This document shows positions 1-64,000 of a stretch of 64,000 nt of DNA, in pieces. Origin of the DNA: Saccharomonospora piscinae. Lineage in GTDB: Bacteria; Actinomycetota; Actinomycetes; Mycobacteriales; Pseudonocardiaceae. Position 1 is the stretch's first letter; each line of letters starts with the position of its first letter. A program made the translations under genes and the position numbers. The DNA is taken from contig NZ_VCEK01000007.1 of the NCBI RefSeq assembly GCF_005862235.1, forward strand, positions 68,798-132,797, read 5' to 3'. The notes below the pieces were generated by a model. It saw nothing but the letters and a program-made list of their open reading frames with translations. It was not told where the DNA came from and searched no databases.

Positions 1-105
1 ACGGGAGCTGCGGACTCGGCTACGGGAGCTGCGGACTCGGCTACGGGAGCTGCGGACTCGGCTACGGGAGCTGCGGACTCGGCTACGGGAGCTGCGGACA
101 CGGCG
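1..105. repeat. 21-bp tandem repeat array, 5 units
   Basis: Five consecutive 21-bp units. In core phase the 15-bp cores TGCGGACTCGGCTAC start at 9, 30, 51 and 72, each followed by the identical 6-bp spacer GGGAGC. A fifth, altered core (TGCGGACACGGC) starts at 93 and runs directly into the stop codon of the leftward Nudix gene at 106-108. The array is cut by the window edge, so it may be longer. Related units occur at 28533-28633, 49482-49593 and 59672-59716. Confidence 0.95.
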
Positions 106-645
106 TCAGCGGTCGAGGGCGGCCGCGATCAGTTCGGTCAGGTCCTCCGTGCCAGGGGGGAGTTGCCGGACCGGCCACCACCGGAGGTCCTCGGACTCCT
201 CGCTGACCACCGGGCGCGCGCCCTGGCCTGCCCGGGCCACGAACCGCACGTCGAAGTGCCGGGTCGGCACGCCGAGCGAGCACGTCACGGGGTGGACGTC
301 GAGGTGAACCGGTTCCGGGTCGAGGGTCAGCTCGCGCAGCCCCGACTCCTCGGTGGCCTCCCGCAGTGCCGCCTCGGCGAGTGAGGTGTCCTCGGGCTCG
401 CAGTGCCCACCGAGCTGCAACCACCGGCCGAGCCTGCCGTGCAGGGTCAGCAGCACGTGCTCGCCCTCGGCGTCGAGCACCACGGTGGAGGCCGTCAGGT
501 GGCCCGCCGCGCACGAGCGGTCGCAGGCGTCGGCGCGCGCGGCGAGGTAGCCGAGGTAGCTGTGCCGCAGCGACTCCTGCCCGGCGTCGGTGGGCTGCCA
601 CTTCTCCAGGGTCGCGGTCGCGTCGGCGTGCAGTGCGTTCACCAT
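106..645 (-). CDS. Nudix hydrolase downstream of fbiB
   Basis: A 179-aa Nudix-fold hydrolase, expected to cleave nucleoside diphosphates linked to another moiety; the substrate is unknown. The Nudix signature is present in a slightly stretched form, with GGHCEPED followed by REATEESGL at about residues 79-102. The second glycine lies one residue further from the RE pair than in the classical box. The start ATG overlaps the 3' end of fbiB by 7 nt, so it should be translated with the F420 operon, but a role in F420 metabolism is only inferred from position. A 21-bp repeat array directly abuts its stop codon. Confidence 0.85.
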
Positions 646-1985
646 TCCACCAGTCCTTCGTCAGGGTCACGGGCAGGCCGGGGAACCAGCGGGGTGGCCG
701 GGTGGCCGATCGCCACCGCGCCCAGCGGCTGCCAGTGCGGTTCGAGGCCGAGCGTGTCCCGGACGACGTCCGCCGCGAAGATCGTGGAGCCGATCCAGCA
801 GGACCCGAGCCCCTCGGCGGCCAGCGCCACCAGCAGTGCCTGCACGGCGGCACCTCCGGCGACGGTGAACATCGTGTGCTCGCACGCGGCTCGCCGGTCG
901 TCGGGGTAGGGATGCGCGCCGTCGGGGACGAGGAACGGCACGACGATCTCCGGGGCGGTGTAGAGGAGGTCCCCCCGTGCCAGCCGCCGCGTGATCTGGT
1001 CGGCGGTGAAGCCGTCGCGCTCCAGGTCGGCCCGCCACGCCTCACGCATCGCGTCGAGCAGCTTCTCCCGCCGCGCGCGGCCGCGTGGCCAGCCGAACCG
1101 CACGGGGCGGGTGTGGTGCGGCGCCGGCGCGGTGAGGGCGGCGCCCACGGCGCGGCGCAGCGCGGCGGCGTCGACGGGGTCGTCGGTGAACTCGCGCACC
1201 GAGCGGCGGGTGAGTACCGCCTCCCGCCTGCCCTGGGCGAGTGCCTCGGCGGTGCCCAGCCGGAACAGGTCCTCGTCGGCCGGGCGCACGAGGTCGCGTG
1301 CGGTGGCCGCGCCGGGAACGTCGTCGCCGACGCGCAGCCCGCGCACCACCGCCACGGGCACGCCGGTCAGCTTGCCCTTCACCAGGTCGGCCGCGGCGGC
1401 GACCTCGTCGGCCACGGCGATCTCGGTGACGGCGAGTTCGTTGCCCTGCCCGTCGCGTTCGCCCGCGTACGAGCGCAGCACCCGCAGTCCCGACGAGCCG
1501 ATGGCGGCGTCGGTCTGGCCCACGCGCCACGCGCGGCCCATCGTGTCGGTGACGACCACGGCGACCTCGATGCCGAGCCGTTCCCGCAGCCCGTCCCGCA
1601 GCGCGCGCGCCGAGGCGTCGGGGTCGGCCGGGAGCAGGGCGACCTCACCGGAGTCCACGTTGGAGGCGTCGACGCCGGAGGCGGCCTGGACGATGCCGAG
1701 CGGGTTCTCCGTGATCACGGTGCGGCCGATGCGCGCCAGCACGCGCACCGACTCCGCCTCGACGAGCTTGCGGCGTTCGGCGTCCCGGGCCTCGGGGTCG
1801 CGCGGCACGCGGACGAGCCTGCCCTCCGCCTTCGACACGATCTTGCTGGTGACCACCACGACGTCACCGGAGCGCAGCCACGGCGCGTGGGTCGCGATGG
1901 TGCCGGTGAGATCGTCGCCGGGCCGGAACTCGGGCAGCTCCGCCACGGGCAGGATCTCGATCCTCGGCGCGGCGTGTTCAGTCAC
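639..1985 (-). CDS. fbiB: FbiB, coenzyme F420:L-glutamate ligase
   Basis: A 448-aa bifunctional F420 biosynthesis protein. The N-terminal half (about residues 8-245) is the CofE-type gamma-glutamyl ligase that adds glutamates to F420-0, with conserved stretches [14 protein letters not shown] and [17 protein letters not shown]. The C-terminal half (about 250-448) is a nitroreductase-like FMN-binding domain, which in actinobacterial FbiB is linked to reduction of dehydro-F420-0 and to tail extension. Length and two-domain architecture match mycobacterial FbiB. The GTG start overlaps the stop of fbiA by 8 nt, indicating translational coupling. It is the middle gene of a leftward fbiA-fbiB-Nudix operon. 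Confidence 0.95.
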
Positions 1986-2973
1986 CGTCGACCCCGGCGA
2001 GATCCAGCGCCGCGCGCACCATGCGGGTGGTCGCCGCGACGTCCGACATCACCAGCGGCACCGCTCGCACGGCCACGCCCGGCACGTCCACCGACTCGCC
2101 CTGATGCACCAGCCAGCCGTCGAGCAGCCCGTCCTCGGACGTCTGCCGGGAACCGTAATGCCTGCCCACGGCCTCGGCCGAGGTCTCGACGCCGATGGCG
2201 GCGAGGCAGGCGTCGGCCATGCCCCGCACCGGCCTGCCCCCGATGATCGGTGAAACGCCGACGACCCCGGCGGAGGTCCCGCGCAGCGCCTCCCGGACGC
2301 CGGGCACCGACAGCACCGAGCCCACCGACACCACCGGGTTCGACGGCGCGAACAACACGGCGTCGGCCTCGGCGATGGCCGCCGTCACGCCCGGTGCGGG
2401 CTCGGCCTCCTCCGCGCCGACGGGCACGATGCTGTGCGCGGGCAGCTTGGCGTGGTAGCGCACCCACCACTCCTGGAAGTGCAGCGCCTTGCGCTGATCC
2501 GGCTGGTCGGGGTCGTCCACCACGACGTGCGTCTCCACGCGGTCGTCGCTCATGGGCAGCAGCCGCACGCCAGGACGCCAGCGGTCGCACAGGGCCTCGG
2601 TCACGGCCGACAGCGGATATCCCGCCCTGAGCATGCGGGAGCGGATGAGGTGGGTGGCGATGTCCTTGTCCCCGAGTGCGAACCAGGTGGGGTCGGCCCC
2701 GTACGCCTCCAGCTCGCCCTTGACCGTCCAGGTCTCGTCCGCGTGACCCCACCCGCGCTCGTCGTCCACGCCGCCACCCAGCGTGTACATGCAGGTGTCG
2801 AGGTCGGGGCAGATGCGGAGCCCGTGCAGCCACACGTCGTCGCCGGTGTTGACGAGTGCGGTGATCTCGTGGGGGGAGTCCCCCTCGCCCACGGCGGGCA
2901 GGCCGAGGGCGGCTTTGACGCCGAGCAGGAAGCGGGCACCGCCCACTCCGCCCACGACGACGACAACCTTCAC
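1978..2973 (-). CDS. fbiA: FbiA, phosphoenolpyruvyl/2-phospholactate transferase
   Basis: A 331-aa CofD/FbiA transferase that joins the activated lactate/enolpyruvyl moiety to the deazaflavin Fo, giving (dehydro)F420-0. Visible are the glycine-rich nucleotide-binding N-terminus [10 protein letters not shown] (residues 6-15) and the NTGDD motif near residue 42. The frame stays open to 3330, but the family N-terminus ([12 protein letters not shown]) begins at the GTG at 2973, preceded by AGAGG; that start gives the usual family length. It is the first gene of the leftward operon with fbiB. Confidence 0.95.
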
Positions 2974-3343
2974 TGTGCTGGCCTCTGCTTCCGGTCCGGT
3001 TGTTGTTCCGGTGCCCGATCCTCGCACGCGACCCGGCCGCGGCAGCGCGGTGTTGGCCGCAGTCGTGGGGTGTTCGCCACGGGCAGTGGGGGAACTCACA
3101 GCGGGGTGAACAGCGCCGGTTCGCTCCGGGGCACCACACCGCAACGCGGAGGTGCTCAGGCGCCGTGAACTCGTCCACAATGAATGTGCTACCAGCGGAC
3201 GGGTTCGCCCGGCCACCGGTGTCCGGGTGGGTGTCCACTCGGTGACATGCCGGCGTCCTCGCCAGCACGGCGGGCATAGGATGCCCGGCGAGACCGCGAA
3301 ACGTCCGGCAACGGCCAGACCGAATGACAAGCAGGAGAACGCA
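2974..3343. other. Divergent intergenic region fbiA/fdxA
   Basis: A 370-bp gap between divergent starts. A TAGGAT hexamer at 3277-3282 fits a -10 element for fdxA, which would leave about 55 nt of leader. No convincing -35 or operator was seen, and I found no convincing small gene on either strand. In M. tuberculosis fbiA sits beside whiB2, but no WhiB-like frame is present here. Confidence 0.5.
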
Positions 3344-3664
3344 GTGACCTACGTGATCGCCGAGCCCTGCGTCGACGTGCTCGACAAGGCATGCATCGAC
3401 GAGTGCCCCGTCGACTGCATCTACGAAGGCGAGCGGATGCTCTACATCCATCCCGACGAGTGCGTCGACTGCGGGGCCTGCGAGCCGGTCTGCCCGGTGG
3501 AGGCCATCTACTACGAGGACGACGTGCCCGACGAGTGGAGCGCCTACACCAAGGCCAACGTCGACTTCTTCGACGAGCTCGGGTCGCCGGGCGGCGCGGC
3601 GAAGGTCGGCAAGACCGCGCACGACCCGCAGTGGATCAAGGACTTGCCCCCGCAGGGCGAATGA
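3344..3664 (+). CDS. fdxA: 7Fe/8Fe ferredoxin FdxA-type
   Basis: A 106-aa soluble low-potential ferredoxin. Eight cysteines lie at residues 9, 17, 21, 25, 40, 43, 46 and 50. The set [12 protein letters not shown] binds a [4Fe-4S] cluster, while the more widely spaced first set (C9, C17, C21) is typical of the [3Fe-4S] site of 7Fe actinobacterial ferredoxins such as mycobacterial FdxC. The C-terminal extension of about 50 residues is usual for this type. The frame is open upstream, but the family start VTYVIAEPC sits at the GTG at 3344, preceded by AGGAG. Its stop overlaps the dapC start (ATGA). Confidence 0.95.
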
Positions 3665-4749
3665 TCCCGCCGAGCCTTCCCGACTTCCCCTGGGACTCGC
3701 TCGCGGGCGACGCCGCCACCGCGCGGGCTCACCCGGGCGGGATCGTCGACCTGTCGGTCGGGACGCCGGTGGACCCGGTGGCGGACAGCATCCGGGCGGC
3801 GCTGGCCTCGGTGTCGGCGGTGCCGGGCTACCCCACGACACACGGCACGCCCGCGCTGCGGGAGGCCGCTGTGGCCGCGCTCCGGCGCCGGCACGGAGTG
3901 GTCGACGTGGAGCCGGACGCGGTGCTGCCCACCATCGGGTCGAAGGAACTGGTCGCCTGGCTGCCCACGCTGCTCGGGGCCGGCGCGGGCGAGACGGTGG
4001 TGATCCCGGAGCTGGCGTACCCCACCTACGAGGTGGGTGCCCGGCTGGCGGGGGCCCACGTGGCCAGAACCGACGGTCTGACGGCCCTCGGTCCCGCACG
4101 CCCCGCGCTGCTGTGGCTCAACTCGCCCGCCAATCCCACCGGCCGGGTGCTGGGTGTGGAACACCTGCGCAAGGTGGTCGAGTGGGCACGCGAGCGCGGC
4201 ACGGTCGTGGTGTCGGACGAGTGCTACCTCGCACTGGGCTGGGACGCCGACCCGGTGTCGATCCTGCACCCCGAAGTACACGGCGGCAGCCTCGACGGGC
4301 TGCTGGCCGTGCATTCGCTGTCGAAGTCGGCGAACCTCGCGGGCTATCGCGCCGGGTTCGTCACGGGTGACCCCTCGCTCGTGCGAAACCTGTTGGCCGT
4401 GCGCAAACACGCGGGGATGATCGTGCCGAGGCCGGTGCAGGAGGCCATGACGGCGGCGCTGGCCGACGACGACGCACTGCACGGTCAGCGGGCCCGTTAC
4501 GCCGCGCGCCGTGCGGTACTGCGCCCGGCGCTGGAGCGCGCGGGCCTGCGTATCGACCACTCCGAGGCGGGCCTGTACCTGTGGGCCACGCGCGGCGAGC
4601 CCGCGCGGGACACGGTGGCGTGGCTGGCTGAGCGGGGCATCCTCGTCGCGCCGGGGACCTTCTACGGGCCCGGCGGTGCCGAGCACGTCCGCGTGGCCCT
4701 CACGGCCACCGACGAGCGCATCGACGAGGCCGCGAACCGGCTCGGATAG
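3661..4749 (+). CDS. dapC: Succinyldiaminopimelate transaminase DapC
   Basis: A 362-aa fold-type I PLP aminotransferase. It is expected to make N-succinyl-L,L-2,6-diaminopimelate in the succinylase branch of lysine/DAP synthesis. Motifs include NSPANPTG (residues 154-161), the cofactor aspartate in VVSDECY (about 186), and the Schiff-base lysine in [12 protein letters not shown] (K222). The ATG overlaps the fdxA stop as ATGA. The ferredoxin-dapC pairing and the dapD and dapE genes just downstream support the assignment over a generic aminotransferase. Confidence 0.92.
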
Positions 4750-4796
4750 GTGGCATCGAACCAGCAGAACTCGTTGCCGCCTGGCGAGTTTCGCAG

Positions 4797-4809
4797 TAGT
4801 TTTAAACTA
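4797..4809. promoter_or_regulatory. Perfect palindrome at antitoxin start
   Basis: TAGTTTTAAACTA has 6-bp arms around one central T, and its last base is the A of the antitoxin ATG. It is the most AT-rich spot in the neighbourhood. It could be a core promoter and the autoregulatory operator usual for Phd-type antitoxins, on what may be a leaderless message. This is inferred from position and symmetry only. Confidence 0.55.
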
Positions 4810-5288
4810 TGTCGCTGGAAGTGAACTTCTCGGACCTCTCGAACAGGCCTGTCGAGACGGTGCGCAAACTCCAGCAGTCGGCCGACAGGGCGCTGCGAGT
4901 ACGTCGTCGGGGAGAGGACGAGGACCTCGTTCTCACCACCGCAAGCCGTGCTGAGCAGGCAGCAGCGGTAGCCTCGACCACCGCCACGCTCTTCCTGGCT
5001 CTCATGGAACACGACGACCGAGCACGCACGCTGGTCACCGACATCCTGCCCAAGGCGTACCCCTGGGTGCGCTTCCTGCCCAAGGACGCGCTCCGGGAGT
5101 TCGTCGTGGAGTTGGTGGACACCCTTGAGGCGGCTGCGTCGCTGGACAACCCCGCCCCGGTCGCGCACCTCGTGGCGGCGTGGCGCAGTACTGCCGAGGC
5201 GTACGCCGACCCCGAACTGCTCGCGGCGCTGCGGCGCGAAGGGGACGACTTCGGCGCGGTAGCCGAGCCGCCAGGCGTGGACTCGTGA
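4809..5288 (+). CDS. Phd-like antitoxin (prevent-host-death type)
   Basis: A 159-aa protein. Its first 45 or so residues (MSLEVNFSDLSNRPVETVRK followed by a basic strand and DLVLTTASRAEQ) look like the DNA-binding half of Phd/YefM-like antitoxins found beside BrnT/RelE-like toxins in actinobacteria. The rest is helical and would be the toxin-neutralising and dimerisation part. The start sits on the palindrome at 4797-4809. The toxin expected immediately downstream is only a fragment (5298-5411), so this looks like an orphaned antitoxin. The family call is from recognition and not from a search. Confidence 0.65.
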   Translation: MSLEVNFSDLSNRPVETVRKLQQSADRALRVRRRGEDEDLVLTTASRAEQAAAVASTTATLFLALMEHDDRARTLVTDILPKAYPWVRFLPKDALREFVVELVDTLEAAASLDNPAPVAHLVAAWRSTAEAYADPELLAALRREGDDFGAVAEPPGVDS

Positions 5289-5297
5289 GCCCGATGG

Positions 5298-5411
5298 ATG
5301 ACTCGGGGCAAGAACGACACCACGCTTGTCTATGGGCGAACTGAAGCGGGCCGCTACCTGCTCGTCGTCGTGGTCACGGACTGCGGTGACGCTTTCGTGG
5401 TCACTGCGAAG
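5298..5411 (+). pseudogene. Truncated toxin remnant (BrnT/RelE-like)
   Basis: A short stretch encoding KNDTTLVYGRTEAGRYLLVV and then FVVTAK matches the central beta-strand region of the small toxins that follow such antitoxins (typically YGxTxAGRYL then VxxARDMT). The N-terminal half, with its usual KHGV/E-rich segment, is missing. After TAK the frame shows none of the expected DMTxxER tail and runs into the 3' end of dapD. I read this as a toxin deleted at both ends. Confidence 0.6.
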
Positions 5412-5474
5412 GTCGGCCTGACCGGGCGGCCGGAGACGGTCCTCGTGTCGGCCGTGCCCGGCCGCCCGTGCCGG

Positions 5475-6470
5475 TCAGTCGTTGGCGTGCAGGGCCGCGT
5501 TGAGTTCGACGCCCGCGCCCGTGCGTTCGACGGCCTCCACCGCGCCGGTGGCGGAGTTGCGGCGCAGCAGGGCACCCGAGATGCCGGACAGCTCGCGCGC
5601 CTTGACGGTGCGTCCCTCGAACAGCACCTTGGTCCCCGCCGTGAGGTAGAGGCCCGCCTCGACCACCGAGTCGTCGCCGAGCGAGATGCCCACACCGCCG
5701 TTGGCGCCGATCAGGCACCGCTCACCCAGGGAGATGACCTCCCTGCCGCCGCCGGACAGCGTGCCCATGATCGACGCACCACCGCCGACGTCGGTGCCGT
5801 CGCCGACCACGACGCCTGCCGAGATGCGGCCCTCGACCATCGAGGCGCCGAGCGTGCCTGCGTTGAAGTTGACGAAGCCCTCGTGCATCACGGTGGTACC
5901 GCTGGCGAGGTGCGCGCCGAGGCGTACGCGGTCGGCGTCGCCGATGCGCACCCCGCTGGGCAGCACGTAGTCCACCATGCGGGGGAACTTGTCGATGCTG
6001 TGGACGGTCACCTGGCCGCGCGCCCGCAGCCGGAGGCGAGTGGCCTCGAAGCCCTCGACGGGGCACGGGCCGTGGTTGGTCCACACGACGTTGGACAGCA
6101 GCCCGAACTGGCCGTCTAGGTTCAGGCCGTGGGGACGCGCCAGGCGGTGCGAGAGCAGGTGCAGCCGCAGGTACACGTCGTGTGCGTCGGCGGGCGCCTG
6201 CGCCAGCGACGCGACGGAGGTGCGCACGGCGACGACCTCGACGGCGCGGGCGTCGTCCGGTCCGAGCAGGGCGGCGGCGTCCTGGCCGAGCGTGTCGGCG
6301 GTCTCGGCCGCCGAGAGCCGCTCGGTGCCGGTCGCGGGCACCTCCGCGCCGGAGGTGATCAGTTTGGGCTGCGGGAACCAGGTGTCGAGCACGGTTCCGT
6401 CGGTCGTCACGGTCGCGAGGCCGACGCCGGTCGCGCCGGTGGTGTCGGGATCGGGGATTGCTGTGCTCAC
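5475..6470 (-). CDS. dapD: Tetrahydrodipicolinate N-succinyltransferase DapD
   Basis: A 331-aa actinobacterial-type DapD, which succinylates tetrahydrodipicolinate from succinyl-CoA in the DAP/lysine pathway. The N-terminal domain carries TWFPQPKLI, and the C-terminal half is a left-handed beta-helix of hexapeptide repeats (for example [20 protein letters not shown]), which forms trimers. The GTG start gives [10 protein letters not shown]. It lies divergent to dapE with a small lipoprotein gene between, the arrangement of mycobacterial dapD/dapE. Confidence 0.95.
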
Positions 6471-6491
6471 GGCCGCTACGGTAACCCGCGC

Positions 6492-6923
6492 TCAGCTCGA
6501 TCGCGTGGCCACGTCGGGCAGCGCGGACAGTTCCGTGTGGACGTCGGTCAGTGCCGTGGACAGGTCGATGAGGGTGGCCGCGCAGACGTCGGCGTCGCCG
6601 CCCGCCGTGCAGCGGTTGCCCCGGTAGGCGCGCACGGCGGCGTCGAGTTCGTCGGCGGCCTCGCGCAGCCGGGGATGGCCGGTCGCGTACTTCCGGGCGG
6701 TTCCGCCGACATTGGCGAGTTGCGTGACGAACTTCTCGCACGACGGAGGTCGCACCTCGGTGGGGGCGGTGTGGCAGTCGTCGGCCCGCAGCGCCTCCAG
6801 CTTCACCGCGAGCGCGCCGGGCCCGGGATCGGTGGGCCCCTTCGCGGTGGGCCCGGCCTCGCGGGAGCACGCGGTGAGCACCAGCAGCGCGGCGGCCAGG
6901 ACGAGAAAGGCTCGGGTACGCAC
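6492..6923 (-). CDS. Putative secreted lipoprotein
   Basis: A 143-aa protein of unknown function. A hydrophobic signal sequence ([15 protein letters not shown]) ends in the lipobox LTAC, so it should be lipid-anchored outside the membrane. The mature part holds further cysteines (DDCHT, PSCEK, NRCTA, DVCAA) that may form disulfides, with long helical stretches. The GTG at 6923 places the signal peptide at the N-terminus; an ATG at 6962 would add 13 residues and overlap the divergent dapE start codon. The family is not recognised. Confidence 0.7.
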
Positions 6924-6960
6924 GTCTCCACGGTACGCAGGGCGCGTTACGGTGCCAGTC

Positions 6961-8037
6961 ATGGCCTCGCTCGACCTGCGCTCCGATCCCGTCGACCTCA
7001 CCGCGGCGCTCGTGGACGTCCCCAGCTCCTCCGGTGAGGAGGCCGCCCTCGCTGATGCGGTGGAGGCCGCCCTGCGAGCGCAGGCACCGCACCTGGAGGT
7101 GGTGCGCCACGGCGACGCGGTGCTGGCGAGGACCGACCTGGGCCGCGCCGAGCGCGTCGTGCTGGCCGGTCATCTCGACACCGTGCCCGTCAACCACAAC
7201 CTGCCCTCCCACCGCACCGGTTCGGGTGATGACGAGGTGCTGCACGGTCTCGGCAGTGTGGACATGAAGGGCGGCGACGCGGTGTTTCTCCACCTCGCCG
7301 CCACCGTGCCGGAGCCGAGACACGACGTCACCTTCGTGTTCTACGACTGCGAGGAGGTGGAGGCCGCCCGCAACGGGCTCGGCCGCATCGAACGGGAACT
7401 GCCCGAGTGGCTGCGGGGCGACCTCGCGGTCGTGGGCGAGCCGTCGAACGCCGTCGTCGAGGCGGGTTGCCAGGGCACGATGCGGGTGGAGCTGCGGCTG
7501 GCCGGGACCCGGGCCCACACGGCCCGTGCCTGGATGGGCGACAACGCCGTTCACGCGCTGGCCGAGCCGCTGCGACGGCTCGCGGAGTACGAGGCCAGGG
7601 TCGTCGAGATCGACGGACTCACCTACCGCGAGGGACTCCAGGCGGTGCGGGTCGAGGGCGGGGTGGCGGGCAACGTCGTGCCGGACGAGGCGGTGCTGGC
7701 CGTCAACCACCGCTTCGCGCCCGACGTCACCGCCGAGCGGGCCGAGGCGCACCTGCGGGAGGTGTTCGACGGCTACGACCTCACCGTGGTCGACTGTTCC
7801 CCCGGAGCCCTGCCCGGCCTGGCGGCTCCGCCCGCGGCGGAGCTGGTGCGGGCCGCGGGCGGTCAGGTGGCGGCGAAGCTCGGCTGGACCGACGTGGCGC
7901 GCTTCGCCGCGCTCGGGATGCCCGCCGTGAACCTCGGTCCGGGTGACCCGACACTGGCCCACACCCGGCAGGAAAACGTGCCCGCGTGGCAGGTGCGCCG
8001 TGTCACCCAGGTGCTCCGACGACTGCTGGCCGGGTGA
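6961..8037 (+). CDS. dapE: Succinyl-diaminopimelate desuccinylase DapE
   Basis: A 358-aa M20-family zinc amidohydrolase that hydrolyses N-succinyl-L,L-DAP to L,L-DAP. Metal-site motifs are [16 protein letters not shown], the catalytic glutamates in CEEVEA, VVGEPS, and [11 protein letters not shown] near the end. A lid/dimerisation domain sits in the middle. The ATG gives [11 protein letters not shown], the family start. It forms the succinylase pathway with dapC and dapD nearby. It is followed after 3 nt by a MITE-like element. Confidence 0.95.
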
Positions 8038-8040
8038 CTC

Positions 8041-8206
8041 TAGGCCGTGTTTGTTCAGTCCTCTCCGTGCGAGCGGGGTGTGGCGTGGATGAGCCGCAAG
8101 GCGGAGGAGGAGCTGATAGCAGCGCTATCGGCGACGACGACAACGCGGCGGATCGCCGCGCCAGGCCCCGCGCAGCCGGTACGTGGGACTGAGCAAACAC
8201 GGCTTA
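8041..8206. mobile_element. MITE-like element with 21-bp terminal inverted repeats
   Basis: Terminal inverted repeats at 8041-8061 and 8186-8206 match at 19 of 21 positions; the left end reads TAGGCCGTGTTTGTTCAG and the right end is its near complement. TA borders both ends (8041-8042 and 8205-8206), consistent with a TA target duplication. The 124-bp interior has no transposase frame but holds a GATAGC-AGC-GCTATC stem. Size, structure and position between two genes fit a non-autonomous MITE. The source IS family is not established. Confidence 0.7.
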
Positions 8207-8216
8207 GGCTTGATCC

Positions 8217-8996
8217 GTGACCGAGGCGACGCGCAACACCGAGGGCGGCGAACACCCGCCGGAGCGACACCGTGGTCCCGTCGTCCTGCGCCGGGGCAGG
8301 CAGTCGGAGGACACCACGACGGACCAGCGGCTGCTCGACTCGCGGGGCCCGAGCGACTGGGTACACACCGATCCGTGGCGGGTGCTGCGCATCCAGGCCG
8401 AGTTCGTGGAGGGTTTCGGCGCGCTGGCCGAGGTGCCCCGCGCCGTGACCGTGTTCGGCTCGGCGCGCACTCCCCGTGATCACCCCGAGTACCAGGCGGG
8501 ACGGGAGATCGGCGCGGCGCTGGCCGGCGCGGGGTTCGCGGCCATCACGGGCGGCGGACCCGGTGCGATGGAGGCGGTGAACCGCGGTGCCTCCGAGGCG
8601 GGCGGGCTGTCGATCGGGCTCGGTATCGAGCTGCCGTTCGAGCAGGGCCTGAACCCGTGGGTGGATCTCGGCGTGAACTTCCGCTACTTCTTCACCCGCA
8701 AGACGATGTTCGTCAAGTACGCCCAGGCGTTCATCTGCCTTCCCGGCGGTTTCGGCACGCTCGACGAGTTGTTCGAGGCGCTGACGCTCGTGCAGACGAA
8801 GAAGGTCACGAAGTTCCCCGTCGTGCTGTTCGGTTCGTCGTACTGGGGCGGTCTCTACGACTGGGTTCGCGGTACCGTGCTCGACGAGGGCAAGATCAAC
8901 GAACGCGACGCGACACTGCTGCACGTCACCGACGACATCGACGACGCCGTCGGCGTGGTGCAGGACGCGTACAAGGCATGGGAGGACACCCACTAG
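8217..8996 (+). CDS. LOG family protein (TIGR00730-type), first copy
   Basis: A 259-aa Rossmann-like protein of the LOG/lysine-decarboxylase-like family, typically cytokinin-riboside-5'-monophosphate phosphoribohydrolases. Key motifs are VTVFGSART, TGGGPGAMEAVNRGA and LPGGFGTLDELFE. The roughly 50-residue N-terminal extension is longer than in the second copy. The GTG start lies 6 nt after a TAGGCT hexamer (8205-8210) at the right end of the MITE, so the message may be leaderless and its -10 overlaps the element. It overlaps the next LOG gene by 1 nt. The substrate is uncertain. Confidence 0.9.
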   Translation: MTEATRNTEGGEHPPERHRGPVVLRRGRQSEDTTTDQRLLDSRGPSDWVHTDPWRVLRIQAEFVEGFGALAEVPRAVTVFGSARTPRDHPEYQAGREIGAALAGAGFAAITGGGPGAMEAVNRGASEAGGLSIGLGIELPFEQGLNPWVDLGVNFRYFFTRKTMFVKYAQAFICLPGGFGTLDELFEALTLVQTKKVTKFPVVLFGSSYWGGLYDWVRGTVLDEGKINERDATLLHVTDDIDDAVGVVQDAYKAWEDTH

Positions 8997-9565
8997 TGCG
9001 ACGGATCTGCGTCTTCTGCGGCTCGTCGTCCGGTGCCGACCCCGGCTACGCGGCCGAGGCCGCCGCCGTGGGCAGGCTGCTCGCCGAGCGCGGCATCGGC
9101 GTCGTCTACGGCGGCGGCCAGGTCGGGCTCATGGGTGTGGTGGCCGACGCCGCGCTGGAGGCGGGCGGCGAGGTCACCGGCGTGATCCCGAAACACCTCA
9201 TGCGGGAGGAGATCGCACACCACCACCTCACCGAGCTGCACGTGGTGGACGACATGCACGAGCGCAAGGCGACGATGGCGCGGCTGTCGGACGGGTTCCT
9301 CGCGCTGCCCGGCGGTGCGGGCACGCTGGAGGAGCTGTTCGAGGTGTGGACGTGGGCGCAGCTCGGCCTGCACGCCAAGCCGGTGGGCATGCTCGACGTG
9401 CGCGGCTACTACACGAAGCTGGCGGAATTTCTCGACCACATGGTGGGCGAGGGGTTCCTGAACCTGCCGAGCCGTGACCTGGTCACCGTCTCCCCGGACC
9501 CGGAGGTACTGCTGACGGCGTTCGCCGAACACAGCTACACCCCGGTCGACAAGTGGGCGGGCTGA
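8996..9565 (+). CDS. LOG family protein, Rv1205-like second copy
   Basis: A 189-aa LOG protein, probably a nucleoside 5'-monophosphate phosphoribohydrolase releasing cytokinin-type bases. Motifs are CVFCGSSSG, VYGGGQVGLMG, the arginine/lysine pair in ERKATM, and the signature LPGGAGTLEELFE. It matches M. tuberculosis Rv1205 in size and in position downstream of dapE. The GTG start shares its G with the TAG stop of the upstream paralogue. The frame is open further upstream, but the family begins at this GTG (VRRICVFCGSS). Confidence 0.92.
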   Translation: MRRICVFCGSSSGADPGYAAEAAAVGRLLAERGIGVVYGGGQVGLMGVVADAALEAGGEVTGVIPKHLMREEIAHHHLTELHVVDDMHERKATMARLSDGFLALPGGAGTLEELFEVWTWAQLGLHAKPVGMLDVRGYYTKLAEFLDHMVGEGFLNLPSRDLVTVSPDPEVLLTAFAEHSYTPVDKWAG

Positions 9566-9585
9566 CGCCGGCTGGTGCCGCGGGC

Positions 9586-10260
9586 TCAGGCCGCGTCGGG
9601 GCGGGGCCGCCGGTGATAGTGGTCGACGTACTCTTGGCCGGACAGCTCCATGATCGAGTACATGATCTCGTCGGTGACCGCGCGCCGGATGGCGGGTGAC
9701 GAGCCGAGGCCCTGGTAACGCGTGAAGTCCAGCGGAGGGCCGAACCGCACGTGGACCGGCCCCGGCCTCGGGATCCTGCGCCCCACGGGCAGCAGCCGTT
9801 CGGTGCCGCTCAGCGCCACGGGCACCACGGCGGCGCCCGTCTCCAGCGCCAGCGACCCCACCCCGGTGTGACCCCGGTAGAGCCGCCCGTCCAGCGAGCG
9901 GGTGCCCTCCGGGTAGATGGCGAACGTCTCGCCCCGTTCCAGCACGGCCCGGGCGGCCCCGAGCGCCGCGAGTCCCGCCTGTGCGTTGCCGCGCTCCACC
10001 GGCACGTACCCGAGTGCGGAGAGGAAGGACGCGACGACCTTCCCTTTGAGCCCGCCGCCCGTGAAGTACTCGGCCTTGCCGAGAAACCGCACGGGCCGGG
10101 GCGAGGTGAGCGCGATGACGGCCGTGTCGATGGCGGAGCGGTGGTTGGGCGCGAGCACCACGGGCCCGTCGGCGGGCACGTTGTCCAGGCCGGTCACCTC
10201 CGGCCGGTAGACCAGCCGGGCCAGCGGCGCGAGCCCACGCCTGATCAGCAGTTGCAGCAC
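9586..10260 (-). CDS. 1-acyl-glycerol-3-phosphate acyltransferase (PlsC-like)
   Basis: A 224-aa membrane-associated acyltransferase. The catalytic motif I NHRSAID (HX4D), the substrate motif IYPEGTRS and the later PVALSGTE are all present, so it should transfer an acyl chain to a lysophospholipid. The GTG at 10260, preceded by GGGAGGG, is preferred over an upstream in-frame start that would add a non-conserved extension. It is convergent with the LOG pair. The exact acceptor lipid cannot be told. Confidence 0.88.
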   Translation of the reverse strand: MLQLLIRRGLAPLARLVYRPEVTGLDNVPADGPVVLAPNHRSAIDTAVIALTSPRPVRFLGKAEYFTGGGLKGKVVASFLSALGYVPVERGNAQAGLAALGAARAVLERGETFAIYPEGTRSLDGRLYRGHTGVGSLALETGAAVVPVALSGTERLLPVGRRIPRPGPVHVRFGPPLDFTRYQGLGSSPAIRRAVTDEIMYSIMELSGQEYVDHYHRRPRPDAA

Positions 10261-10412
10261 GGTCCCTCCCCGTCGCGATCCCGCCCCAGCATCGCACGGC
10301 GTCGCCCCCACGCGACCCGGCCGGGTGATGTCGGCACGCGGGACGCGGGGCCGGGCGGGGAGGGCGTCCGGCGCGGCGCACGCCGGGGCGGCGGGTGTGT
10401 CACGATCGTGGG

Positions 10413-10727
10413 GTGACCACCGCCCTGATCTACCTCCTCGTGATGCTGCTGGTGGCGGCCGTGGTGTTCCTGCTGGCCTCGCTGGTGTTCGGCAGGGGCG
10501 AGGAGCTGGCGCCGCTCGCGGCGGGCAGCTCGCCCACCCGGTTGCCCGCGGAGGACATCACCGCCGAGGACGTCGAGGCCGTCAAATACCAGATCGTCGT
10601 GCGGGGGTACAAGATGTCCGAGGTCGACTGGGTGATGGCGCGGCTCGGCACGGAGATCGACCTGCTGCGCGCCAGGGTCGCCGAACTGGAGACGGCGCAC
10701 GCGGGCGGTGAGGTGCGGGGTGAGTGA
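10413..10727 (+). CDS. DivIVA-domain membrane protein (Rv1209-like)
   Basis: A 104-aa protein with one N-terminal transmembrane helix (LIYLLVMLLVAAVVFLLASL, about residues 4-23). A short linker follows, then a DivIVA-type segment: ITAEDVEAVKYQIVVRGYKM followed by a coiled-coil tail. It resembles small actinobacterial DivIVA-domain proteins such as Rv1209, of unclear role at the membrane. The GTG start at 10413 places the helix at the N-terminus. It overlaps the next gene by 8 nt, suggesting coupling. Confidence 0.85.
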   Translation: MTTALIYLLVMLLVAAVVFLLASLVFGRGEELAPLAAGSSPTRLPAEDITAEDVEAVKYQIVVRGYKMSEVDWVMARLGTEIDLLRARVAELETAHAGGEVRGE

Positions 10728-11172
10728 CCTGGCGGTGTCGGTGGAGGTCGCCGCCCCGGCGGGGACGACCTGGCTCGCCCTCACCGACTGGGAACGGCAG
10801 AGCGAGTGGATTCTCGGGACCACGGTCCGGGTCGTGGCGGGCAACGGGCGCAGCGTCGGGTCGAGGCTGGAGGCGTTCACCGGCGTCGGCGGGATCGGCG
10901 TGACCGACACGATGGAGATCACGAGCTGGGAGCCCCCGGTGCGCTGCACCGTGCGGCACCTCGGCAAGATCGTCCGGGGCACGGGCGGCTTTCACGTCCA
11001 CGCGCGGGGGCCGCAGCGCAGCGTCTTCGTGTGGGCCGAGGAGTTCACGCCCCCGTTCGGTCCGGTGGGGAGGCTGGGATGGCTGCTGGTGAGGCCCGCG
11101 TTCACGCTGGCGCTGCGCCGGTCGATGCGGACGTTCGCGCGGTTCGCGGAGAGCTACATGGTGGGCGGGTGA
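10720..11172 (+). CDS. SRPBCC family protein
   Basis: A 150-aa START/Bet v1-like (SRPBCC) small ligand-binding protein. It starts VSDLAVSVEVAAPAGTTW, with TDWERQSEW in helix 2 and a long C-terminal helix (RSMRTFARFAESY), which form the hydrophobic pocket in this fold. Polyketide-cyclase-like and lipid-binding members share the pattern, so no specific substrate can be given. It lies between the DivIVA-domain gene and tag with 8- and 4-nt overlaps. Confidence 0.8.
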   Translation: MSDLAVSVEVAAPAGTTWLALTDWERQSEWILGTTVRVVAGNGRSVGSRLEAFTGVGGIGVTDTMEITSWEPPVRCTVRHLGKIVRGTGGFHVHARGPQRSVFVWAEEFTPPFGPVGRLGWLLVRPAFTLALRRSMRTFARFAESYMVGG

Positions 11173-11741
11173 GCCCGGAACTGCTCGGGCCCGACGGCGT
11201 GGCCCGCTGCGCGTGGGGCAACACCGCACCCGACTACGCGACCTATCACGACGAGGAGTGGGGCGTGCCCCTGCGCGGCGAGACCGCGCTGTTCGAGCGG
11301 CTGACGCTGGAGGCGTTCCAGTCGGGGCTGTCGTGGCTGACGATCCTGCGCAAGCGCGAGCACTTCCGCCGCGCCTTCGCCGGGTTCGACCCGGCGCGGA
11401 TCGCGGAGTTCGGCGACGCCGACGTCGCACGGCTGCTCGCCGACGCCACCATCGTGCGCAACCGGGCGAAGATCCTCGCGACGATCCGCAACGCCAGGGC
11501 GGCCACGGCGCTGGACCGGCCACTGGACGAGCTGCTGTGGTCGTTCGCGCCGCCGCCGGACTCGCGTACCCGGCCCCGCACGATGGCCGACGTCCCCGCC
11601 ACCACGCCCGAGTCGACGGCGATGGCCAGGACGCTGAAGCGGCAGGGTTTCGCGTTCGTCGGCCCCACCACCTGCCACGCGCTGATGCAGGCGACCGGCA
11701 TGGTGGACGACCACGTGCGGGGCTGCTTCCGGGCGCTCTAA
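11169..11741 (+). CDS. tag: DNA-3-methyladenine glycosylase I
   Basis: A 190-aa Tag glycosylase that excises 3-methyladenine from alkylated DNA. The N-terminal CAWGN and DYATYHDEEWG, the helix-hairpin region WLTILRKREHFRRAFAGFDP, and the C-terminal zinc ligands (TTCHALMQ, VDDHVRGC) are diagnostic. It starts at a GTG inside the SRPBCC stop region (4-nt overlap). Its stop overlaps the stop of the convergent enoyl-CoA hydratase gene. It corresponds to tagA in the conserved actinobacterial order. Confidence 0.93.
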   Translation: MSPELLGPDGVARCAWGNTAPDYATYHDEEWGVPLRGETALFERLTLEAFQSGLSWLTILRKREHFRRAFAGFDPARIAEFGDADVARLLADATIVRNRAKILATIRNARAATALDRPLDELLWSFAPPPDSRTRPRTMADVPATTPESTAMARTLKRQGFAFVGPTTCHALMQATGMVDDHVRGCFRAL

Positions 11742-12580
11742 CGGCCGGTGAAGCGGGGGCGTCGCTTCTCCACGAACGCCTCCACGGCCTCCCGGTGATC
11801 GGCCGTGGCACCCAGCTCGGTCTGCGCCGCGTCCTCCGCCGCCAGTGCCTCCGCCAGCGACGACCCGGCCGCCGCGGCCACGGTGCTCTTCACCTTCGCG
11901 TAGGCGCGGGTGGGACCCGCTGCCAGTGTCGCGGCCACGGTGTGTGCGCGGCTCGCGAGCTCGTCGTCCGGCACCACCTCGCCCACCAGCCCGAGCCGCA
12001 GTGCCTCGGTGCTGTCGACCTTGCGCGCGAGCAGCATCAGCTCCACTGCCCTGCCGTGGCCGACGAGCCGTTGCAGCGTCCACGACGCGCCCGAGTCCGG
12101 GCCGAGGCCGACACCGGCGAACGCCATGGCGAAACTGGCCGACGCTCCCGCGACCCGCAGGTCGCTGGCGTAGGCGAAGGCGGCGCCCGCGCCCGCCGCC
12201 GACCCGTTCACCGCGGCGATGACCGGCTTGGGCATGTCCACGATCGCGGTGACGATCGGGTTGTAGTGCTCGGCGACCGTGCGCAGCGGCGCCGTGTCCC
12301 CGGAACGCAGCATGCCGACGTGCTCCTTGAGATCCTGGCCCGCGCAGAAGGCCCTGCCGGACCCGGTGAGCACGACCGCCCGCACGGTGTCGTCGGCCGC
12401 CGCGTCCCGCAGCGCGGCGAGCAGGCGCTCCTTCAACTCGACGGTCAGCGAGTTGTAGGCGTCCGGCCGGTTCAACGTGAGCGTGCGCACGCCGTCGGCG
12501 TCGGTCACCAGCAGTACCCCGCCGTCGTCGCCCCCGGAAACGGCGTTCGTGTTCGCGTCCGTGTTGTCCTGTGCGGTCAC
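11738..12580 (-). CDS. Enoyl-CoA hydratase/isomerase family protein
   Basis: A 280-aa crotonase-fold protein. The oxyanion-hole motifs are SGRAFCAGQDLKEH and VNGSAAGAGAAFAYASDLRVA. The acidic position after GVGLGPDSG is aspartate where many hydratases have glutamate, so the reaction may be isomerase-like (PaaG-type). The GTG start (12580) follows GGAGG by 6 nt. The C-terminal EAFVEKRRPRFTGR is typical of the family. The substrate is unknown. Confidence 0.85.
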   Translation of the reverse strand: MTAQDNTDANTNAVSGGDDGGVLLVTDADGVRTLTLNRPDAYNSLTVELKERLLAALRDAAADDTVRAVVLTGSGRAFCAGQDLKEHVGMLRSGDTAPLRTVAEHYNPIVTAIVDMPKPVIAAVNGSAAGAGAAFAYASDLRVAGASASFAMAFAGVGLGPDSGASWTLQRLVGHGRAVELMLLARKVDSTEALRLGLVGEVVPDDELASRAHTVAATLAAGPTRAYAKVKSTVAAAAGSSLAEALAAEDAAQTELGATADHREAVEAFVEKRRPRFTGR

Positions 12581-12769
12581 CGAAAACCTCCGTCGTTCGT
12601 CCTCGCCCGGCGAGTCTGACAGGCCCGCGGCGCGCATACCAGCAACGATCCGGCGTCGCTAAGATCGGTCCACGTTCGCGGCCCACTCCTCATGGGGGAC
12701 AATGGTCACGACCCGGTTGCTTTGGCGAGCGCGACCCGGGCGCGCTGGTTCAGACGGAGGGAGCACGCT

Positions 12770-12937
12770 ATGGCGGCCATGAAGCCCCGGACCGGTGACG
12801 GTCCCCTCGAAGTGACCAAGGAGGGACGGGGCCTCGTGATGCGCGTACCGCTCGAGGGCGGTGGGCGACTCGTCGTCGAACTGACGGCCGAGGAGGCCAA
12901 GGACCTCGGCGTGGCCCTCCAGCAGGCCACCAGCTGA
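12770..12937 (+). CDS. DUF3117 protein (Rv1211-like)
   Basis: A 55-aa protein of the actinobacterial DUF3117 family, starting MAAMKPRTGDGPLEVTKEGR and ending DLGVALQQATS. It is very strongly conserved in actinobacteria, yet no molecular function is known to me. The ATG at 12770 is preceded by ACGGAGGG at good spacing. Position after tag matches Rv1210-Rv1211 in M. tuberculosis. Confidence 0.9.
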   Translation: MAAMKPRTGDGPLEVTKEGRGLVMRVPLEGGGRLVVELTAEEAKDLGVALQQATS

Positions 12938-13002
12938 CAGCCCCGCTCCATTTATGCCGGTGCCGACTCGGCCCGGCCTGACTCGTTGTGCCTGGAGATC
13001 GT

Positions 13003-14469
13003 ATGGCCCGCCCGCCGCTTCCCTCCGTTCCCTCGCGGCTGGTCGAGGTGGAGGTGGCCGACCGCACGAGACGAACAGCCCCGGTGGCGGTGCTCGTCAC
13101 GAACGAGGACGTCGCCGAGGGCGCGGTCTCCGGCCCGCCGGGCTTCGCGGGTGCGGAGGGCGAGGTCCAGGAGCTGACCGACGGCGACGGCCCCCGCTGG
13201 CTGGTCGGCGTCGGTGCGGGGGCGCCACGGCACTACCGCACGGCCGGTGCGACCTTCGTCCGCGCCGCGCACGCCTGCGCGGACACCACGGCCTCCTCGG
13301 GTGGGCGCCCCCCGCTCACGGTGCAGGTGCGACCACCCGCGCGGGCGGGCGCCGCCGAGTACGCCGCGTTCGCGACGGGTGCGCTGCTGGGCGGGTACCG
13401 GTTCCGGGTGAGCGGGGCCGAGGCGCCGGTCCGGGTCCGGACACTGCGGCTGGTCGCGCCGGGCGAGGGCCTGACCGAGTGCGCCGACGCCGTCGCCAGG
13501 GCGGTCGAGCTGGCCCGCGCCACCGCACTGGCGCGTGATCTGGCCAACGCACCGTCCAACGTGAAGGACCCGGCGTGGCTGGCGCGGACGGCCGAGCGCA
13601 CCGCCGGAGCCACACCGGGCATCGACGTCACCGTGCGGGACGAGAAGTGGCTCGCACGGAACCGGTTCGGTGGAATGCTCGCCGTGGGCGGCGGCGCGGC
13701 GTCTCCGCCGCGGCTGGTGGAGCTGGAGTACCGGCCCCGTGGCGCCACGACGCACCTGCTGCTCGTCGGGAAAGGCATCACCTTCGACACGGGCGGACTC
13801 TCGCTGAAGCCCAACGCGGGCATGCACCTCATGCGCACGGACATGTCCGGCGGCGGTGCCGTCATCGCGGCCGTCCGCGCGATCGCCGCGCTGCGGTTGC
13901 CCGTCCGGATCACCGCACTCGTGCCCTCGGCGGAGAACACCGTGTCGGGCTCGGCCTACCGGCCGGGTGACGTGGTACGCCACTACGGCGGACGCACCAC
14001 GCAGGTCGACAACACCGACGCCGAGGGCAGGATGGTGCTCGCCGACGCGCTCGCCTACGGCACCGCGACGTTCCGCCCGGACGTGGTCGTCGACGTCGCC
14101 ACCCTCACCGGCGCCATGAAGGTGGCGCTGGGACTGCGTACCGGCGGGCTCTTCGCCACCGTGGACGACCTCGCCGACCGCCTCCGCACGGCGGGGGACG
14201 TCGTGGGGGAGCGCTGGTGGCGGATGCCGTTGTCGGAGGAGCACACCGCCGCCGTCACCGCCGACATCGCCGACGGCCGTCAGTGCCCACCCGGCCCCGG
14301 CGGCGTCACCGCCGCGCTCTTCCTGCGCGAGTTCACCGCCGGGCTGCCGTGGGCGCACCTGGACATCGCGGGCCCGGCCAGGGCGGAGAGCACGTACGCG
14401 GAGGTCGTGCCCGGCGGGACCGGTTTCGCCGCCCGCACTCTCGTGGAGTTCGCCGCCTCCTATCGCTGA
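13003..14469 (+). CDS. M17 leucyl aminopeptidase
   Basis: A 488-aa cytosolic two-metal aminopeptidase. The C-terminal catalytic domain shows all expected metal and catalytic positions: GKGITFDTGGLSLKP (Lys and Asp ligands plus catalytic Lys), RTDMSGG (Asp), and the family signature NTDAEGRMVLADAL (Asp and Glu ligands plus catalytic Arg). The N-terminal domain (about 1-170) is divergent, as is common in actinobacterial paralogues. The ATG at 13003 follows GGAGATCGT. It is monocistronic and convergent with the LysR gene, whose 3' end overlaps it by 10 nt. Confidence 0.92.
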   Translation: MARPPLPSVPSRLVEVEVADRTRRTAPVAVLVTNEDVAEGAVSGPPGFAGAEGEVQELTDGDGPRWLVGVGAGAPRHYRTAGATFVRAAHACADTTASSGGRPPLTVQVRPPARAGAAEYAAFATGALLGGYRFRVSGAEAPVRVRTLRLVAPGEGLTECADAVARAVELARATALARDLANAPSNVKDPAWLARTAERTAGATPGIDVTVRDEKWLARNRFGGMLAVGGGAASPPRLVELEYRPRGATTHLLLVGKGITFDTGGLSLKPNAGMHLMRTDMSGGGAVIAAVRAIAALRLPVRITALVPSAENTVSGSAYRPGDVVRHYGGRTTQVDNTDAEGRMVLADALAYGTATFRPDVVVDVATLTGAMKVALGLRTGGLFATVDDLADRLRTAGDVVGERWWRMPLSEEHTAAVTADIADGRQCPPGPGGVTAALFLREFTAGLPWAHLDIAGPARAESTYAEVVPGGTGFAARTLVEFAASYR

Positions 14470-15398
14470 GCGGGGCCGCCGGCGCGGGCATGCTGCCGGA
14501 CGAAGTCGCGAAACGCCGTCACGGCGGGCGGCAGCGGATGCCCGGCGGGCCACGCCAGCCCGATCTCGCGGGTCACGGGCGGGTCGAGCCGGATCTCGGC
14601 GACTCCCGAGGGCGGCCGGGGGCCGAACGCGGGCAGCAGCGCCACGCCCAGACCGGCCGCGACGAGGCCCCGCACGGTGTCGGACTCCTGCCCCTCGAAG
14701 GCCACCGTGGGCGTGAATCCCGCCTCGGCGCACAGCTCGTCGGTGATCTGCCGCAGCCCATAGCCGTGTTCGAGTAGCACGAACACCTCCCCGGCCAGCT
14801 CGGCGACACCGACTCCCGCCCGGTCCGCGAGCCGGTGGTCCGCCGGTACGGCCAGGAACAGTTCCTGCTCGTCCAGGACGACCGAGTCGAGGCCCGGCGC
14901 GGCGGGAGGCGGCGCCACCAGCGCCAGATCGACCGTGCCCGACGCGAGTCCGGTCACGATGTCGTCCCTCGACCCCTGCACCAGGCTGAACCGGACGTGC
15001 GGGTTGCCTGCCCTGAAGTCCCGGACCAGCGTGGGAACCAGCGACCGGCCGAGCAGGTGCAGGAATCCGAGCACGACGTGCCCCGACGCGGGGTCGATCT
15101 CCTCCCCGACCTGGCGCACACCGTGCTCGAGCGCGTCGATGGCCCGTCCTGCCGCCCCGGCGAGGAGGTGCCCGACCCGCGTGAGGCGCAGCCCGCGTCC
15201 GTCGGCGACGGTCAGCGGCGTGCCCACCCGGGCGCTCAGCGCCGCGAGGCGGCGGCTGGCGGTGGGCTGCGGAATGCCGAGGACCGCCGCCGCCCGGGTG
15301 AGATTGCCCGTGACGTCCAACACGTGGAGCAGCGCGGCGCCGGGGGCCAGCTCCGCGGTGAGCGGGGTGGGCCGTACGTCCGGCAGCTCATTCGTCAT
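14460..15398 (-). CDS. LysR-family regulator, divergent to MFS transporter
   Basis: A 312-aa LysR-type transcription factor. The N-terminal winged helix-turn-helix (about residues 22-80: VTGNLTRAAAVLGIPQPTASRRLAAL) is followed by a substrate-binding domain. The ATG at 15398 lies 7 nt after a CATAAT hexamer, which suggests a leaderless transcript; a further in-frame ATG at 15425 is possible. The divergent arrangement with an MFS exporter mirrors E. coli ynfL/ynfM, so it probably controls that transporter. Confidence 0.85.
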   Translation of the reverse strand: MTNELPDVRPTPLTAELAPGAALLHVLDVTGNLTRAAAVLGIPQPTASRRLAALSARVGTPLTVADGRGLRLTRVGHLLAGAAGRAIDALEHGVRQVGEEIDPASGHVVLGFLHLLGRSLVPTLVRDFRAGNPHVRFSLVQGSRDDIVTGLASGTVDLALVAPPPAAPGLDSVVLDEQELFLAVPADHRLADRAGVGVAELAGEVFVLLEHGYGLRQITDELCAEAGFTPTVAFEGQESDTVRGLVAAGLGVALLPAFGPRPPSGVAEIRLDPPVTREIGLAWPAGHPLPPAVTAFRDFVRQHARAGGPAQR

Positions 15399-15456
15399 GG
15401 TATCGATTATGCCCAGAAAGCGCATTGGACGTATTGGTTAGCAACACTTACCGTCG

Positions 15457-16686
15457 ATGGGCGTGGGGTCCACCGCGCAGGAATCCGTGACCAGTCCCGT
15501 GAGCGCCCGCCGCGTGACCGTGGCGGTGGCCGCGGCGGGACTCTGCTCGTTCTCGTTGCTGTACGCGCCCCAGCCGTTGCTGCCGCAGTTGGCCGCCGAG
15601 TTCGCGCTCGATCCCGGCGCCGCGTCGCTCGCCGTGTCGGCGGGGACGGGCGGGCTCGCCCTCGCCGTGCTGCCGCTCGCGGTGCTGTCCGAGATCGTGG
15701 GCAAGCGGCGGGTGATCCTGGCTTCGGTGCTGGTGTCGGCACTGCTCGGGCTGTTGCTGCCGCTGGCTCCCTCCTACGAGGTCCTGCTCGTCCTGCGGGT
15801 GGTGCAGGGCATGGCCATCGCGGGGTTTCCCGGCGTCGCGGCGGCGTATCTCGCGGAACTGCTCGGGGCGGCGGGCGTGGCGGGCGCGGTCGGAGCCATG
15901 ATCGCCGGGAACACGGTGGGGGGCATGCTCGGCAGGCTCACCGCCGGAGGTGTCACGGACTGGCTGGGCTGGCACGGCGCCCTGGCCGCGGTCGGGGTGA
16001 TCGGGGCGTTGTGCGCGCTGCTCACCGTCGGCACGCTGCCGAGGGCACCCGAGGGCGCGCGGGTCGAGCGACGCGCACTCCGGCCTCGGCTGCGTACCGT
16101 GCGCTCGGGGTTCGCGGCCGGACTGCGGACGCGGGTGCTCTGGGCGCAGTACGGCGTGGCACTGCTGGCCATGGGCTCGTTCGTGGCCCTCTACAACGCG
16201 GCCGGCTTCCGGCTGACCGGCGACCCGTTGAATCTCAGTCCGGCCGTCGCCTCACTCGTGTTCCTCTGCTACGCCATGGGTTCGGTCTCGTCGGCCACGG
16301 CGGGCAGGCTCGTGGCGCGGTACGGGCGCGCGCGGTGCCTGCTCGTGAGCCTCGCCGTGACCGCGCTGGGTGCGGTGGCCACGGTGGCGGACTCGCTGGT
16401 GATCGTGGTCGCGGGTTTCGTGGTGTTCACGGGCGGGTTCTTCGCCGCTCATGCCGTCGCCAACGGGTGGGCGGCGGCCGAGGCGCCTACCAGGGCTCGT
16501 GCCTCGGCGTCGGGGCTGTACACGCTCGCGTACTACCTCGGTAGCAGCGTGGGTGGCACCGTGGGCAGCGTGGTGTACGGGTACGCGGGCTGGGGCTGGC
16601 TCGTCGGTGCCGTGTCGGTGTGGCTCGGGGTCGCCGCGGCGGGTGTGCTCCTGCTCGCGCGACCGAGAGTGACGGCGACCGCGTGA
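15457..16686 (+). CDS. MFS transporter, YnfM-like efflux family
   Basis: A 409-aa major facilitator superfamily protein with 12 predicted transmembrane segments. It opens VAAAGLCSFSLLYAPQPLLP, characteristic of the YnfM/arabinose-efflux-like branch. The loop 2-3 motif is LSEIVGKRRVIL, and a second cytoplasmic loop reads LVARYGRARCL. It is likely a proton-driven exporter of unknown substrate. It is divergent from the LysR gene, 58 bp apart, consistent with shared regulation. An in-frame start at 15487 (VTSPVSARRV) is also possible. Confidence 0.85.
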   Translation: MGVGSTAQESVTSPVSARRVTVAVAAAGLCSFSLLYAPQPLLPQLAAEFALDPGAASLAVSAGTGGLALAVLPLAVLSEIVGKRRVILASVLVSALLGLLLPLAPSYEVLLVLRVVQGMAIAGFPGVAAAYLAELLGAAGVAGAVGAMIAGNTVGGMLGRLTAGGVTDWLGWHGALAAVGVIGALCALLTVGTLPRAPEGARVERRALRPRLRTVRSGFAAGLRTRVLWAQYGVALLAMGSFVALYNAAGFRLTGDPLNLSPAVASLVFLCYAMGSVSSATAGRLVARYGRARCLLVSLAVTALGAVATVADSLVIVVAGFVVFTGGFFAAHAVANGWAAAEAPTRARASASGLYTLAYYLGSSVGGTVGSVVYGYAGWGWLVGAVSVWLGVAAAGVLLLARPRVTATA

Positions 16687-16704
16687 GGAACCACCGCATC
16701 GTGC

Positions 16705-16720
16705 CCGAACATTTGTTCGA
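16705..16720. promoter_or_regulatory. LexA SOS box, orphan
   Basis: CCGAACATTTGTTCGA matches the actinobacterial LexA consensus (TCGAAC-N4-GTTCGA) at 11 of the 12 specified bases. A TATGAT hexamer follows at 16729-16734 and an ATG 6 nt after it at 16741. The site lies 18 bp after the MFS stop codon. The ATG leads only into sequence antisense to the O-methyltransferase, so no SOS gene is present to explain the box. Confidence 0.7.
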
Positions 16721-16767
16721 TTATTGGCTATGATGAGGTCATGAACAGCAGCGACACTCCGGTGGCC

Positions 16768-17427
16768 TCACGAGTCCGACGTCGCCATGGCGGCGACCAG
16801 CAAGCCGTTGCCCATGGGCAGCAGGGTGGGCACCAGCCGGGTGTCCTCGCGGACCGCGCGGGCGACGTCGCGCAGCGCGAGCAGTTCCGGCTCACGCCGG
16901 GTGGGGTCCGCGAGGCGGCCCGCGGCGAGCACGTTGTGAAACACGATCACGCCGCCCCGTCGCAGCAGTTGCACGCCGAGGTCGAAGTAGCCGGGGTACT
17001 CGACGCGCGCGGCGTCGGCGAAGACCAGGTCGTAGCCCGCCGTCGTGAGCCGCGACAACACGTCGAGCGCTCTTCCCATGATCAGCCGGGTCCGGCCGGC
17101 CGGGTATCCGGCGTCGAGGAACGAGCGCCGGGCGCTGCGGTGGAACTCCGGTTCGATGTCGATCGAGGTCAGGACGCCGTCGGGTGGCATTCCTCTGAGC
17201 AGGTACAGGCCGCTGACGCCCGCGCCGGTCCCGATCTCGACCACCGCTCTGGCCTGCAACGCCGCCGTCAGGAAGCTCAGCGTCGACCCTGTGGCGCACG
17301 ACACCGGTGGGCAGCCGAGCTGTTCGGCTCGCAGGCGGGCCCCGGTAAGGACGTCATCCTCGGGCAGGTACGCCTCGATGAATTCGCCGAGATCGACCCA
17401 ACCGGTGATGTGCGTCTCGGAGTCCAC
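16768..17427 (-). CDS. O-methyltransferase family 3 (Rv1220c-like)
   Basis: A 219-aa SAM-dependent class I methyltransferase of the catechol/caffeoyl-CoA O-methyltransferase family. SAM motif I is VVEIGTGAGVSGLYLL (about residues 62-77), then SIDIEPEFHRSARR and DLVFADAARVEY. The GTG start gives VDSETHITGW. It is transcribed away from sigE, exactly as Rv1220c is next to sigE in M. tuberculosis. The methyl acceptor is unknown. Confidence 0.88.
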   Translation of the reverse strand: MDSETHITGWVDLGEFIEAYLPEDDVLTGARLRAEQLGCPPVSCATGSTLSFLTAALQARAVVEIGTGAGVSGLYLLRGMPPDGVLTSIDIEPEFHRSARRSFLDAGYPAGRTRLIMGRALDVLSRLTTAGYDLVFADAARVEYPGYFDLGVQLLRRGGVIVFHNVLAAGRLADPTRREPELLALRDVARAVREDTRLVPTLLPMGNGLLVAAMATSDS

Positions 17428-17619
17428 GCGCCAGAGGTTAGCGCGGCACCCCCCGGGTGCTGGGCCAGTACGGCAGGCCGCAGTGCTGTTCGTCTCCGCG
17501 ACGGCGGTCGCGAGGACACGAAGCCCCCCGGTCGCTTATGGTGACCGGTTCGGTGACACTGCGGGGTTGTCGCAGGTTGGCGGCGCGTCGAGGGAACGTC
17601 CCGGCTCGGCATGCTGCTT

Positions 17620-17636
17620 TCTCAGGATGCTCTCAG
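17620..17636 (+). promoter_or_regulatory. TCTCAG direct repeat, MprA-like site
   Basis: Two TCTCAG hexamers start 11 bp apart, one helical turn. Mycobacterial MprA, a response regulator that controls sigE, recognises loosely conserved direct repeats of this kind. The similarity is from memory, and no mprAB genes lie in the window. Confidence 0.5.
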
Positions 17637-17688
17637 ACGTCCTTCACTACAACCACAGGAAAGCGGGTAACACTGGGACGCCAAGGAC

Positions 17689-17715
17689 GGGAACTCCCGT
17701 TGTTTCCGCCACGTT
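17689..17715 (+). promoter_or_regulatory. ECF-type promoter of sigE
   Basis: GGGAAC at 17689-17694, then 17 bp, then CGTT at 17712-17715 is the SigE/SigH-type promoter signature of actinobacteria. It lies 27 bp upstream of the sigE ATG, consistent with positive autoregulation. Confidence 0.7.
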
Positions 17716-17742
17716 GGGTGGAGTAGTGAAGGGGACGGGCCG

Positions 17743-18336
17743 ATGGAGGTGCCTCAGCTGCCGTACGACAGCTCGCAGACCGCGCCGGTGCTGGTCGAGG
17801 ACGAGGTGACGTGGACGCCGCCGACCTGGGACGAGGTCGTCCGGCAGCACGCCGACCGCGTGTACCGGCTCGCCTACCGCCTGACGGGTAACGCCCATGA
17901 CGCGGAGGATCTGACCCAGGAGACGTTCATCCGGGTCTTTCGTTCGCTCGCGTCGTACCGCCCCGGCACCTTCGAGGGCTGGTTGCACCGCATCACGACG
18001 AACCTGTTCCTCGACATGGCGCGGCGCCGTTCCCGCGTCCGCATGGAGGGCCTGCCGGAGGACACCGACCGGATCGTGGGTGACGACCCGAGTCCCGAGC
18101 AGGTGTACTCGGCCACCCACCTCGACCCCGACCTGCAAGCCGCGCTGGACGAGCTGCCGCCCGAGTTCAGGGCGGCCGTCGTGCTGTGCGACGTCGAGGG
18201 ACTGTCGTACGAGGAGATCGGAGCGACGCTCGGCGTTAAGCTCGGTACGGTCCGCAGCCGGATCCACCGCGGCAGGCAGGCGCTGAAGTCGTCCCTCGAG
18301 CGCAGGCGGGCGCTCAAACAGGAGGCACGAGTATGA
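17743..18336 (+). CDS. sigE: ECF sigma factor SigE
   Basis: A 197-aa extracytoplasmic-function sigma factor. Region 2 (about residues 30-95) has [20 protein letters not shown] followed by [11 protein letters not shown]. Region 4 (about 130-180) has [20 protein letters not shown] followed by the helix-turn-helix [16 protein letters not shown]. Its place between the O-methyltransferase and an anti-sigma gene, then htrA and tatB, matches M. tuberculosis sigE. It should direct the envelope/surface-stress response. Its stop overlaps the anti-sigma start as ATGA. Confidence 0.93.
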
Positions 18337-19073
18337 CCGTTGGCAAGGGATGGGGGTTTGCCGAGTCGCACCTTCTTCCCGACGCCGTGGTGGCGTTCGT
18401 GGACCAGGAGCTGTCGATCGGCGCTCAGGAGCGTGCCGCCGCGCACCTCGCCCACTGTCCCCGGTGTGCGGCGGAGGTCGCCGCGCAGCGAGCCGCCAGT
18501 TCCGCCGTGCGGCAGGCACGGACCCCGACGATCTCGACGGGGTTCCTCGCCAGCCTGTGCGACATCCCGCAGAACGCGGACCTGCCCGGCTCGCCGGACA
18601 ACCTCGCGGTGGGTGCCGACGGGCAGGTGATGGCGGTGCAGCGTCCCGACCGGGTCGCGGGGCTGCGGGACACGCTGCCGCCCGGCGCGCTCGGCACGTC
18701 GGCTCCACTCGGTACCTCGCCTTCCGTGCTCGGTGGGGGCACGCGCCATGCGTGGTCCCGCCGCAGGGCGACCCAGGGCGCGGGTGTCGTGGTGTCCGGG
18801 CTCGTCCTCAGCGCGCTCGCGCTCGTGGCCAACACCGGCACCGAAGGCGGGGGGACCGCGGGCGCGGACCCCGACGCCAGCACGACGCCGCGCACCGGTG
18901 TGCTTCCGGCCCGCTTCGGCGGGCAGGCGCAGGCGACCCAGGCGACCAGCACGTCGTCGACGCCCGCGACCCCGACGTCGTCGGGTGCCACCGAATCCGA
19001 CACCTCACGCTCGGGCACGTCCTCGTCCGTCACGACGGCGGCCGTCACCGCCACCACATCGGTCCCACGCTGA
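18333..19073 (+). CDS. rseA: Anti-sigma factor RseA-like
   Basis: A 246-aa regulator. The N-terminal zinc-associated anti-sigma motif (H-x3-C-x2-[10 protein letters not shown], about residues 35-45) should bind SigE. A hydrophobic segment near residues 149-165 ([17 protein letters not shown]) could be a membrane helix. A Ser/Thr-rich tail follows that would lie outside the membrane. M. tuberculosis RseA is shorter and is reported as lacking a membrane anchor, so this longer version may sense envelope stress differently. The ATG overlaps the sigE stop. Confidence 0.85.
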
Positions 19074-19168
19074 CTTCACCGGCCCGTGGGCAGCATCGCT
19101 GTGGGAGGCTTGGCGTAGGGTCACACGCCGGGCATCTCGAGTGATCACCGCAGTCCAACCGGGGAAGA

Positions 19169-20707
19169 ATGAACGAGCGAGCCACGCCGCAGCAGGAGGA
19201 GTCCGGGCAGCACGAACACCGGCTCCGGCCGCGCCCTCTCGCGCGACCGTCCGTGGACCCGGCCTCGGCCGCGACGTTCGGCAGGCCGGAGGGTGTCGAG
19301 GGCTCGTTCGACCTGTTGCGTGGTCCGGACACCCACGGGCGGCCCGCCTCGCCCCGATCGGCTCCGCCTCCGCAGTCGTTGACGGAAGCGTTCGGGCGGC
19401 AGCCGGGCGACGAGGAGGTGCTGCTGCAACGGCCGGAGGGGCAGAACACCGACGGCGCGAGTCCGGGACCGGGCGGCGACGACGACGAGCCACTCTGGAC
19501 GGCGGACGACGATCCGTGGCGTGACCCGGCCGCGCCTGCCGTGCTCGGCAAGCCCGCGCTGCGGGACGGCGCTGCCGCCGACAGCGACCCCCAGCGTCCC
19601 ACCGGGCCGTTGTTGAGCCTGCCCGAGGTGCTGTTCGGGCGCCGTGTCAAACCTGTGGCGCTCGCGTTGCTCGCGATCATCGCACTGGCGATCGGCGCGG
19701 GCGGCGGCGCCGTCGGGTGGGCGATCGCCACGGCAGGGGATTCCCTCACCGGTGAGTTGAACATCGCCGAGGCCGACGCGGCCAAGGAGCGGCCTGCGGG
19801 GTCCGTGGCCGACATCGCGCAGCAGGTCGCGCCCTCGGTCGTGTCGATCGAGGTGGAGGCAGGCCAGGCCGGCGGTGTGGGGTCCGGCGTCGTGATCGAC
19901 CCCGAGGGCTACGTTCTCACCAACCACCACGTCGTCTCGCGCGCCTCCCGCGACGACAACGCCAAGGTGACCGTGGTCTTCATCGACGGCACCCGGACCA
20001 GCGGCGAGGTCGTCGGGACCGACCCGAAGACCGACCTCGCGGTGCTCAAGGTCAACGTGGAGAACCCGGTGGTCATCGAGGTCGGTGACTCGGCCGAACT
20101 CGCGCCCGGCGACCGGGTGATGGCCATCGGCTCGCCCTTCGGGCTGGAGAACACGGTGACGGAGGGCATCGTGAGCGCGCTGAACCGGCCGGTGACGGCG
20201 CCGGGCGAGAACGGCGACCCACCGGTCACCTACGACGCCATCCAGACCGACGCGGCGATCAACCCCGGGAACTCGGGTGGCGCACTGGTCGATTCCACCG
20301 GCGCCCTGGTCGGCATCAACGCGATGATCCGGACGGCGGGCAGTACGGGGGAGGGCGGCAGCATCGGCCTCGGCTTCGCGATCCCGGCGAACCAGGCCGT
20401 GGAGATCAGTGAGTCGCTCGTGCGCGACGGCAGCATGCGGCACGCCTCGCTGGGGGTGAACGCCGCCTCGGTGGCGGCCAACACGTCGCAGGGTGCCCAG
20501 GTGCGCAACGTCGTGCCCGACGGCCCGGCGGCGGGCGCGGGCATCGAGGAGGGCGACGTCGTGGTGCGGGTCGGCGAACGCCAGGTGCGCAACGCGGCCG
20601 AACTGACCGTGGCGGTGCGGGAGCACGAGATCGGCGACGAGGTCCCGGTGCGAGTGGTGCGCGGTGGGCGAGCGCTCACCGTCGAGGTCACCCTCGGCGC
20701 GGACTGA
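19169..20707 (+). CDS. htrA: HtrA-like membrane-anchored serine protease
   Basis: A 512-aa DegP/HtrA protease. A long hydrophilic N-terminal cytoplasmic region (1-158) is followed by a membrane helix (about 161-188). Next comes a trypsin-like domain with triad His254 (TNHHVV), Asp289 (TDLAVL) and Ser369 (GNSGG), then a PDZ domain (about 420-510: DGPAAGAGIEEGDVVVRVGE). It degrades misfolded proteins outside the membrane. Position after sigE-rseA and before tatB matches Rv1223. Confidence 0.95.
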   Translation: MNERATPQQEESGQHEHRLRPRPLARPSVDPASAATFGRPEGVEGSFDLLRGPDTHGRPASPRSAPPPQSLTEAFGRQPGDEEVLLQRPEGQNTDGASPGPGGDDDEPLWTADDDPWRDPAAPAVLGKPALRDGAAADSDPQRPTGPLLSLPEVLFGRRVKPVALALLAIIALAIGAGGGAVGWAIATAGDSLTGELNIAEADAAKERPAGSVADIAQQVAPSVVSIEVEAGQAGGVGSGVVIDPEGYVLTNHHVVSRASRDDNAKVTVVFIDGTRTSGEVVGTDPKTDLAVLKVNVENPVVIEVGDSAELAPGDRVMAIGSPFGLENTVTEGIVSALNRPVTAPGENGDPPVTYDAIQTDAAINPGNSGGALVDSTGALVGINAMIRTAGSTGEGGSIGLGFAIPANQAVEISESLVRDGSMRHASLGVNAASVAANTSQGAQVRNVVPDGPAAGAGIEEGDVVVRVGERQVRNAAELTVAVREHEIGDEVPVRVVRGGRALTVEVTLGAD

Positions 20708-20754
20708 CGGGGTACGCTTTCACCGCATCGTGGTTCGAGGCGGAGGTTGGGCGC

Positions 20755-21180
20755 GTGTTCGACAGCATTGGCTGGGGTGAGATCCTCGTCCTCATCGTCG
20801 CCGGCCTGTTCATCCTGGGCCCGGAGCGGCTGCCCGAGGCCGCCGCCTGGATGGGGCGGACGGTACGCAAGGTCAGGGACTTCGCGACCGGAGCCCGGCA
20901 GCAGTTGCGCGACGAGGTGGGCACGGACTTCGAGGAGTTCCGGCAACCGATTCAGGACCTGCGCAATCTCCGCAACTTCGATCCGAGGCAGGCGGTGACG
21001 CAGCACCTGTTCGACGGGGACCCCGACCCGCTGGGCCTGAACAACATCAACGGCACCGACTCGCCCGGCGGTAACGGCCAGGCGACCGGTGGTACCGGTG
21101 GTGCGGGTTCCACCACCCCGCATCACGTGGAGCCGCTGAAGGCGGGCGAGAAGCCGCCGGTGGACCCGGACGCCACCTGA
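20755..21180 (+). CDS. tatB: Sec-independent translocase subunit TatB
   Basis: A 141-aa twin-arginine translocation component. A short N-terminal membrane helix (EILVLIVAGLFILGPERLPE) with the conserved Glu and FxGPxxLP-like hinge is followed by an amphipathic helix and a polar, Gly-rich tail. The GTG start is preceded by GGAGG. It lies directly downstream of htrA, as Rv1224 does in M. tuberculosis, and is convergent with mrp, only 21 bp away. A GC-rich CCGGGC/GCCCGG stem at 21189-21212 spans the junction and may end transcription. Confidence 0.92.
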   Translation: MFDSIGWGEILVLIVAGLFILGPERLPEAAAWMGRTVRKVRDFATGARQQLRDEVGTDFEEFRQPIQDLRNLRNFDPRQAVTQHLFDGDPDPLGLNNINGTDSPGGNGQATGGTGGAGSTTPHHVEPLKAGEKPPVDPDAT

Positions 21181-21201
21181 GCCGACGTCCGGGCCCGGGG
21201 C

Positions 21202-22347
21202 TCAGCGCCCGGCCGGTGTGACGTTCAGCATCATGCCGGCCAGACCCCGAGCCCGGACGGACAGCTTGTCGGCCGCGGAGTTGAGCACCTGGCTTGCCGT
21301 GGCGTCGGGAGCGGAGAGCACGAGCGGAGTTCCCGAGTCGCCCTGTTCCCGCAGCGCGGGGTCGAGCGGCACCTGTCCCAGCAGCGGGACCTCGGCGCCG
21401 ACGGAGGTCGACAGCGAGTCCGCCACCCGCTGACCACCACCCGACCCGAAGATCTCCATGCGGGAGCCGTCGGGGGCCTCGAACCACGACATGTTCTCGA
21501 TGACACCGGCGACGCGCTGCCGGGTCTGGAGCGCGATCGCGCCTGCCCGCTCGGCAACCTCCGCCGCGGCCTGCTGCGGGGTCGTGACGACCAGGATCTC
21601 CGCGTTGGGGATGAGTTGCGCCACCGAGATGGCGATGTCGCCGGTGCCGGGCGGCAGGTCGAGCAGCAGGATGTCGAGATCGCCCCAGAACACGTCGGCG
21701 AGGAACTGCTGCAGCGCGCGGTGCAGCATGGGGCCGCGCCACACCACCGGGGTGTTGCCGGGAGTGAACATGCCGATCGAGATGACCTTCACGCCGTGCG
21801 CCTGAGGCGGCATGATCATCTTCTCGACCTTGGTGGGCTTGTCGCTCGCACCGAGCATCCGGGGCACCGAGTGGCCGTAGATGTCCGCGTCGACCACACC
21901 CACCGACAGGCCCTTGCGGGCCATCGCGGCGGCGAGGTTCACCGTCACGCTGGACTTGCCGACGCCACCCTTGCCCGACGCCACGCAGTACACCCTGGTG
22001 AGCGAGCCGGGCTGAGCGAACGGGATGACCGGTTCCTCCACGTCGCCGCGCAGCTGCTTGCGCAGTTCGGTGCGCTGCTCGTCGCTCATTACGTCCAACT
22101 CGACGCGCACGTCGCGCACGCCGGAGAGCGTCTCGACGGCGGCGGTGGTGTCGCGGGTGATGGTGTCCTTGAGCGGACAGCCGGCCACAGTGAGGTAGAT
22201 GGCGACGGTCACGACCCCGTCGGCACCGACGGAGATGTCCTTCACCATGCCCAGTTCGGTGATCGGCTTCTTGATCTCCGGGTCGTGGACGTCGTTCAGC
22301 GCGGTGCGCACGTCCTCGACGCTGGGGGTCTCTTGCGTGGTGGTCAC
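21202..22347 (-). CDS. mrp: Mrp/ApbC Fe-S cluster carrier ATPase
   Basis: A 381-aa P-loop ATPase that carries or inserts Fe-S clusters. An N-terminal MIP18/DUF59-like domain (about residues 10-85: DVHDPEIKKPITELGMVKD) is joined to an Mrp domain with deviant Walker A SGKGGVGKS (124-132), VDADIYGHS and LPPGTGD. The cluster-binding CxxC of the C-terminus is not visible, as in several actinobacterial Mrp proteins. The GTG at 22347 is preferred; an ATG at 22398 would add 17 residues. Confidence 0.92.
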   Translation of the reverse strand: MTTTQETPSVEDVRTALNDVHDPEIKKPITELGMVKDISVGADGVVTVAIYLTVAGCPLKDTITRDTTAAVETLSGVRDVRVELDVMSDEQRTELRKQLRGDVEEPVIPFAQPGSLTRVYCVASGKGGVGKSSVTVNLAAAMARKGLSVGVVDADIYGHSVPRMLGASDKPTKVEKMIMPPQAHGVKVISIGMFTPGNTPVVWRGPMLHRALQQFLADVFWGDLDILLLDLPPGTGDIAISVAQLIPNAEILVVTTPQQAAAEVAERAGAIALQTRQRVAGVIENMSWFEAPDGSRMEIFGSGGGQRVADSLSTSVGAEVPLLGQVPLDPALREQGDSGTPLVLSAPDATASQVLNSAADKLSVRARGLAGMMLNVTPAGR

Positions 22348-22470
22348 TGCTGCGGCACCGACCTTCTCGTCGCTGGTGAGTTGCGTTGCTGCCCTCATGC
22401 TACGTGCCGGTAGTACGGACGCTCCGGGCTGCGTCCGCTTCGTCAGGGGGCCACGATCCACGGTCGGGTG

Positions 22471-22476
22471 TAATAT
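22471..22476 (+). promoter_or_regulatory. -10 hexamer TAATAT
   Basis: An isolated AT-rich hexamer in GC-rich DNA, 85 bp upstream of the stomatin-like gene start. It suits a housekeeping -10 element, but no clear -35 was found. It could alternatively serve a short leader transcript. Confidence 0.45.
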
Positions 22477-22560
22477 GGATCACGTCAGCTCGCTCGGGGT
22501 CGCGGTCCGGCGCCCACCGGAGAGGACGGCAGCCCGGCCCCGCGGAAGGTGGGGCGCGCG

Positions 22561-23388
22561 ATGGAAACGGTGCTTGTCATCCTTGTCGTCATCGGCCTGG
22601 TGCTCGTGGTCGTGGCCGGGTCGTCGCTGCGGATCGTGCGCCAGTACGAGCGGGGGCTGGTGTTCCGGTTCGGACGGGTCGCGGGCCTGCCGAGGGAGCC
22701 GGGGCTGTCCCTGATCGTTCCCGGGGTCGACCACATGCACAAGGTGAACATGCAGGTGGTGACCCTCCCGGTGCCCGCGCAGGACGGCATCACCCGGGAC
22801 AACGTCACGGTCCGGGTCGACGCGGTGGTGTACTTCCGGGTGATCGATCCGGTGCAGGCGATCGTCGGGGTGGAGAACTACCGGTTCGCCATGTTGCAGG
22901 TGGCGCAGTCGAGCCTGCGCCGCACGATCGGCGAGAGCAATCTCGACGACCTGCTGTCGCACCGCGAACGGCTCAACGAGGGACTGGAACTGATGATCGA
23001 CAGTCCGGCCGTGGGCTGGGGTATCCACATCGACCGGGTGGAGATCAAGGACGTCGCCCTGCCGGAGACGATGAAACGGGCCATGTCGCGACAGGCCGAG
23101 GCGGAACGCGAGCGGCGAGGCAGGGTGATCGCGGCGGAGGGCGAGCTCCAGGCCTCGGAGAAGCTGTCTCAGGCGGCGGCGACCATGGCCGACACTCCGG
23201 CGGCGTTGCAGCTGCGTCTGCTGGAAACGGTCGTGGAGGTGGCGGCGGAGAAGAATTCGACCCTCGTCCTGCCTTTCCCCGTCGAGTTGCTGCGGTTCCT
23301 CGACGAGCGGGCGAAGCGTGACGCGGCCGAGCGGGCCACCAACCTCGGTGCCGACGGCGTGCTGCCCAGTCAGCAGCGTGCGGGCTGA
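22561..23388 (+). CDS. SPFH/Band 7 (stomatin-like) membrane protein
   Basis: A 275-aa slipin-type protein. One N-terminal membrane helix (VLVILVVIGLVLVVVAGSSL) is followed by the Band 7 domain, with VRQYERGLVFRFGRV and PGLSLIVPGVD, and a charged coiled-coil C-terminus (MSRQAEAERERRGRVIAAEG). Such proteins form membrane-microdomain scaffolds and often act with an NfeD partner or protease, neither of which is adjacent here. The ATG at 22561 is preferred over a GTG 12 nt upstream. Confidence 0.9.
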   Translation: METVLVILVVIGLVLVVVAGSSLRIVRQYERGLVFRFGRVAGLPREPGLSLIVPGVDHMHKVNMQVVTLPVPAQDGITRDNVTVRVDAVVYFRVIDPVQAIVGVENYRFAMLQVAQSSLRRTIGESNLDDLLSHRERLNEGLELMIDSPAVGWGIHIDRVEIKDVALPETMKRAMSRQAEAERERRGRVIAAEGELQASEKLSQAAATMADTPAALQLRLLETVVEVAAEKNSTLVLPFPVELLRFLDERAKRDAAERATNLGADGVLPSQQRAG

Positions 23389-23509
23389 GCGGGCGGCCGG
23401 GCGAGGCGGTCCCCGCCGTGTCCACCCGGTTTCCCCCGTGTGCGAAGCGTGAGATCATGGGTACACGTGCCGGTGGAGGCTGGCGAGGGACAAGCAGAAC
23501 AAACGGGTG

Positions 23510-24031
23510 ATGATCGTGACCGGTCCATTCACGTCGGGTCGACAGGCGCCGGGACTGCCGCGCCTTCCCACGCCGCCGTCCGGTTGGCCGATCGGCTCCT
23601 ATTCCACCTACGAGGAGGCGCAGCGCGCCGTCGACTACCTCGCCGACAGTGAATTCCGGGTCGCCGACGTCACGATCGTCGGGGTCGACCTGATGCTCGT
23701 GGAGCGGGTGATCGGCAAGCTCTCCTGGGGGCGGGTGCTGGGCACCGGCGCCCTGTCCGGCGCCTGGTTCGGCCTGTTCGTGGGGTTGCTGCTCGGCCTG
23801 TTCAGCAGCACGCAGGGGATGTCGTACGCCCCCGTGCTGGTGGGTCTGGTCGCCGGTGTCGTGTTCGGGGCGGCCTTCGCCGCGATGAGCTACGGCAGCA
23901 CGCGCGGTCGCAGGGACTTCTCGTCGGCGAGTCAACTGGTGGCGGGTCGCTACGACGTGCTGTGCCAGCCCCGCAACGCCGAAAAGGGTCGCGATCTGCT
24001 CGCGAAGCTGGCCATGGGTTCACACGGGTGA
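23510..24031 (+). CDS. General-stress-protein-like membrane protein
   Basis: A 173-aa protein. An N-terminal YflT/general stress protein 17M-like domain (about residues 28-70: IGSYSTYEEAQRAVDYLADS, then VTIVGVDL) is followed by two membrane helices (LSGAWFGLFVGLLLGLF and APVLVGLVAGVVFGAAFAAM). A short C-terminal domain ends LCQPRNAEKGRDLLAKLAMG. Function is unknown. Alternative starts at 23507 (GTG) and 23516 (GTG) cannot be excluded. Confidence 0.8.
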   Translation: MIVTGPFTSGRQAPGLPRLPTPPSGWPIGSYSTYEEAQRAVDYLADSEFRVADVTIVGVDLMLVERVIGKLSWGRVLGTGALSGAWFGLFVGLLLGLFSSTQGMSYAPVLVGLVAGVVFGAAFAAMSYGSTRGRRDFSSASQLVAGRYDVLCQPRNAEKGRDLLAKLAMGSHG

Positions 24032-24076
24032 TGCAACAAAATTTCCGTACCGCCCTACTTTAGTTACTGTGAGTAC

Positions 24077-24187
24077 TTGCGCTGTGTGATCGGTGGGCCT
24101 AGGTTTATGGCACCGGTCACAGGCGGGACATCCGCCCCGTGACATCGAAGTCCGTGCACAAAGGGGTGGGTGGACTCCCCACCCTTT
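24077..24187 (+). promoter_or_regulatory. lpqY promoter and structured leader
   Basis: TTGCGC at 24077-24082, 17 bp, and TAGGTT at 24100-24105 form a good housekeeping promoter. The roughly 100-nt leader before lpqY then carries two inverted repeats: GTCAC/GTGAC arms at 24116-24143 enclosing GGCGG/CCGCC, and an imperfect AAAGGGGTGGG/CCCCACCCTTT stem at 24160-24187 followed by CG. They could form an attenuator or stabilise the transcript. A specific regulator is not identified. Confidence 0.6.
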
Positions 24188-24209
24188 CGTGCGGTGGGGA
24201 GGAGAGCTC

Positions 24210-25535
24210 ATGCTGAAGGCCGCTGTGCGGCGGCGACTCCGACGTTCACCCGGTCGGGCAGCGGCGATACTGGGAATCACCGTCATGACGGGGTCGGTGT
24301 TGGCCGCCTGTGGTACCGACGGCGGCACCCAGATCAACGTCTACATGTCGCCGGAAGACAACTTCCAGCAGGTGGTGGACAACTGCAACGAGCAGGCCGG
24401 CGGTCGCTACCAGATCGTCTACAACAAGCTCCCCCGCGACGCCGACGGTCAGCGCGAGCAGATGGTGCGCAGGCTGGCCGCGGGGGACACCTCGCTCGAC
24501 GTCCTCGGCCTCGACGTGACCTGGGTGCCCGAGTTCGCCGAGGCGGGTTGGATCGAGGAGTGGACCGGCGAGAACAAGGCCGAGGCCGAGGCCGACGTGC
24601 TTCCCGGCCCGCTGGAGACCGCCACGTGGGACGGCGAACTCTACGCCGCGCCGAAGAACACGAACGTCCGGCTGCTCTGGTACGACGAGCGCATCACCCC
24701 GGAACCCCCACGCACGTGGGACGAGATGATCGCGATGTCGCGGCAGCTGCGCGAGCAGGGTGAACCGCACGAGATCCTGTTCACCGGCGCCCAGTACGAG
24801 GGACTCGTGGTCTCCTACAACTCGGTCGTCGAATCGGCCGGGGGCCGCATCCTCTCGGAGGACGGCCAGTCGGTGGAGGTCGACGACGGGGCGGTGCGCG
24901 CGCTGGAGATCTTCAAGGAGGTCAGCACGACCGGGCTCACGGACCCGTCACTGACCAACCAGCAGGAGGACGACATCCGGCTGGCGTTCCAGCAGGGACG
25001 CGGCGCGTTCCAGCTGAACTGGCCCTACGTCTACGCGTCCTACGCCGCCGAGAAACCCGACGAGCTCCAGCACTTCAAGTGGGCGCCCTATCCCGGTGTC
25101 GGTGAGCCGGGTACCGGGCGCAGCACGATCGGCGGTTTCAACCTCGCGGTGAGCGCGTCCTCACAGCAGAAGCCCGAAGCGTTCGAGGCGGCACTGTGCC
25201 TGCGCAGCCCCGAGAACCAGAAGTTCTCCGCCCTGATGTCCGGCGTGCCCCCCACGATCGAGTCGGTCTACGACGACACGGCGCCGCTCGACCCGTCGCA
25301 GCCCGCGGACGCGGACGAGAACCCGACCATGGAAATGAAGTACCCGATGAAGGACACCATCCGGGACGAGCTGAAGGACGCGGCGGTGCGGCCGTTGACC
25401 CCGGCGTACCAGAACCTGTCCATCGTCATGGCCAAGGTGCTGTCGCCGCCGACGGACATCGATCCGCAGGGCACCGCGCAGCAGTTGCGTGACCAGCTCG
25501 ACCAGGCGCTCAGCTCGAAGGGCGTGATTCCATGA
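24210..25535 (+). CDS. lpqY: Trehalose ABC transporter lipoprotein LpqY
   Basis: A 441-aa extracellular sugar-binding lipoprotein. The signal sequence ends in the lipobox LAAC (VMTGSVLAACGTDGG). The mature protein shows the family-1 solute-binding pattern (LDVLGLDVTWVPEFAEAGWI, ELYAAPKNTNVRLLWYDERI). In mycobacteria LpqY captures trehalose released during mycolate transfer and passes it to SugABC. The three transporter genes follow with overlaps. The ATG at 24210 follows GGGGAGGAG. Confidence 0.93.
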   Translation: MLKAAVRRRLRRSPGRAAAILGITVMTGSVLAACGTDGGTQINVYMSPEDNFQQVVDNCNEQAGGRYQIVYNKLPRDADGQREQMVRRLAAGDTSLDVLGLDVTWVPEFAEAGWIEEWTGENKAEAEADVLPGPLETATWDGELYAAPKNTNVRLLWYDERITPEPPRTWDEMIAMSRQLREQGEPHEILFTGAQYEGLVVSYNSVVESAGGRILSEDGQSVEVDDGAVRALEIFKEVSTTGLTDPSLTNQQEDDIRLAFQQGRGAFQLNWPYVYASYAAEKPDELQHFKWAPYPGVGEPGTGRSTIGGFNLAVSASSQQKPEAFEAALCLRSPENQKFSALMSGVPPTIESVYDDTAPLDPSQPADADENPTMEMKYPMKDTIRDELKDAAVRPLTPAYQNLSIVMAKVLSPPTDIDPQGTAQQLRDQLDQALSSKGVIP

Positions 25536-26494
25536 GTGACACGGCGGCAAGTCCGGCGACCGGGGCCGCATCGGCGACCCGGGTCGAACCGGAGCGGGGC
25601 GCGGCCCCGATGAGCGAGGGCAAGCGGGCCGAACGCCGGCTCGGGCTGCTGCTCGTGGCGCCGGCCGCGATCGTCATGATCGCCGTCACCGGCTACCCGA
25701 TCCTGTACTCGGTGTGGCTGTCCCTCCAGCGCTACGACCTGCGCTTTCCCGACGAGCGGCAGTTCGTCTGGTTCGACAACTACGCCGCGGTACTCGGCAA
25801 CTCCTACTGGTGGACGGCGTTCGGCGTCACCACGTTCATCACGGTGGTGTCGGTGGCGATCGAGTTCGTCCTCGGCATGGCACTCGCGTTGATCATGCAT
25901 CGGACCCTGGTGGGGCGCGGTCTCGTGCGAACCGTGACGCTGATCCCCTACGGCATCGTCACGGTCGTGGCCGCGTTCTCGTGGTACTACGCGTGGACGC
26001 CGGAGACGGGGTATCTCGCCAACGCGCTGGCAGGCGACGGGGCACCGTTGACCGAGCAGTGGTCGTCGCTGGCGATCATCATCCTCGCCGAGGTGTGGAA
26101 GACGACGCCGTTCATGGCGTTGCTGCTCCTGGCCGGTCTGGCTCTCGTTCCGGACGATCTGCTCAAGGCCGCGTCGATGGACGGGGCATCCGCGTGGCAG
26201 CGCTTCACCAAGGTGATGCTGCCCGTGATGAAACCCGCCATCCTCGTGGCCCTGCTGTTCCGCACCCTGGATGCCTTCCGGGTGTTCGACAACATCTTCG
26301 TGCTGACGAGCGGCGCCAACGACACCTCGTCGGTGTCGATGCAGACCTACAACAACCTGATGAAGGGCCTGAATCTCGGTATCGGCTCCACCATGGCCGT
26401 ACTGATCTTCATCGCGGTGGCGATCATCGCGTTCATCTTCATCAAGGTGTTCGGTACCGCGGCGCCCGGCAGTGATCAGGAGGGGAAGCGCTGA
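25532..26494 (+). CDS. sugA: Trehalose ABC transporter permease SugA
   Basis: A 320-aa MalF-type permease with six predicted membrane helices. The EAA loop that docks the ATPase reads [20 protein letters not shown]. The N-terminal cytoplasmic extension of about 30 residues is Ala-rich. Its ATG overlaps the lpqY stop by 4 nt, and its last base is the first base of sugB. It imports trehalose with LpqY, SugB and SugC. Confidence 0.93.
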
Positions 26495-27342
26495 TGGCTG
26501 TGTCGAGTCTGGGTACGGTCACCACGGGGCGCAAGGCCCGGTGGGCGCTCATCGACCTCGTCGTGGTGGTGTACGCGCTGGTGCCGGTGCTGTGGATCGT
26601 CTCCCTGTCGTTCAAGTCGAAGGAGACGCTCGCCGACGGCAACTTCATCCCGCGCGAATGGACACTGGACAACTACGCCGAGATCTTCGCGACCAACGAG
26701 TTCATCCGGCCACTGATCAACTCGATCGGCATCGCGATCATCGCGACGCTGATCGCGGTGGTGCTCGGCATGATGGCGGCCTACGCGGTGGCGCGGCTCG
26801 CCTTCCCGGGTAAGAAGGCGCTGGTCGGGGTGTCGCTGCTGATCGCGATGTTCCCGCAGATCTCGCTGGTCACGCCGCTGTTCAACATCGAGCGGGAGCT
26901 CGGGTTGTTCGACACGTGGCCGGGGCTGATCCTGCCCTACATCACCTTCGCGCTGCCACTGGCGATCTACACCCTGTCCGCGTTCTTCCGCGAGATCCCG
27001 TGGGAATTGGAGAAGGCGGCGAAGATGGACGGCGCCACCCCGGCGCAGGCGTTCCGGAAGGTGATCGCGCCGCTGGCCGCGCCCGGTGTGTTCACCTCCG
27101 CGATCCTGGTGTTCATCTTCTGCTGGAACGACTTCCTGTTCGCCATCTCGCTGACGTCCACCGAGGCGTCGCGGACGGTGCCGGCCGCGCTGTCGTTCTT
27201 CACGGGCACCTCGCAGTTCGAGGACCCTACCGGGACGATCTCGGCGGCAGCGGTGGTGATCACCATCCCGATCATTCTGTTCGTGTTGTTCTTCCAGCGG
27301 CGGATCGTCGCGGGGCTGACTTCTGGTGCGGTGAAGGGTTAG
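26494..27342 (+). CDS. sugB: Trehalose ABC transporter permease SugB
   Basis: A 282-aa MalG-type permease with six membrane helices. Its EAA loop is [20 protein letters not shown], and [10 protein letters not shown] precedes it as usual. It overlaps sugA by 1 nt and is followed 3 nt later by sugC, forming a single operon with lpqY. Confidence 0.93.
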
Positions 27343-27345
27343 ACA

Positions 27346-28527
27346 ATGGCTGAGATCGTGCTCGACAAGGTGACCAAGCGGTTCCCCGACGGAGCCCTCG
27401 CCGTGTCGGAGATGGACATCCAGATCACCGACGGGGAGTTCGTCATCCTCGTCGGTCCGTCGGGCTGCGGGAAGTCGACGGCGCTCAACATGATCGCCGG
27501 GCTGGAGGACATCTCCTCCGGTGAGTTGCGCATCGACGGGCAGCGGGCGAACGAGAAGACGCCGAAGGACCGGGACATCGCGATGGTGTTCCAGTCCTAC
27601 GCGCTCTACCCGCACATGAGCGTGCGGGAGAACATGGCCTTCCCACTGCGGCTGGCCAAAGTGGACGACGCCACGGTGCGCCAGAAGGTCGAGGAGGCGG
27701 CCGGCATTCTCGACCTCACCCAGCACCTCGACCGCAGGCCGTCCAACCTCTCCGGCGGGCAGCGTCAGCGGGTCGCCATGGGGCGTGCCATCGTGCGCAG
27801 TCCCAAGGCGTTCCTCATGGACGAACCGCTGTCGAACCTGGACGCGAAACTGCGGGGGCAGATGCGCACGTCGGTGTCGAAACTGCAGAAGCAGCTCGGC
27901 ACCACCACCGTGTACGTCACCCACGACCAGACCGAGGCCATGACGCTGGGCGACCGGGTCGTGGTGCTGCGCGGCGGTGTCGTGCAGCAGATCGGGTCGC
28001 CGCAGTTCCTCTACGACCACCCCGCGAACCTGTTCGTGGCCGGGTTCATCGGCTCGCCGTCGATGAATTTCGTCCCCGCCACCCTGGAACAGGGTGCGCT
28101 GAACAGTGCCCTTGGCAAGATCGAGCTGTCCGACAGCGTGCGGCGCAAGGCCGAGGCGGCGGACGCGCCACGCGAAGTGATCATGGGCGTGCGCCCCGAG
28201 CACTTCGAGGACGCCGCGCTGGTCGAAGAGGGTCACCGCCAGGGCGGTGCGTCGTTCAGCGCCACGGTGGACGTGCTGGAGTCGATGGGCTCGGAGAAGT
28301 ACGCGTACTTCAGCGTCGAAGCCGAGTTGGCGAGCACGGCGGAGCTGCAGGAACTCGCCGCCGACGCCGGAGCCGCCGACGTGCCGGGCGCGGGTTCCAC
28401 CATCGTGTCGAGGCTGTCGGCCGCCTCGGCGGTCCGGGAGGGCGATCAGGCCAAGGTGTGGTTCGACGTGGACAGCGTCCAGCTGTTCGACCCGTCGTCG
28501 GGCCGCAACCTCACCTACGCGGAGTAA
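27346..28527 (+). CDS. sugC: Trehalose ABC transporter ATPase SugC
   Basis: A 393-aa MalK/UgpC-type ATPase. Walker A is GPSGCGKST (37-45), the Q-loop is VFQSYALYPHMSV, the signature is NLSGGQRQR, Walker B is AFLMDEPLSNLD, and the switch is YVTHDQTEA. A C-terminal TOBE/regulatory domain (about 235-393) follows. It powers the LpqY-SugAB importer. A 21-bp repeat array begins 5 nt after the stop codon and separates it from the convergent ParB-like gene. Confidence 0.94.
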   Translation: MAEIVLDKVTKRFPDGALAVSEMDIQITDGEFVILVGPSGCGKSTALNMIAGLEDISSGELRIDGQRANEKTPKDRDIAMVFQSYALYPHMSVRENMAFPLRLAKVDDATVRQKVEEAAGILDLTQHLDRRPSNLSGGQRQRVAMGRAIVRSPKAFLMDEPLSNLDAKLRGQMRTSVSKLQKQLGTTTVYVTHDQTEAMTLGDRVVVLRGGVVQQIGSPQFLYDHPANLFVAGFIGSPSMNFVPATLEQGALNSALGKIELSDSVRRKAEAADAPREVIMGVRPEHFEDAALVEEGHRQGGASFSATVDVLESMGSEKYAYFSVEAELASTAELQELAADAGAADVPGAGSTIVSRLSAASAVREGDQAKVWFDVDSVQLFDPSSGRNLTYAE

Positions 28528-28532
28528 CCCAC

Positions 28533-28633
28533 ACGCCGTGTCCGCAAGTTACGTAGCCGAGTCCGCACCGCACGGGTGCGGACTCGGCTACACCAACTGC
28601 GGACACGGCTACGTAATCTGCGGACACGGCTAC
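28533..28633. repeat. Inverted array of 21-bp repeat units
   Basis: Five units of the same family as 1-105, arranged two leftward and three rightward. Leftward cores lie at 28533-28546 and 28553-28567, rightward cores at 28577-28591, 28598-28612 and 28619-28633, on a strict 21-bp period with variable 6-bp spacers. The two inner cores are exact complements, giving a 16-bp perfect stem with a 7-nt loop (28553-28591). The array fills the gap between the convergent stops of sugC and the ParB-like gene and probably ends transcription from both sides. Confidence 0.92.
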
Positions 28634-28638
28634 ACCGG

Positions 28639-29484
28639 TCAGCTCTGCTGGGCTCGCATCGTCTGGAAGAACTCGTCGTCCCACCGGTGGGTTCGCATCA
28701 GTCGGTACCGTTCGCACGCCACCCACAGGTACGCTTCCGCCTCCGTGCGCGTGCCCACCAGATCGGCCTGGCGCAACATGCGCACCACCGGCAGGTACTC
28801 GTCGTCGTACCAGCGCCTGGCGACGGTCGCCCGGTCGAGCATCGTGCCCTCGTCCTGCATCAGCCGGAATCCCCATGCCTCCACGTGCTCGCCGAGCTGG
28901 GCGTAGTTCCAGTGATCGGTCATCACGACGGCCGCTCTGGCCTCCCCGCGCAGCGGCACACGTTCGAGGAACAGCCTGCGGTAGTCCTTGACGATGAGGT
29001 CGCCGCGGTGCCGGATGCCCTCGGGGTTGAGTTTGGTCCTGACCTCCACGACGGCGGCCTCGATGGAGGTCAGCCCCAGCGCGAACGCCACCGACACCCG
29101 GTGGTGCCCGTCGATGACGAAGTGCAGGTCGCCGACGCGGTAGACCTCGATGGGCGGGATGTGCTCGCCGCGCCTGCTGGCGAGGGCCAGCCGCTCCCAC
29201 CGCTGCCGCACCCTGGCCGAGGTCGGCCGGAACCGGCGGTCGAAGTCGCGGCCCCGGTCGACGCTGCCGACGATCGAGTCGAGCCGGACCACCCGGGTGC
29301 CGATCCGGCGTTCGCCGATCCTGCCGAGTGCCCGCACCACCTCGTCGAACGGCAGCATGATGTTGACGTCGTCGGGCTCGCGCCGGAGCCAGGTCGACAG
29401 CCGGGACAGCACCTGGCGGCGGCGCGCTCGCAGGAAGTCGTGTTCTGCGTCGGCCTTCGGGAAGCCGGTGTCGCGGTTCTTCAC
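28639..29484 (-). CDS. ParB N-terminal-like domain protein
   Basis: A 281-aa protein. Its central segment (VYRVGDLHFVIDGHHRVSVA) is the ParB/Srx-type fold with the GHHR motif of ParB-like nuclease or NTP-binding domains. The N-terminal part is helical and basic (FLRARRRQVLSRLSTWLRRE). The C-terminal half carries conserved-looking WYDDEYLPVVRMLRQ and TEAEAYLWVACERYR. It is unlikely to be the chromosome partition protein, since no parA is near. The GTG at 29484 overlaps the phosphoesterase stop by 4 nt and follows GGAGGC. Confidence 0.75.
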   Translation of the reverse strand: MKNRDTGFPKADAEHDFLRARRRQVLSRLSTWLRREPDDVNIMLPFDEVVRALGRIGERRIGTRVVRLDSIVGSVDRGRDFDRRFRPTSARVRQRWERLALASRRGEHIPPIEVYRVGDLHFVIDGHHRVSVAFALGLTSIEAAVVEVRTKLNPEGIRHRGDLIVKDYRRLFLERVPLRGEARAAVVMTDHWNYAQLGEHVEAWGFRLMQDEGTMLDRATVARRWYDDEYLPVVRMLRQADLVGTRTEAEAYLWVACERYRLMRTHRWDDEFFQTMRAQQS

Positions 29485-30152
29485 AACGCCTCCGTGGTCA
29501 CCTCGGGGCCGAGCCCGAACACGTGGGCGCCGACGATGTTGCGCACGCGGGTGCCGTCGAGTCGGTGATCGGGCGGCCGGGGGCCGTAGGGGTGAACGTG
29601 CCCGTGCAGCAGCCAGCGCGGGCGCAGCCGCCGCACGGTGTCGTGCAGGCAGACGAACCCGCGATGCGGTGCGTCGGCGTCGTCGCCGCCGTCGCCCGCA
29701 CCGCGGGGCGGGGTGTGGGTGAGCAGCACGTCGACGGGCCTGCGCCGGGCGCGGCGCACGAGTCCGCGCGCACGCCGTGTCTGTTCCCGTTCGGTCCACT
29801 GGTTCGGGCCGCCGTTGTAGCGCGGCGACCCGCCCAGACCCGCGATCCGCAGCCCCGCGACCTCGACGACCCGCCCGTCGGCGTTCAGCCCGCCGGACGG
29901 CCCCGGCCACTCGGACGGGAAGCCCGCGCGCAGGACGAGGCCGTTGCGGCGCGCGAACCCGCCGAGGTCGGGGTCGTGGTTGCCGGGCACGAACACCAGC
30001 GGCCGGTCCAGCGCACTCGCCAGGAAGTCGAGGTAGTCGAAGGGCAGATCGCCTGCCGCCAGGATCAGGTCGACGGACAGGGCCGCGACCCGATCCGTCC
30101 AGAACGACTCCTCGACCTCGTCGGCGACGGCGAGCACCCTCGGCGCGGACAT
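29481..30152 (-). CDS. Metallophosphoesterase
   Basis: A 223-aa calcineurin-like phosphoesterase. Metal-binding motifs are AAGDLPFDYLD, the signature GNHDPD, LLTHTPP and HGHVHPY near the end. The usual first motif (D-x-H) is degenerate: the N-terminus reads VLAVADEVEESF, so one metal ligand may differ. It is translationally coupled to the downstream ParB-like gene. The substrate is unknown. Confidence 0.85.
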   Translation of the reverse strand: MSAPRVLAVADEVEESFWTDRVAALSVDLILAAGDLPFDYLDFLASALDRPLVFVPGNHDPDLGGFARRNGLVLRAGFPSEWPGPSGGLNADGRVVEVAGLRIAGLGGSPRYNGGPNQWTEREQTRRARGLVRRARRRPVDVLLTHTPPRGAGDGGDDADAPHRGFVCLHDTVRRLRPRWLLHGHVHPYGPRPPDHRLDGTRVRNIVGAHVFGLGPEVTTEAL

Positions 30153-30159
30153 GACTCCA

Positions 30160-30276
30160 TCATCCCGGTCCGCGCGCGAACTCCGGGTTGGTCGCGATGA
30201 TCGCGGTGACGATGACCACCCACGCGAAGGCGGTGGTGAGTCCCCAGAACTTGAGGTTGGTGAGCATGCGGGTCAT
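30160..30276 (-). CDS. Small membrane protein, 38 aa
   Basis: A 38-codon gene starting MTRMLTNLKFWGLTTAFAWV, with one clear membrane helix (FWGLTTAFAWVVIVTAIIAT) and a short polar tail NPEFARGPG. The ATG is preceded by GGGAGGAG at 7-nt spacing, unusually strong for the region. It lies 57 bp after corA and 7 bp before the phosphoesterase on the same strand. It could be a small partner of CorA, but that is inference. No family was recognised. Confidence 0.65.
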   Translation of the reverse strand: MTRMLTNLKFWGLTTAFAWVVIVTAIIATNPEFARGPG

Positions 30277-30333
30277 GACCCACTCCTCCCTGTCGAAGTC
30301 GAGTGTGCGGCTGGCGCGGCGGGACGCGCCCGC

Positions 30334-31419
30334 TCAGAGCCACTTCTTCTTGCGGAACACCCGGTAGAGCACCAGGCAGATGACGAGGATGACCGCGATG
30401 ACGGCCGGATAGCCGTAGCGCGAGTGGATCTCCGGCATGTAGTCGAAGTTCATGCCGTAGATCCCCGCGATGGCGGTGGGCACCGCGACGATCGCGGCCC
30501 ACGCCGTGATCTTGCGCATGTCCGAGTTCAGTTGCAGCGTGATCTTGCCGAGGGTGGCGTCGACCAGTGTGGTCAGCAGCTCGTCGAAGGCGGCCACCCG
30601 TTCGCTGACGGTGGTGACGTGGTCGTGGACGTTGCGGAAGTAGGACCGCACCTCGTCGGGGACCAGGCGGGTGTAGCCCTCCGACAGCCTGCGCAGCGGG
30701 GTGGCCAGAGGTAGTACGGCCCTGCGCAGTTCGAGCACCTCGCGCTTGAACAGGTAGATCTGTTCCGACGTGACCCGGGTGCGCGGCGCGAACACCTCGG
30801 CCTCCATCGCGTCGATGTCGTCCTCGATGCGCTCGCTGACGACGAGGAAGTGGTCGACGACGTGGTCGGCGATGGCGTGCAGCACGGACGCGGGCCCGGG
30901 CAGCAGGCGCTCGGGATCGGCGTCCAGCTCCCGCCGCAGGTGCGCGAGCCCGGCGTGGTTGCCGTGCCGCACGGTGATGATGAAGTCGGCGCCGAGGAAG
31001 GCCATGAGCTCTCCCGACTCGACGATCTCGTTGGCGGTGGTCGGGGAATCGTGTTCCACGTAGCGCACGGTGCGGAACACCATGAACAGCGTGTCGTCGT
31101 AGCGCTCCAGCTTGGGCCGCTGGTGTGCGTGGACCGCGTCCTCGACGGCCAGCTCGTGCAGCCCGAACGTGTCGGCGACGCCCTGGATCTGCTCCTCGTT
31201 GGGCTCGTGCAGGCCGATCCACACGAAACCGTCGCCGCGCTCGCGGACTTCCTTGATCGCCTCGACGTGGGTCCACTCACCGGGCTGGCGCACACCGTCG
31301 ACGTAGACACCGCAGTCGACGACATACGTCGGCGGCACGGGCACGGCGGCGGCGCGGCGGCGGCCGACGCGGCCGTTGCTCCGGGAACGCAGCTGACCGA
31401 GCGTGGGAATAGCGGGCAT
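30334..31419 (-). CDS. corA: Magnesium/cobalt transporter CorA
   Basis: A 361-aa CorA channel protein. A large N-terminal cytoplasmic domain (about 1-295) is followed by two C-terminal membrane helices, with the selectivity motif YGMNF between them (residues near 325) and the basic tail FRKKKWL. It assembles as a pentameric Mg2+ channel. Position after lpqY-sugABC matches Rv1239. The roughly 160-nt leader before it holds a small proline-rich ORF and a perfect GC hairpin, hinting at leader-peptide control. Confidence 0.93.
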   Translation of the reverse strand: MPAIPTLGQLRSRSNGRVGRRRAAAVPVPPTYVVDCGVYVDGVRQPGEWTHVEAIKEVRERGDGFVWIGLHEPNEEQIQGVADTFGLHELAVEDAVHAHQRPKLERYDDTLFMVFRTVRYVEHDSPTTANEIVESGELMAFLGADFIITVRHGNHAGLAHLRRELDADPERLLPGPASVLHAIADHVVDHFLVVSERIEDDIDAMEAEVFAPRTRVTSEQIYLFKREVLELRRAVLPLATPLRRLSEGYTRLVPDEVRSYFRNVHDHVTTVSERVAAFDELLTTLVDATLGKITLQLNSDMRKITAWAAIVAVPTAIAGIYGMNFDYMPEIHSRYGYPAVIAVILVICLVLYRVFRKKKWL

Positions 31420-31473
31420 GGAACTCTCCTGGCTGCGATGTCGTGAACTCTGACGACAGGCATGTGCCAGCGG

Positions 31474-31489
31474 TCCCGCCCGGGCGGGA
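31474..31489 (-). promoter_or_regulatory. Perfect GC palindrome in corA leader
   Basis: TCCCGCCCGGGCGGGA is a perfect 16-bp palindrome, 11 bp after the stop of the leader ORF and about 55 bp before the corA ATG. As RNA it would form a strong stem. There is no U-tract, so simple intrinsic termination is not assured; Rho-dependent or translation-coupled control is possible. Confidence 0.6.
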
Positions 31490-31500
31490 GTCCGGCCGCG

Positions 31501-31581
31501 TCAGCGCGGCATAGGACGTGGGCCGACCGGGAGGCGGGAAACGCCGGCGCTACTAGGAAGCGGACTATCGCCACTACTCAT
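31501..31581 (-). CDS. Putative corA leader peptide, 26 aa
   Basis: A short ORF, MSSGDSPLPSSAGVSRLPVG then PRPMPR, ahead of corA on the same strand. GGAGG lies 11 nt before its ATG, and it ends in a Pro/Arg-rich run just before the GC palindrome. Proline-containing leader ORFs such as enterobacterial mgtL and corL sense Mg2+ through slow translation. The arrangement here is analogous, but homology is not implied. Confidence 0.5.
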   Translation of the reverse strand: MSSGDSPLPSSAGVSRLPVGPRPMPR

Positions 31582-31778
31582 CTGGGTCCCCACCTCCTCT
31601 CGACTCGACGTCGGCCGGTGCGGGCGGGCCGGGAAACACCGGCCGCGGCGCGCGCACCACCTGACTGAGGCTACTCCTGCCCGCCGCCGGTTGTCCGCAC
31701 CGGGCCGGGTGCGGCGCACCACGGGAGGTAAACCGGCTACGGTGAGGTCAGTTCCCGCGCACGGCTTTCGAGGATGAC
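31582..31778. other. Distal corA leader / divergent promoter region
   Basis: About 200 bp between the corA leader ORF and the DUF2332 gene. On the corA strand it can form a GGCCGGTG/CACCGGCC stem around 31625-31660. TACGGT at 31738-31743 could be a -10 for the rightward gene. I looked for the conserved elements of the M-box magnesium riboswitch and did not find them. Confidence 0.45.
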
Positions 31779-32918
31779 ATGGCTTCGAGTCTGGACACCG
31801 CTCGCGAGCGGCTACGCCGGTTCGCCGAGCACGAGGCGGCGGACGCCTCGCCGCTGTACTCGCACCTCGCCGCGGAGGCCGCCACCGACGACGAGGTGGC
31901 CGGGCTGCTCACGGCCGCGTCCGGCGACGACGCGGACCCGGCGCTGCTGCTGGCCGCGGCCCACCGGCTGGTGCAGGCCGAGCCGATCCACCCGCTGTCG
32001 CGGTACTACCCCTCGCTGGGCGGGCTCGACGGTCCCGACTCGCAGACGTGGCCGCTGTTCCGCGACTTCGTGCTCGAACGTGCCGACCGGGTACGTGAGC
32101 TTGTCTCGACCCGGGCCACCCGGACCGACGAGGTGCGCCGCGCTGCCGTGCTGTACCCCGCGGTCGCGGGTGTGGCGAAGCGGGCGCGCGGGCCGGTCGG
32201 GCTGCTGGAGGTCGGGTGTGGTGCCGGGTTGTTGCTCGGGATGGACACGTTCTCCTACCGCTACCAGCGCGACGGGGGTGAACAACTCGTCGCCGGACCG
32301 GCGAAGGCCGTGGTGGGCCTGCACTGCTCGCTGGCGGTGGCCGACGGCGCGGTGTTTCCCGCCCTGCCGAAGAAGCTCGCGGTGAAGGCGAGGGTGGGGC
32401 TCGACCGCCATCCGGTCGACGCGGCCGACGAGGACGAGCTGGCGTGGCTGGAGGCGTGCGTCTGGGCCGATCAACCCGACCGGATCCGCCTGCTGCGGAC
32501 GGCGGCGGGCGCCCAGCGCCGGTGGCAGCCCGAGCTGTTCGCCGGTGACGCGGTCGGCGACCTGGCCACGGCGGCAGGGCGGGTTCCGGACGAGCTGCCG
32601 CTGGTCGTCTTCACGGATGGCGTACTAGGGTCGCTGCCCGCCGAGCGGCGCGAGGACTTCGTCGCCGCGCTGGGGGAGATCGCCGCCCACCGCCCGCTGT
32701 CGTGGGTGGCTGTCGAGTACTCGGGGGACTCCGGCGATTCGGGGCTCGCGGCGTGGCTGAACCTGGTGGCACCCGACGCTGCCGCGCCGGCCGCCGCCAC
32801 GGGGCAAGCCGTGCTGGGCGTCGTCGCCTTCGAGGACGGCCGGGCGCGGGGTGAGCTGCTGGCGAGCGCCGAGCCGCAGGGGCAGCGCATGACCTGGCTG
32901 GCGGGGTCAGCGGGGTAG
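31779..32918 (+). CDS. DUF2332 domain protein
   Basis: A 379-aa protein of the DUF2332 family, common in actinobacteria. [21 protein letters not shown] resembles a SAM-methyltransferase motif I, and [20 protein letters not shown] and [11 protein letters not shown] follow later; a methyltransferase-like fold is plausible, but no activity is known to me. The ATG starts [20 protein letters not shown]. Its stop lies within the 3' end of the convergent Nudix gene (12-nt overlap). Confidence 0.8.
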
Positions 32919-33311
32919 CGCGTCCCACGTCCGGAGGGTCTCGGCCAGGCCCGGCGTGAGTGCGTCCCTGGTCGCGAGCGCGGAGAACTGGGCCGAATTC
33001 ACCCAGCCGATGTCGTCGGCATCGTCTCCGGCGCACAACCGGCCGCCGGAGACCGTACACGTGTAGTCGCTGATCAGGTATCGGCCGAGCGGGACGGTGC
33101 CCCGGAGGGTGACAGGCGTGACGTGCAGCCCGGTCTCCTCGCGGAGCTCTCTGACCAGGGCTTCGGCGTCGGTCTCGCCGGGGCGCACCCGGCCTCCGGG
33201 CAGCGACCACCGGCCCCGATGCGGATCGTGCGCCCGGCGTACGAGCAGCAGGCGGCCGTCGGCGTCGAACACGATCCCGCCCACGCAGCGGACGCTGTCG
33301 GCCCGGTGCAT
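32907..33311 (-). CDS. MutT-like Nudix hydrolase
   Basis: A 134-aa Nudix hydrolase with a canonical box: [15 protein letters not shown] directly followed by RELREETGL (about residues 39-62), holding all catalytic glutamates. Small size and an N-terminal [20 protein letters not shown] resemble MutT/NudG-type sanitation enzymes, but the nucleotide specificity cannot be read. It is convergent with the DUF2332 gene. Confidence 0.88.
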
Positions 33312-33531
33312 CGGCGCTCACCTTCCTCCGTCGCGGAGCCGTGACGTCCCGCACTCGTCGTGTTGTGTATCACTCGAAAGCTTCACGGAGTGTAGTCGTG
33401 AATGGCAGACTGCGCAGTGCGCTGACCCAAGCGCAGGACTTTGCTGCCGTAACGGAGCGCAGTGCGGTACAAACTTAGTGGCACCAAGCCGCAACACAGG
33501 TCTGCACTTCGAGAGACGGGATTGATCGCCG

Positions 33532-33693
33532 ATGAACGCGAAAAAGCTTGCGACGTTCGCTGGTATCGCGTTGGTCCTCTTCTTCGTGATCGCCCGACCG
33601 GACGAGGCAGCGGGGTTCGTGGACAACATCATCACCGCGCTGCGCGACGCCGCCGAGGCAGTGATCACGTTTGTCAGCAACGTCTTCAGCTGA
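33532..33693 (+). CDS. Small membrane protein, 53 aa
   Basis: A 53-codon gene starting MNAKKLATFAGIALVLFFVI, a single N-terminal membrane helix. An acidic stretch (RPDEAAGF) and an amphipathic C-terminal helix (NIITALRDAAEAVITFVSNV) follow. It lies 19 bp before the PH-domain membrane gene, likely in the same transcript. Codon use is less GC-biased than its neighbours. Unknown function; similar short genes accompany PH-domain genes in related actinobacteria, from memory. Confidence 0.7.
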   Translation: MNAKKLATFAGIALVLFFVIARPDEAAGFVDNIITALRDAAEAVITFVSNVFS

Positions 33694-33712
33694 TCGACGG
33701 TAGGCTCCGGCC

Positions 33713-34276
33713 ATGTTCGCGCCACGCGATCCAGACGAGTACCTGCTCGACACCGAGCGCCGGGTGATCAGGATCCGGCGGCACTGGTCCTGCCTCATCT
33801 GGCAGACCTTCGAGGCCGTCGCCCTGATCGCCGTGTGCGTCATGGTGTCCTACATCCTGCCGCCCGCCATGTGGGTGTTGCAGAACGTCCTGTGGTACGT
33901 CGCGCTGTTCCTGGTCCTGCGCTTCGCCTACCAGGTGATCGAGTGGTGGGTGGAGCGGTTGGTGGTGACCGACAAACGGTTCGTCATGACCAAGGGGGTC
34001 TGGACCACCCAGGTGCTGATGATGCCGATCACGAAGGTCACCGACCTCACCTACGAACGGCCGTTCCTCGGCCGCATGCTCGGCTACGGCACCATGGTCG
34101 TGGAGTCGGCCGGTCAGATCCAGGCGCTGAACCGCATCGAGTACCTCCCGAGGCCGGAGGACTTCTACGACACGATCTCGGAGCTCGTGTTCGGCGACAA
34201 GCAGAAGCAGGCCGAACGCTTCTCGATGATCAAGGCGCAGCGTGCGGCCCGGCGGAACAAGAAGATGGTCGGCTGA
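33713..34276 (+). CDS. PH domain-containing membrane protein
   Basis: A 187-aa protein with two membrane helices (about residues 28-70: TFEAVALIAVCVMVSYILPP and VLWYVALFLVLRFAY). They are followed by a bacterial PH-like (bPH2/DUF304) domain with RLVVTDKRFVMTKGVW, MPITKVTDLTYERPFLGRML and GTMVVESAGQ. A basic C-terminal tail follows. Such proteins are membrane-associated and their role is unknown. The start is the ATG at 33713. Confidence 0.85.
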   Translation: MFAPRDPDEYLLDTERRVIRIRRHWSCLIWQTFEAVALIAVCVMVSYILPPAMWVLQNVLWYVALFLVLRFAYQVIEWWVERLVVTDKRFVMTKGVWTTQVLMMPITKVTDLTYERPFLGRMLGYGTMVVESAGQIQALNRIEYLPRPEDFYDTISELVFGDKQKQAERFSMIKAQRAARRNKKMVG

Positions 34277-34300
34277 GGTCGGTCCCGCTCGGGCGGGACA

Positions 34301-35182
34301 ATGGCCGGTGTGCGCATCGACCTGCATACTCACTCGACCGTCTCGGACGGCACCGACAGTCCCGCCGAACTCGTGCGCCTCGCGGCGGGCGCCGGGCTCG
34401 ACGTGGTCGCGCTGACCGACCACGACACCACGGCGGGGTGGGAGCCCGCGGCGGCGGCCCTGCCCGACGGGCTGACCCTGGTGCCCGGTGCCGAGCTGTC
34501 GTGTGAGTCGACCTCGGCCGAGGGATGGCCGGTGAGCGTGCATCTGCTGGCCTACCTGTTCGATCCCGCCTCACCGCCGCTGGTCGCGGAGCAGCGCAGG
34601 CTGCGGCAGGAGCGGCGCGGGCGGCTGCGGGTGATGGCGGAGCGCATGGCCGCCGACGGTCTGCCCGTCGACCCCGACGAGGTGATGGCCGGGCTGGGCC
34701 CGGACGCCCCCGCCGGTCGGCCGCATCTGGCGAGAGCGCTGGTGCGGGCCGGCGTGGTCGCGACCGTCGACGAGGCGTTCGCGCGCTTTCTCGGCGGTGG
34801 CCGGGGCTACTACGTCTCGAGGGCCGACACGCCCGTGGTGACCGCCATCGAGATGATCGCGGCGGCGGGCGGGGTGACGGTGCTGGCTCATCCGTTCGCG
34901 GCGTCCCGGGGACCGACGGTCTCCGCGAGCACCATCGCCGAGCTGGCCGAGCGCGGTCTCACGGGCGTGGAGGTGGACCACCCCGACCACGCGCCGGACG
35001 TGCGGGCGCGGTTGCGGAGGCTCGCGGACGAACTGGGGCTGGTGCGAACCGGGTCCAGCGACTATCACGGCGCCAACAAGACTCTCGTGCTCGGTCAGGA
35101 GACGACGGAGGACGAGCAGTTCGGGGAGCTACTGGCGCGCGCCGAGGGCGAGCCGGTGCGGACCACCGGGGCCACGCCGTGA
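34301..35182 (+). CDS. PHP-domain phosphoesterase
   Basis: A 293-aa polymerase-and-histidinol-phosphatase family enzyme. Metal ligands are seen in RIDLHTHSTVSDGTDSP, ALTDHDTTAGW, PGAELSCE, VLAHPFA and TGSSDYHG. The set fits YciV/RnmA-type 3',5'-nucleotide bisphosphate phosphatase or 5'-3' exoribonuclease enzymes that recycle pAp and short RNA. It overlaps marC by 4 nt, forming an operon with the RecB-like gene. Confidence 0.88.
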   Translation: MAGVRIDLHTHSTVSDGTDSPAELVRLAAGAGLDVVALTDHDTTAGWEPAAAALPDGLTLVPGAELSCESTSAEGWPVSVHLLAYLFDPASPPLVAEQRRLRQERRGRLRVMAERMAADGLPVDPDEVMAGLGPDAPAGRPHLARALVRAGVVATVDEAFARFLGGGRGYYVSRADTPVVTAIEMIAAAGGVTVLAHPFAASRGPTVSASTIAELAERGLTGVEVDHPDHAPDVRARLRRLADELGLVRTGSSDYHGANKTLVLGQETTEDEQFGELLARAEGEPVRTTGATP

Positions 35183-35802
35183 CGGCGGAGATCTTCAACG
35201 CGACCCTGTTCCTCGAAGCGTTCATCACCCTGCTGGTGATCATGGACCCGCCCGGCACGGTTCCGGTGTTCCTGAGCCTCGTCGGCCGCAAGCCCCCGCC
35301 TGCGCGGGCCAGGGCGGCGCGCCAGGCGGTACTCGTGTCGCTGCTGGTGATCACCCTGTTCGCGGTGGCCGGCCAGGCGATCCTCGCCTATCTGGGCATC
35401 GGGATTCCCGCGTTGCAGGGCGCGGGCGGGCTGCTGTTGCTGCTGGTGGCGCTCGATCTCCTGACGGGCAAGGGCAGCTCGGAGCCGGAGGCCACCGAGG
35501 ACGTCAACGTGGCGCTGGTGCCGCTGGGCACACCGCTGCTGGCCGGGCCGGGCGCGATCGCGGCGACGATCGTGTTCGTGCGGCAGGCGGACGGGCAGAC
35601 CGGCGCGTACCTGGCGCTCGGCGCGGCCATCGTGGCGGTACACCTGGTGTTGTGGCTGTGTATGCGGTACTCCGGGGTGCTCATCAGGGTGGTGCGCGAG
35701 AGCGGCATCACGCTGCTGGCCAAGGTGGCGGGGCTGCTGCTGGCCGCCATCGCCGTGGAGCTGGTGGCCGACTCGGTCCGCGGTTTCATCGAAGGGGCGT
35801 GA
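35179..35802 (+). CDS. MarC-family membrane protein
   Basis: A 207-aa integral membrane protein with six helices. It carries the MarC/UPF0056 signatures ITLLVIMDPPGTVPVFLSL at the N-terminus and PLGTPLLAGPGAIAATIV in the middle. The transport activity of the family is unproven; the old link to multiple antibiotic resistance has been withdrawn. GTG start, coupled to the upstream PHP gene. Confidence 0.9.
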   Translation: MTAEIFNATLFLEAFITLLVIMDPPGTVPVFLSLVGRKPPPARARAARQAVLVSLLVITLFAVAGQAILAYLGIGIPALQGAGGLLLLLVALDLLTGKGSSEPEATEDVNVALVPLGTPLLAGPGAIAATIVFVRQADGQTGAYLALGAAIVAVHLVLWLCMRYSGVLIRVVRESGITLLAKVAGLLLAAIAVELVADSVRGFIEGA

Positions 35803-35803
35803 G

Positions 35804-36664
35804 ATGGCTCAGCTCGGATTCGACTTCGGCGTCGAGCCGACGCCGCTGCTGAAGGTCACCCCGGCGCGGCTGGGGCTCTACGACGACTGCCCCCGCCGCT
35901 ACCGCATGACCTACCTCGATCGGCCCACTCCGGTACGGACGGGGCCGTGGGCGCACAACACGCTCGGCGCGGTGGTCCACAACGCGCTGCGGGAGCTGTT
36001 CACCCTGCCCCCGGCCGCGCGGACACCCGAGCGGGCCGGGGCACTGGTGGGCAAGCACTGGCGCAGCGCCGGTTTCGCCGACGCGGTCCAGATCGCGCGG
36101 TACTCGGAGGCGGCGCGCCGCTGGGTCGCGGACTACGCGAGCGACCACGACGTGACCGGTGAGCCGGTCGGGCTCGAACGGTGGGTGTCGGCGACGGTCG
36201 GCAGCGATCCCGCGCGCCCGGCGCTCATCGTCGAGGGGCGGATCGATCGCATCGACTCGCGCGAGGGCGAGCTGGTGATCGTCGACTACAAGACCGGTCG
36301 GGCGCGGCCCGGCGAGGCGGACGCGCGCCGCTCCCGGGCGCTGGCGCTCTACGCGGTGGCGGCGGCCCGCACGTTCCGCACGCCGTGCTCGCGGGTCGAA
36401 CTGCATCACTTGCCGACGGCCACGGTCGCGTCGGCCGAGCACACCGAAGCCGACCTGCGCGACCAGGTGAGTGCGGCGGAGGAGACCGCCGCCACAGCGA
36501 GGGAGTTGACCGATAGGCTCACCGAGGGGGGCGATCCGGATGCACTCTTCCCTGCGCGCCCGGCACGTCGTTGTGCCTGGTGCGAGTTGCGTCCCAGCTG
36601 TCCCGAAGGGCAGGAGGCGGTACCCGCCGCCCGCCCGTGGGACTTGCTGGTGCCGACGGCGTGA
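35804..36664 (+). CDS. RecB-like PD-(D/E)XK exonuclease with Fe-S cysteines
   Basis: A 286-aa Cas4/AddB-like nuclease. Nuclease motifs are IVEGRIDRID and VIVDYKTGRARPGE (catalytic D and K). An N-terminal cysteine (YDDCPRRYR) and three C-terminal cysteines (RRCAWCELRPSCPEG) match the four-Cys [4Fe-4S] staple of RecB-family nucleases. It likely processes DNA ends; a stand-alone protein of this size is common in actinobacteria. It starts 1 nt after marC. Confidence 0.88.
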   Translation: MAQLGFDFGVEPTPLLKVTPARLGLYDDCPRRYRMTYLDRPTPVRTGPWAHNTLGAVVHNALRELFTLPPAARTPERAGALVGKHWRSAGFADAVQIARYSEAARRWVADYASDHDVTGEPVGLERWVSATVGSDPARPALIVEGRIDRIDSREGELVIVDYKTGRARPGEADARRSRALALYAVAAARTFRTPCSRVELHHLPTATVASAEHTEADLRDQVSAAEETAATARELTDRLTEGGDPDALFPARPARRCAWCELRPSCPEGQEAVPAARPWDLLVPTA

Positions 36665-36683
36665 CGACGATGGGCGGAGTGAG

Positions 36684-37013
36684 ATGGCTGAGCCGGACAC
36701 GGTGGAGTTGAGCGTGGGAACCTCCGGCGGGGCACCGGACGCGCGGGTGCCCGTGTGGCGCGGAATCACCGGTTCGCTGACCGCGGGCTGGGTGGTGGTG
36801 CTCGTCGTGCTGGCGGGCGCGCAGGGGCTGGCCTGGAGCGGCGAAAGTGAGGGGCCGGGTGCGTACCCGCTGGTCGGCCACGGTGTCGGCGTGGTGCTCG
36901 CCGGGTACGCGCAGCGTCAGGCCGACCGGACCCGCGGCGCGCGAGCGGGCGCCGCGGGCGCGGGGGTGGCCGTGGTGAGCCTGCTGCTGTTGTGGCTGTT
37001 CTGGTGGTCGTGA
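36684..37013 (+). CDS. Two-helix membrane protein, unknown
   Basis: A 109-aa protein with a hydrophilic N-terminus and two membrane helices (GSLTAGWVVVLVVLAGAQGL and AGVAVVSLLLLWLFWWS), joined by a loop with YAQRQADRTRGARAG. No family is recognised. It is the last gene of the PHP-marC-recB run, 19 bp after the nuclease, so a membrane-linked role with it is possible but untested. Confidence 0.65.
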   Translation: MAEPDTVELSVGTSGGAPDARVPVWRGITGSLTAGWVVVLVVLAGAQGLAWSGESEGPGAYPLVGHGVGVVLAGYAQRQADRTRGARAGAAGAGVAVVSLLLLWLFWWS

Positions 37014-37049
37014 CGGGCGGTGTCGCCGCCGTCCGGCGGCTGATCCCGC

Positions 37050-37784
37050 TCAGCGTCCGGCGAGCCAGCCCCGCCAGCGGGGCAGCAGCTCCGCCAGCAG
37101 GCCGCGCGGGTTCTCGGTGTTCGGCGAGTGGGCCGAGTCGGGGACGGTGACGAACTCCGTTCCAAGCCGCCGGGCCATGTCCCGCTGGTCCGGAACGCTC
37201 CAGGCGTCGTCGTGCTGCCCGGCCAACACCAGGCCGGGCAGGTTTCGCCGCCGCAGCACCGCCGCGAGGTCGCCGGTCCGGTCCGGCTCGCCGCGCAGCC
37301 CGTCGGCCATGCCCAGCAGACACGCGGGCTCGGTGTGCAGGGCGTCGTGGCGTGGTCCTGGCGGCAGCGCCGCGGGTCCGCTGCCCAGCAGCGTCAGTCC
37401 CGCGACCGGAGCTCCCGCCAGCACCGCGGCTCGCGCCACCAGGCCGCCGTAGGAGTGCCCCAGCAGCAGCACCGGGCCGTCCTCGGTCAGCGTGGCGACC
37501 AGCTCGGCCACGACCGCACCCAGCGGGTCGGGCAGGTAGGCGGCGGGGTCCTCGGGCCCGGGCGACTCGTGCTGGCCGGGCAGATCGAGCGCCACCGGAC
37601 TGATTCCCTCACTCGCGATGCCGTCCAGCAGCGGAGCGAAGTCCTCCTTCGACCCGGTGTAGCCGGGCACGAGCAGCGCGCTCGCCCCGGTGGCGCCGGT
37701 GCCCGCCCCGCGCAGCGCGGCGAGCGGGCCGTGGGCGCTCGGCAGTGACACCGACGACACCGCAGTGGTACCCCGGGCGATCAC
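37050..37784 (-). CDS. Alpha/beta hydrolase
   Basis: A 244-aa alpha/beta-fold hydrolase. The nucleophile elbow is LLGHSYGG (Ser about residue 107), the acid and histidine are likely in LAGQHDD and PDSAHSPNTENPRG, and LVPGYTGSKEDF forms the oxyanion loop. It overlaps the start region of the downstream-lying propeller gene set by 4 nt (37781-37784). Substrate unknown. Confidence 0.85.
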   Translation of the reverse strand: MIARGTTAVSSVSLPSAHGPLAALRGAGTGATGASALLVPGYTGSKEDFAPLLDGIASEGISPVALDLPGQHESPGPEDPAAYLPDPLGAVVAELVATLTEDGPVLLLGHSYGGLVARAAVLAGAPVAGLTLLGSGPAALPPGPRHDALHTEPACLLGMADGLRGEPDRTGDLAAVLRRRNLPGLVLAGQHDDAWSVPDQRDMARRLGTEFVTVPDSAHSPNTENPRGLLAELLPRWRGWLAGR

Positions 37785-39121
37785 CGCAGTGCCACCACGG
37801 TCGCCCCGCGCTGTTCCAGCAGCACCGGTCCCGCCGCCGACAGGGAGACCGGGGCCCGCGATCCGCCGCGGTCCACGGCCACGGTGCGCGTGGTCTCGCC
37901 GGTCCGTTCGTCCAGCACCGCGAGACCGCCCGCGATGGGCACCACGTACTCGCCCGCGAACGCTGTGCCCGCCCCGAGCGTGTCCTCCACGGTCCAGCGC
38001 GGGCGCAGGTCGTCACCCGCGAGGGCCACCGTGCGCGATCCGGTGAACCAGAACACGCTGTCCCGGCCCTTCGCCGTCGCCGCGACCCCGGACTCCGGCA
38101 CGGCGGCGAGTTCGGGTTCCGGGACGGCCAGATCGTGCGTGGCCTGCCGCCTGCCGTCGTGGTCGAAGACGTACAGCTGCCGTCGCTCGGGCAGCGCTAC
38201 GGCCACGCGCTCGTCCGACACGGCCACCACCTGCGCGGTCATCTCGGGCAGCAGCGAGCTGAACACCTGCTCCGGTTCGTCGGCCTCGTCACCCGCCGCT
38301 CGCAACACCGTGAGCCGCGCCCCGGTCTCGCGAGGGCAGTGTTCGATCACCGCGACCAGGCCGGAACCGGCGGCCACGGTGGAGTACCGGCATTCCGGCC
38401 TCGGCTGCCTGCCCGGGTTGACCGGGGCGGGCACCCGGCCGTATTCGAGCGTCTTCACGAGATCGCTGCGCCACGTGTTGAGCAGTCGGGTGCCGGTGGT
38501 GGTGACGTGGTCCTCGCCCACCACCAGCGTGGTGGGCGCTTCGGCGTCGCCGTTGCGCTGTGCGGTGCGCGCACCGGTGGCGGGATCGAGCTGCGTGACC
38601 TCGCCGCACCACTCGCCCTTGCGGTAGACCGCGACGACCTTCGACCACGCGCCGTCCGTCGCGCACAGGGCGAGGTCGCGGGAGTAGCTCCAGCGGATCT
38701 CACCGGTCATCGGATCGCGTCCCGCGACGGTGCCGTCCGACGCGGTGACCGCGGACCCGCCCGCCGCGACCGGCCCATCCGTGGCCTCGCTGGGGGCGCG
38801 CCACCGCTCGGCGAGGCTGCCGGGCACCGCGGACGGCGGTTCCAGCCTCGCCGGGGGATCGGTCGTGGTGCGCTGGGTGGTGGCGCGGCTGTCGCTCACC
38901 AGCCAGAGCACGGCGCCGCCCGCGACGCACACCAGCGCCAGCGCCGCCGCGACGAACCGGTCGCGGCGGCGGTTCCAAGGGGAGCGGCCGGGTGTGCCGG
39001 GTTGCCGCACGGCCCGGCCGGGATCGGCGTCCTGGGGCCCGGCGGCAGCGAGCACGTCCTCCGTGCCCGGCGTTCGCGCCGCGGGAGTGTGCTCGCTGGG
39101 CCGTCCGGACGGGGTGCTCAC
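37781..39121 (-). CDS. PQQ-like beta-propeller membrane protein (Rv3212-like)
   Basis: A 446-aa protein. A Pro/Gly-rich cytoplasmic N-terminus is followed by one membrane helix (RFVAAALALVCVAGGAVLWLV, about residues 55-75). A large extracellular domain follows whose repeats (VTASDGTVAGRDPMTGEIRW, LAVLDERTGETTRTVAV) look like PQQ/quinoprotein propeller blades. Two cysteine pairs (LALCATD, GEWCGE) may form disulfides. It lies just downstream of rhlE, as Rv3212 does next to Rv3211. GTG start. Confidence 0.8.
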   Translation of the reverse strand: MSTPSGRPSEHTPAARTPGTEDVLAAAGPQDADPGRAVRQPGTPGRSPWNRRRDRFVAAALALVCVAGGAVLWLVSDSRATTQRTTTDPPARLEPPSAVPGSLAERWRAPSEATDGPVAAGGSAVTASDGTVAGRDPMTGEIRWSYSRDLALCATDGAWSKVVAVYRKGEWCGEVTQLDPATGARTAQRNGDAEAPTTLVVGEDHVTTTGTRLLNTWRSDLVKTLEYGRVPAPVNPGRQPRPECRYSTVAAGSGLVAVIEHCPRETGARLTVLRAAGDEADEPEQVFSSLLPEMTAQVVAVSDERVAVALPERRQLYVFDHDGRRQATHDLAVPEPELAAVPESGVAATAKGRDSVFWFTGSRTVALAGDDLRPRWTVEDTLGAGTAFAGEYVVPIAGGLAVLDERTGETTRTVAVDRGGSRAPVSLSAAGPVLLEQRGATVVALR

Positions 39122-39126
39122 CCCTC

Positions 39127-40767
39127 CTAGTCTGCCCGCGCCGCCGTGTCGGCCGTGTCAGCGGGGTTGGGGGCGTGACCGCTCCCGGAACCGCGCCGCC
39201 TCCGGCGCCTGCGGCGTGGCGGCCGTTCGGCACTGTCGCCGTGGGGCGGCTCCTCCTTGTCGGCCGGAGCGGCGTGCTCGGCCGTGGGGGTGTGGGCCGT
39301 GGCCCCGCGTGTGCGGCGCCTGCGCGGCCGGGTGGTGTCCTTCGCGGCGTCGGACCCGGAGCCGGACTCGGCCACGGTCGCGCCGTCCTGCTCGCCCTGC
39401 CCGGCCTCCTGGCCGCCCCGGGTACGCCTGCGCTGGCGCTGCGAGCGCTTGCGGGGCGCCTCGGCCCTGGTCGCGCGACGTTTGCCGCCGAAGTCCTCTT
39501 CGTTCTCGGCCGCCAGCCCGACGCGGGTGCGCTGCGACAGCGGGAGCCGGCCGGTCGTCTTCTCGGCGATGCCGAGATCGGTGAACAGGTGCGCCGACGT
39601 GGAGTAGGTCTCCGGCGGCTCGGCGAGGTCGAGGCCCAGTTCGTCGGAGATCAGCTTCCAGCGGGGAACCTCGTCCCAGTCGACGAGCGTCACCGCGACC
39701 CCGGTCTTGCCTGCCCGGCCGGTGCGCCCGATGCGGTGGACGTAGGTCTTCTCGTCGTCGGGCGTCTGGTAGTTGACGACGTGGGTGACGTCGTCCACGT
39801 CGATGCCGCGCGCGGCGACGTCGGTCGCGACGAGGACGTCCACCTTGCCGGAGCGGAACGCGCGCAGCGCCTGCTCGCGGGCACCCTGCCCGAGGTCGCC
39901 GTGGACGGCCGCCGCGGCGAAGCCACGCTCGGCGAGGTCGTCGGCGACCTTCTGCGCGGTCCGCTTCGTCCTTGTGAAGATCATCGTCAGGCCGCGGCCC
40001 TCGGCCTGGAGCAGCTTCGCGACCAGCTGGGGCTTGTCGAGCGAATGCGAGCGGTACACGAACTGGGTGGTCCGCTCGTGGATCGCGCTCGCCTCGTGGT
40101 CCTCGGCCCTGATGTGGGTGGGCTGCCGCAGGAACGTCCTGGCGAGCGTGAGGATCGGGCCGGGCATGGTGGCCGAGAACAGCATCGTCTGCCGCTGCTC
40201 GGGCACCATCCGCAGGATGCGCTCGATGTCGGGCAGAAAGCCGAGGTCGAGCATCTCGTCGGCCTCGTCGAGCACCAGCGTCGAGACCTTGCCGAGCACC
40301 AGGTGGCGCTGTTCGGCCAGGTCGAGCAGCCGTCCCGGCGTGCCGATCACGACGTCCACGCCGTCGCGCAGCGACGCGATCTGGGACTCGTACGGGCGGC
40401 CGCCGTAGATGGACGCGATGCGCACGCCGAAGTGGGCGCCCGCCTTCTCCAGGTCCTTCGTGACCTGCACGCACAGCTCGCGGGTGGGTACCACGACGAG
40501 CGCCTGCGGGGTGCCGTCGCCGGGCAGGGTCAGCCGCTGGAGCAGCGGCACGCCGAAGCCCAGCGTCTTGCCCGTCCCGGTCCTGGCCTGGCCGATGACG
40601 TCCTCGCCGCGCAGTGCCAGCGGCAGCGTCAGTGCCTGGATGTCGAACGTGCGCTCGATGCCGGACGCCGTGAGCGCCTTGACGATGTCGGGATGGACCC
40701 CGAGCTCGGCGAACGTCGGATTGTCCGGCGTGGCGGTACTCGCGATGGTGTCGTTGTTCGGGTCGAT
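39127..40767 (-). CDS. rhlE: DEAD-box RNA helicase RhlE-like, non-canonical start
   Basis: About 546 aa. Q motif and motif I (FAELGV, IQALTLPLALRGED, ARTGTGKT), DEAD (LDEADEMLD), SAT (FSATMPG) and HRIGRTGRAG (motif VI) are all present, followed by a basic, Arg-rich disordered tail. It unwinds structured RNA. The reading frame has no ATG, GTG or TTG between the upstream in-frame stop and motif I. The best candidate is ATC at 40765-40767, 9 nt after GAGAGG. A GTG at 40551 would delete the Q motif and Walker A, so it cannot be the start. A sequence error is the alternative. It matches Rv3211 in synteny. Confidence 0.85.
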   Translation of the reverse strand: MDPNNDTIASTATPDNPTFAELGVHPDIVKALTASGIERTFDIQALTLPLALRGEDVIGQARTGTGKTLGFGVPLLQRLTLPGDGTPQALVVVPTRELCVQVTKDLEKAGAHFGVRIASIYGGRPYESQIASLRDGVDVVIGTPGRLLDLAEQRHLVLGKVSTLVLDEADEMLDLGFLPDIERILRMVPEQRQTMLFSATMPGPILTLARTFLRQPTHIRAEDHEASAIHERTTQFVYRSHSLDKPQLVAKLLQAEGRGLTMIFTRTKRTAQKVADDLAERGFAAAAVHGDLGQGAREQALRAFRSGKVDVLVATDVAARGIDVDDVTHVVNYQTPDDEKTYVHRIGRTGRAGKTGVAVTLVDWDEVPRWKLISDELGLDLAEPPETYSTSAHLFTDLGIAEKTTGRLPLSQRTRVGLAAENEEDFGGKRRATRAEAPRKRSQRQRRRTRGGQEAGQGEQDGATVAESGSGSDAAKDTTRPRRRRTRGATAHTPTAEHAAPADKEEPPHGDSAERPPRRRRRRRRGSGSGHAPNPADTADTAARAD

Positions 40768-41129
40768 GTCGGATCGCCTCTCTCATACCGGCGCGCACAG
40801 CCGGGTACAACGCGGCATTCGACCACCACGCCGAAGCGTTCGCTTCGCGGCGTGTCACACGAAACCGGTGGGACGCCGCTGGAGGCGTGCACGCACACTG
40901 TCAGTTCGTAGTGAAGTGAGACGGTTCGGCGATGCTGGACACCGGCGCTGTCGGACCCGGGGCCTTCCCGGTCGAGCGCCTCACGCGCATCAGCCGATCG
41001 TCGTGCACTACACAAGGCACCTTCACTACCAGTTCGCAGTCTAACCTGTCCACGCGCTCATCCCGCGGACCTCGCCCGCGTGGTGTGGCGTGTTGTTGGT
41101 CTCGTCGTGGGCTGCACTACGGTTGGGCC
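40768..41129. other. rhlE / ferritin-like divergent region
   Basis: A 362-bp gap. It holds a stem CACGCCGAAGCG-TT-CGCTTCGCGGCGTG-like hairpin at 40827-40854 within the probable rhlE 5' leader, and two inverted GTAGTGAAG/CTTCACTAC sites at 40908-40916 and 41021-41029. TACGGT at 41118-41123 lies 6 nt before the ferritin-like GTG, suggesting a leaderless message. The frame upstream of that GTG is open from 40932, but the added 66 residues look non-coding. Confidence 0.55.
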
Positions 41130-41798
41130 GTGACTGACGCGACGTCCGGGGCGCCCGGTGACATCGAGGCCGGGGTCGTCGATCTGCTCGGCGTCCTCGC
41201 GTACGGCGAGCTGTCGGCGTTCGACCGGCTCGCCGAGGACGCGCGCGAGGCGCCGACGCTGGCGGGCCGCGCCGCCCTCGCGTCGATGGCCGCCGCCGAG
41301 ATCGGGCACTACGCCCTGCTGGAGCGCCATCTCGGCGACCACGGAGTCGCGGTCGCCGACGCCATGCGGCCGTTCATCCAGCACGTCGACGCGTTCCAGG
41401 CGTCGACGGCACCGAGGACGTGGCTGGAGTCACTGGTCAAGGCGTACGTGGTGGACAACCTCGCCGCCGACCTCTACCGCGAGCTCGCCGGGCTGCTCGA
41501 CGAGCGCACGCGCGAACTCGTCGTCACCGTGCTGGCCGACACCGGCCACTCCGCGTTCGCCCAGCGCGAAGTGGCCGCCGCGACCGAGAACGACACGCCG
41601 GCCCGCGACCGGCTCGCGCTGTGGAGCCGCAGGCTGCTCGGAGAGGCGCTGACCCACGCCCAGTACGTGGTGGCCGAGCGTGACGGTCTCGCCGAGTTGA
41701 TCGTGGCCGGAAGCGGCGACCTCTCGGGCATCGCGGCACTGTTTCGCAGGCTCCAACAGCAACACACCAAACGGATGCAGGCCCTCGGTCTCGGCTAG
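41130..41798 (+). CDS. Ferritin-like fold protein (Rv3210c-like)
   Basis: A 222-aa all-helical protein. [12 protein letters not shown] and the later [12 protein letters not shown] and [14 protein letters not shown] supply E-x2-H-type pairs of a four-helix-bundle diiron site, as in MiaE-like ferritin-fold proteins. The enzymatic role is unknown. The chosen GTG at 41130 gives [11 protein letters not shown], with the conserved helices starting soon after. It neighbours rhlE as in M. tuberculosis. Confidence 0.8.
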
Positions 41799-41837
41799 CC
41801 TGGGGGCGACGACAGCACGACTAGGCGGAGGTCGCAC

Positions 41838-42068
41838 GTGGAGGTCAAGATCGGCATCAAGGACGCGCCGCGAGAGCTCGTGGTGGCCAGCAGCGCGTCG
41901 CCCGACGAGGTGGAGAAGCAGGTCGCCGAGGCCCTGAGTGCCGACGACGGGCTGTTCCGCCTCACCGACGAGAAGGGCAGGACCTTCCTCGTCCCGGCGG
42001 ACCGCATCGCCTACGTCGAGATCGCGCCGTCCGACGTGCGCAGGGTGGGCTTCGCGGTCGGTTCCTGA
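41838..42068 (+). CDS. DUF3107 protein (TB9.4-like)
   Basis: A 76-aa protein starting VEVKIGIKDAPRELVVASSA and ending with RIAYVEIAPSDVRRVGFA. It is the actinobacterial DUF3107 family, the Rv3208A/TB9.4 antigen type. Function unknown. The GTG start follows GGCGGAGG. In M. tuberculosis it sits next to Rv3208 (TetR); here an AurF-type gene island separates them. Confidence 0.9.
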   Translation: MEVKIGIKDAPRELVVASSASPDEVEKQVAEALSADDGLFRLTDEKGRTFLVPADRIAYVEIAPSDVRRVGFAVGS

Positions 42069-42177
42069 CCGGGCCTGCCGACGACGATCCGGGCCGCTCG
42101 CCGCCTCGCCACGCGGGGCCGGTGGGCGGCCCGAGTCGTGTCCGGCGGACGGATGTGTGCAGTGGTGACCGCGGCGC

Positions 42178-42507
42178 CTAACCCTGCGCGTCCTCCGCGA
42201 TGTCGGCCAGCGAGATGGGCACCGCGAACGGCGGTGTGCTCACGCCCATGATGCGGTAGCGGTCCCACGGGTCGGGGTCGGAGATCTCGCCGTGCGCGTG
42301 GCCCTCGGGGGTGCGGATCTCGACCTTGCGCTTCTTCCCTCCCGCCAGCTCGGAGACCCGGGAGTCGGCCTTGATCCGGCCGTACCAGTGGTAGTAGCCG
42401 TCGATCGGCTGGAAGTGCCCGCGCAGCCGCACGGCGACCTCGAGTTCGACCTCGTCGGCCACCAGGGTCGCCGTGCCCTCGTAGCCGTCCTCGTCGTGCT
42501 CGCTCAC
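42178..42507 (-). CDS. DUF4873 domain protein
   Basis: A 109-aa protein with the pattern GYEGTATLVADEVELEV, then LRGHFQPIDGYYHWYGRI, typical of DUF4873, a domain also found fused to flavin monooxygenases in actinobacteria. A stand-alone copy could be an accessory of an oxygenase, here perhaps the nearby AurF-type enzyme. The GTG start overlaps the TetR stop by 4 nt (GTGA), indicating coupling. Confidence 0.75.
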   Translation of the reverse strand: MSEHDEDGYEGTATLVADEVELEVAVRLRGHFQPIDGYYHWYGRIKADSRVSELAGGKKRKVEIRTPEGHAHGEISDPDPWDRYRIMGVSTPPFAVPISLADIAEDAQG

Positions 42508-43286
42508 GATGGTTCTCCCGTCTGTTCGTGCTGTCCGTGGTCCATGGCCTTCTTCAGCGGAACGACCTTGTCGGCGTCCAGGGGGGAGTGCGGGTCGAGC
42601 GCCACGCCGTGCTGGCGGGTGAGGCCGTCGATGGCGGCCCAGATGATCTGCGTCAGGTACTCGACGACGCTGTCGCGGCTCATGGTGCGCTTGTCCAGCC
42701 ACCACTCCCCGGTGCTCTGCACCATGCCGACGATGCCGTGTGCCCACGGCTCGGCCGCGCCGGAGTCCATGTTGAGCATGCGCATGTAGTCGCCGAGCAA
42801 CGCGGTGAGTGCCGTGGCGATGAGCTGCTTGTCCTCGGCCACCACGTCGGCGTCCACCGGCCGGTCGGCGAACGACTTGCGGGCGAGCAGCCGGTAGAGG
42901 TTCGGGTACTGCTCGATCACGGAGAAGAAGGCGTCGAGCGCCATGCGGATGCGCGGCATCGGCGCCAGTTCGGCGTTGATGGCGGGCAGCAGCCGCTGGA
43001 AGAGGATCTCGGTGCCCCGGTGGCCGAGCGCGAGGTAGAGGTCGGCCTTGTCGTCGAAGTGCCGGTACAGCACCGGTTTGGTGACGCCCGCGGCGGCGGC
43101 GACGTGCTCCATGCCCATGTCGGGGCCGTGCTCGTCGAGCGCCCGCAGTGCGGCATCCACGAACTCGGCGCGGCGGGCGATCCGGTGCTTGCGCCAGCGG
43201 TCGCGGCGGGCGTCGCCGGATGGCTCGTTCCCGGATTTCCGTCCCGACCTGCTTGAGCTGTTGACACGGTCGGCCATGTTGTCCAT
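42504..43286 (-). CDS. TetR-family regulator, divergent to AurF-like gene
   Basis: A 260-aa TetR repressor. The DNA-binding domain (about residues 32-85) has RAEFVDAALRALDEHG and the helix-turn-helix MEHVAAAAGVTKPVLYRHFD. The C-terminal ligand domain is long. It is divergent from the AurF-type oxygenase, with a GTAAC-T-GTTAC palindrome between them, so it probably represses that gene and itself. It is co-transcribed with DUF4873. Confidence 0.88.
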   Translation of the reverse strand: MDNMADRVNSSSRSGRKSGNEPSGDARRDRWRKHRIARRAEFVDAALRALDEHGPDMGMEHVAAAAGVTKPVLYRHFDDKADLYLALGHRGTEILFQRLLPAINAELAPMPRIRMALDAFFSVIEQYPNLYRLLARKSFADRPVDADVVAEDKQLIATALTALLGDYMRMLNMDSGAAEPWAHGIVGMVQSTGEWWLDKRTMSRDSVVEYLTQIIWAAIDGLTRQHGVALDPHSPLDADKVVPLKKAMDHGQHEQTGEPS

Positions 43287-43296
43287 GCTACCAGAA

Positions 43297-43317
43297 GTAA
43301 CTGTTACCTGGGGTTAC
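43297..43317. promoter_or_regulatory. Operator-like palindrome between TetR and AurF-like gene
   Basis: GTAAC-T-GTTAC at 43297-43307 is a perfect 11-bp palindrome. A further GTTAC at 43313-43317 lies 10 bp after the second arm. It is centred in the 56-bp gap between the divergent genes, so it is a likely TetR operator. Confidence 0.6.
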
Positions 43318-43342
43318 ACGCAAGGGGAAGGTGGTGGCCGCG

Positions 43343-44248
43343 ATGACGCGCGCCGTGTCGGAGTCGACCCGCGAGAAGACCGCTGAACGGCTGCTCAAGT
43401 CGTCGGCCAACAAGTTCTACGACCCCGAGATCGACATCGACTGGGACGCGCCGCTGGAGGAGGGCAAGCACTTCATCCCACCGGAGCGTTCCACGCTCTA
43501 CGGCACCGAGCTGTGGGACCGGCTCACCCCCGAGCAGCGCATCGAACTCGGCAAGCACGAACTCGCCAGCATCGCCACCAACGGCATCTGGTTCGAGGTG
43601 CTGCTCATGCAGATGCTGCTCAAGGAGGTCTACGACACCGACCCGACCACCGGGTTCGCCCAGTACGCCCTCACCGAGATCGCCGACGAGTGCCGCCACT
43701 CGACGATGTTCGCGCGGCTTTCCGACCGCGTCGGCTGCCCGCACTACGGGCCCGTTCCGTGGCGCAGGCGGCTCGGCAAGGTGCTCAACCTCCTCGCGTA
43801 CGGTCCCGCCATGTACGGCTCGATCCTGGTCGCGGAGGAGATCCTCGACCGGTTGCAGCGCGAGCAGATGAACGACCCGGAGATCCAGCCGCTCGTGCGC
43901 ATGGTCAACCGCATCCACGTGCTGGAGGAGGCGCGCCACGTCACGTTCGCCCGCGAGGAGGTCAAGCGCGGGATGGCGCGGCTGCGCGGTCCGGAGCGGG
44001 CCTACCAGCAGTGGCTGATCGCCGTCGTCGCCAACGAGATCACCCACAGCCTGGTCAACCCCGCCGTCTACAAGGCCGTGGGTATCCGTCCCCGCGACGG
44101 ATACCGCGCGGCCGTCGCCAACCCGCACTGGCGGGAGAGCGTGCGCTACTCCGGCGAGCGGATCATGAGCTTCCTCGACGACGCCGGGCTCGTGGGGGCG
44201 CCCGGAATGCCGTGGTGGCGCCGCTCGCACCTGCTGGCGGCCCGATGA
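43343..44248 (+). CDS. AurF-like diiron oxygenase
   Basis: A 301-aa non-heme diiron protein of the p-aminobenzoate N-oxygenase AurF family, which oxidises arylamines in known members. Carboxylate/histidine ligand motifs EIADECRHSTMF and VLEEARHVTFAREE are present, with a further Glu in the helix HELASIATNGIWFEV. No biosynthetic gene cluster surrounds it, so its substrate is unknown. An earlier GTG at 43331 or 43334 is possible. It is followed by a hydrolase gene with a 4-nt overlap. Confidence 0.85.
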   Translation: MTRAVSESTREKTAERLLKSSANKFYDPEIDIDWDAPLEEGKHFIPPERSTLYGTELWDRLTPEQRIELGKHELASIATNGIWFEVLLMQMLLKEVYDTDPTTGFAQYALTEIADECRHSTMFARLSDRVGCPHYGPVPWRRRLGKVLNLLAYGPAMYGSILVAEEILDRLQREQMNDPEIQPLVRMVNRIHVLEEARHVTFAREEVKRGMARLRGPERAYQQWLIAVVANEITHSLVNPAVYKAVGIRPRDGYRAAVANPHWRESVRYSGERIMSFLDDAGLVGAPGMPWWRRSHLLAAR

Positions 44249-45186
44249 GCGCCCGGCGGTTCACCACGGCCGACGGGACCTCGCTGGCGGTGGAGTGGGG
44301 CGGTGGTTCCGGCGACTCCGGCGACTTCGGCGACTTCACAGCCGACGGTCCGACCGTGGTCCTGGTCCACGGCTGGACCCAGGACCGCGGGACGTGGGAC
44401 CGGGTCGTCGAGCTCCTGCCGCCGGACGTGCGGTGGATGCGCTACGACCTGCGGGGGCACGGCGAGTCGGCGCCCGCTGTGCCCGGCGGCGCGACCATCG
44501 CCCGGCTCGCCGACGACCTCGCCGAGATCGTGGAGGACGCCGTCACGACCGGGCGCGTGGCACCGCACGGTGGGTTGCTGCTTGCCGGTCACTCCATGGG
44601 CGGAATGACGATCATGGCGCTGGCCGAGCGGCATCCCGAACTGGTGCGACAGCACGCCAGCGGTGTCGTGTTCGTGTCCACGGCGTGTGCCGACATGGGC
44701 CGCGTGACGCTCGGTCTGCCGGGCGCGGCAGGCCGCGCGGCCCACCGCGTCGAGCGCGGGCTCGCCACCGCGCTCGCGGGCTACCGGCGCGACCGGCTCC
44801 CGCTGCGTCCCGCCGTCGCGCGCGTGGGCACCCGGTGGCTGGTGTTCGGTCGCCGGCCCCGGCGCGCCGACGTCGCCTCGGTGACCGACCAGCTGCTGCG
44901 CGCTCATCCGGCGAGCGTCGGGGCATTCCAGACCGAGATCTCCGTCCACGACCGCACCGCCGCACTCGCGACCCTGCGCGGAGTCCCGGGTGCGGTGCTC
45001 ACGGGCACGGCCGACCGGCTGTGCTCACCCCGGCACGCCCGGGCCATCGCCGACGAGCTGGGCTCGGCGCACCTGGTGACGCTGCCGGACGCGGGGCACA
45101 TGCTGGCGCACGAGCGGGCGCACGACGTGGCCGACCAGATCACGGCGGTCGCGGCGCGCCGCGAAGCCGCGCCGCTGCCGAGTTGA
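44245..45186 (+). CDS. Alpha/beta hydrolase coupled to AurF-like gene
   Basis: A 313-aa alpha/beta hydrolase. LVHGWTQDRGTWD forms the oxyanion loop, LLAGHSMGGMTI holds the nucleophile serine, and LTGTADRLCSP and LPDAGHMLAHERA supply the acid and histidine. ATGA overlap with the oxygenase gene suggests a shared role, perhaps hydrolysing a product or precursor. A short Gly/Asp/Ser/Phe-rich insert (GDSGDFGDF) sits near the N-terminus. Confidence 0.85.
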   Translation: MSARRFTTADGTSLAVEWGGGSGDSGDFGDFTADGPTVVLVHGWTQDRGTWDRVVELLPPDVRWMRYDLRGHGESAPAVPGGATIARLADDLAEIVEDAVTTGRVAPHGGLLLAGHSMGGMTIMALAERHPELVRQHASGVVFVSTACADMGRVTLGLPGAAGRAAHRVERGLATALAGYRRDRLPLRPAVARVGTRWLVFGRRPRRADVASVTDQLLRAHPASVGAFQTEISVHDRTAALATLRGVPGAVLTGTADRLCSPRHARAIADELGSAHLVTLPDAGHMLAHERAHDVADQITAVAARREAAPLPS

Positions 45187-45204
45187 GCGGCTGCTCGGCT
45201 GCTC

Positions 45205-45870
45205 TCAGTCCCGACCGGACAGCGGGAAGCCCGCGCCGATGCCCCGCCAGGCCAGCGTGGAGGTGAGCGCCACGGCCTCATCCTGCGACATCGAGCTGTT
45301 GGCCAGCCAGAACCGGGCACTGACCTGGCTCATCCCCACCAGCCCGACGGCCAGCAGGCGGGCCTTCTCCTCGTCGAGACCGGCGTCGGCAGTGATCGTC
45401 TCGGTGATCGCGTCGACGCTGGCCGTCGTGGCCCGGTCCACGGCCTCCTGCACGGACGGTTCGCCACGGAGGTCCGATTCGAACACCATGCGGAACGCGC
45501 CCGCGTCGCCGTTGACGAACTCGAAGAAGGCGCCCACCGCGTTCTTGACCCGCTGCTTGTTGTCCGTCGTGGACGCCAGCGCCTGCTGCACGGCGGACAC
45601 CAGGGTGTCGACGTGGCTTTCCAACAGGGCGATATAGAGGTCGAGCTTGCCGGGGAAGTGCTGGTACAGCACGGGTTTGCTGACGCCCGCGCGCTCGGCG
45701 ATGTCGTCCATCGCGGCGGCGTGATAGCCGTTGGCCGCGAACACCTCCTGCGCGGCGGCCAGCAACTGAGCCCGGCGCTCCGTGCGCGGGAGCCGCACCC
45801 CGCGACCGAACGGTGCCGAGCCGGTCTCCTGGCTCGGCACCTGTGCGCGCGCCTGCCCTGTCTCCGTCAT
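45205..45870 (-). CDS. TetR-family regulator (Rv3208-like)
   Basis: A 221-aa TetR regulator. LPRTERRAQLLAAAQEVFAA, GYHAAAMDDIAERAGVSKPV and LYQHFPGKLDLYIALLE give the helix-turn-helix domain. It resembles Rv3208, which neighbours DUF3107 in M. tuberculosis. The ATG at 45870 follows GGAGGCGGGG. It is divergent from the next hydrolase gene. Target and ligand are unknown. Confidence 0.87.
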   Translation of the reverse strand: MTETGQARAQVPSQETGSAPFGRGVRLPRTERRAQLLAAAQEVFAANGYHAAAMDDIAERAGVSKPVLYQHFPGKLDLYIALLESHVDTLVSAVQQALASTTDNKQRVKNAVGAFFEFVNGDAGAFRMVFESDLRGEPSVQEAVDRATTASVDAITETITADAGLDEEKARLLAVGLVGMSQVSARFWLANSSMSQDEAVALTSTLAWRGIGAGFPLSGRD

Positions 45871-45958
45871 CCCCGCCTCCACTCGAACTTCCCACCGCAG
45901 ACTACTCGTGGGTACGTACCGCACGCCAAACCTGGTGTCCGTCAGGCATGCTGGAACC

Positions 45959-46984
45959 GTGCCCGAAACGTTCACCAGTTCACCCGACAGCCTGACGGGC
46001 GTGGGGGCCAGGCCGCCGCTCACGCACGTGCCGCTGTCGGCCACGCCACTGCCGGACCTCGACGACACCGCCGGACCGTGGCCCGGGACGAGGCGGGAGA
46101 TCGGTGACCTCGCCCTGCACGTGCGGCACACCGAGGACCCGGCGGATCAGCCTGCGCGCCACGGGACGGCGGTGTACGTACACGGGCTCGGCGGCTCGTC
46201 CACCAACTGGACCGACCTCGGCAGGCTGCTGTCGCCACACGCGGCGGGGCAGGCGGTGGACCTGCCCGGATTCGGGTTCTCCGAGCCGCTGGACGGGTTC
46301 ACCTTCAGCCTCGCGGCACACGCCGACGTCCTCGCCGGCTACCTGGCCACCCACACCGAGGCCCCGGTGCATCTGCTCGGCAACTCCATGGGCGGCGCGG
46401 TCGCGATGCTCGTGGCGGCCCACAGGCCCGATCTCGTGCGCACACTCACCCTCATCTCGCCTGCCATGCCCGACCTGCGGCCCGACCCCCGCAGGCTCTC
46501 GGACCCGAGGCTGGCGCTGGCCTACCTGCCGGTCGTCGGCAGGCGGGTGCGGCGCACCCTCGCCGCGCTGACGCCGAGGCAACGCGCCGAGCAGGTCATC
46601 CGGCTGTGCTTCGCCGACCCGGACTCGTTTCCCGCGCGCCGCTTCGACGAGCTGGTCGAGGAACACAGTGCCCGCGCGGCCTACGGCTGGGCCGAACGCG
46701 CGATGGCGCTGAGCACGATGGAGATCTTCCGCGCCTGGTTCACCCGCGGCGCGGGGTCGCTGTGGTCGCTGGCGCCCGGGATCACCGCGCCCACGCTGGT
46801 GGTCTGGGGCACGGAGGACCGGGTGATCTCCGTCCGCCGCGCCCCGAGGACGGCGAAACTGATCCCCCGGGCCCGGCTGTTCGTCGTCCCCAGGACGGGA
46901 CACGTCGCCCAGATGGAGCGACCCACGACCGTGGCCAGGGCCGTACTCGGGCTGTGGGACGGTGTCGACGCCGGGCACTGGTAG
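45959..46984 (+). CDS. Alpha/beta hydrolase
   Basis: A 341-aa alpha/beta hydrolase with VYVHGLGGSSTNWTDL, the nucleophile in LLGNSMGGAVAML, and the distal VVWGTEDRVIS and GHVAQMERP. The GTG at 45959 is preferred; the open frame upstream overlaps the divergent TetR coding sequence. A CATGCT hexamer 7 nt before it suggests a leaderless transcript. Substrate unknown, lipase/esterase-like. Confidence 0.82.
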   Translation: MPETFTSSPDSLTGVGARPPLTHVPLSATPLPDLDDTAGPWPGTRREIGDLALHVRHTEDPADQPARHGTAVYVHGLGGSSTNWTDLGRLLSPHAAGQAVDLPGFGFSEPLDGFTFSLAAHADVLAGYLATHTEAPVHLLGNSMGGAVAMLVAAHRPDLVRTLTLISPAMPDLRPDPRRLSDPRLALAYLPVVGRRVRRTLAALTPRQRAEQVIRLCFADPDSFPARRFDELVEEHSARAAYGWAERAMALSTMEIFRAWFTRGAGSLWSLAPGITAPTLVVWGTEDRVISVRRAPRTAKLIPRARLFVVPRTGHVAQMERPTTVARAVLGLWDGVDAGHW

Positions 46985-47076
46985 GGCGGGCGTGCCCGCA
47001 ACGGGTGACACGGGATCGGCCGAACGCGCCGAGCCGGGCGCGTTAGAGGACGCGATGGTGTGGCACTCTGACACTC

Positions 47077-48177
47077 GTGGAGCGGGTAACAGAAGGAACA
47101 CGAAAGGACCACCGGAACGTCGCGGCGGCCGGTCGCGGTTCCGCTGCTTCCCGTGGTTCCGACGGGCCCGAGCCCGCCGAGGAGGAACACGAGGGCGAGC
47201 GGCGGCGTCCCGGTGAACCGTTGCGTGCCGCGTGGCGCCCCGAGGGCACCCGGACCCGGCACGCGTCGACGAAGTCCGGGCTGAGGCGGTTCACCGCCGC
47301 GTTCGGCTGGCGCGCCTACCTGGTGCCCATCCTGCTCGTCGTCACCGCCCTCGTGGTGTTCGACACCACAAGGGGGTCGGGGGCGTCCGACAACGGGTCG
47401 CCGGACGCCGCGAGCAGCGGTGGCAACGGGGCCGACGAGGAGCAGCGGGCGCCGGTGGCCACCGAGGTCCCGGCCTCACCCGTCGACCTCGACATCCCCA
47501 CCGCCGAACTCCCCGACGGCGGCGACTACACGGAGTCGGGCGAGGGGAGCTGGCACGTCGTCCCGCTCGCCGAGGGCAGTGGCGAGCAGGCGGGCGAGAC
47601 CGGGGAGGTCTGGACGTACACCGTCGAGGTGGAAGACGGGCTCGATCCGGGCAGCTACACCGGAGACGACAGCTTCGCCGCCTCCGTGGAGGCCATCCTG
47701 GCCAGCGAGCGCAGCTGGGTCGGTACCGGCGACGTCGCGATGAAGCGGGTCGACGGCAGCCACCCCGCTCCGCGCTTCCGCGTGAGCCTCACGTCACCCG
47801 AGACGACCGGCGAGCTGTGCGGCACGGCCATCCCGTTCGAGTCGTCCTGTTACAAGAGCACCACCCCGGACGGGCCCCGGGTCGTGATCAACCTCGCGCG
47901 GTGGGTGCGCGGAGCGAAGGCGTTCGGCGGCGACGACACCGGCTACCGCCAGTACGTGATCAATCACGAGGTCGGTCACGCCCTCGGAAACAACCACGTC
48001 GGTTGCCGCGAGGACGCCGAACTCGCGCCCGTGATGATGCAGCAGACGTTCGGCGTCGCCAACGACTACGTCGCGAAGCTCAACGACATGCCCGGCGGCG
48101 ACGTCGGCGCCGTGCCCGCCGACGGCAAGGTCTGCAAACCCAACGCCTGGCCCAACCCGCAGCCGGACGGCGACTGA
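47077..48177 (+). CDS. DUF3152 protein, putative extracellular zinc metalloprotease
   Basis: A 366-aa protein. A charged cytoplasmic N-terminus (1-80) is followed by a membrane helix (AYLVPILLVVTALVVF, about 85-100). A low-complexity linker and an extracellular DUF3152 domain follow, containing NHEVGHALGNNHVGC, a metzincin-like zinc site HExGHxxGxxH. Cysteine pairs (ELCGT, ESSCYK) may form disulfides. It corresponds to Rv3207c next to moeZ. A GGGTGG/CCACCC stem lies just after the stop (48181-48198). Confidence 0.85.
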   Translation: MERVTEGTRKDHRNVAAAGRGSAASRGSDGPEPAEEEHEGERRRPGEPLRAAWRPEGTRTRHASTKSGLRRFTAAFGWRAYLVPILLVVTALVVFDTTRGSGASDNGSPDAASSGGNGADEEQRAPVATEVPASPVDLDIPTAELPDGGDYTESGEGSWHVVPLAEGSGEQAGETGEVWTYTVEVEDGLDPGSYTGDDSFAASVEAILASERSWVGTGDVAMKRVDGSHPAPRFRVSLTSPETTGELCGTAIPFESSCYKSTTPDGPRVVINLARWVRGAKAFGGDDTGYRQYVINHEVGHALGNNHVGCREDAELAPVMMQQTFGVANDYVAKLNDMPGGDVGAVPADGKVCKPNAWPNPQPDGD

Positions 48178-48242
48178 GCGGGGTGGCACGCCCCACCCTC
48201 GCCCACCATGTGGACGGGGAAGACCGGGGCCGCTCGCGCGGT

Positions 48243-48248
48243 TATAGA
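48243..48248 (+). promoter_or_regulatory. -10 element of moeZ
   Basis: TATAGA in otherwise GC-rich DNA, 44 bp upstream of the moeZ ATG, after a terminator-like GGGTGG/CCACCC stem at 48181-48198. The -35 is weak. It suggests moeZ has its own housekeeping promoter. Confidence 0.5.
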
Positions 48249-48292
48249 TGAATGAGACCGCGATTCGCGGACACGCGCGAGATGGAGGACTG

Positions 48293-49468
48293 ATGTCAAC
48301 GCTGCCGCCGCTCGTCGAGCCTGCCGCCGAGCTCACCAAGGAAGAGGTCGAGCGCTACAGCCGCCACCTCATCATCCCGGACGTCGGCATGGCGGGGCAG
48401 AAGCGGCTCAAGAACGCGAAGGTCCTGGTCATCGGTGCCGGTGGACTGGGAAGCCCGGCGCTGCTGTACCTCGCCGCGGCGGGGGTCGGCACCCTCGGCG
48501 TCATCGACTTCGACGTCGTGGACGAGTCGAACCTGCAACGGCAGGTCATCCACGGTCAGTCCGACGTGGGCAAGCCCAAGGCCGTGTCCGCGCGCGAGTC
48601 GATCGCCGAGATCAACCCGCTCGTCGACGTCGTGCTGCACCAGGAGCAGCTCACGACGGACAACGCGCTCGACGTGTTCGCCGGGTACGACCTCATCCTC
48701 GACGGCACCGACAACTTCGCCACGCGCTACCTCGTCAACGACGCGGCGGTGCTGCTCGGCAAGCCGTACGTGTGGGGGTCGATCTTCCGGTTCGAGGGAC
48801 AGGTGAGCGTCTTCTGGGAGGACGCGCCGGACGGCCGGGGACTCAACTACCGCGACCTCTACCCCGAGCCGCCGCCTCCCGGCATGGTGCCGTCGTGCGC
48901 CGAGGGCGGCGTGCTGGGCGTGCTCTGCGCCTCCATCGGTTCGATCATGGTGACGGAGGCGGTCAAGCTCATCACCGGCATCGGCGACCCGCTGCTCGGC
49001 AGGCTCGTCACCTACGACGCCCTGGAGATGCGGTACCGCGAGGTGAAGATCCGCAAGGACCCGGAGACGCCGAAGATCACGGAGCTGATCGACTACGAGG
49101 CGTTCTGCGGTGTGGTGTCCGACGACGCCCAGCAGGCCGCGTCCGACCACACGATCACCCCGGCGGAGCTGCGGGCCAAGTTCGACGCGAGCGAGAACTT
49201 CGAGCTGATCGACGTCCGGGAGCCTCACGAGTACGAGATCGTCAACATCAAGGGCGCGACGCTGATCCCGAAGGACCGCATCCTGTCCGGGGAGGCGCTG
49301 GCCGAACTCCCGCAGGACCGGCCCATCGTGCTGCACTGCAAGTCCGGCGTGCGTTCGGCCGAGGCGCTGGCCGCGCTGCACAAGGCGGGCTTCCGCGACG
49401 CGACCCACCTCGGTGGCGGCGTGCTCGCGTGGGCCAGGCAGGTCGACCCGAGCCTCCCGACGTACTGA
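48293..49468 (+). CDS. moeZ: MoeZ, adenylyltransferase/sulfurtransferase
   Basis: A 391-aa two-domain protein. An E1-like MoeB domain (about residues 10-260: VLVIGAGGLGSPALLYLAAA, the adenylation Arg in RQVIHGQSDVGK, and DGTDNFATRYLVND) is joined to a C-terminal rhodanese domain with active Cys in LHCKSGVRS. It activates and sulfurates ubiquitin-like carriers (MoaD, CysO, ThiS) for molybdopterin and other sulfur pathways. Molybdopterin is needed by the nitrate reductase 1 kb downstream. The ATG follows GGAGGAC. It matches Rv3206c. Confidence 0.93.
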   Translation: MSTLPPLVEPAAELTKEEVERYSRHLIIPDVGMAGQKRLKNAKVLVIGAGGLGSPALLYLAAAGVGTLGVIDFDVVDESNLQRQVIHGQSDVGKPKAVSARESIAEINPLVDVVLHQEQLTTDNALDVFAGYDLILDGTDNFATRYLVNDAAVLLGKPYVWGSIFRFEGQVSVFWEDAPDGRGLNYRDLYPEPPPPGMVPSCAEGGVLGVLCASIGSIMVTEAVKLITGIGDPLLGRLVTYDALEMRYREVKIRKDPETPKITELIDYEAFCGVVSDDAQQAASDHTITPAELRAKFDASENFELIDVREPHEYEIVNIKGATLIPKDRILSGEALAELPQDRPIVLHCKSGVRSAEALAALHKAGFRDATHLGGGVLAWARQVDPSLPTY

Positions 49469-49481
49469 TCACCCCGCAGCC

Positions 49482-49593
49482 TGCGAACACGCCGACACAG
49501 CCTGCGGACACGGCTACACAGCCTGCGGACACGCCGGTGGTGGGGGCCCGCACCGGCGTGTCCGCAGTTCTCGTCGCCGTGTCCGCAGTTCCC
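49482..49593. repeat. Inverted array of 21-bp repeat units
   Basis: Three rightward cores (49482-49496, 49503-49517, 49524-49538) face two leftward cores (49552-49566, 49573-49587) across 13 bp, all on the 21-bp period. A partial third leftward unit starts at 49594. The inner pair is variant (ending GCCGGT and starting ACCGGC) but exactly complementary, giving a 15-bp perfect stem. The array lies 13 bp after the moeZ stop, before a gene on the same strand, and may terminate the moeZ transcript. Confidence 0.9.
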
Positions 49594-49623
49594 GTAGGCC
49601 TGGCGGCGGGGTAACGTCGCCGC

Positions 49624-50409
49624 GTGGATCACCGACCGCCCCCCGAGCACGTCCGCAGGGCGTTCGGGCTGGGCGCGGCCGACGTGACACCCGTGGGGAC
49701 GACGTGGCGAGCCGGGGACGTCGTGCTCGAACCGGTGCGCGACCGCGCGTTCGCGGCGTGGTTGTGCCGGACCCTCGCCGGGTTGGAGCTGCCAGGGCTG
49801 CGGGTGGCACGCCCCATCGGGGCAAGCGACGGCCGCTGGGTGGTCAGCGGGTGGCGTGCTCGCCGGCACGTGTCCGGAGTCGTGGAACACCGTCCCGACG
49901 AGACCGTGCTGGCCGCGGTGCGGTTGCACCAGGCCACCGCGGACTTTCCCCGCCCGCCGGAGCCGTCCGAGCGGGACGACGCCTTCACGCTGGCCGAACG
50001 CATGGCCTGGGACGAGCAGCACCAGGACCTCGACGAGGCCACGGGAGGGCGGCTGTTCGAGATCCTGGCACTGGCGCGCCGTCCGGTCTCCGCGCGGGAC
50101 CAGCTGGTGCATGCCGAGCTGTTCGGCACGTTGCTGTTCGACGGTGACGAGCCGCCGGGGCTGGTCGGTTTCGTCCCCCACTTCCGACCGGCGGAGTGGG
50201 GTGCCGCGGTGGCGGCGGTGGACGCGGTGGCCTGGGGCGGCGCCGACGGGGCGCTGTTGCGCCGCTGGTCGCACCTGCCCGCGTGGCCGCAGCTGCTGTT
50301 GCGGGCGACCCTCTTCCGCCTGGCATGGCACGCCCTGCATCCTGCCTCCGGTGCGACGACGCTGGACGGCCTTCGCCGCGCCGCGAACGAGGTCACCGAG
50401 CTGCTGTAG
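49624..50409 (+). CDS. TIGR02569-type protein (Rv3205c-like)
   Basis: A 261-aa actinobacterial protein of the TIGR02569 family. It starts VDHRPPPEHVRRAFG and contains WRAGDVVLEPVRD, VSGWRARRHVSGV and LVHAELFGTLLFDG. The general layout recalls aminoglycoside-phosphotransferase-like kinases (HxDxxxxNxLF-type loop here HAELFGTLLF), but the catalytic Asp is not conserved, so kinase activity is doubtful. Synteny with moeZ matches Rv3205c-Rv3206c. Confidence 0.78.
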   Translation: MDHRPPPEHVRRAFGLGAADVTPVGTTWRAGDVVLEPVRDRAFAAWLCRTLAGLELPGLRVARPIGASDGRWVVSGWRARRHVSGVVEHRPDETVLAAVRLHQATADFPRPPEPSERDDAFTLAERMAWDEQHQDLDEATGGRLFEILALARRPVSARDQLVHAELFGTLLFDGDEPPGLVGFVPHFRPAEWGAAVAAVDAVAWGGADGALLRRWSHLPAWPQLLLRATLFRLAWHALHPASGATTLDGLRRAANEVTELL

Positions 50410-50539
50410 CGCCGCGCACCTCACCGCGGGCCCCGGGTCGATGCGCGCACACCGCAGCGTGACCGAAACCTGCCGCCTCACGCGCGTAACACGGGATTCC
50501 TAGCGTCGAGAACCGCCGCCGATGAGGCAGGAGGTCCCT

Positions 50540-52642
50540 GTGACGCTGACGGAGTCCGGTCCGGCACCCGCCGACCCCGAGTCCCGCACCGACTCGCACT
50601 GCCCGTACTGCGCTTTGCAGTGCGCCATGACTCTCGGTTCGTCGGGCACCGTCGGGGCCCGCGACTTCCCCACGAACGGGGGAGGGCTGTGTCAGAAGGG
50701 CTGGACCGCGGGCACGCTGCTGGGCTCCCCTGCCCGGCTCACCACACCGCTCGTGCGCGAGGACGGTGAGTTGCGACCCGCGAGCTGGGACACGGCGCTC
50801 GATCTCGTGGCCGCGCGCCTGCGCCGCCTTCGGCGCGACCACGGGCCGGACGCGGTGGCGGTCTTCGGCGGCGGGGGACTCACCAACGAGAAGAGTTACC
50901 TGCTCGGCAAGTTCGCGCGGGTAGCGCTGGGTACCTCGCAGATCGACTACAACGGCCGGTTCTGCATGTCGTCGGCCGCGGCGGCGGGGACGCGGGCGTT
51001 CGGGCTCGACCGGGGCCTGCCGTTTCCGCTGACCGACGTGGGTGAGGCGGATGTGGTGGTGCTCGTGGGCGCGAACCCGGCCGAGACGATGCCACCGTTC
51101 GTGCGCCACCTCCACGGGGCGCGGACGCGCGGCGGGCTCGTGGTGGTCGATCCCCGACGCACGCCGACGGCACAGCTGGCGACCCTGCGACTGGCTCCCG
51201 CGCCGGGGACGGATCTGGCTCTGGCGCTGGGCATCCTGCACGCGACCGTCGAGGCGGGACGAGTCGACGAATCCTTTGTGGAGCAGAGGACGACGGGCTT
51301 CGACGCGGTGTGGCGGGTCGCGGCAGCCTACTGGCCCGAGCGGGTGGAACGCCTTACCGGAGTGGCGGCGGCCGACCAGCGCCGGGTGGCCACGATGCTC
51401 GCCGGAGCGCGCCGTGCCTACGTGCTGACGGCGCGGGGAGCGGAGCAGCACGCGAGCGGCGTCGACACCGTGAGCGCGTGGATCAACCTCGCGCTGGCGC
51501 ACGGCCTGCCCGGGCGGCCCGGATCGGGTTACGGCTGCCTGACGGGGCAGGGCAACGGGCAGGGCGGCAGGGAGCACGGGCAGAAGGCGGACCAGCTTCC
51601 GGGATATCGCCGGATCACCGACCCGGCGGCCCGTGAGCACGTGGCGCGCGTGTGGGGCGTGGCGCCCGCCTCGTTGCCGGGGCCGGGCCGGTCGGCGTAC
51701 GAGCTGCTGGACGCACTGGGCACCGAGGATGGCCCGAAGGCGTTGCTGGTGTTCGGCAGCAATCCCGCGGTCTCGGCTCCGCGCGCGGCGCACGTGGTCG
51801 AGCGGTTGGCGGCGCTCGACCTCCTGGTGACGGCCGATCTGGTGTTGTCGGAGACGTCGGCGCTGGCCGATGTGGTCTTCCCGGTCACGCAGTGGGCGGA
51901 GGAGACGGGCACGATGACCAACCTCGAAGGCCGGGTGCTGCTGCGGCGCAGGGCGCTCCCACCACCGCGGGACGTGCGTACCGATCTCGCCGTCCTGGCC
52001 GCGCTGGCACGACGGCTCGGACAGCCCGCCGCGCGCTTTCCCGCCGAGGCGGAGGAGGTGTTCGCCGAGTTGCGCGCCGCATCGCGCGGCGGGCCCGCCG
52101 ACTACTCGGGCGTGAGCTACGACCGGCTGCGCGCGGGTGAGGCGCTGTACTGGCCGGTGCCGGACGACGACCATCCCGGGACGCCGAGGCTGTTCGTCGA
52201 CGGCTTCGCCCATCCCGACGGCCTCGCCCGCTTCGCCGCGGTGGACCACACCGGGCCCGCCGAAACACCCGACGACGAGTTTCCCTTGGTGGCGACCACG
52301 GGACGGGTGCTCGCGCAGTACCAGTCCGGGGCGCAGACGCGGGCGATCCCGGAGCTGCACGACACAGCGCCCACCGTCGTCGTGGAGGTCCACCCCGACA
52401 CCGCCGTGGGGGCGGGGCTAGCCGACGGGGACGAGGCCAGGGTGGTCTCCCGGCGCGGTGCCGTGCGGGCGCGGGTGCGCACCGAGCCGTCGATGCGCCC
52501 GGACGTCGTGTTCCTTCCGTTCCACTTTCCCGGTGAGCAGCGGGCCAACCTGCTGACCAACCCCGCGCTCGATCCCACGAGCCGCATGCCCGAGTTCAAG
52601 GTGTGCGCCGTGCGCCTGCTGCCCTCCGGTGGTGTGTCGTGA
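50540..52642 (+). CDS. nasC: Assimilatory nitrate reductase catalytic subunit
   Basis: A 700-aa molybdopterin bis-MGD oxidoreductase. The N-terminal [4Fe-4S] cysteines are CPYCALQC and LCQKGW. The molybdenum-ligand cysteine is probably in GRFCMSSAAAAG. MGD-binding stretches (VVLVGANPAETMPPF, LVFGSNPAVSAP, GRVLAQYQSG) follow. It reduces nitrate to nitrite in the cytoplasm. The GTG at 50540 follows GGAGG. NasB-like flavoprotein, nitrate transporter and NirBD genes follow, so assimilation is the likely role. Its stop overlaps the next start. Confidence 0.93.
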   Translation: MTLTESGPAPADPESRTDSHCPYCALQCAMTLGSSGTVGARDFPTNGGGLCQKGWTAGTLLGSPARLTTPLVREDGELRPASWDTALDLVAARLRRLRRDHGPDAVAVFGGGGLTNEKSYLLGKFARVALGTSQIDYNGRFCMSSAAAAGTRAFGLDRGLPFPLTDVGEADVVVLVGANPAETMPPFVRHLHGARTRGGLVVVDPRRTPTAQLATLRLAPAPGTDLALALGILHATVEAGRVDESFVEQRTTGFDAVWRVAAAYWPERVERLTGVAAADQRRVATMLAGARRAYVLTARGAEQHASGVDTVSAWINLALAHGLPGRPGSGYGCLTGQGNGQGGREHGQKADQLPGYRRITDPAAREHVARVWGVAPASLPGPGRSAYELLDALGTEDGPKALLVFGSNPAVSAPRAAHVVERLAALDLLVTADLVLSETSALADVVFPVTQWAEETGTMTNLEGRVLLRRRALPPPRDVRTDLAVLAALARRLGQPAARFPAEAEEVFAELRAASRGGPADYSGVSYDRLRAGEALYWPVPDDDHPGTPRLFVDGFAHPDGLARFAAVDHTGPAETPDDEFPLVATTGRVLAQYQSGAQTRAIPELHDTAPTVVVEVHPDTAVGAGLADGDEARVVSRRGAVRARVRTEPSMRPDVVFLPFHFPGEQRANLLTNPALDPTSRMPEFKVCAVRLLPSGGVS

Positions 52643-54111
52643 CACCCCGCAGGGTGGTCGTGCTGGGGTACGGCATGGCGGGTGCGCGCCTGGCCGACGA
52701 GGTCGTACGCCGGGACCCCGACGGCGAGCGGGTGGCGCTGACCGTCGTGGGGGACGAACCGCATCCCGCGTACAACCGGGTGCTGCTGTCGTCGGTGCTG
52801 GCGGGGTCGCTGAGTGCGGACGCGGTGCGCCTGCACGAGCCGGGATGGGCGGCGGCGCATGGTGTGGACCTGCGGGTCGGCACCAGGGCGTGCCGCCTCG
52901 ACCGGCGGGCGCGGCGGGTGTGGCTGGCCGACGGCGCCGCGCTCGACTACGACACGCTGGTGCTGGCCACCGGCAGCACACCGTGGCTGCCGCCCGTGGA
53001 GGGGCTGGCCTGCCCCGGCGGGCTCGCCGACGGGGTGGTCGCCTTCCGCACGCTCGACGACTGCGAGCGCCTGGTCGCCGCGGCGCGGCCCGGTGCGCCC
53101 GTGGTGGTGGTCGGCGGCGGACTGCTCGGGCTGGAGGCCGCCAGGGGTCTGGCCGGACGCGGCAGCCTGGTCACCGTCGTGCATCCGGCCTCGCACCTGC
53201 TGAACCGGCAGCTCGACGCCGCCGCGGGCGGGGTGCTGGCCGCGACGCTGCGCGACGCGGGCGTGGAGTTCCGGCTCGGTCGCGGCGTGGCGGGCTACGT
53301 GCCGGGCGACGGGGTGAAGCTCGACGACGGGACGCACCTCGATGCCGAACTCGTCGTGGTGGCGGCGGGGGTCCGCGCCGAGACCGCGCTGGCCCGCGAC
53401 GCCGGTCTCGCGGTGGAGCACGGTGTCGTCGTCGACGACGCGTTGCGGACCAGCGACGGCCGGATTCACGCTCTCGGTGACTGCGCGCAGCACCCGAGTA
53501 CCGCCTCGGGCCTGGTGCAGCCGGCGTGGGAGCAGGCCGCGGTGCTGGCCGACCTGCTCACCGGCACGGACGTCGCGGCGCGCTACCGGGGCACGGCGGT
53601 GGTGACCCGACTGAAGGCCCGGGGCGTCGAGCTGACCGCGCTGGGCGAGTCGTGCTCCGAACCGGACGAGTTCGGCGATCCGGACGCCGATCCGGATGTC
53701 GAGGTGGTGCGTGTCCACGATCCCGCCCGGCGCCGCTACGCCAAGCTCGTGCTGCGGCACGACCGGGTGACCGGCGCCGCGTTGCTCGGGTTCCCCGACG
53801 CGGCGGCCGTGCTCACCCAGCTGCACGACCGTGCCGTCCCCGCGCCGGCCGACCGGCTCGCGCTCCTGCTGGGACGGGCGTTGCCCACCGGGGCCCGCGC
53901 CACCGGGGGCAACGCATCCCCCGCGGATCTGCCCGGCTCGGCGATCGTGTGCCGCTGCAACTCCGTGACCAAGGCCGCGCTCGTGACGGCCTGGCGTTCC
54001 GGGGCGACCACTGTGGACGGACTGTCGGCGCGGACCCGTGCCGCCACCGGGTGCGGTGGCTGCACCGACACCGTGTGCGGCATCGCCGACTGGCTGGCGA
54101 GCAGTTCCTGA
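52639..54111 (+). CDS. nasB: Nitrate reductase electron-transfer flavoprotein (NasB/NirB-N-like)
   Basis: A 490-aa FAD/NAD(P)-dependent oxidoreductase. It has the FAD motif VVVLGYGMAGARLADEV, NAD motif VVVVGGGLLGLEAARGLA, and the second FAD motif RIHALGDCAQHP. It ends in a bacterioferritin-associated-ferredoxin-like [2Fe-2S] domain (VCRCNSVTK and TGCGGCTDTVC). It resembles the N-terminal half of NirB and B. subtilis NasB, so it likely passes NAD(P)H electrons to NasC, with which it overlaps by 4 nt. Confidence 0.88.
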   Translation: MTPRRVVVLGYGMAGARLADEVVRRDPDGERVALTVVGDEPHPAYNRVLLSSVLAGSLSADAVRLHEPGWAAAHGVDLRVGTRACRLDRRARRVWLADGAALDYDTLVLATGSTPWLPPVEGLACPGGLADGVVAFRTLDDCERLVAAARPGAPVVVVGGGLLGLEAARGLAGRGSLVTVVHPASHLLNRQLDAAAGGVLAATLRDAGVEFRLGRGVAGYVPGDGVKLDDGTHLDAELVVVAAGVRAETALARDAGLAVEHGVVVDDALRTSDGRIHALGDCAQHPSTASGLVQPAWEQAAVLADLLTGTDVAARYRGTAVVTRLKARGVELTALGESCSEPDEFGDPDADPDVEVVRVHDPARRRYAKLVLRHDRVTGAALLGFPDAAAVLTQLHDRAVPAPADRLALLLGRALPTGARATGGNASPADLPGSAIVCRCNSVTKAALVTAWRSGATTVDGLSARTRAATGCGGCTDTVCGIADWLASSS

Positions 54112-54156
54112 CTCCCGTACCCGCGTACTTCCGCATCCCCCGAACCGAGGAGGCTT

Positions 54157-55551
54157 ATGGCACTCGCACCGGAGCACCCGATCCCCACCACCTCCTCGTT
54201 CCGGCTGCGCGGTCGCTGGCTCGACCGCTGGGAGCCGGAGGACCCCGCGTTCTGGCGCGCGGGCGGCAGGCGGACCGCCTGGAAGAACCTGGTGCTCTCG
54301 ATCTTTTCGGAACACCTGGGGTTCAGCGTCTGGGTGCTGATGAGCATCGTGGTCACCGACCTCGGCTCGGCCGGGTACGACTTCACCGTCGGGCAGACGT
54401 TCTGGCTGCTCATCGTGCCGAACCTCGTCGGCTCGGTGCTGCGCGTGCCGTACACGTTCGCCACGCCGCGTTTCGGTGGCCGGGCGTGGACGACGGTGAG
54501 TTCGGCCCTGCTGGCGATCCCGTGCGCGATGTTGCTGCTCGCGGTGACGAACGAGGGCACGCCGTACTGGTTCTTCCTGCTCACCGCCGCCGCGATGGGC
54601 CTGGGCGGCGGCAACTTCTCCTCGTCCATGGCCAACATCAGTTTCTTCTTCCCGGAACGGGAGAAGGGGCTCGCGCTGGGGCTCAACGCGGCGGGCGGCA
54701 ACATCGGTGTCGCCGTCACCCAGCTCGCCGTGCCGCTGGTCATCAGCATCGGCACGGGAACCACACTCGCCTACGCGGCACTGATGTGGCTGCCGGTCGT
54801 GGTGCTCTCGGCGTCGCTGGCCTGGCTGTTCATGGACAGCATCACGGCGGCGAGGCCCGACGGGCACTCGTACCGGACGGCGCTGCGCAGCAAGCACACG
54901 TGGGTGATGTCGCTGCTGTACGTGGGCACGTTCGGGTCGTTCATCGGGTACTCGTTCGCGTTTCCCACGCTGATCGAACTCAGTTTCGCGGGCTACGAGC
55001 ACTACGTCGGGCTGGCGTTCATCGGCGCGGCCATCGGGTCGGCGGCCCGCCCGTTCGGCGGCTGGCTGTCCGACCGGATCGGCGGCGCCAGGGTCACGGT
55101 GTGGACCTTCGTGGCGCTCGGCGCGGGCACGGTGGGAGTGCTGATCAGCGTGACCAGGCACGACTTCGGGCTGTTCTTCGCCTCCTTCGTGGCGCTGTTC
55201 GTGTTCACCGGCATCGGCAACGGCTCGACCTACCGGATGATTCCGGCGATCTTCGCGGTCGAGGCGCACCGCACGGCACCGGCGGGGGCGGACCCGGTCC
55301 GGGTCACGGCGTCGGCGAAGCGCCAGGCCGCGGCCGTCGTCGGGGTGTGCGGCGCGCTCGGCGCGTTCGGGGGCGTGCTGGTCAACCTGGTGTTCCGGTT
55401 CTCCCTGCTCGGCGCCGACGCCGACATCGCGTCGGCGCTGCTCGTGATCCTCGCGTGCTACGTCGTGTGCCTGGTGGTGACGTGGTGGTTCTACCTGCGG
55501 CGCGGCGTCGCGGCGGGCCGTGCGCCGAGCCTGGCGACCGCGCGGGTGTGA
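54157..55551 (+). CDS. narK: Nitrate/nitrite transporter NarK family
   Basis: A 464-aa MFS nitrate/nitrite porter. The nitrate signature motifs are AMGLGGGNFSSSMANISFFF and GTGNGST-like GIGNGSTYRMIPAIF. Conserved arginines lie in the helices (VPNLVGSVLRVPYTF, RPFGGWLSDRIGG). An N-terminal cytoplasmic stretch includes RWLDRWEPEDPAFW. It should bring nitrate in (or export nitrite) for NasC. It sits 45 bp after nasB, probably in the same operon. Confidence 0.92.
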   Translation: MALAPEHPIPTTSSFRLRGRWLDRWEPEDPAFWRAGGRRTAWKNLVLSIFSEHLGFSVWVLMSIVVTDLGSAGYDFTVGQTFWLLIVPNLVGSVLRVPYTFATPRFGGRAWTTVSSALLAIPCAMLLLAVTNEGTPYWFFLLTAAAMGLGGGNFSSSMANISFFFPEREKGLALGLNAAGGNIGVAVTQLAVPLVISIGTGTTLAYAALMWLPVVVLSASLAWLFMDSITAARPDGHSYRTALRSKHTWVMSLLYVGTFGSFIGYSFAFPTLIELSFAGYEHYVGLAFIGAAIGSAARPFGGWLSDRIGGARVTVWTFVALGAGTVGVLISVTRHDFGLFFASFVALFVFTGIGNGSTYRMIPAIFAVEAHRTAPAGADPVRVTASAKRQAAAVVGVCGALGAFGGVLVNLVFRFSLLGADADIASALLVILACYVVCLVVTWWFYLRRGVAAGRAPSLATARV

Positions 55552-55586
55552 GGCGCGCACGGCGGTGCCGCGCGGCGGAGGGTTCG

Positions 55587-55602
55587 GTAACCGCGCCGCA
55601 AC
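55587..55602 (+). promoter_or_regulatory. GlnR-like half-site upstream of nirB
   Basis: GTAAC-CGCGCC-GCAAC fits the GTnAC-N6-GAAAC pattern of actinobacterial GlnR boxes with one mismatch. It lies 71 bp before the nirB ATG, where nitrogen control would be expected. Upstream of nasC, GTGAC, GAAAC and GTAAC fragments occur (50459-50490) but not at the required spacing. Confidence 0.5.
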
Positions 55603-55672
55603 ACCGGGGAATTCGGGCGGACACGGCCGCTGCGCAGCATGGGGACAGCTCTCGCGACGAAAGGGAGAGGCG

Positions 55673-58189
55673 ATGAGTCGAACGTTGGTGGTCGTCGGGC
55701 ACGGGATGGTCGCCCACCGGCTGGTCGAAGCCGTGCGGTCCGACGACGTGGACGCGGCGTGGCGGATCGTCGTGCTGGCCGAGGAGGCTCGACCCGCCTA
55801 CGACCGCGTGGGACTGACGTCCTATGTGGATGGCTGGGACCCGGCGGCACTGGCGTTGCCCGGCTCCGAGTACGCCGGTGACGACGCCGTGGAGCTGCGA
55901 CTCGGTGACCCGGTGGTGTCGGTGGACCGCGGGGCGAAACTCGTGCGCACGGCGTCGGGTCACAGCCAGCCCTACGACGCGCTGGTGCTGGCGACGGGCT
56001 CACGCCCGTTCGTGCCGCCGGTGCCCGGTCACGAGCGTCCCGGCTGCTTCGTCTACCGGACCATCGAGGACCTCGACGCACTCCGCGACGCCGTGGAGCG
56101 GGCCGGGGAGCGGGTCGGTAGACCCGCGGCGGCCGTGGTGGGTGGCGGGCTGCTGGGGCTGGAGGCGGCCAAGGCGCTGCGGGATATGGGGCTGTCGCCC
56201 CACGTCGTCGAGCTGGCTGGTCGGCTGCTGCCGCTCCAGGTCGACGAGGGCGGTGGCAGCGTGTTGCGCGGCCTCGTCGGCGCGCTGGGTGTCACCGTCC
56301 ACACCGGAACGTCGGTGGAAGGTATCCACGCCGACGGCCGGCGACTGCGCACGGTGCTGGGCAACGGTACCGAACTGGACGTCGATCTGGTCGTGTTCTC
56401 GGCCGGGGTGCGGCCCCGCGACGAGCTGGCCCGTGCCTGCGGGCTGGCGACCGGGGACCGCGGCGGCGTCCTGGTCGACGACCGGTGCCGCACGGAAGAT
56501 CCGGACGTCTACGCCGTGGGGGAGTGCGCTGCCCTCGACGGCCGGGTCTACGGCCTCGTGGCTCCGGGCTACTCGATGGCGGAGGTCGTGGCCGCCACCC
56601 TGCTCGGGCGCGACGCCCGGTTTCCCGGCGCGGACACGGCCACGAAGCTCAAGCTGCTGGGCGTGGACGTCGCGAGCTTCGGCGACGCCCACGCCACTAC
56701 GGAGGGTGCGCTGGAGGTCGTCGTCGCCGACGCCGTGGCCGGAACCTACAAGAAGCTGGTCGTCTCCGACGACGCGAGCACGCTGCTGGGCGGCGTGCTC
56801 GTCGGTGACGCGAGCGAGTACACCCTGCTGCGGCCCCTGGTCGGGTCGGCCCTGCCCGCCGAGCCCCTCGCGCTGCTCGCACCCGAAGGCGGCGGCGTGG
56901 CCGTGGGGGTCGAGGCGCTGCCCGAGTCGGCCCAGGTGTGCTCCTGCAACGCCGTTAGCAAGGGCGCGATCACCACGGCCATCACCGAGAACGGCGCGAC
57001 CGATGTGGCCGCGATCAAGGCGTGTACCAGGGCGGGAACCTCCTGCGGTAGTTGCGTACCCATGCTCGGCAGGCTGCTGTCGGCGTGCGGCGTGGCGCAG
57101 TCGACGGCGCTGTGCGAGCACTTCGACCAGTCGCGGGCGGAGTTGTTCGAGATCGTGCGTGCCACGCGGCTCACGACGTTCTCCGCGATCATCGCGCGGC
57201 ACGGCAGGGGCAGCGGGTGTGCGGTGTGCAAGCCCGCGGTGGCGTCGATCCTCGCGACCCTCGGCGCGGGCCACGTCCTCGACGGGGAGCAGGCCGGGTT
57301 GCAGGACACGAACGACCACTTCCTCGCCAACATGCAGCGCAACGGCACCTACTCGGTGGTGCCGCGCATCCCCGGCGGGGAGATCACCCCGGAGCGCCTC
57401 GTGGTGCTGGGCGAGGTGGCGCGGGACTTCGGCCTGTACACGAAGATCACGGGCGGGCAGCGGATCGACCTGTTCGGCGCCACGGTCGAGCAGTTGCCGC
57501 GCATCTGGCGCAGGCTGGTGGACGCGGGATTCGAGTCCGGCCACGCCTACGGCAAGGCGCTGCGCACGGTGAAATCCTGCGTGGGCACCACGTGGTGCCG
57601 GTACGGGCAGCAGGACAGCGTGGGGCTGGCCGTGGAGCTGGAGCTGCGCTACCGGGGCCTGCGCTCGCCGCACAAGATCAAGGCCGGGGTGTCCGGCTGC
57701 GCGCGGGAGTGCGCGGAGGCGCGGAGCAAGGACTTCGGCGTCATCGCCACCGAGACCGGCTGGAACCTCTACGTCGGCGGCAACGGCGGCGCGCTGCCCC
57801 GGCACGCGGACCTGCTCGTGTCCGACGTGGACACCGAGACACTGGTACGGATCATCGACCGGTTCCTCATGTTCTACGTGCGCACCGCCGACCGGCTCCA
57901 GCGCACCTCCGCGTGGCTGGAGGAGCTGGACGGCGGGCTCGACCACCTCCGCGACGTCGTGGTGGCCGACTCGCTGGGCATCGGCGCCGAGCTGGAGGCC
58001 GCGATGGCCGAGCACGTCGCGCACTACAGCGACGAGTGGAAAGGCGTGCTCGACGATCCGGAGAAGCTGGCGCGGTTCACGAGCTTCGTCAACGCCCCCG
58101 GCGTGCCGGACCCGACGGTGTCGTTCCGGGTCGAGCGCGACCAGCGCGTGCCCGTGTCCCTGGGAATGCCGGAGGTGGGGAGCCGATGA
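55673..58189 (+). CDS. nirB: Nitrite reductase (NADH) large subunit NirB
   Basis: An 838-aa assimilatory nitrite reductase. In order: FAD/NAD-binding domain (about 1-400: VVVGHGMVAHRLVEAV, AAVVGGGLLGLEAAKAL), a BFD-like [2Fe-2S] domain (VCSCNAVSK and SCGSCVP), then the sulfite/nitrite reductase domain. Its siroheme-[4Fe-4S] cysteines are in VKSCVGTTWCRYG and GVSGCARECAEA. It reduces nitrite to ammonium with NADH. The ATG follows GGGAGAGG. NirD is coupled by ATGA overlap. Confidence 0.95.
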   Translation: MSRTLVVVGHGMVAHRLVEAVRSDDVDAAWRIVVLAEEARPAYDRVGLTSYVDGWDPAALALPGSEYAGDDAVELRLGDPVVSVDRGAKLVRTASGHSQPYDALVLATGSRPFVPPVPGHERPGCFVYRTIEDLDALRDAVERAGERVGRPAAAVVGGGLLGLEAAKALRDMGLSPHVVELAGRLLPLQVDEGGGSVLRGLVGALGVTVHTGTSVEGIHADGRRLRTVLGNGTELDVDLVVFSAGVRPRDELARACGLATGDRGGVLVDDRCRTEDPDVYAVGECAALDGRVYGLVAPGYSMAEVVAATLLGRDARFPGADTATKLKLLGVDVASFGDAHATTEGALEVVVADAVAGTYKKLVVSDDASTLLGGVLVGDASEYTLLRPLVGSALPAEPLALLAPEGGGVAVGVEALPESAQVCSCNAVSKGAITTAITENGATDVAAIKACTRAGTSCGSCVPMLGRLLSACGVAQSTALCEHFDQSRAELFEIVRATRLTTFSAIIARHGRGSGCAVCKPAVASILATLGAGHVLDGEQAGLQDTNDHFLANMQRNGTYSVVPRIPGGEITPERLVVLGEVARDFGLYTKITGGQRIDLFGATVEQLPRIWRRLVDAGFESGHAYGKALRTVKSCVGTTWCRYGQQDSVGLAVELELRYRGLRSPHKIKAGVSGCARECAEARSKDFGVIATETGWNLYVGGNGGALPRHADLLVSDVDTETLVRIIDRFLMFYVRTADRLQRTSAWLEELDGGLDHLRDVVVADSLGIGAELEAAMAEHVAHYSDEWKGVLDDPEKLARFTSFVNAPGVPDPTVSFRVERDQRVPVSLGMPEVGSR

Positions 58190-58557
58190 CGACGGGCGAG
58201 CGAGTCTGGACCCCCGTGTGCGAGGTGGCCGCAGTGCCGAGGGCCGACGGCGTCGCGGCGCTGCTCGACGGCGACGTGCAGGTGGCCGTGTTCCGCACCG
58301 GAGGTGACGAGTTCTACGCGCTGTCCAACATCGACCCGTTCAGCGGGGCCGCGGTGCTCTCGCGCGGCATCGTGGGCGACCGCGACGGGGTGCCCGTGGT
58401 GGCCTCACCCGTGTACAAGCAGCGTTTCGACCTGCGCACGGGCGAGTGTCTCGACGACGGGTCGGTGCGCGTGGCCACTCACCCGGTGCGCGTCGAGGAC
58501 GGCACGGTGTCGGTGTCCGTGCCGGTGTCCACCCCGGTGCCCGCCAGTGCGCCGTGA
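58186..58557 (+). CDS. nirD: Nitrite reductase small subunit NirD
   Basis: A 123-aa Rieske-fold small subunit. It has the expected VWTPVCEVAAVPRADGVAAL, FYALSNIDPFSGAAVLSRGI and PVYKQRFDLRTGECL. The CxH/CxxH cluster ligands of true Rieske proteins are absent, as is normal for NirD. It works with NirB, whose stop overlaps its ATG. The final bases overlap the HemD-wHTH start. Confidence 0.93.
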   Translation: MTTGERVWTPVCEVAAVPRADGVAALLDGDVQVAVFRTGGDEFYALSNIDPFSGAAVLSRGIVGDRDGVPVVASPVYKQRFDLRTGECLDDGSVRVATHPVRVEDGTVSVSVPVSTPVPASAP

Positions 58558-59666
58558 CCGCGCCCGCGCCGCTGGCGGGATACGTCGTGGGGGTCACGGC
58601 CGCACGGCGTGCCGACGAGCTGGGCGCGCTGTTCGTCCGGCAGGGCGCCACCATCCGTTACGGTCCCGCGCTGCGGATCGTCCCCCTGGTGGACGACACC
58701 GTTTTGCACGCGGCCACGGTGGGCCTGGTGGCCGAGCCGCCGGAGTTCGTGGTCGCCACCACCGGCATCGGGTTCCGGGGCTGGATGGAGGCCGCCGAGG
58801 GGTGGGGGCTCGCCGAGGACCTGGCTGCCCGGCTGCGGGGCGCCACCCTGCTGACCCGGGGTCCGAAGGCGACCGGAGCCGTACGAGCGGCGGGGCTGTC
58901 GGAGGCGTACTCGCCCGCCTCGGAGAGCACCGCCGAGCTGTTGGCGCACCTGCTCGCCCTCGGCGTCGCGGGCAGGCGCGTCGCGGTGCAGCAGCACGGT
59001 GAACCGCTGCCGTACTTCGCGGACGGGTTGCGCGCCGCCGGAGCCGACGTCGTCGAGGTACCGGTGTACCGGTGGGTCGGCCCGGCCGATCCCGGCCCGC
59101 TCGACCGGCTCATCGACGCCGTGCTCGACGGGAGTGTGGACGCCCTGCCGTTCACCAGCGCCCCTGCCGTGGCGAGCACCCTGGCGAGGGCACGTCGCAC
59201 GGGACGGCAGCCTGCGCTCGTGGACGCGCTGCGCGCCCGGGTGGTGGTGGCCTGCGTCGGCCCCGTCACGGCGGCGCCGCTGGCCGCCGTGGGGGTGCCG
59301 ACCGTGCAGCCGCCCCGCGCGCGGCTCGGCGCGCTGGCCCGCGCACTCGCGGAGGCGCTGGCGGCGCGCTCGCCCCGGCTCGCCGTGGCCGGGCACGTGC
59401 TCCAGCTCCGGGGGCAGGCCGCACTCGTGGACGGCGAGCTGCGGGACATACCGCCCGCGCCGATGGCCGTGCTGCGCGCGCTGGCGGCGTCGCCCGGCCG
59501 GGTCACCTCCCGCGCGGAGCTGACGGCGGTGCTGCCCGACGGGGGCGAGCAACACGCGGTGGAGACGGCGGTCGGGCGGCTGCGCACCGCGCTCGGCAGG
59601 CGCGGTCTCGTGCAGACGGTGGTCAAGCGCGGCTACCGGCTGGCCGTCGATCGCTCCCATGCCTGA
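58554..59666 (+). CDS. Uroporphyrinogen-III synthase fused to winged-helix domain
   Basis: A 370-aa protein. Residues 1 to about 265 are a HemD-type uroporphyrinogen-III synthase (GYVVGVTAARRADELGALF, TRGPKATGAVRA, TSAPAVASTL, CVGPVTAAPL). Residues about 275-370 form an OmpR/PhoB-type DNA-binding winged helix (LRALAASPGRVTSRAELTAV, VETAVGRLRTALG, VKRGYRLAV). This fusion accompanies nitrite reductase genes in actinobacteria (Rv0260c-like). It may supply tetrapyrrole for siroheme and regulate the nir genes. Coupled to nirD. Confidence 0.88.
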   Translation: MTAPAPLAGYVVGVTAARRADELGALFVRQGATIRYGPALRIVPLVDDTVLHAATVGLVAEPPEFVVATTGIGFRGWMEAAEGWGLAEDLAARLRGATLLTRGPKATGAVRAAGLSEAYSPASESTAELLAHLLALGVAGRRVAVQQHGEPLPYFADGLRAAGADVVEVPVYRWVGPADPGPLDRLIDAVLDGSVDALPFTSAPAVASTLARARRTGRQPALVDALRARVVVACVGPVTAAPLAAVGVPTVQPPRARLGALARALAEALAARSPRLAVAGHVLQLRGQAALVDGELRDIPPAPMAVLRALAASPGRVTSRAELTAVLPDGGEQHAVETAVGRLRTALGRRGLVQTVVKRGYRLAVDRSHA

Positions 59667-59671
59667 CCCGC

Positions 59672-59716
59672 CCCGCCGTGTCCGCAGCCCACGTAGCCGT
59701 GTCCGCACTTCCCGTA
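59672..59716. repeat. Short array of 21-bp repeat units
   Basis: Two leftward cores of the repeat family (59672-59686 and 59693-59707) on the 21-bp period, with spacers GCCCAC and CTTCCC. A partial third unit (GTA at 59714) runs to the stop codon of the DUF3224 gene (59719-59721). The array starts 5 nt after the stop of the HemD-wHTH gene, between convergent genes. There is no facing array, so no long hairpin. Confidence 0.88.
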
Positions 59717-59718
59717 GG

Positions 59719-60123
59719 TCAGTCGAGCCGGTAGTCGAACGTGTACGGCACGACCTCACTTGCCGACGACGCCGTCCCGGAGCCGGACAGCCCCGCGAGC
59801 TCACCGGTGCCCGACCCCGGTACCACGGTGAACCGGTCACTGATGCCCTCGTCGGTGTAGGCGACGTCGTGGCGGATCACAAAACCGCCCTCGCGGCCCG
59901 CGACGCGGCCCTCGACGCGCTCGAAGCCGGGGGCGCGCTGCCCGCCGTGGCCGGTCCGCTCGTCGTAGTAGAGGAGGTAGTCGCACACGGAACTTCCCTC
60001 GATGACGCCCGTGTAGGTGAAGGTGGCGTGGGCGTGCGCGTACCGGGGCCCCTCGGACCCGCCCGCGACGACGTGCTCGTCCCAGCCGGTCATGGTGTAT
60101 GCGTTGTCGTTGCTGTTGCTCAT
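59719..60123 (-). CDS. DUF3224 domain protein
   Basis: A 134-aa protein of the DUF3224 beta-barrel-like family: YAHAHATFTYTGVIEGSSVC, YLLYYDERTGHG, and AGREGGFVIRHDVAY. Its biochemical role is unknown. It is divergent from a YafY/WYL-type regulator with 54 bp between, a pairing commonly seen in actinobacteria, so it is probably that regulator's target. Confidence 0.8.
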   Translation of the reverse strand: MSNSNDNAYTMTGWDEHVVAGGSEGPRYAHAHATFTYTGVIEGSSVCDYLLYYDERTGHGGQRAPGFERVEGRVAGREGGFVIRHDVAYTDEGISDRFTVVPGSGTGELAGLSGSGTASSASEVVPYTFDYRLD

Positions 60124-60145
60124 GGCCCCAGTCTCCGGCCCATAC

Positions 60146-60161
60146 CTGTCACCTGCTGTCA
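60146..60161. promoter_or_regulatory. CTGTCA direct repeat, probable WYL regulator site
   Basis: Two CTGTCA hexamers start 10 bp apart (60146 and 60156), one helical turn, in the gap between the divergent DUF3224 and WYL-regulator genes. The second is followed by GG. It is likely the regulator's binding site, inferred from position. Confidence 0.5.
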
Positions 60162-60177
60162 GGTTTTCGCGCGCAGA

Positions 60178-61164
60178 ATGGAACCCGTGCGTGCGAGCCG
60201 GTTGCTGTCGGAGCTGTTGCTGTTGCAGAACCGTGGCCGGATGACGGCCCGCGAGCTGGCCGCCGAGCTGGAGGTGTCGGTGCGCACCGTCTACCGCGAC
60301 CTCGACGCGCTGGCGGCGGGGGGCGTGCCCGTGTACGCCGACCGGGGCCGCACGGGGGCTTACCAGTTGCTGGGCGGCTACCGGACCCGGCTCACCGGGC
60401 TGTCGGAGCCCGAGGCCCGTGCCCTGGCGCTGGCGGGACTGCCCGCCGCGGCGGCCGAACTCGGGCTCGGGTCCGTGCTGGCGGCCGCTCAACTCAAACT
60501 GCACGCGGCCTTGCCGGAGGAACTGCGCCGCCGGGCGGGCGAGCTGGCCGAGCGCTTCCACGTCGACGTCCCCGGCTGGCACCGCGACCTGGAGAGCGCA
60601 CCGGCGCTGGCGGCGGTGGCCGACGCCGTGTGGCACGCCCGCCGCGTGCGGGTGCGGTACCGCCGCTGGGACGGCAGCGTCGTCGACCGCGACCTCGACC
60701 CCCTCGGCCTGGTGCTGAAGGCGGGGGTCTGGTACCTCGCGGCAGCGTGCGGCGGGAGCCCTGAGGCGGTGCGGACCTACCGCGTCTCCCGCATCGACAC
60801 GCTCACCGACACCGCCGAACCCGTCCAGCGGCCCGGTGACTTCGATCTCGCCGCGTACTGGCGTGCCTGGTCGGAGGACTTCGAGCGGCGCCTGCACCCG
60901 GACCGGGCGCGCGTGCGGCTGTCGCCGCTGGGCCGGGACCTCGTACCGTTTCACCTCGGGCCGGTGGGCGCCCGCGCGCTGCGCGAGACCGGCTCGGAAC
61001 CCGACGGGTCGGGGTGGTCCACGGCCGAGTTGCCCGTGGAGGCGGGTGCTCCCGCGCTCGGGCAACTGCTCCCGTTCGGTCCCGAGCTGGTGGTTCTCGG
61101 ACCGGCCGAGCTGCGCCGCAGGGTGTCCGAGGCGATCGCGAGGATGGGTGAGCGGTATGAGTGA
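60178..61164 (+). CDS. YafY/WYL-family transcriptional regulator
   Basis: A 328-aa DeoR-type HTH plus WYL-domain regulator. Helix-turn-helix at about residues 6-60 (RLLSELLLLQNRGRMTAREL, EVSVRTVYRDLDALAAGGVP), then WYL domain with LGLVLKAGVWYLAAACG. WYL domains bind ligands or nucleic acids. An in-frame GTG at 60187 is an alternative start. It is divergent to DUF3224 and overlaps the second HemD gene by 8 nt. Confidence 0.87.
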   Translation: MEPVRASRLLSELLLLQNRGRMTARELAAELEVSVRTVYRDLDALAAGGVPVYADRGRTGAYQLLGGYRTRLTGLSEPEARALALAGLPAAAAELGLGSVLAAAQLKLHAALPEELRRRAGELAERFHVDVPGWHRDLESAPALAAVADAVWHARRVRVRYRRWDGSVVDRDLDPLGLVLKAGVWYLAAACGGSPEAVRTYRVSRIDTLTDTAEPVQRPGDFDLAAYWRAWSEDFERRLHPDRARVRLSPLGRDLVPFHLGPVGARALRETGSEPDGSGWSTAELPVEAGAPALGQLLPFGPELVVLGPAELRRRVSEAIARMGERYE

Positions 61165-61984
61165 GAATTCGTCGTCCTCCGGCGCGTTGCGGGGCGTGAC
61201 GATCGGCATCACGGCCGAGCGCAGGGCGGAGGAGTTCGTGGCCGCGCTGCGGCGGCATGGTGCCACCGTCGTACCCGCGCCGACCATCCGGATCGTGCCG
61301 CTCGCCGGTGACGATCGGCTGCGCGACGCCACCCGTGCCGTGGTGGCGTCCGATGTGGACTATGTGGCCGTGACGACCGGCGCCGGATTCCGGGGTTGGC
61401 TCGACGCCGCCGAGCAGTGGGGCCTCGCGGCGGGGCTGACCCGGTCGCTGTCGCGGGCGGCGGTGTTCACGCGCGGGCCGAAGGCGACCGGAGCGGTGCG
61501 GGGCAGTGGGCTCACGGAGCGATGGTCGGCACCCGGCGAGAGCAACCGGGAGCTGTTCGACCGGCTGGCACGCGAGGACCTGCGGGGTCGCCGGGTGGTG
61601 GTGCAACTGCACGGCGCGCCGCTGCCGGAGTACACCGAGCCGCTGCGTGAGCGGGGTGCCGAGGTGGTCGAGGTCCAGCCGTACCGGTGGCAGTGGCCCG
61701 ACGATCTCACGCCCGCGCGCGGGCTGGTCGCCGCCGTGGCGGCGGGCGAAGTGGACGCGCTGGCCTTCACGAGCGCGCCCGCCGCGGCGAACCTGCTCGC
61801 GCTCGCCGACGGCGAGCCCGAGGCCGCGCGGTTCGCCGAGGCGCTGGCCGACCGGGTCGTGTGCGCGTGCGTGGGCCCGGTCACGGCCGCGCCGCTGGTG
61901 GAGCGGGGTGTCGACGTGGTGTTGCCCGAACGCCAGCGGCTCGGCGCGCTGGTGAAGCTGCTGGTCGCGAGGCTGGGGAGGTAG
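61157..61984 (+). CDS. Uroporphyrinogen-III synthase, second copy
   Basis: A 275-aa HemD-type synthase with GVTIGITAERRAEEFVAALR, TTGAGFRGWLDAAEQWGLA, FTRGPKATGAVRGSGL, FTSAPAAANLLAL and CVGPVTAAPLVE. It is clearly paralogous to the first half of the HemD-wHTH protein 1.5 kb upstream but lacks the DNA-binding domain. It is translationally coupled to the WYL regulator. It could serve siroheme synthesis, with a housekeeping hemD elsewhere. Confidence 0.87.
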   Translation: MSENSSSSGALRGVTIGITAERRAEEFVAALRRHGATVVPAPTIRIVPLAGDDRLRDATRAVVASDVDYVAVTTGAGFRGWLDAAEQWGLAAGLTRSLSRAAVFTRGPKATGAVRGSGLTERWSAPGESNRELFDRLAREDLRGRRVVVQLHGAPLPEYTEPLRERGAEVVEVQPYRWQWPDDLTPARGLVAAVAAGEVDALAFTSAPAAANLLALADGEPEAARFAEALADRVVCACVGPVTAAPLVERGVDVVLPERQRLGALVKLLVARLGR

Positions 61985-61995
61985 CGCGGTCCCGG

Positions 61996-62856
61996 TCAGT
62001 CCCGGGCGAGTTCTCCCCGGTCGTAGGCACGCAACTGCTCGCGGCCCGCGTCGTCCTCGCTGCGCCCGCGCCGCCAGTACCCGGTGAAGGTGATGTGCCG
62101 CTTGTCGATCCCGCGTTCGCGCACGAGGTGACGGCGGACGTGCTTGACGAGCCCGGCCTCACCGGCGAGCCACGCATAGGGTTCGCCCTGCGGCAGGGCC
62201 GCCGCGCGCACGGCGGCGAGCACGGCCTCGCCCGGAGCCGCGCCGTCGCGGCGCACCCACCGGACGTCCACCCGCCCGCCACCGGCACGGCGCAGGGGCA
62301 GTTCGTCGGCCGCGTCGCCGACCTCGACGAAGACCGTGGCCGTCGCCGACTCGGGCAGGCGTTCGCAGATGGCGGCGATGGCGGGGATCGCGGACTCGTC
62401 GCCGACGAGCAGTTGCCACGACGTCCCGACGGGCACGTCGTAGAGGCCGTGGGGGCCGAGCAGCGCCACCTCGTCGCCGGGCCGGGCCGACGCCGCCCAG
62501 CTCGACGCGGGGCCCGCGCAGGCGTGCAGGACGAAGTCGATGTCCAGTTCACCGCGTTCGGGCCGGGCCTCGCGCACGGTGTAGGTGCGCATGGCGGGCC
62601 GCTGGCCGTCCGGCATGTCGAGGTAGCGGCGGTACCAGGACATCGCGTCGTCCGACAGCGGCGGCGGGAGCCGTGGTGTGCGGGTGCCCGGCGTGGGGAA
62701 GAACACCTTGACGTACTGGTCCGGCGCCGTGTCCACGACGGTGCGCAGGTCCGCTCCGGAGAGGGTGACGCGCACCAGCCGGGGGGTGATGCCGCGCACG
62801 CGGAGCACCCTGGCGGTCAGGTAGGCCAGCTTCGGCCGGGTCGCCTCGGTGGTCAT
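61996..62856 (-). CDS. Siderophore-interacting protein (SIP/ViuB family)
   Basis: A 286-aa FAD/NAD(P)H-dependent ferric-siderophore reductase. It has the FAD-binding motif RPAMRTYTVREARPE, DIDFVLHACAGPASSWAASA, and the C-terminal GEAGLVKHVRRHLVRERG and FTGYWRRGRSED typical of ViuB/SIP. It releases iron from siderophores in the cytoplasm. An iron box overlaps its start codon, so it should be derepressed in low iron. It is monocistronic here, without siderophore genes nearby. Confidence 0.92.
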   Translation of the reverse strand: MTTEATRPKLAYLTARVLRVRGITPRLVRVTLSGADLRTVVDTAPDQYVKVFFPTPGTRTPRLPPPLSDDAMSWYRRYLDMPDGQRPAMRTYTVREARPERGELDIDFVLHACAGPASSWAASARPGDEVALLGPHGLYDVPVGTSWQLLVGDESAIPAIAAICERLPESATATVFVEVGDAADELPLRRAGGGRVDVRWVRRDGAAPGEAVLAAVRAAALPQGEPYAWLAGEAGLVKHVRRHLVRERGIDKRHITFTGYWRRGRSEDDAGREQLRAYDRGELARD

Positions 62857-62874
62857 TAGGCAAGGCTAACCTAC
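62856..62874. promoter_or_regulatory. IdeR/DmdR iron box
   Basis: TTAGGCAAGGCTAACCTAC matches the actinobacterial iron-box consensus TTAGGTTAGSCTAACCTAA at 16 of 19 positions. It begins at the first base of the SIP start codon and reaches the stop codon of the upstream gene. Fe2+-bound IdeR/DmdR would block transcription. Confidence 0.8.
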
Positions 62875-63161
62875 TGGGGGCGCCAGCGAAACCTCCGGAG
62901 ATCGATCCGCTGCCCGTCCGCCAGCACGCCCTCGGCGCGCAACCGCGCGAGCTGCTCCGTGGCCAGGTGCGGGGCGGGCGTGCCGTTGGCCCGCAGCACC
63001 CGGTGCCACGGCAGGTCATGGCCGTCCTCCGCGAGGACCCTGCCCACGAGCCGTGGGGTGGATGCCCCGGCCAGCGCCGCCACGTCGCCGTAGGTGGCCA
63101 CCGTCCCCGGTGGCACCGACGCCACCGCGTCGCGAATCCGTTCGTGCAGTTGCTCGTCCAT
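62871..63161 (-). CDS. Alkyltransferase-like protein (ATL)
   Basis: A 96-aa protein of the MGMT/Ogt C-terminal domain family (VASVPPGTVATYGDVAALAG, then HDLPWHRVLRANG). The active-site PCHR of true O6-alkylguanine transferases reads PWHR here, the hallmark of ATL proteins, which bind O6-alkylguanine and recruit nucleotide-excision repair without transferring the alkyl group. Position corresponds to Rv3204. Its stop codon lies inside the iron box of the next gene. Confidence 0.9.
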   Translation of the reverse strand: MDEQLHERIRDAVASVPPGTVATYGDVAALAGASTPRLVGRVLAEDGHDLPWHRVLRANGTPAPHLATEQLARLRAEGVLADGQRIDLRRFRWRPQ

Positions 63162-63262
63162 TCCGACCGCCCTCCACCACCGGGTTCCCCACTCACCGCG
63201 CCGCACGCGACACTCGCCGCCGGGCTGCGCCGGTCCGTCGGGTCGGCATGATTCCATCAGGT

Positions 63263-64000
63263 CGTGAACGGACTCCAGGCCCGACTCGTGCGCACCCCGG
63301 TGCGGCCGGTCCCGCGCCACAGGTGGGACGACGGCGCTCGGTGGCTGCTCTCGGGGCCCCGGGGGTTCGTGCGCGTGCTCGGCGCCCCGGGCACCGGCAA
63401 GACCACGCTGCTCGCGGCCACGGCCGCCGCCCGGATCGCCGGGGGAGCCGACCCGGAGAGCGTGCTGGTGCTGACGGGATCGCGCAGGGCGGCCGGGTCG
63501 CTGCGCGAGGACATCACCCGGCGCCTGACCACCCGCGAGGATGCCGAGGACGCCGACGAGGCAGGCGGACGGGTGCGCACGGTGCGCGATCCGCTGGTCC
63601 GGACCGTGCACTCCTACGCCTTCGCCGTGCTGCGGGCACAGGCGGCGCGGGACGGCGACCCGGCGCCGCGCCTGCTGTCGGGACCCGAACAGGACGTCGT
63701 GGTGCGCGATCTGCTCGCGGGCGACCTCGAACGCGGCGCACCGGACTGGCCGGAGTCGCTGCGCCCCGCGCTGGCGGTGCCGGGGTTCGCCGAGGAACTG
63801 CGCGACCTGCTGCTGCGCGCCGCCGAACGCGGCCTCGGCCCCGAGGACCTCGTGCGGCTGGGACAGCGGCACGGGCGGGAAGCCTGGGTGGCCGCGGGAC
63901 ACTTCTGGAGCCAGTACGAGCAGGTCACCCTGTTGCAGGGCGTCGGGGGACACGCCGTCGGCGAGGCGGGTGCTCCCGCGCTGGACGCGGCCGAACTCGT
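63263..64000 (+). CDS. UvrD-family ATP-dependent helicase/nuclease, 5' part
   Basis: The first 246 codons of a gene cut by the window end. The GTG start gives VNGLQARLVRTPVRPVPRHR. Walker A is LGAPGTGKTTLL (about residues 47-58). SVLVLTGSRRAAGSLREDIT and TVHSYAFAVLRAQAA are motifs Ia and Ic of superfamily 1 helicases. It corresponds to Rv3202c, one of a pair of AdnAB-like helicase-nucleases in mycobacteria that resect DNA ends. The C-terminal nuclease is outside the window. Confidence 0.88.

Follow-up and report, generated by a model that had tools for sequence, protein, structure and literature searches.

Four arrays of a short repeated unit were found in the window (i.e., the whole stretch of 64,000 nucleotides from Saccharomonospora piscinae that was analysed), each abutting or lying close behind a stop codon (Table 1). 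In the genome of this species (G000), the unit consists of a 15-bp core, TGCGGACACGGCTAC, followed by a 6-bp spacer, and is repeated with a pitch of 21 bp. Matches to the core at up to three mismatches numbered 20 in the window as opposed to a mean of 4.7 and a maximum of 9 in shuffled sequences. At the window start, the outermost array unit overlaps the stop codon of a NUDIX gene (positions 106-645, minus strand), the core being 4 nt behind the stop, and the left arm of this array begins just before the window, where its first core is 8 nt behind a plus-strand stop. An assembly gap of Ns separates the two arms, the whole array comprising L214 8600-8905 and window positions 1-107. Two other contigs of G000 (C4 and C5) also start with such cores and thus, from these starts and the Ns inside the present array, arrays of this kind seem to break assemblies. 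The second array is flanked by convergent genes at 27346-28527 (plus) and 28639-29484 (minus), with gaps of 4 and 5 bp to their stops, while the third lies between co-directional genes, 13 bp behind the stop of a ThiF/rhodanese gene (48293-49468) and ahead of a 261-aa gene (49624-50409). For the fourth, the gaps to the stops of its convergent neighbours are 5 and 11 bp. The initial annotation had described four repeat loci, all within about 13 bp of a stop or abutting it, and was accurate in both respects; its statement that two loci sit between convergent genes was corrected to three of four, the locus at 49482 being the co-directional one. The gene names moeZ, gnd, prfC and TIGR02569 are presumed labels, the domains tested being ThiF and rhodanese only.

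Table 1. Coordinates of repeat arrays in the window and of GTGAAGGGCACTTTCCCTGCGT repeats in two related genomes
Feature	Coordinates	Strand	Composition and setting
Right arm of two-armed convergent array	window 1-107	+	5 units: 9-23, 30-44, 51-65, 72-86, 93-107
Two-armed array	window 28532-28633	.	9-bp centre CCGCACGGG, preceded by two minus units and followed by three plus units
Two-armed array	window 49482-49587	.	long hairpin centre, preceded by three plus units and followed by two minus units
One-armed array	window 59672-59707	-	two minus units; between convergent genes 58554-59666 (+) and 59719-60123 (-)
GTGAAGGGCACTTTCCCTGCGT repeats (G185)	L169 5192-5318, 8372-8478, 9099-9251; L162 10003-10261
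GTGAAGGGCACTTTCCCTGCGT repeats (G207)	L143 447-761

Array units were located with the 9-mer TGCGGACAC at up to one mismatch, and the conservation of this 9-mer in counts of unit dialects is therefore partly due to selection. This effect was avoided in conservation figures from interior units, which were picked solely by the match of both neighbours, their own match being disregarded. Thus, conservation per position among 101 interior units of G000 was 86-100% in the core versus 58-80% in the spacer, and corresponding values among 50 interior units of dialect-2 species were 70-100% and 36-76%. Among same-strand neighbours 10-35 bp apart, 190 of 195 in G000 and 121 of 123 in dialect-2 species had an offset of exactly 21 bp. 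The conserved cores, mostly variable spacers and period of two helical turns first noted at the four loci were all upheld by these results. In 1.03 Mb sampled from G000, 67 distinct arrays of 2-13 units each were identified, 40 of which were one-armed (some of these being cut off where a sampled stretch ends) and 27 two-armed. The usual two-armed layout was [GTAGCCGTGTCCGCA-N6]n, centre, [TGCGGACACGGCTAC-N6]m; the reverse order of arms was seen in 8 of 92 convergent or co-directional arrays, including the one at window position 49482. Among the 41 array centres listed, 16 were 8 bp long, one was 9 bp and 16 were 29 bp, most of the last consisting of 8 bp plus one unit below the detection threshold. 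The pattern YCGYRCGR fits 9 of the 15 distinct 8-bp centres.

The 4.9-Mb genome of G000 (11 contigs) contained 288 + 256 = 544 matches to the core at up to two mismatches compared with 13 + 21 = 34 for the reversed pattern used as a control, which places the repeat family well above chance frequency. Arrays of at least two units were intergenic, the two exceptions being at the 3' end of a called gene, whereas single 9-mers at up to one mismatch in 464 kb (113 in genes versus 34 intergenic) look like chance matches. Thus, equal occurrence inside genes, which like chance frequency would have argued against a family according to the initial annotation, does not describe the arrays. In the two exceptions (L178 15796-15873 and L137 8056-8091), the called frame may simply continue into the array. 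Only seven arrays were noted in one 400-kb stretch (G000:C4:200001-600000, L176-L195) while other stretches were dense, so many gene ends do without arrays. For 56 array sites of G111 placed relative to an origin assumed near 2.97 Mb, the distribution over fifths (9/18/16/5/8) was not significantly uneven (KS p 0.057).

The position of arrays was assessed from 117 arrays (115 distinct; the array at the start of the window, cut by Ns, entered this count as two) of seven species, with expected values from 1552 gaps between genes called by a custom script rather than a standard gene caller. Many of the sampled stretches were chosen for containing cores, which biases density but should not bias position in the gene map. 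Convergent gaps held 47 of the 117 arrays versus 21 expected (Fisher p 3e-9), co-directional gaps 45 versus 65 and divergent gaps, where no gene ends, 15 versus 21 (chi-square p 2e-9 for the three-way split), both p-values being too small because arrays of related species are not independent; the remaining arrays were inside called genes (2) or at stretch ends (8). The upstream stop was the nearer boundary for 41 of the 45 co-directional arrays, at a median distance of 12 bp compared with 95 bp to the next start, and the placement behind stops seen in the window was thereby extended to the larger sample. Among 126 stop-array pairs, 62 had the outermost sense core 2-12 nt past the stop, and in 24 of these the distance was exactly 4 nt; 19 of the 24 read TGA-CRCC-GTGTCCGCA. 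Nine of the 24 were from dialect-2 species, which had CRCC or CATC at this point even though GC is the usual ending of their inner units. One-armed co-directional arrays were sense to the gene in 14 cases and antisense in 10, and orientation is thus not strict. Overall, a 15-bp core and a less conserved 6-bp spacer recur every 21 bp directly behind stops, in either one arm or two inverted arms, the latter often with an 8-bp centre. Position alone is no proof of function since in a compact genome a repeat can do little harm mainly at 3' ends.

The excess of arrays between convergent genes is one of the results expected if the inverted arms formed a long RNA stem that halts transcription from both sides, i.e., if the arrays were bidirectional hairpin terminators as suggested in the initial annotation. 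Predicted folding of 26 arrays (11 two-armed and 15 one-armed) was in partial agreement with this explanation. Thus, 9 of the 11 two-armed arrays folded at z-scores of -3.4 to -10.2, with sense energies of -67 to -122 kcal/mol; in the window, z was -8.5 (-88.6 kcal/mol) for the array at 28532 and -7.4 for that at 49482. Strong folds (z -3.1 to -4.6) were also predicted for five of ten array-free gaps between adjacent orthologs, which suggests that some relatives carry a hairpin where others carry an array; values for the other gaps were -1.9 and -2.4 in two and -1.0 to +0.1 in three. On the opposite side, the remaining two two-armed arrays, each with a short second arm, gave z-scores of only -1.4 and -1.2, and no strong hairpin was predicted for 14 of the 15 one-armed arrays (z -1.8 to +2.4; -4.0 for the other), the one-armed form being the one taken by 40 of the 67 arrays of G000. 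The one-armed array at window position 59672 had no stable fold (z -0.3 / -0.5). In addition, spacers that face each other across the two arms matched no better than non-facing spacers in G000 (0.31, n=38, versus 0.32, n=111), with corresponding values of 0.26 (n=14) versus 0.23 (n=81) in G111 and of 0.25/0.61, 0.44/0.36 and 0.42/0.40 in smaller samples. Hairpin pairing was rejected as a selected trait on this basis. A T-tract (5 T in 8 nt) was present behind only 1 of 54 two-armed ends, the background being 128 of 20650 (0.6%). A promoter and terminator scan of window positions 44001-64000 returned five terminator-like sites (3.2 in shuffled sequences), none at an array, and no Rfam match above the gathering score was obtained in the window. 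Since most one-armed arrays lack a predicted hairpin, facing spacers are unmatched and T-tracts are rare, a plain hairpin terminator is not enough, and we consider it unlikely that termination of this kind accounts for the family; what stands of the suggestion is the strong predicted fold of most two-armed arrays.

Variation of the core among related species was evident from searches of 297 genomes of the family. The core of G000 at up to one mismatch was frequent only in G000 (416 matches), G173 (115) and G024 (107), with 15 matches in G144, 8 in G062 and 0-6, like the control, in the others. With a looser spaced pattern, arrays were detected in 7 of the 11 other genomes of the genus (33-191 matches each, where the control gave 0), and G160, G185, G196 and G207 had none, for a total of 8 array-bearing genomes among 12. 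The outer half of the core was GGCTAC in G000 (76 of 146 units), GGCTGC or GGCTAT in G024 (6 of 13), GGGTGC in G144 (8 of 24) and GCGTGC in G090 (10 of 38), G062 (14 of 33), G111 (27 of 70) and G128 (5 of 17). In both gene trees, species with GCGTGC or GGGTGC formed one clade (100/99), and the forks that set species with GGCTAC outside it had support of 85 to 95.

Arrays with these different cores were found at the same gene ends. Thus, the end of the ThiF/rhodanese gene (window position 49469) carried arrays with clade-specific units in G090, G062, G111 and G128 and a one-armed array in G024, with none in G144, G196 and G207. Orthologous arrays were present at the gene end at window position 28528 in G090 and G062 but not found there in G111 and G128, at L048:4084 in G062, G111, G128 and G144, and at L048:17042 in G090, G062, G111, G128 and G144. 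The arrays at L048:17042 are one-armed and have kept their place and orientation in five species while the number of units changed. The array at window position 59672 was missing in G196, the source of the one adjacent ortholog pair found. In the window and three further stretches of G000, counts of ortholog gaps with an array in both species, in G000 only, in the relative only and in neither were 4/1/1/41 for G062, 3/1/2/40 for G090, 3/2/2/39 for G111, 3/2/2/37 for G128, 2/2/0/35 for G144, 1/2/0/28 for G024, 0/2/0/5 for G173, 0/2/0/7 for G196, 0/1/0/14 for G185, 0/1/0/4 for G207 and 0/0/0/1 for G160. The simplest reading of the few orthologous gene ends is that pre-existing arrays acquired a different core where they stood, although repeated insertion at the same ends may have had the same outcome.

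A second unit, GCGAGTTG, unrelated to TGCGGACAC but with the same 21-bp pitch, was identified in the four genomes of the genus without TGCGGACAC arrays. Matches to this unit numbered 311, 158, 157 and 49 in these genomes and 0-7 in the other eight, with controls of 0-3 in all twelve, and the four genomes formed a sister clade (100/98) in the tree of the ThiF/rhodanese gene. Inspection of 30 clusters at 23 sites in seven genomes placed the end of the GCGAGTTG repeats within 20 bp of a called stop at 10 sites and revealed inverted arms at 8; one site was called inside a gene and one between divergent genes, and the six clusters of G269 matched the layout poorly. The GCGAGTTG core and pitch also occurred, in local dialects, in other genera (90 matches in G084, 79 in G106, 76 in G269 and 47 each in G253 and G286), as did ACGCGAGTT at a 21-bp pitch in five genomes of g16 (10 to 55 exact matches, control 0). 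A third motif, GTGAAGGGCACTTTCCCTGCGT, with a period near 30 bp and inverted copies, was present at gene ends in G185; at two of these ends, TGCGGACAC units occur in other species (six and three, respectively). By eye, a CRISPR-like array with the repeat GTCTTCCCCGCGCACGCGGGGGTGGTCC was also noted in G185 (L162 6792-7286), a genome without TGCGGACAC arrays.

Several of these observations would be accounted for by a neutral or self-spreading extragenic repeat that spread by slippage, ectopic conversion or some unnamed route, survived only behind stops, where it did little harm, and was homogenised within each clade by conversion, which would also explain the dialects. Thus, arrays lengthen gaps whose counterparts in a relative are short (87 versus 25 bp in G024 at L047:12284 and 139 versus 22 bp in G173 at L048:4084), and their presence varies among species at many sites. 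Adjacent units, moreover, are often local copies. Identical spacers were found in 16% of adjacent pairs in G000 as opposed to 3% between arrays, and in 0% (G090), 50% (G062), 33% (G111) and 41% (G144) of adjacent pairs as opposed to 1-6% between arrays, from which local copying appears to be common in some species. Copying would, however, carry the spacer along, yet the spacer of interior units is looser than the core at a constant pitch; one-armed arrays stayed in place in five species with varying numbers of units, and the unrelated unit GCGAGTTG shares the pitch. Matches to the Y1 transposase family PF01797, a broad stand-in for RAYTs, were also restricted to 4 of the 12 genomes of the genus (G000, G111, G128 and G160), and 5 of the 8 array-bearing genomes (G024, G062, G090, G144 and G173) gave no match. 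Taken with the points in its favour, a spreading repeat of this kind is a real possibility, held at something short of even odds. In G000 itself, there was one full Y1 transposase match (L266, G000:C4:159916-160278) and one partial match (G000:C7:48201-48344). RAYT-driven mobility was rejected because genomes of the genus with transposase matches and those with arrays do not coincide, and a phage origin because viral contigs contained no exact match to one array pattern.

Resemblance to REP elements, also raised in the initial annotation, extended to dispersal but not to the unit itself. Five consensus units (four TGCGGACAC and one GCGAGTTG), folded on both strands as possible palindromes, gave only -0.6 to -4.8 kcal/mol compared with -14.4 kcal/mol for an E. 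coli REP (sequence from PMC2817692). The GTAG of G000 units, which results from the outer half GGCTAC, is missing in one clade, being replaced by GCAC or GTAC (from GCGTGC or GCGTAC) in G090, G062 and G111, and no transposase match was obtained in the five array-bearing genomes named above.

The explanation that we prefer, with a probability of roughly 0.4, is that the arrays are phased sites for a putative DNA-binding protein at the ends of transcription units. Each core would be the site of a sequence-specific protein that binds double-stranded DNA, and the two turns per unit would align successive copies of it along the same side of the helix. Arrays bound in this way may mark the end of the transcription unit as a roadblock or pause for RNA polymerase coming from the gene, and/or may insulate converging units from each other topologically, and termination may be aided further by the RNA hairpin of two-armed arrays; the dialects may reflect co-evolution of the core with the protein. 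A protein-binding array was among the original suggestions and appears to fit best, as the core and pitch are held, the spacer is looser and the core differs by clade. A fixed pitch of two turns and looser spacers are as expected of a protein on one helix face, and since facing spacers are unmatched and T-tracts rare, selection or homogenisation seems to act on core and pitch more than on a stem. Also in favour of protein sites are the excess of arrays in convergent gaps, the closeness of co-directional arrays to the upstream stop, the clade-specific cores at orthologous positions, the one-armed arrays kept in five species and the fact that the sister clade and some other genera repeat an unrelated core, GCGAGTTG, every 21 bp. 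Against them are the 15 of 117 arrays between divergent genes, where no gene ends, the many gene ends that do without arrays, the lack of a clear orientation among one-armed co-directional arrays and the 3 of 10 ortholog gaps that have neither an array nor a strong fold. To shift hundreds of sites together with one protein across two clades is, in addition, a demanding idea. Protein sites and a neutral repeat are close as explanations, given how often units are copied locally in some species and that a repeat is safest at 3' ends.

Termination in actinobacteria is poorly explained by T-tract hairpins, and if a factor does bind the arrays, these would represent a new way to end or insulate transcription units in this group. 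Non-palindromic arrays at a fixed helical pitch, whose cores vary from clade to clade at shared gene ends and give way in the sister clade to an unrelated core with this pitch, also constitute a natural experiment that could separate selfish spread from function. A wider and, in our estimate, doubtful proposal is that gene-end markers on a 21-bp pitch occur throughout the Pseudonocardiaceae, as a chromosome-wide system in which a lineage-specific and rapidly re-specified putative factor on the arrays would take over from hairpin terminators in ending or insulating transcription units. The unit might then vary in dialect or even be exchanged completely (between TGCGGACAC and GCGAGTTG, in either direction), provided that its pitch and location stay the same.

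Plasmid iterons are likewise direct repeats with a spacing of about two helical turns, bound by one protein, but the present arrays differ from them in being dispersed over the chromosome at gene ends. With intrinsic terminators they share a position past stops and, in most two-armed arrays, a very stable predicted hairpin, but differ in the rarity of T-tracts, the unmatched facing spacers and the mostly hairpin-free one-armed form. A CRISPR array, described in PMC3733652 as 24-48 bp repeats with unique spacers of regular size at one or few loci, was ruled out by the 21-bp period, 6-bp spacers, dispersal and inverted arms. Recognition tags for DNA uptake or recombination with species dialects, as in Neisseriaceae and Pasteurellaceae, would be a highly improbable explanation, and we know of no natural transformation in Saccharomonospora. 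The DNA uptake sequences (DUS) treated in PMC3630211 have a short invariant core, clade-specific flanks and inverted pairs tied to terminators. The present arrays, with an invariant core spelled differently around it in each clade and with inverted pairs past genes, resemble the DUS dialects of Neisseriaceae, which are the nearest parallel for the clade-specific spelling of arrays. In contrast with DUS, which are described there as commonly intragenic, the 21-bp arrays keep a fixed pitch and sit outside genes. We found no description of such 21-bp repeats in open-licence literature, although they may be described elsewhere. REP/BIME elements are treated in PMC3733652 and PMC2817692 as high-copy short extragenic repeats, mostly past coding regions, between convergent or co-directional ORFs and often in opposite orientation; the main text of PMC3733652 makes no mention of Saccharomonospora, Saccharopolyspora, Amycolatopsis, Streptomyces or Actinobacteria. 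The 21-bp arrays are likewise extragenic and mostly behind genes, with a similar place and layout, but their unit is non-palindromic and directly repeated at a 21-bp pitch, GTAG is not genus-wide and Y1 transposases do not track them. Thus, while the arrays are not filed as members, REP/BIME elements are the nearest known kind and BIMEs are what the arrays resemble.
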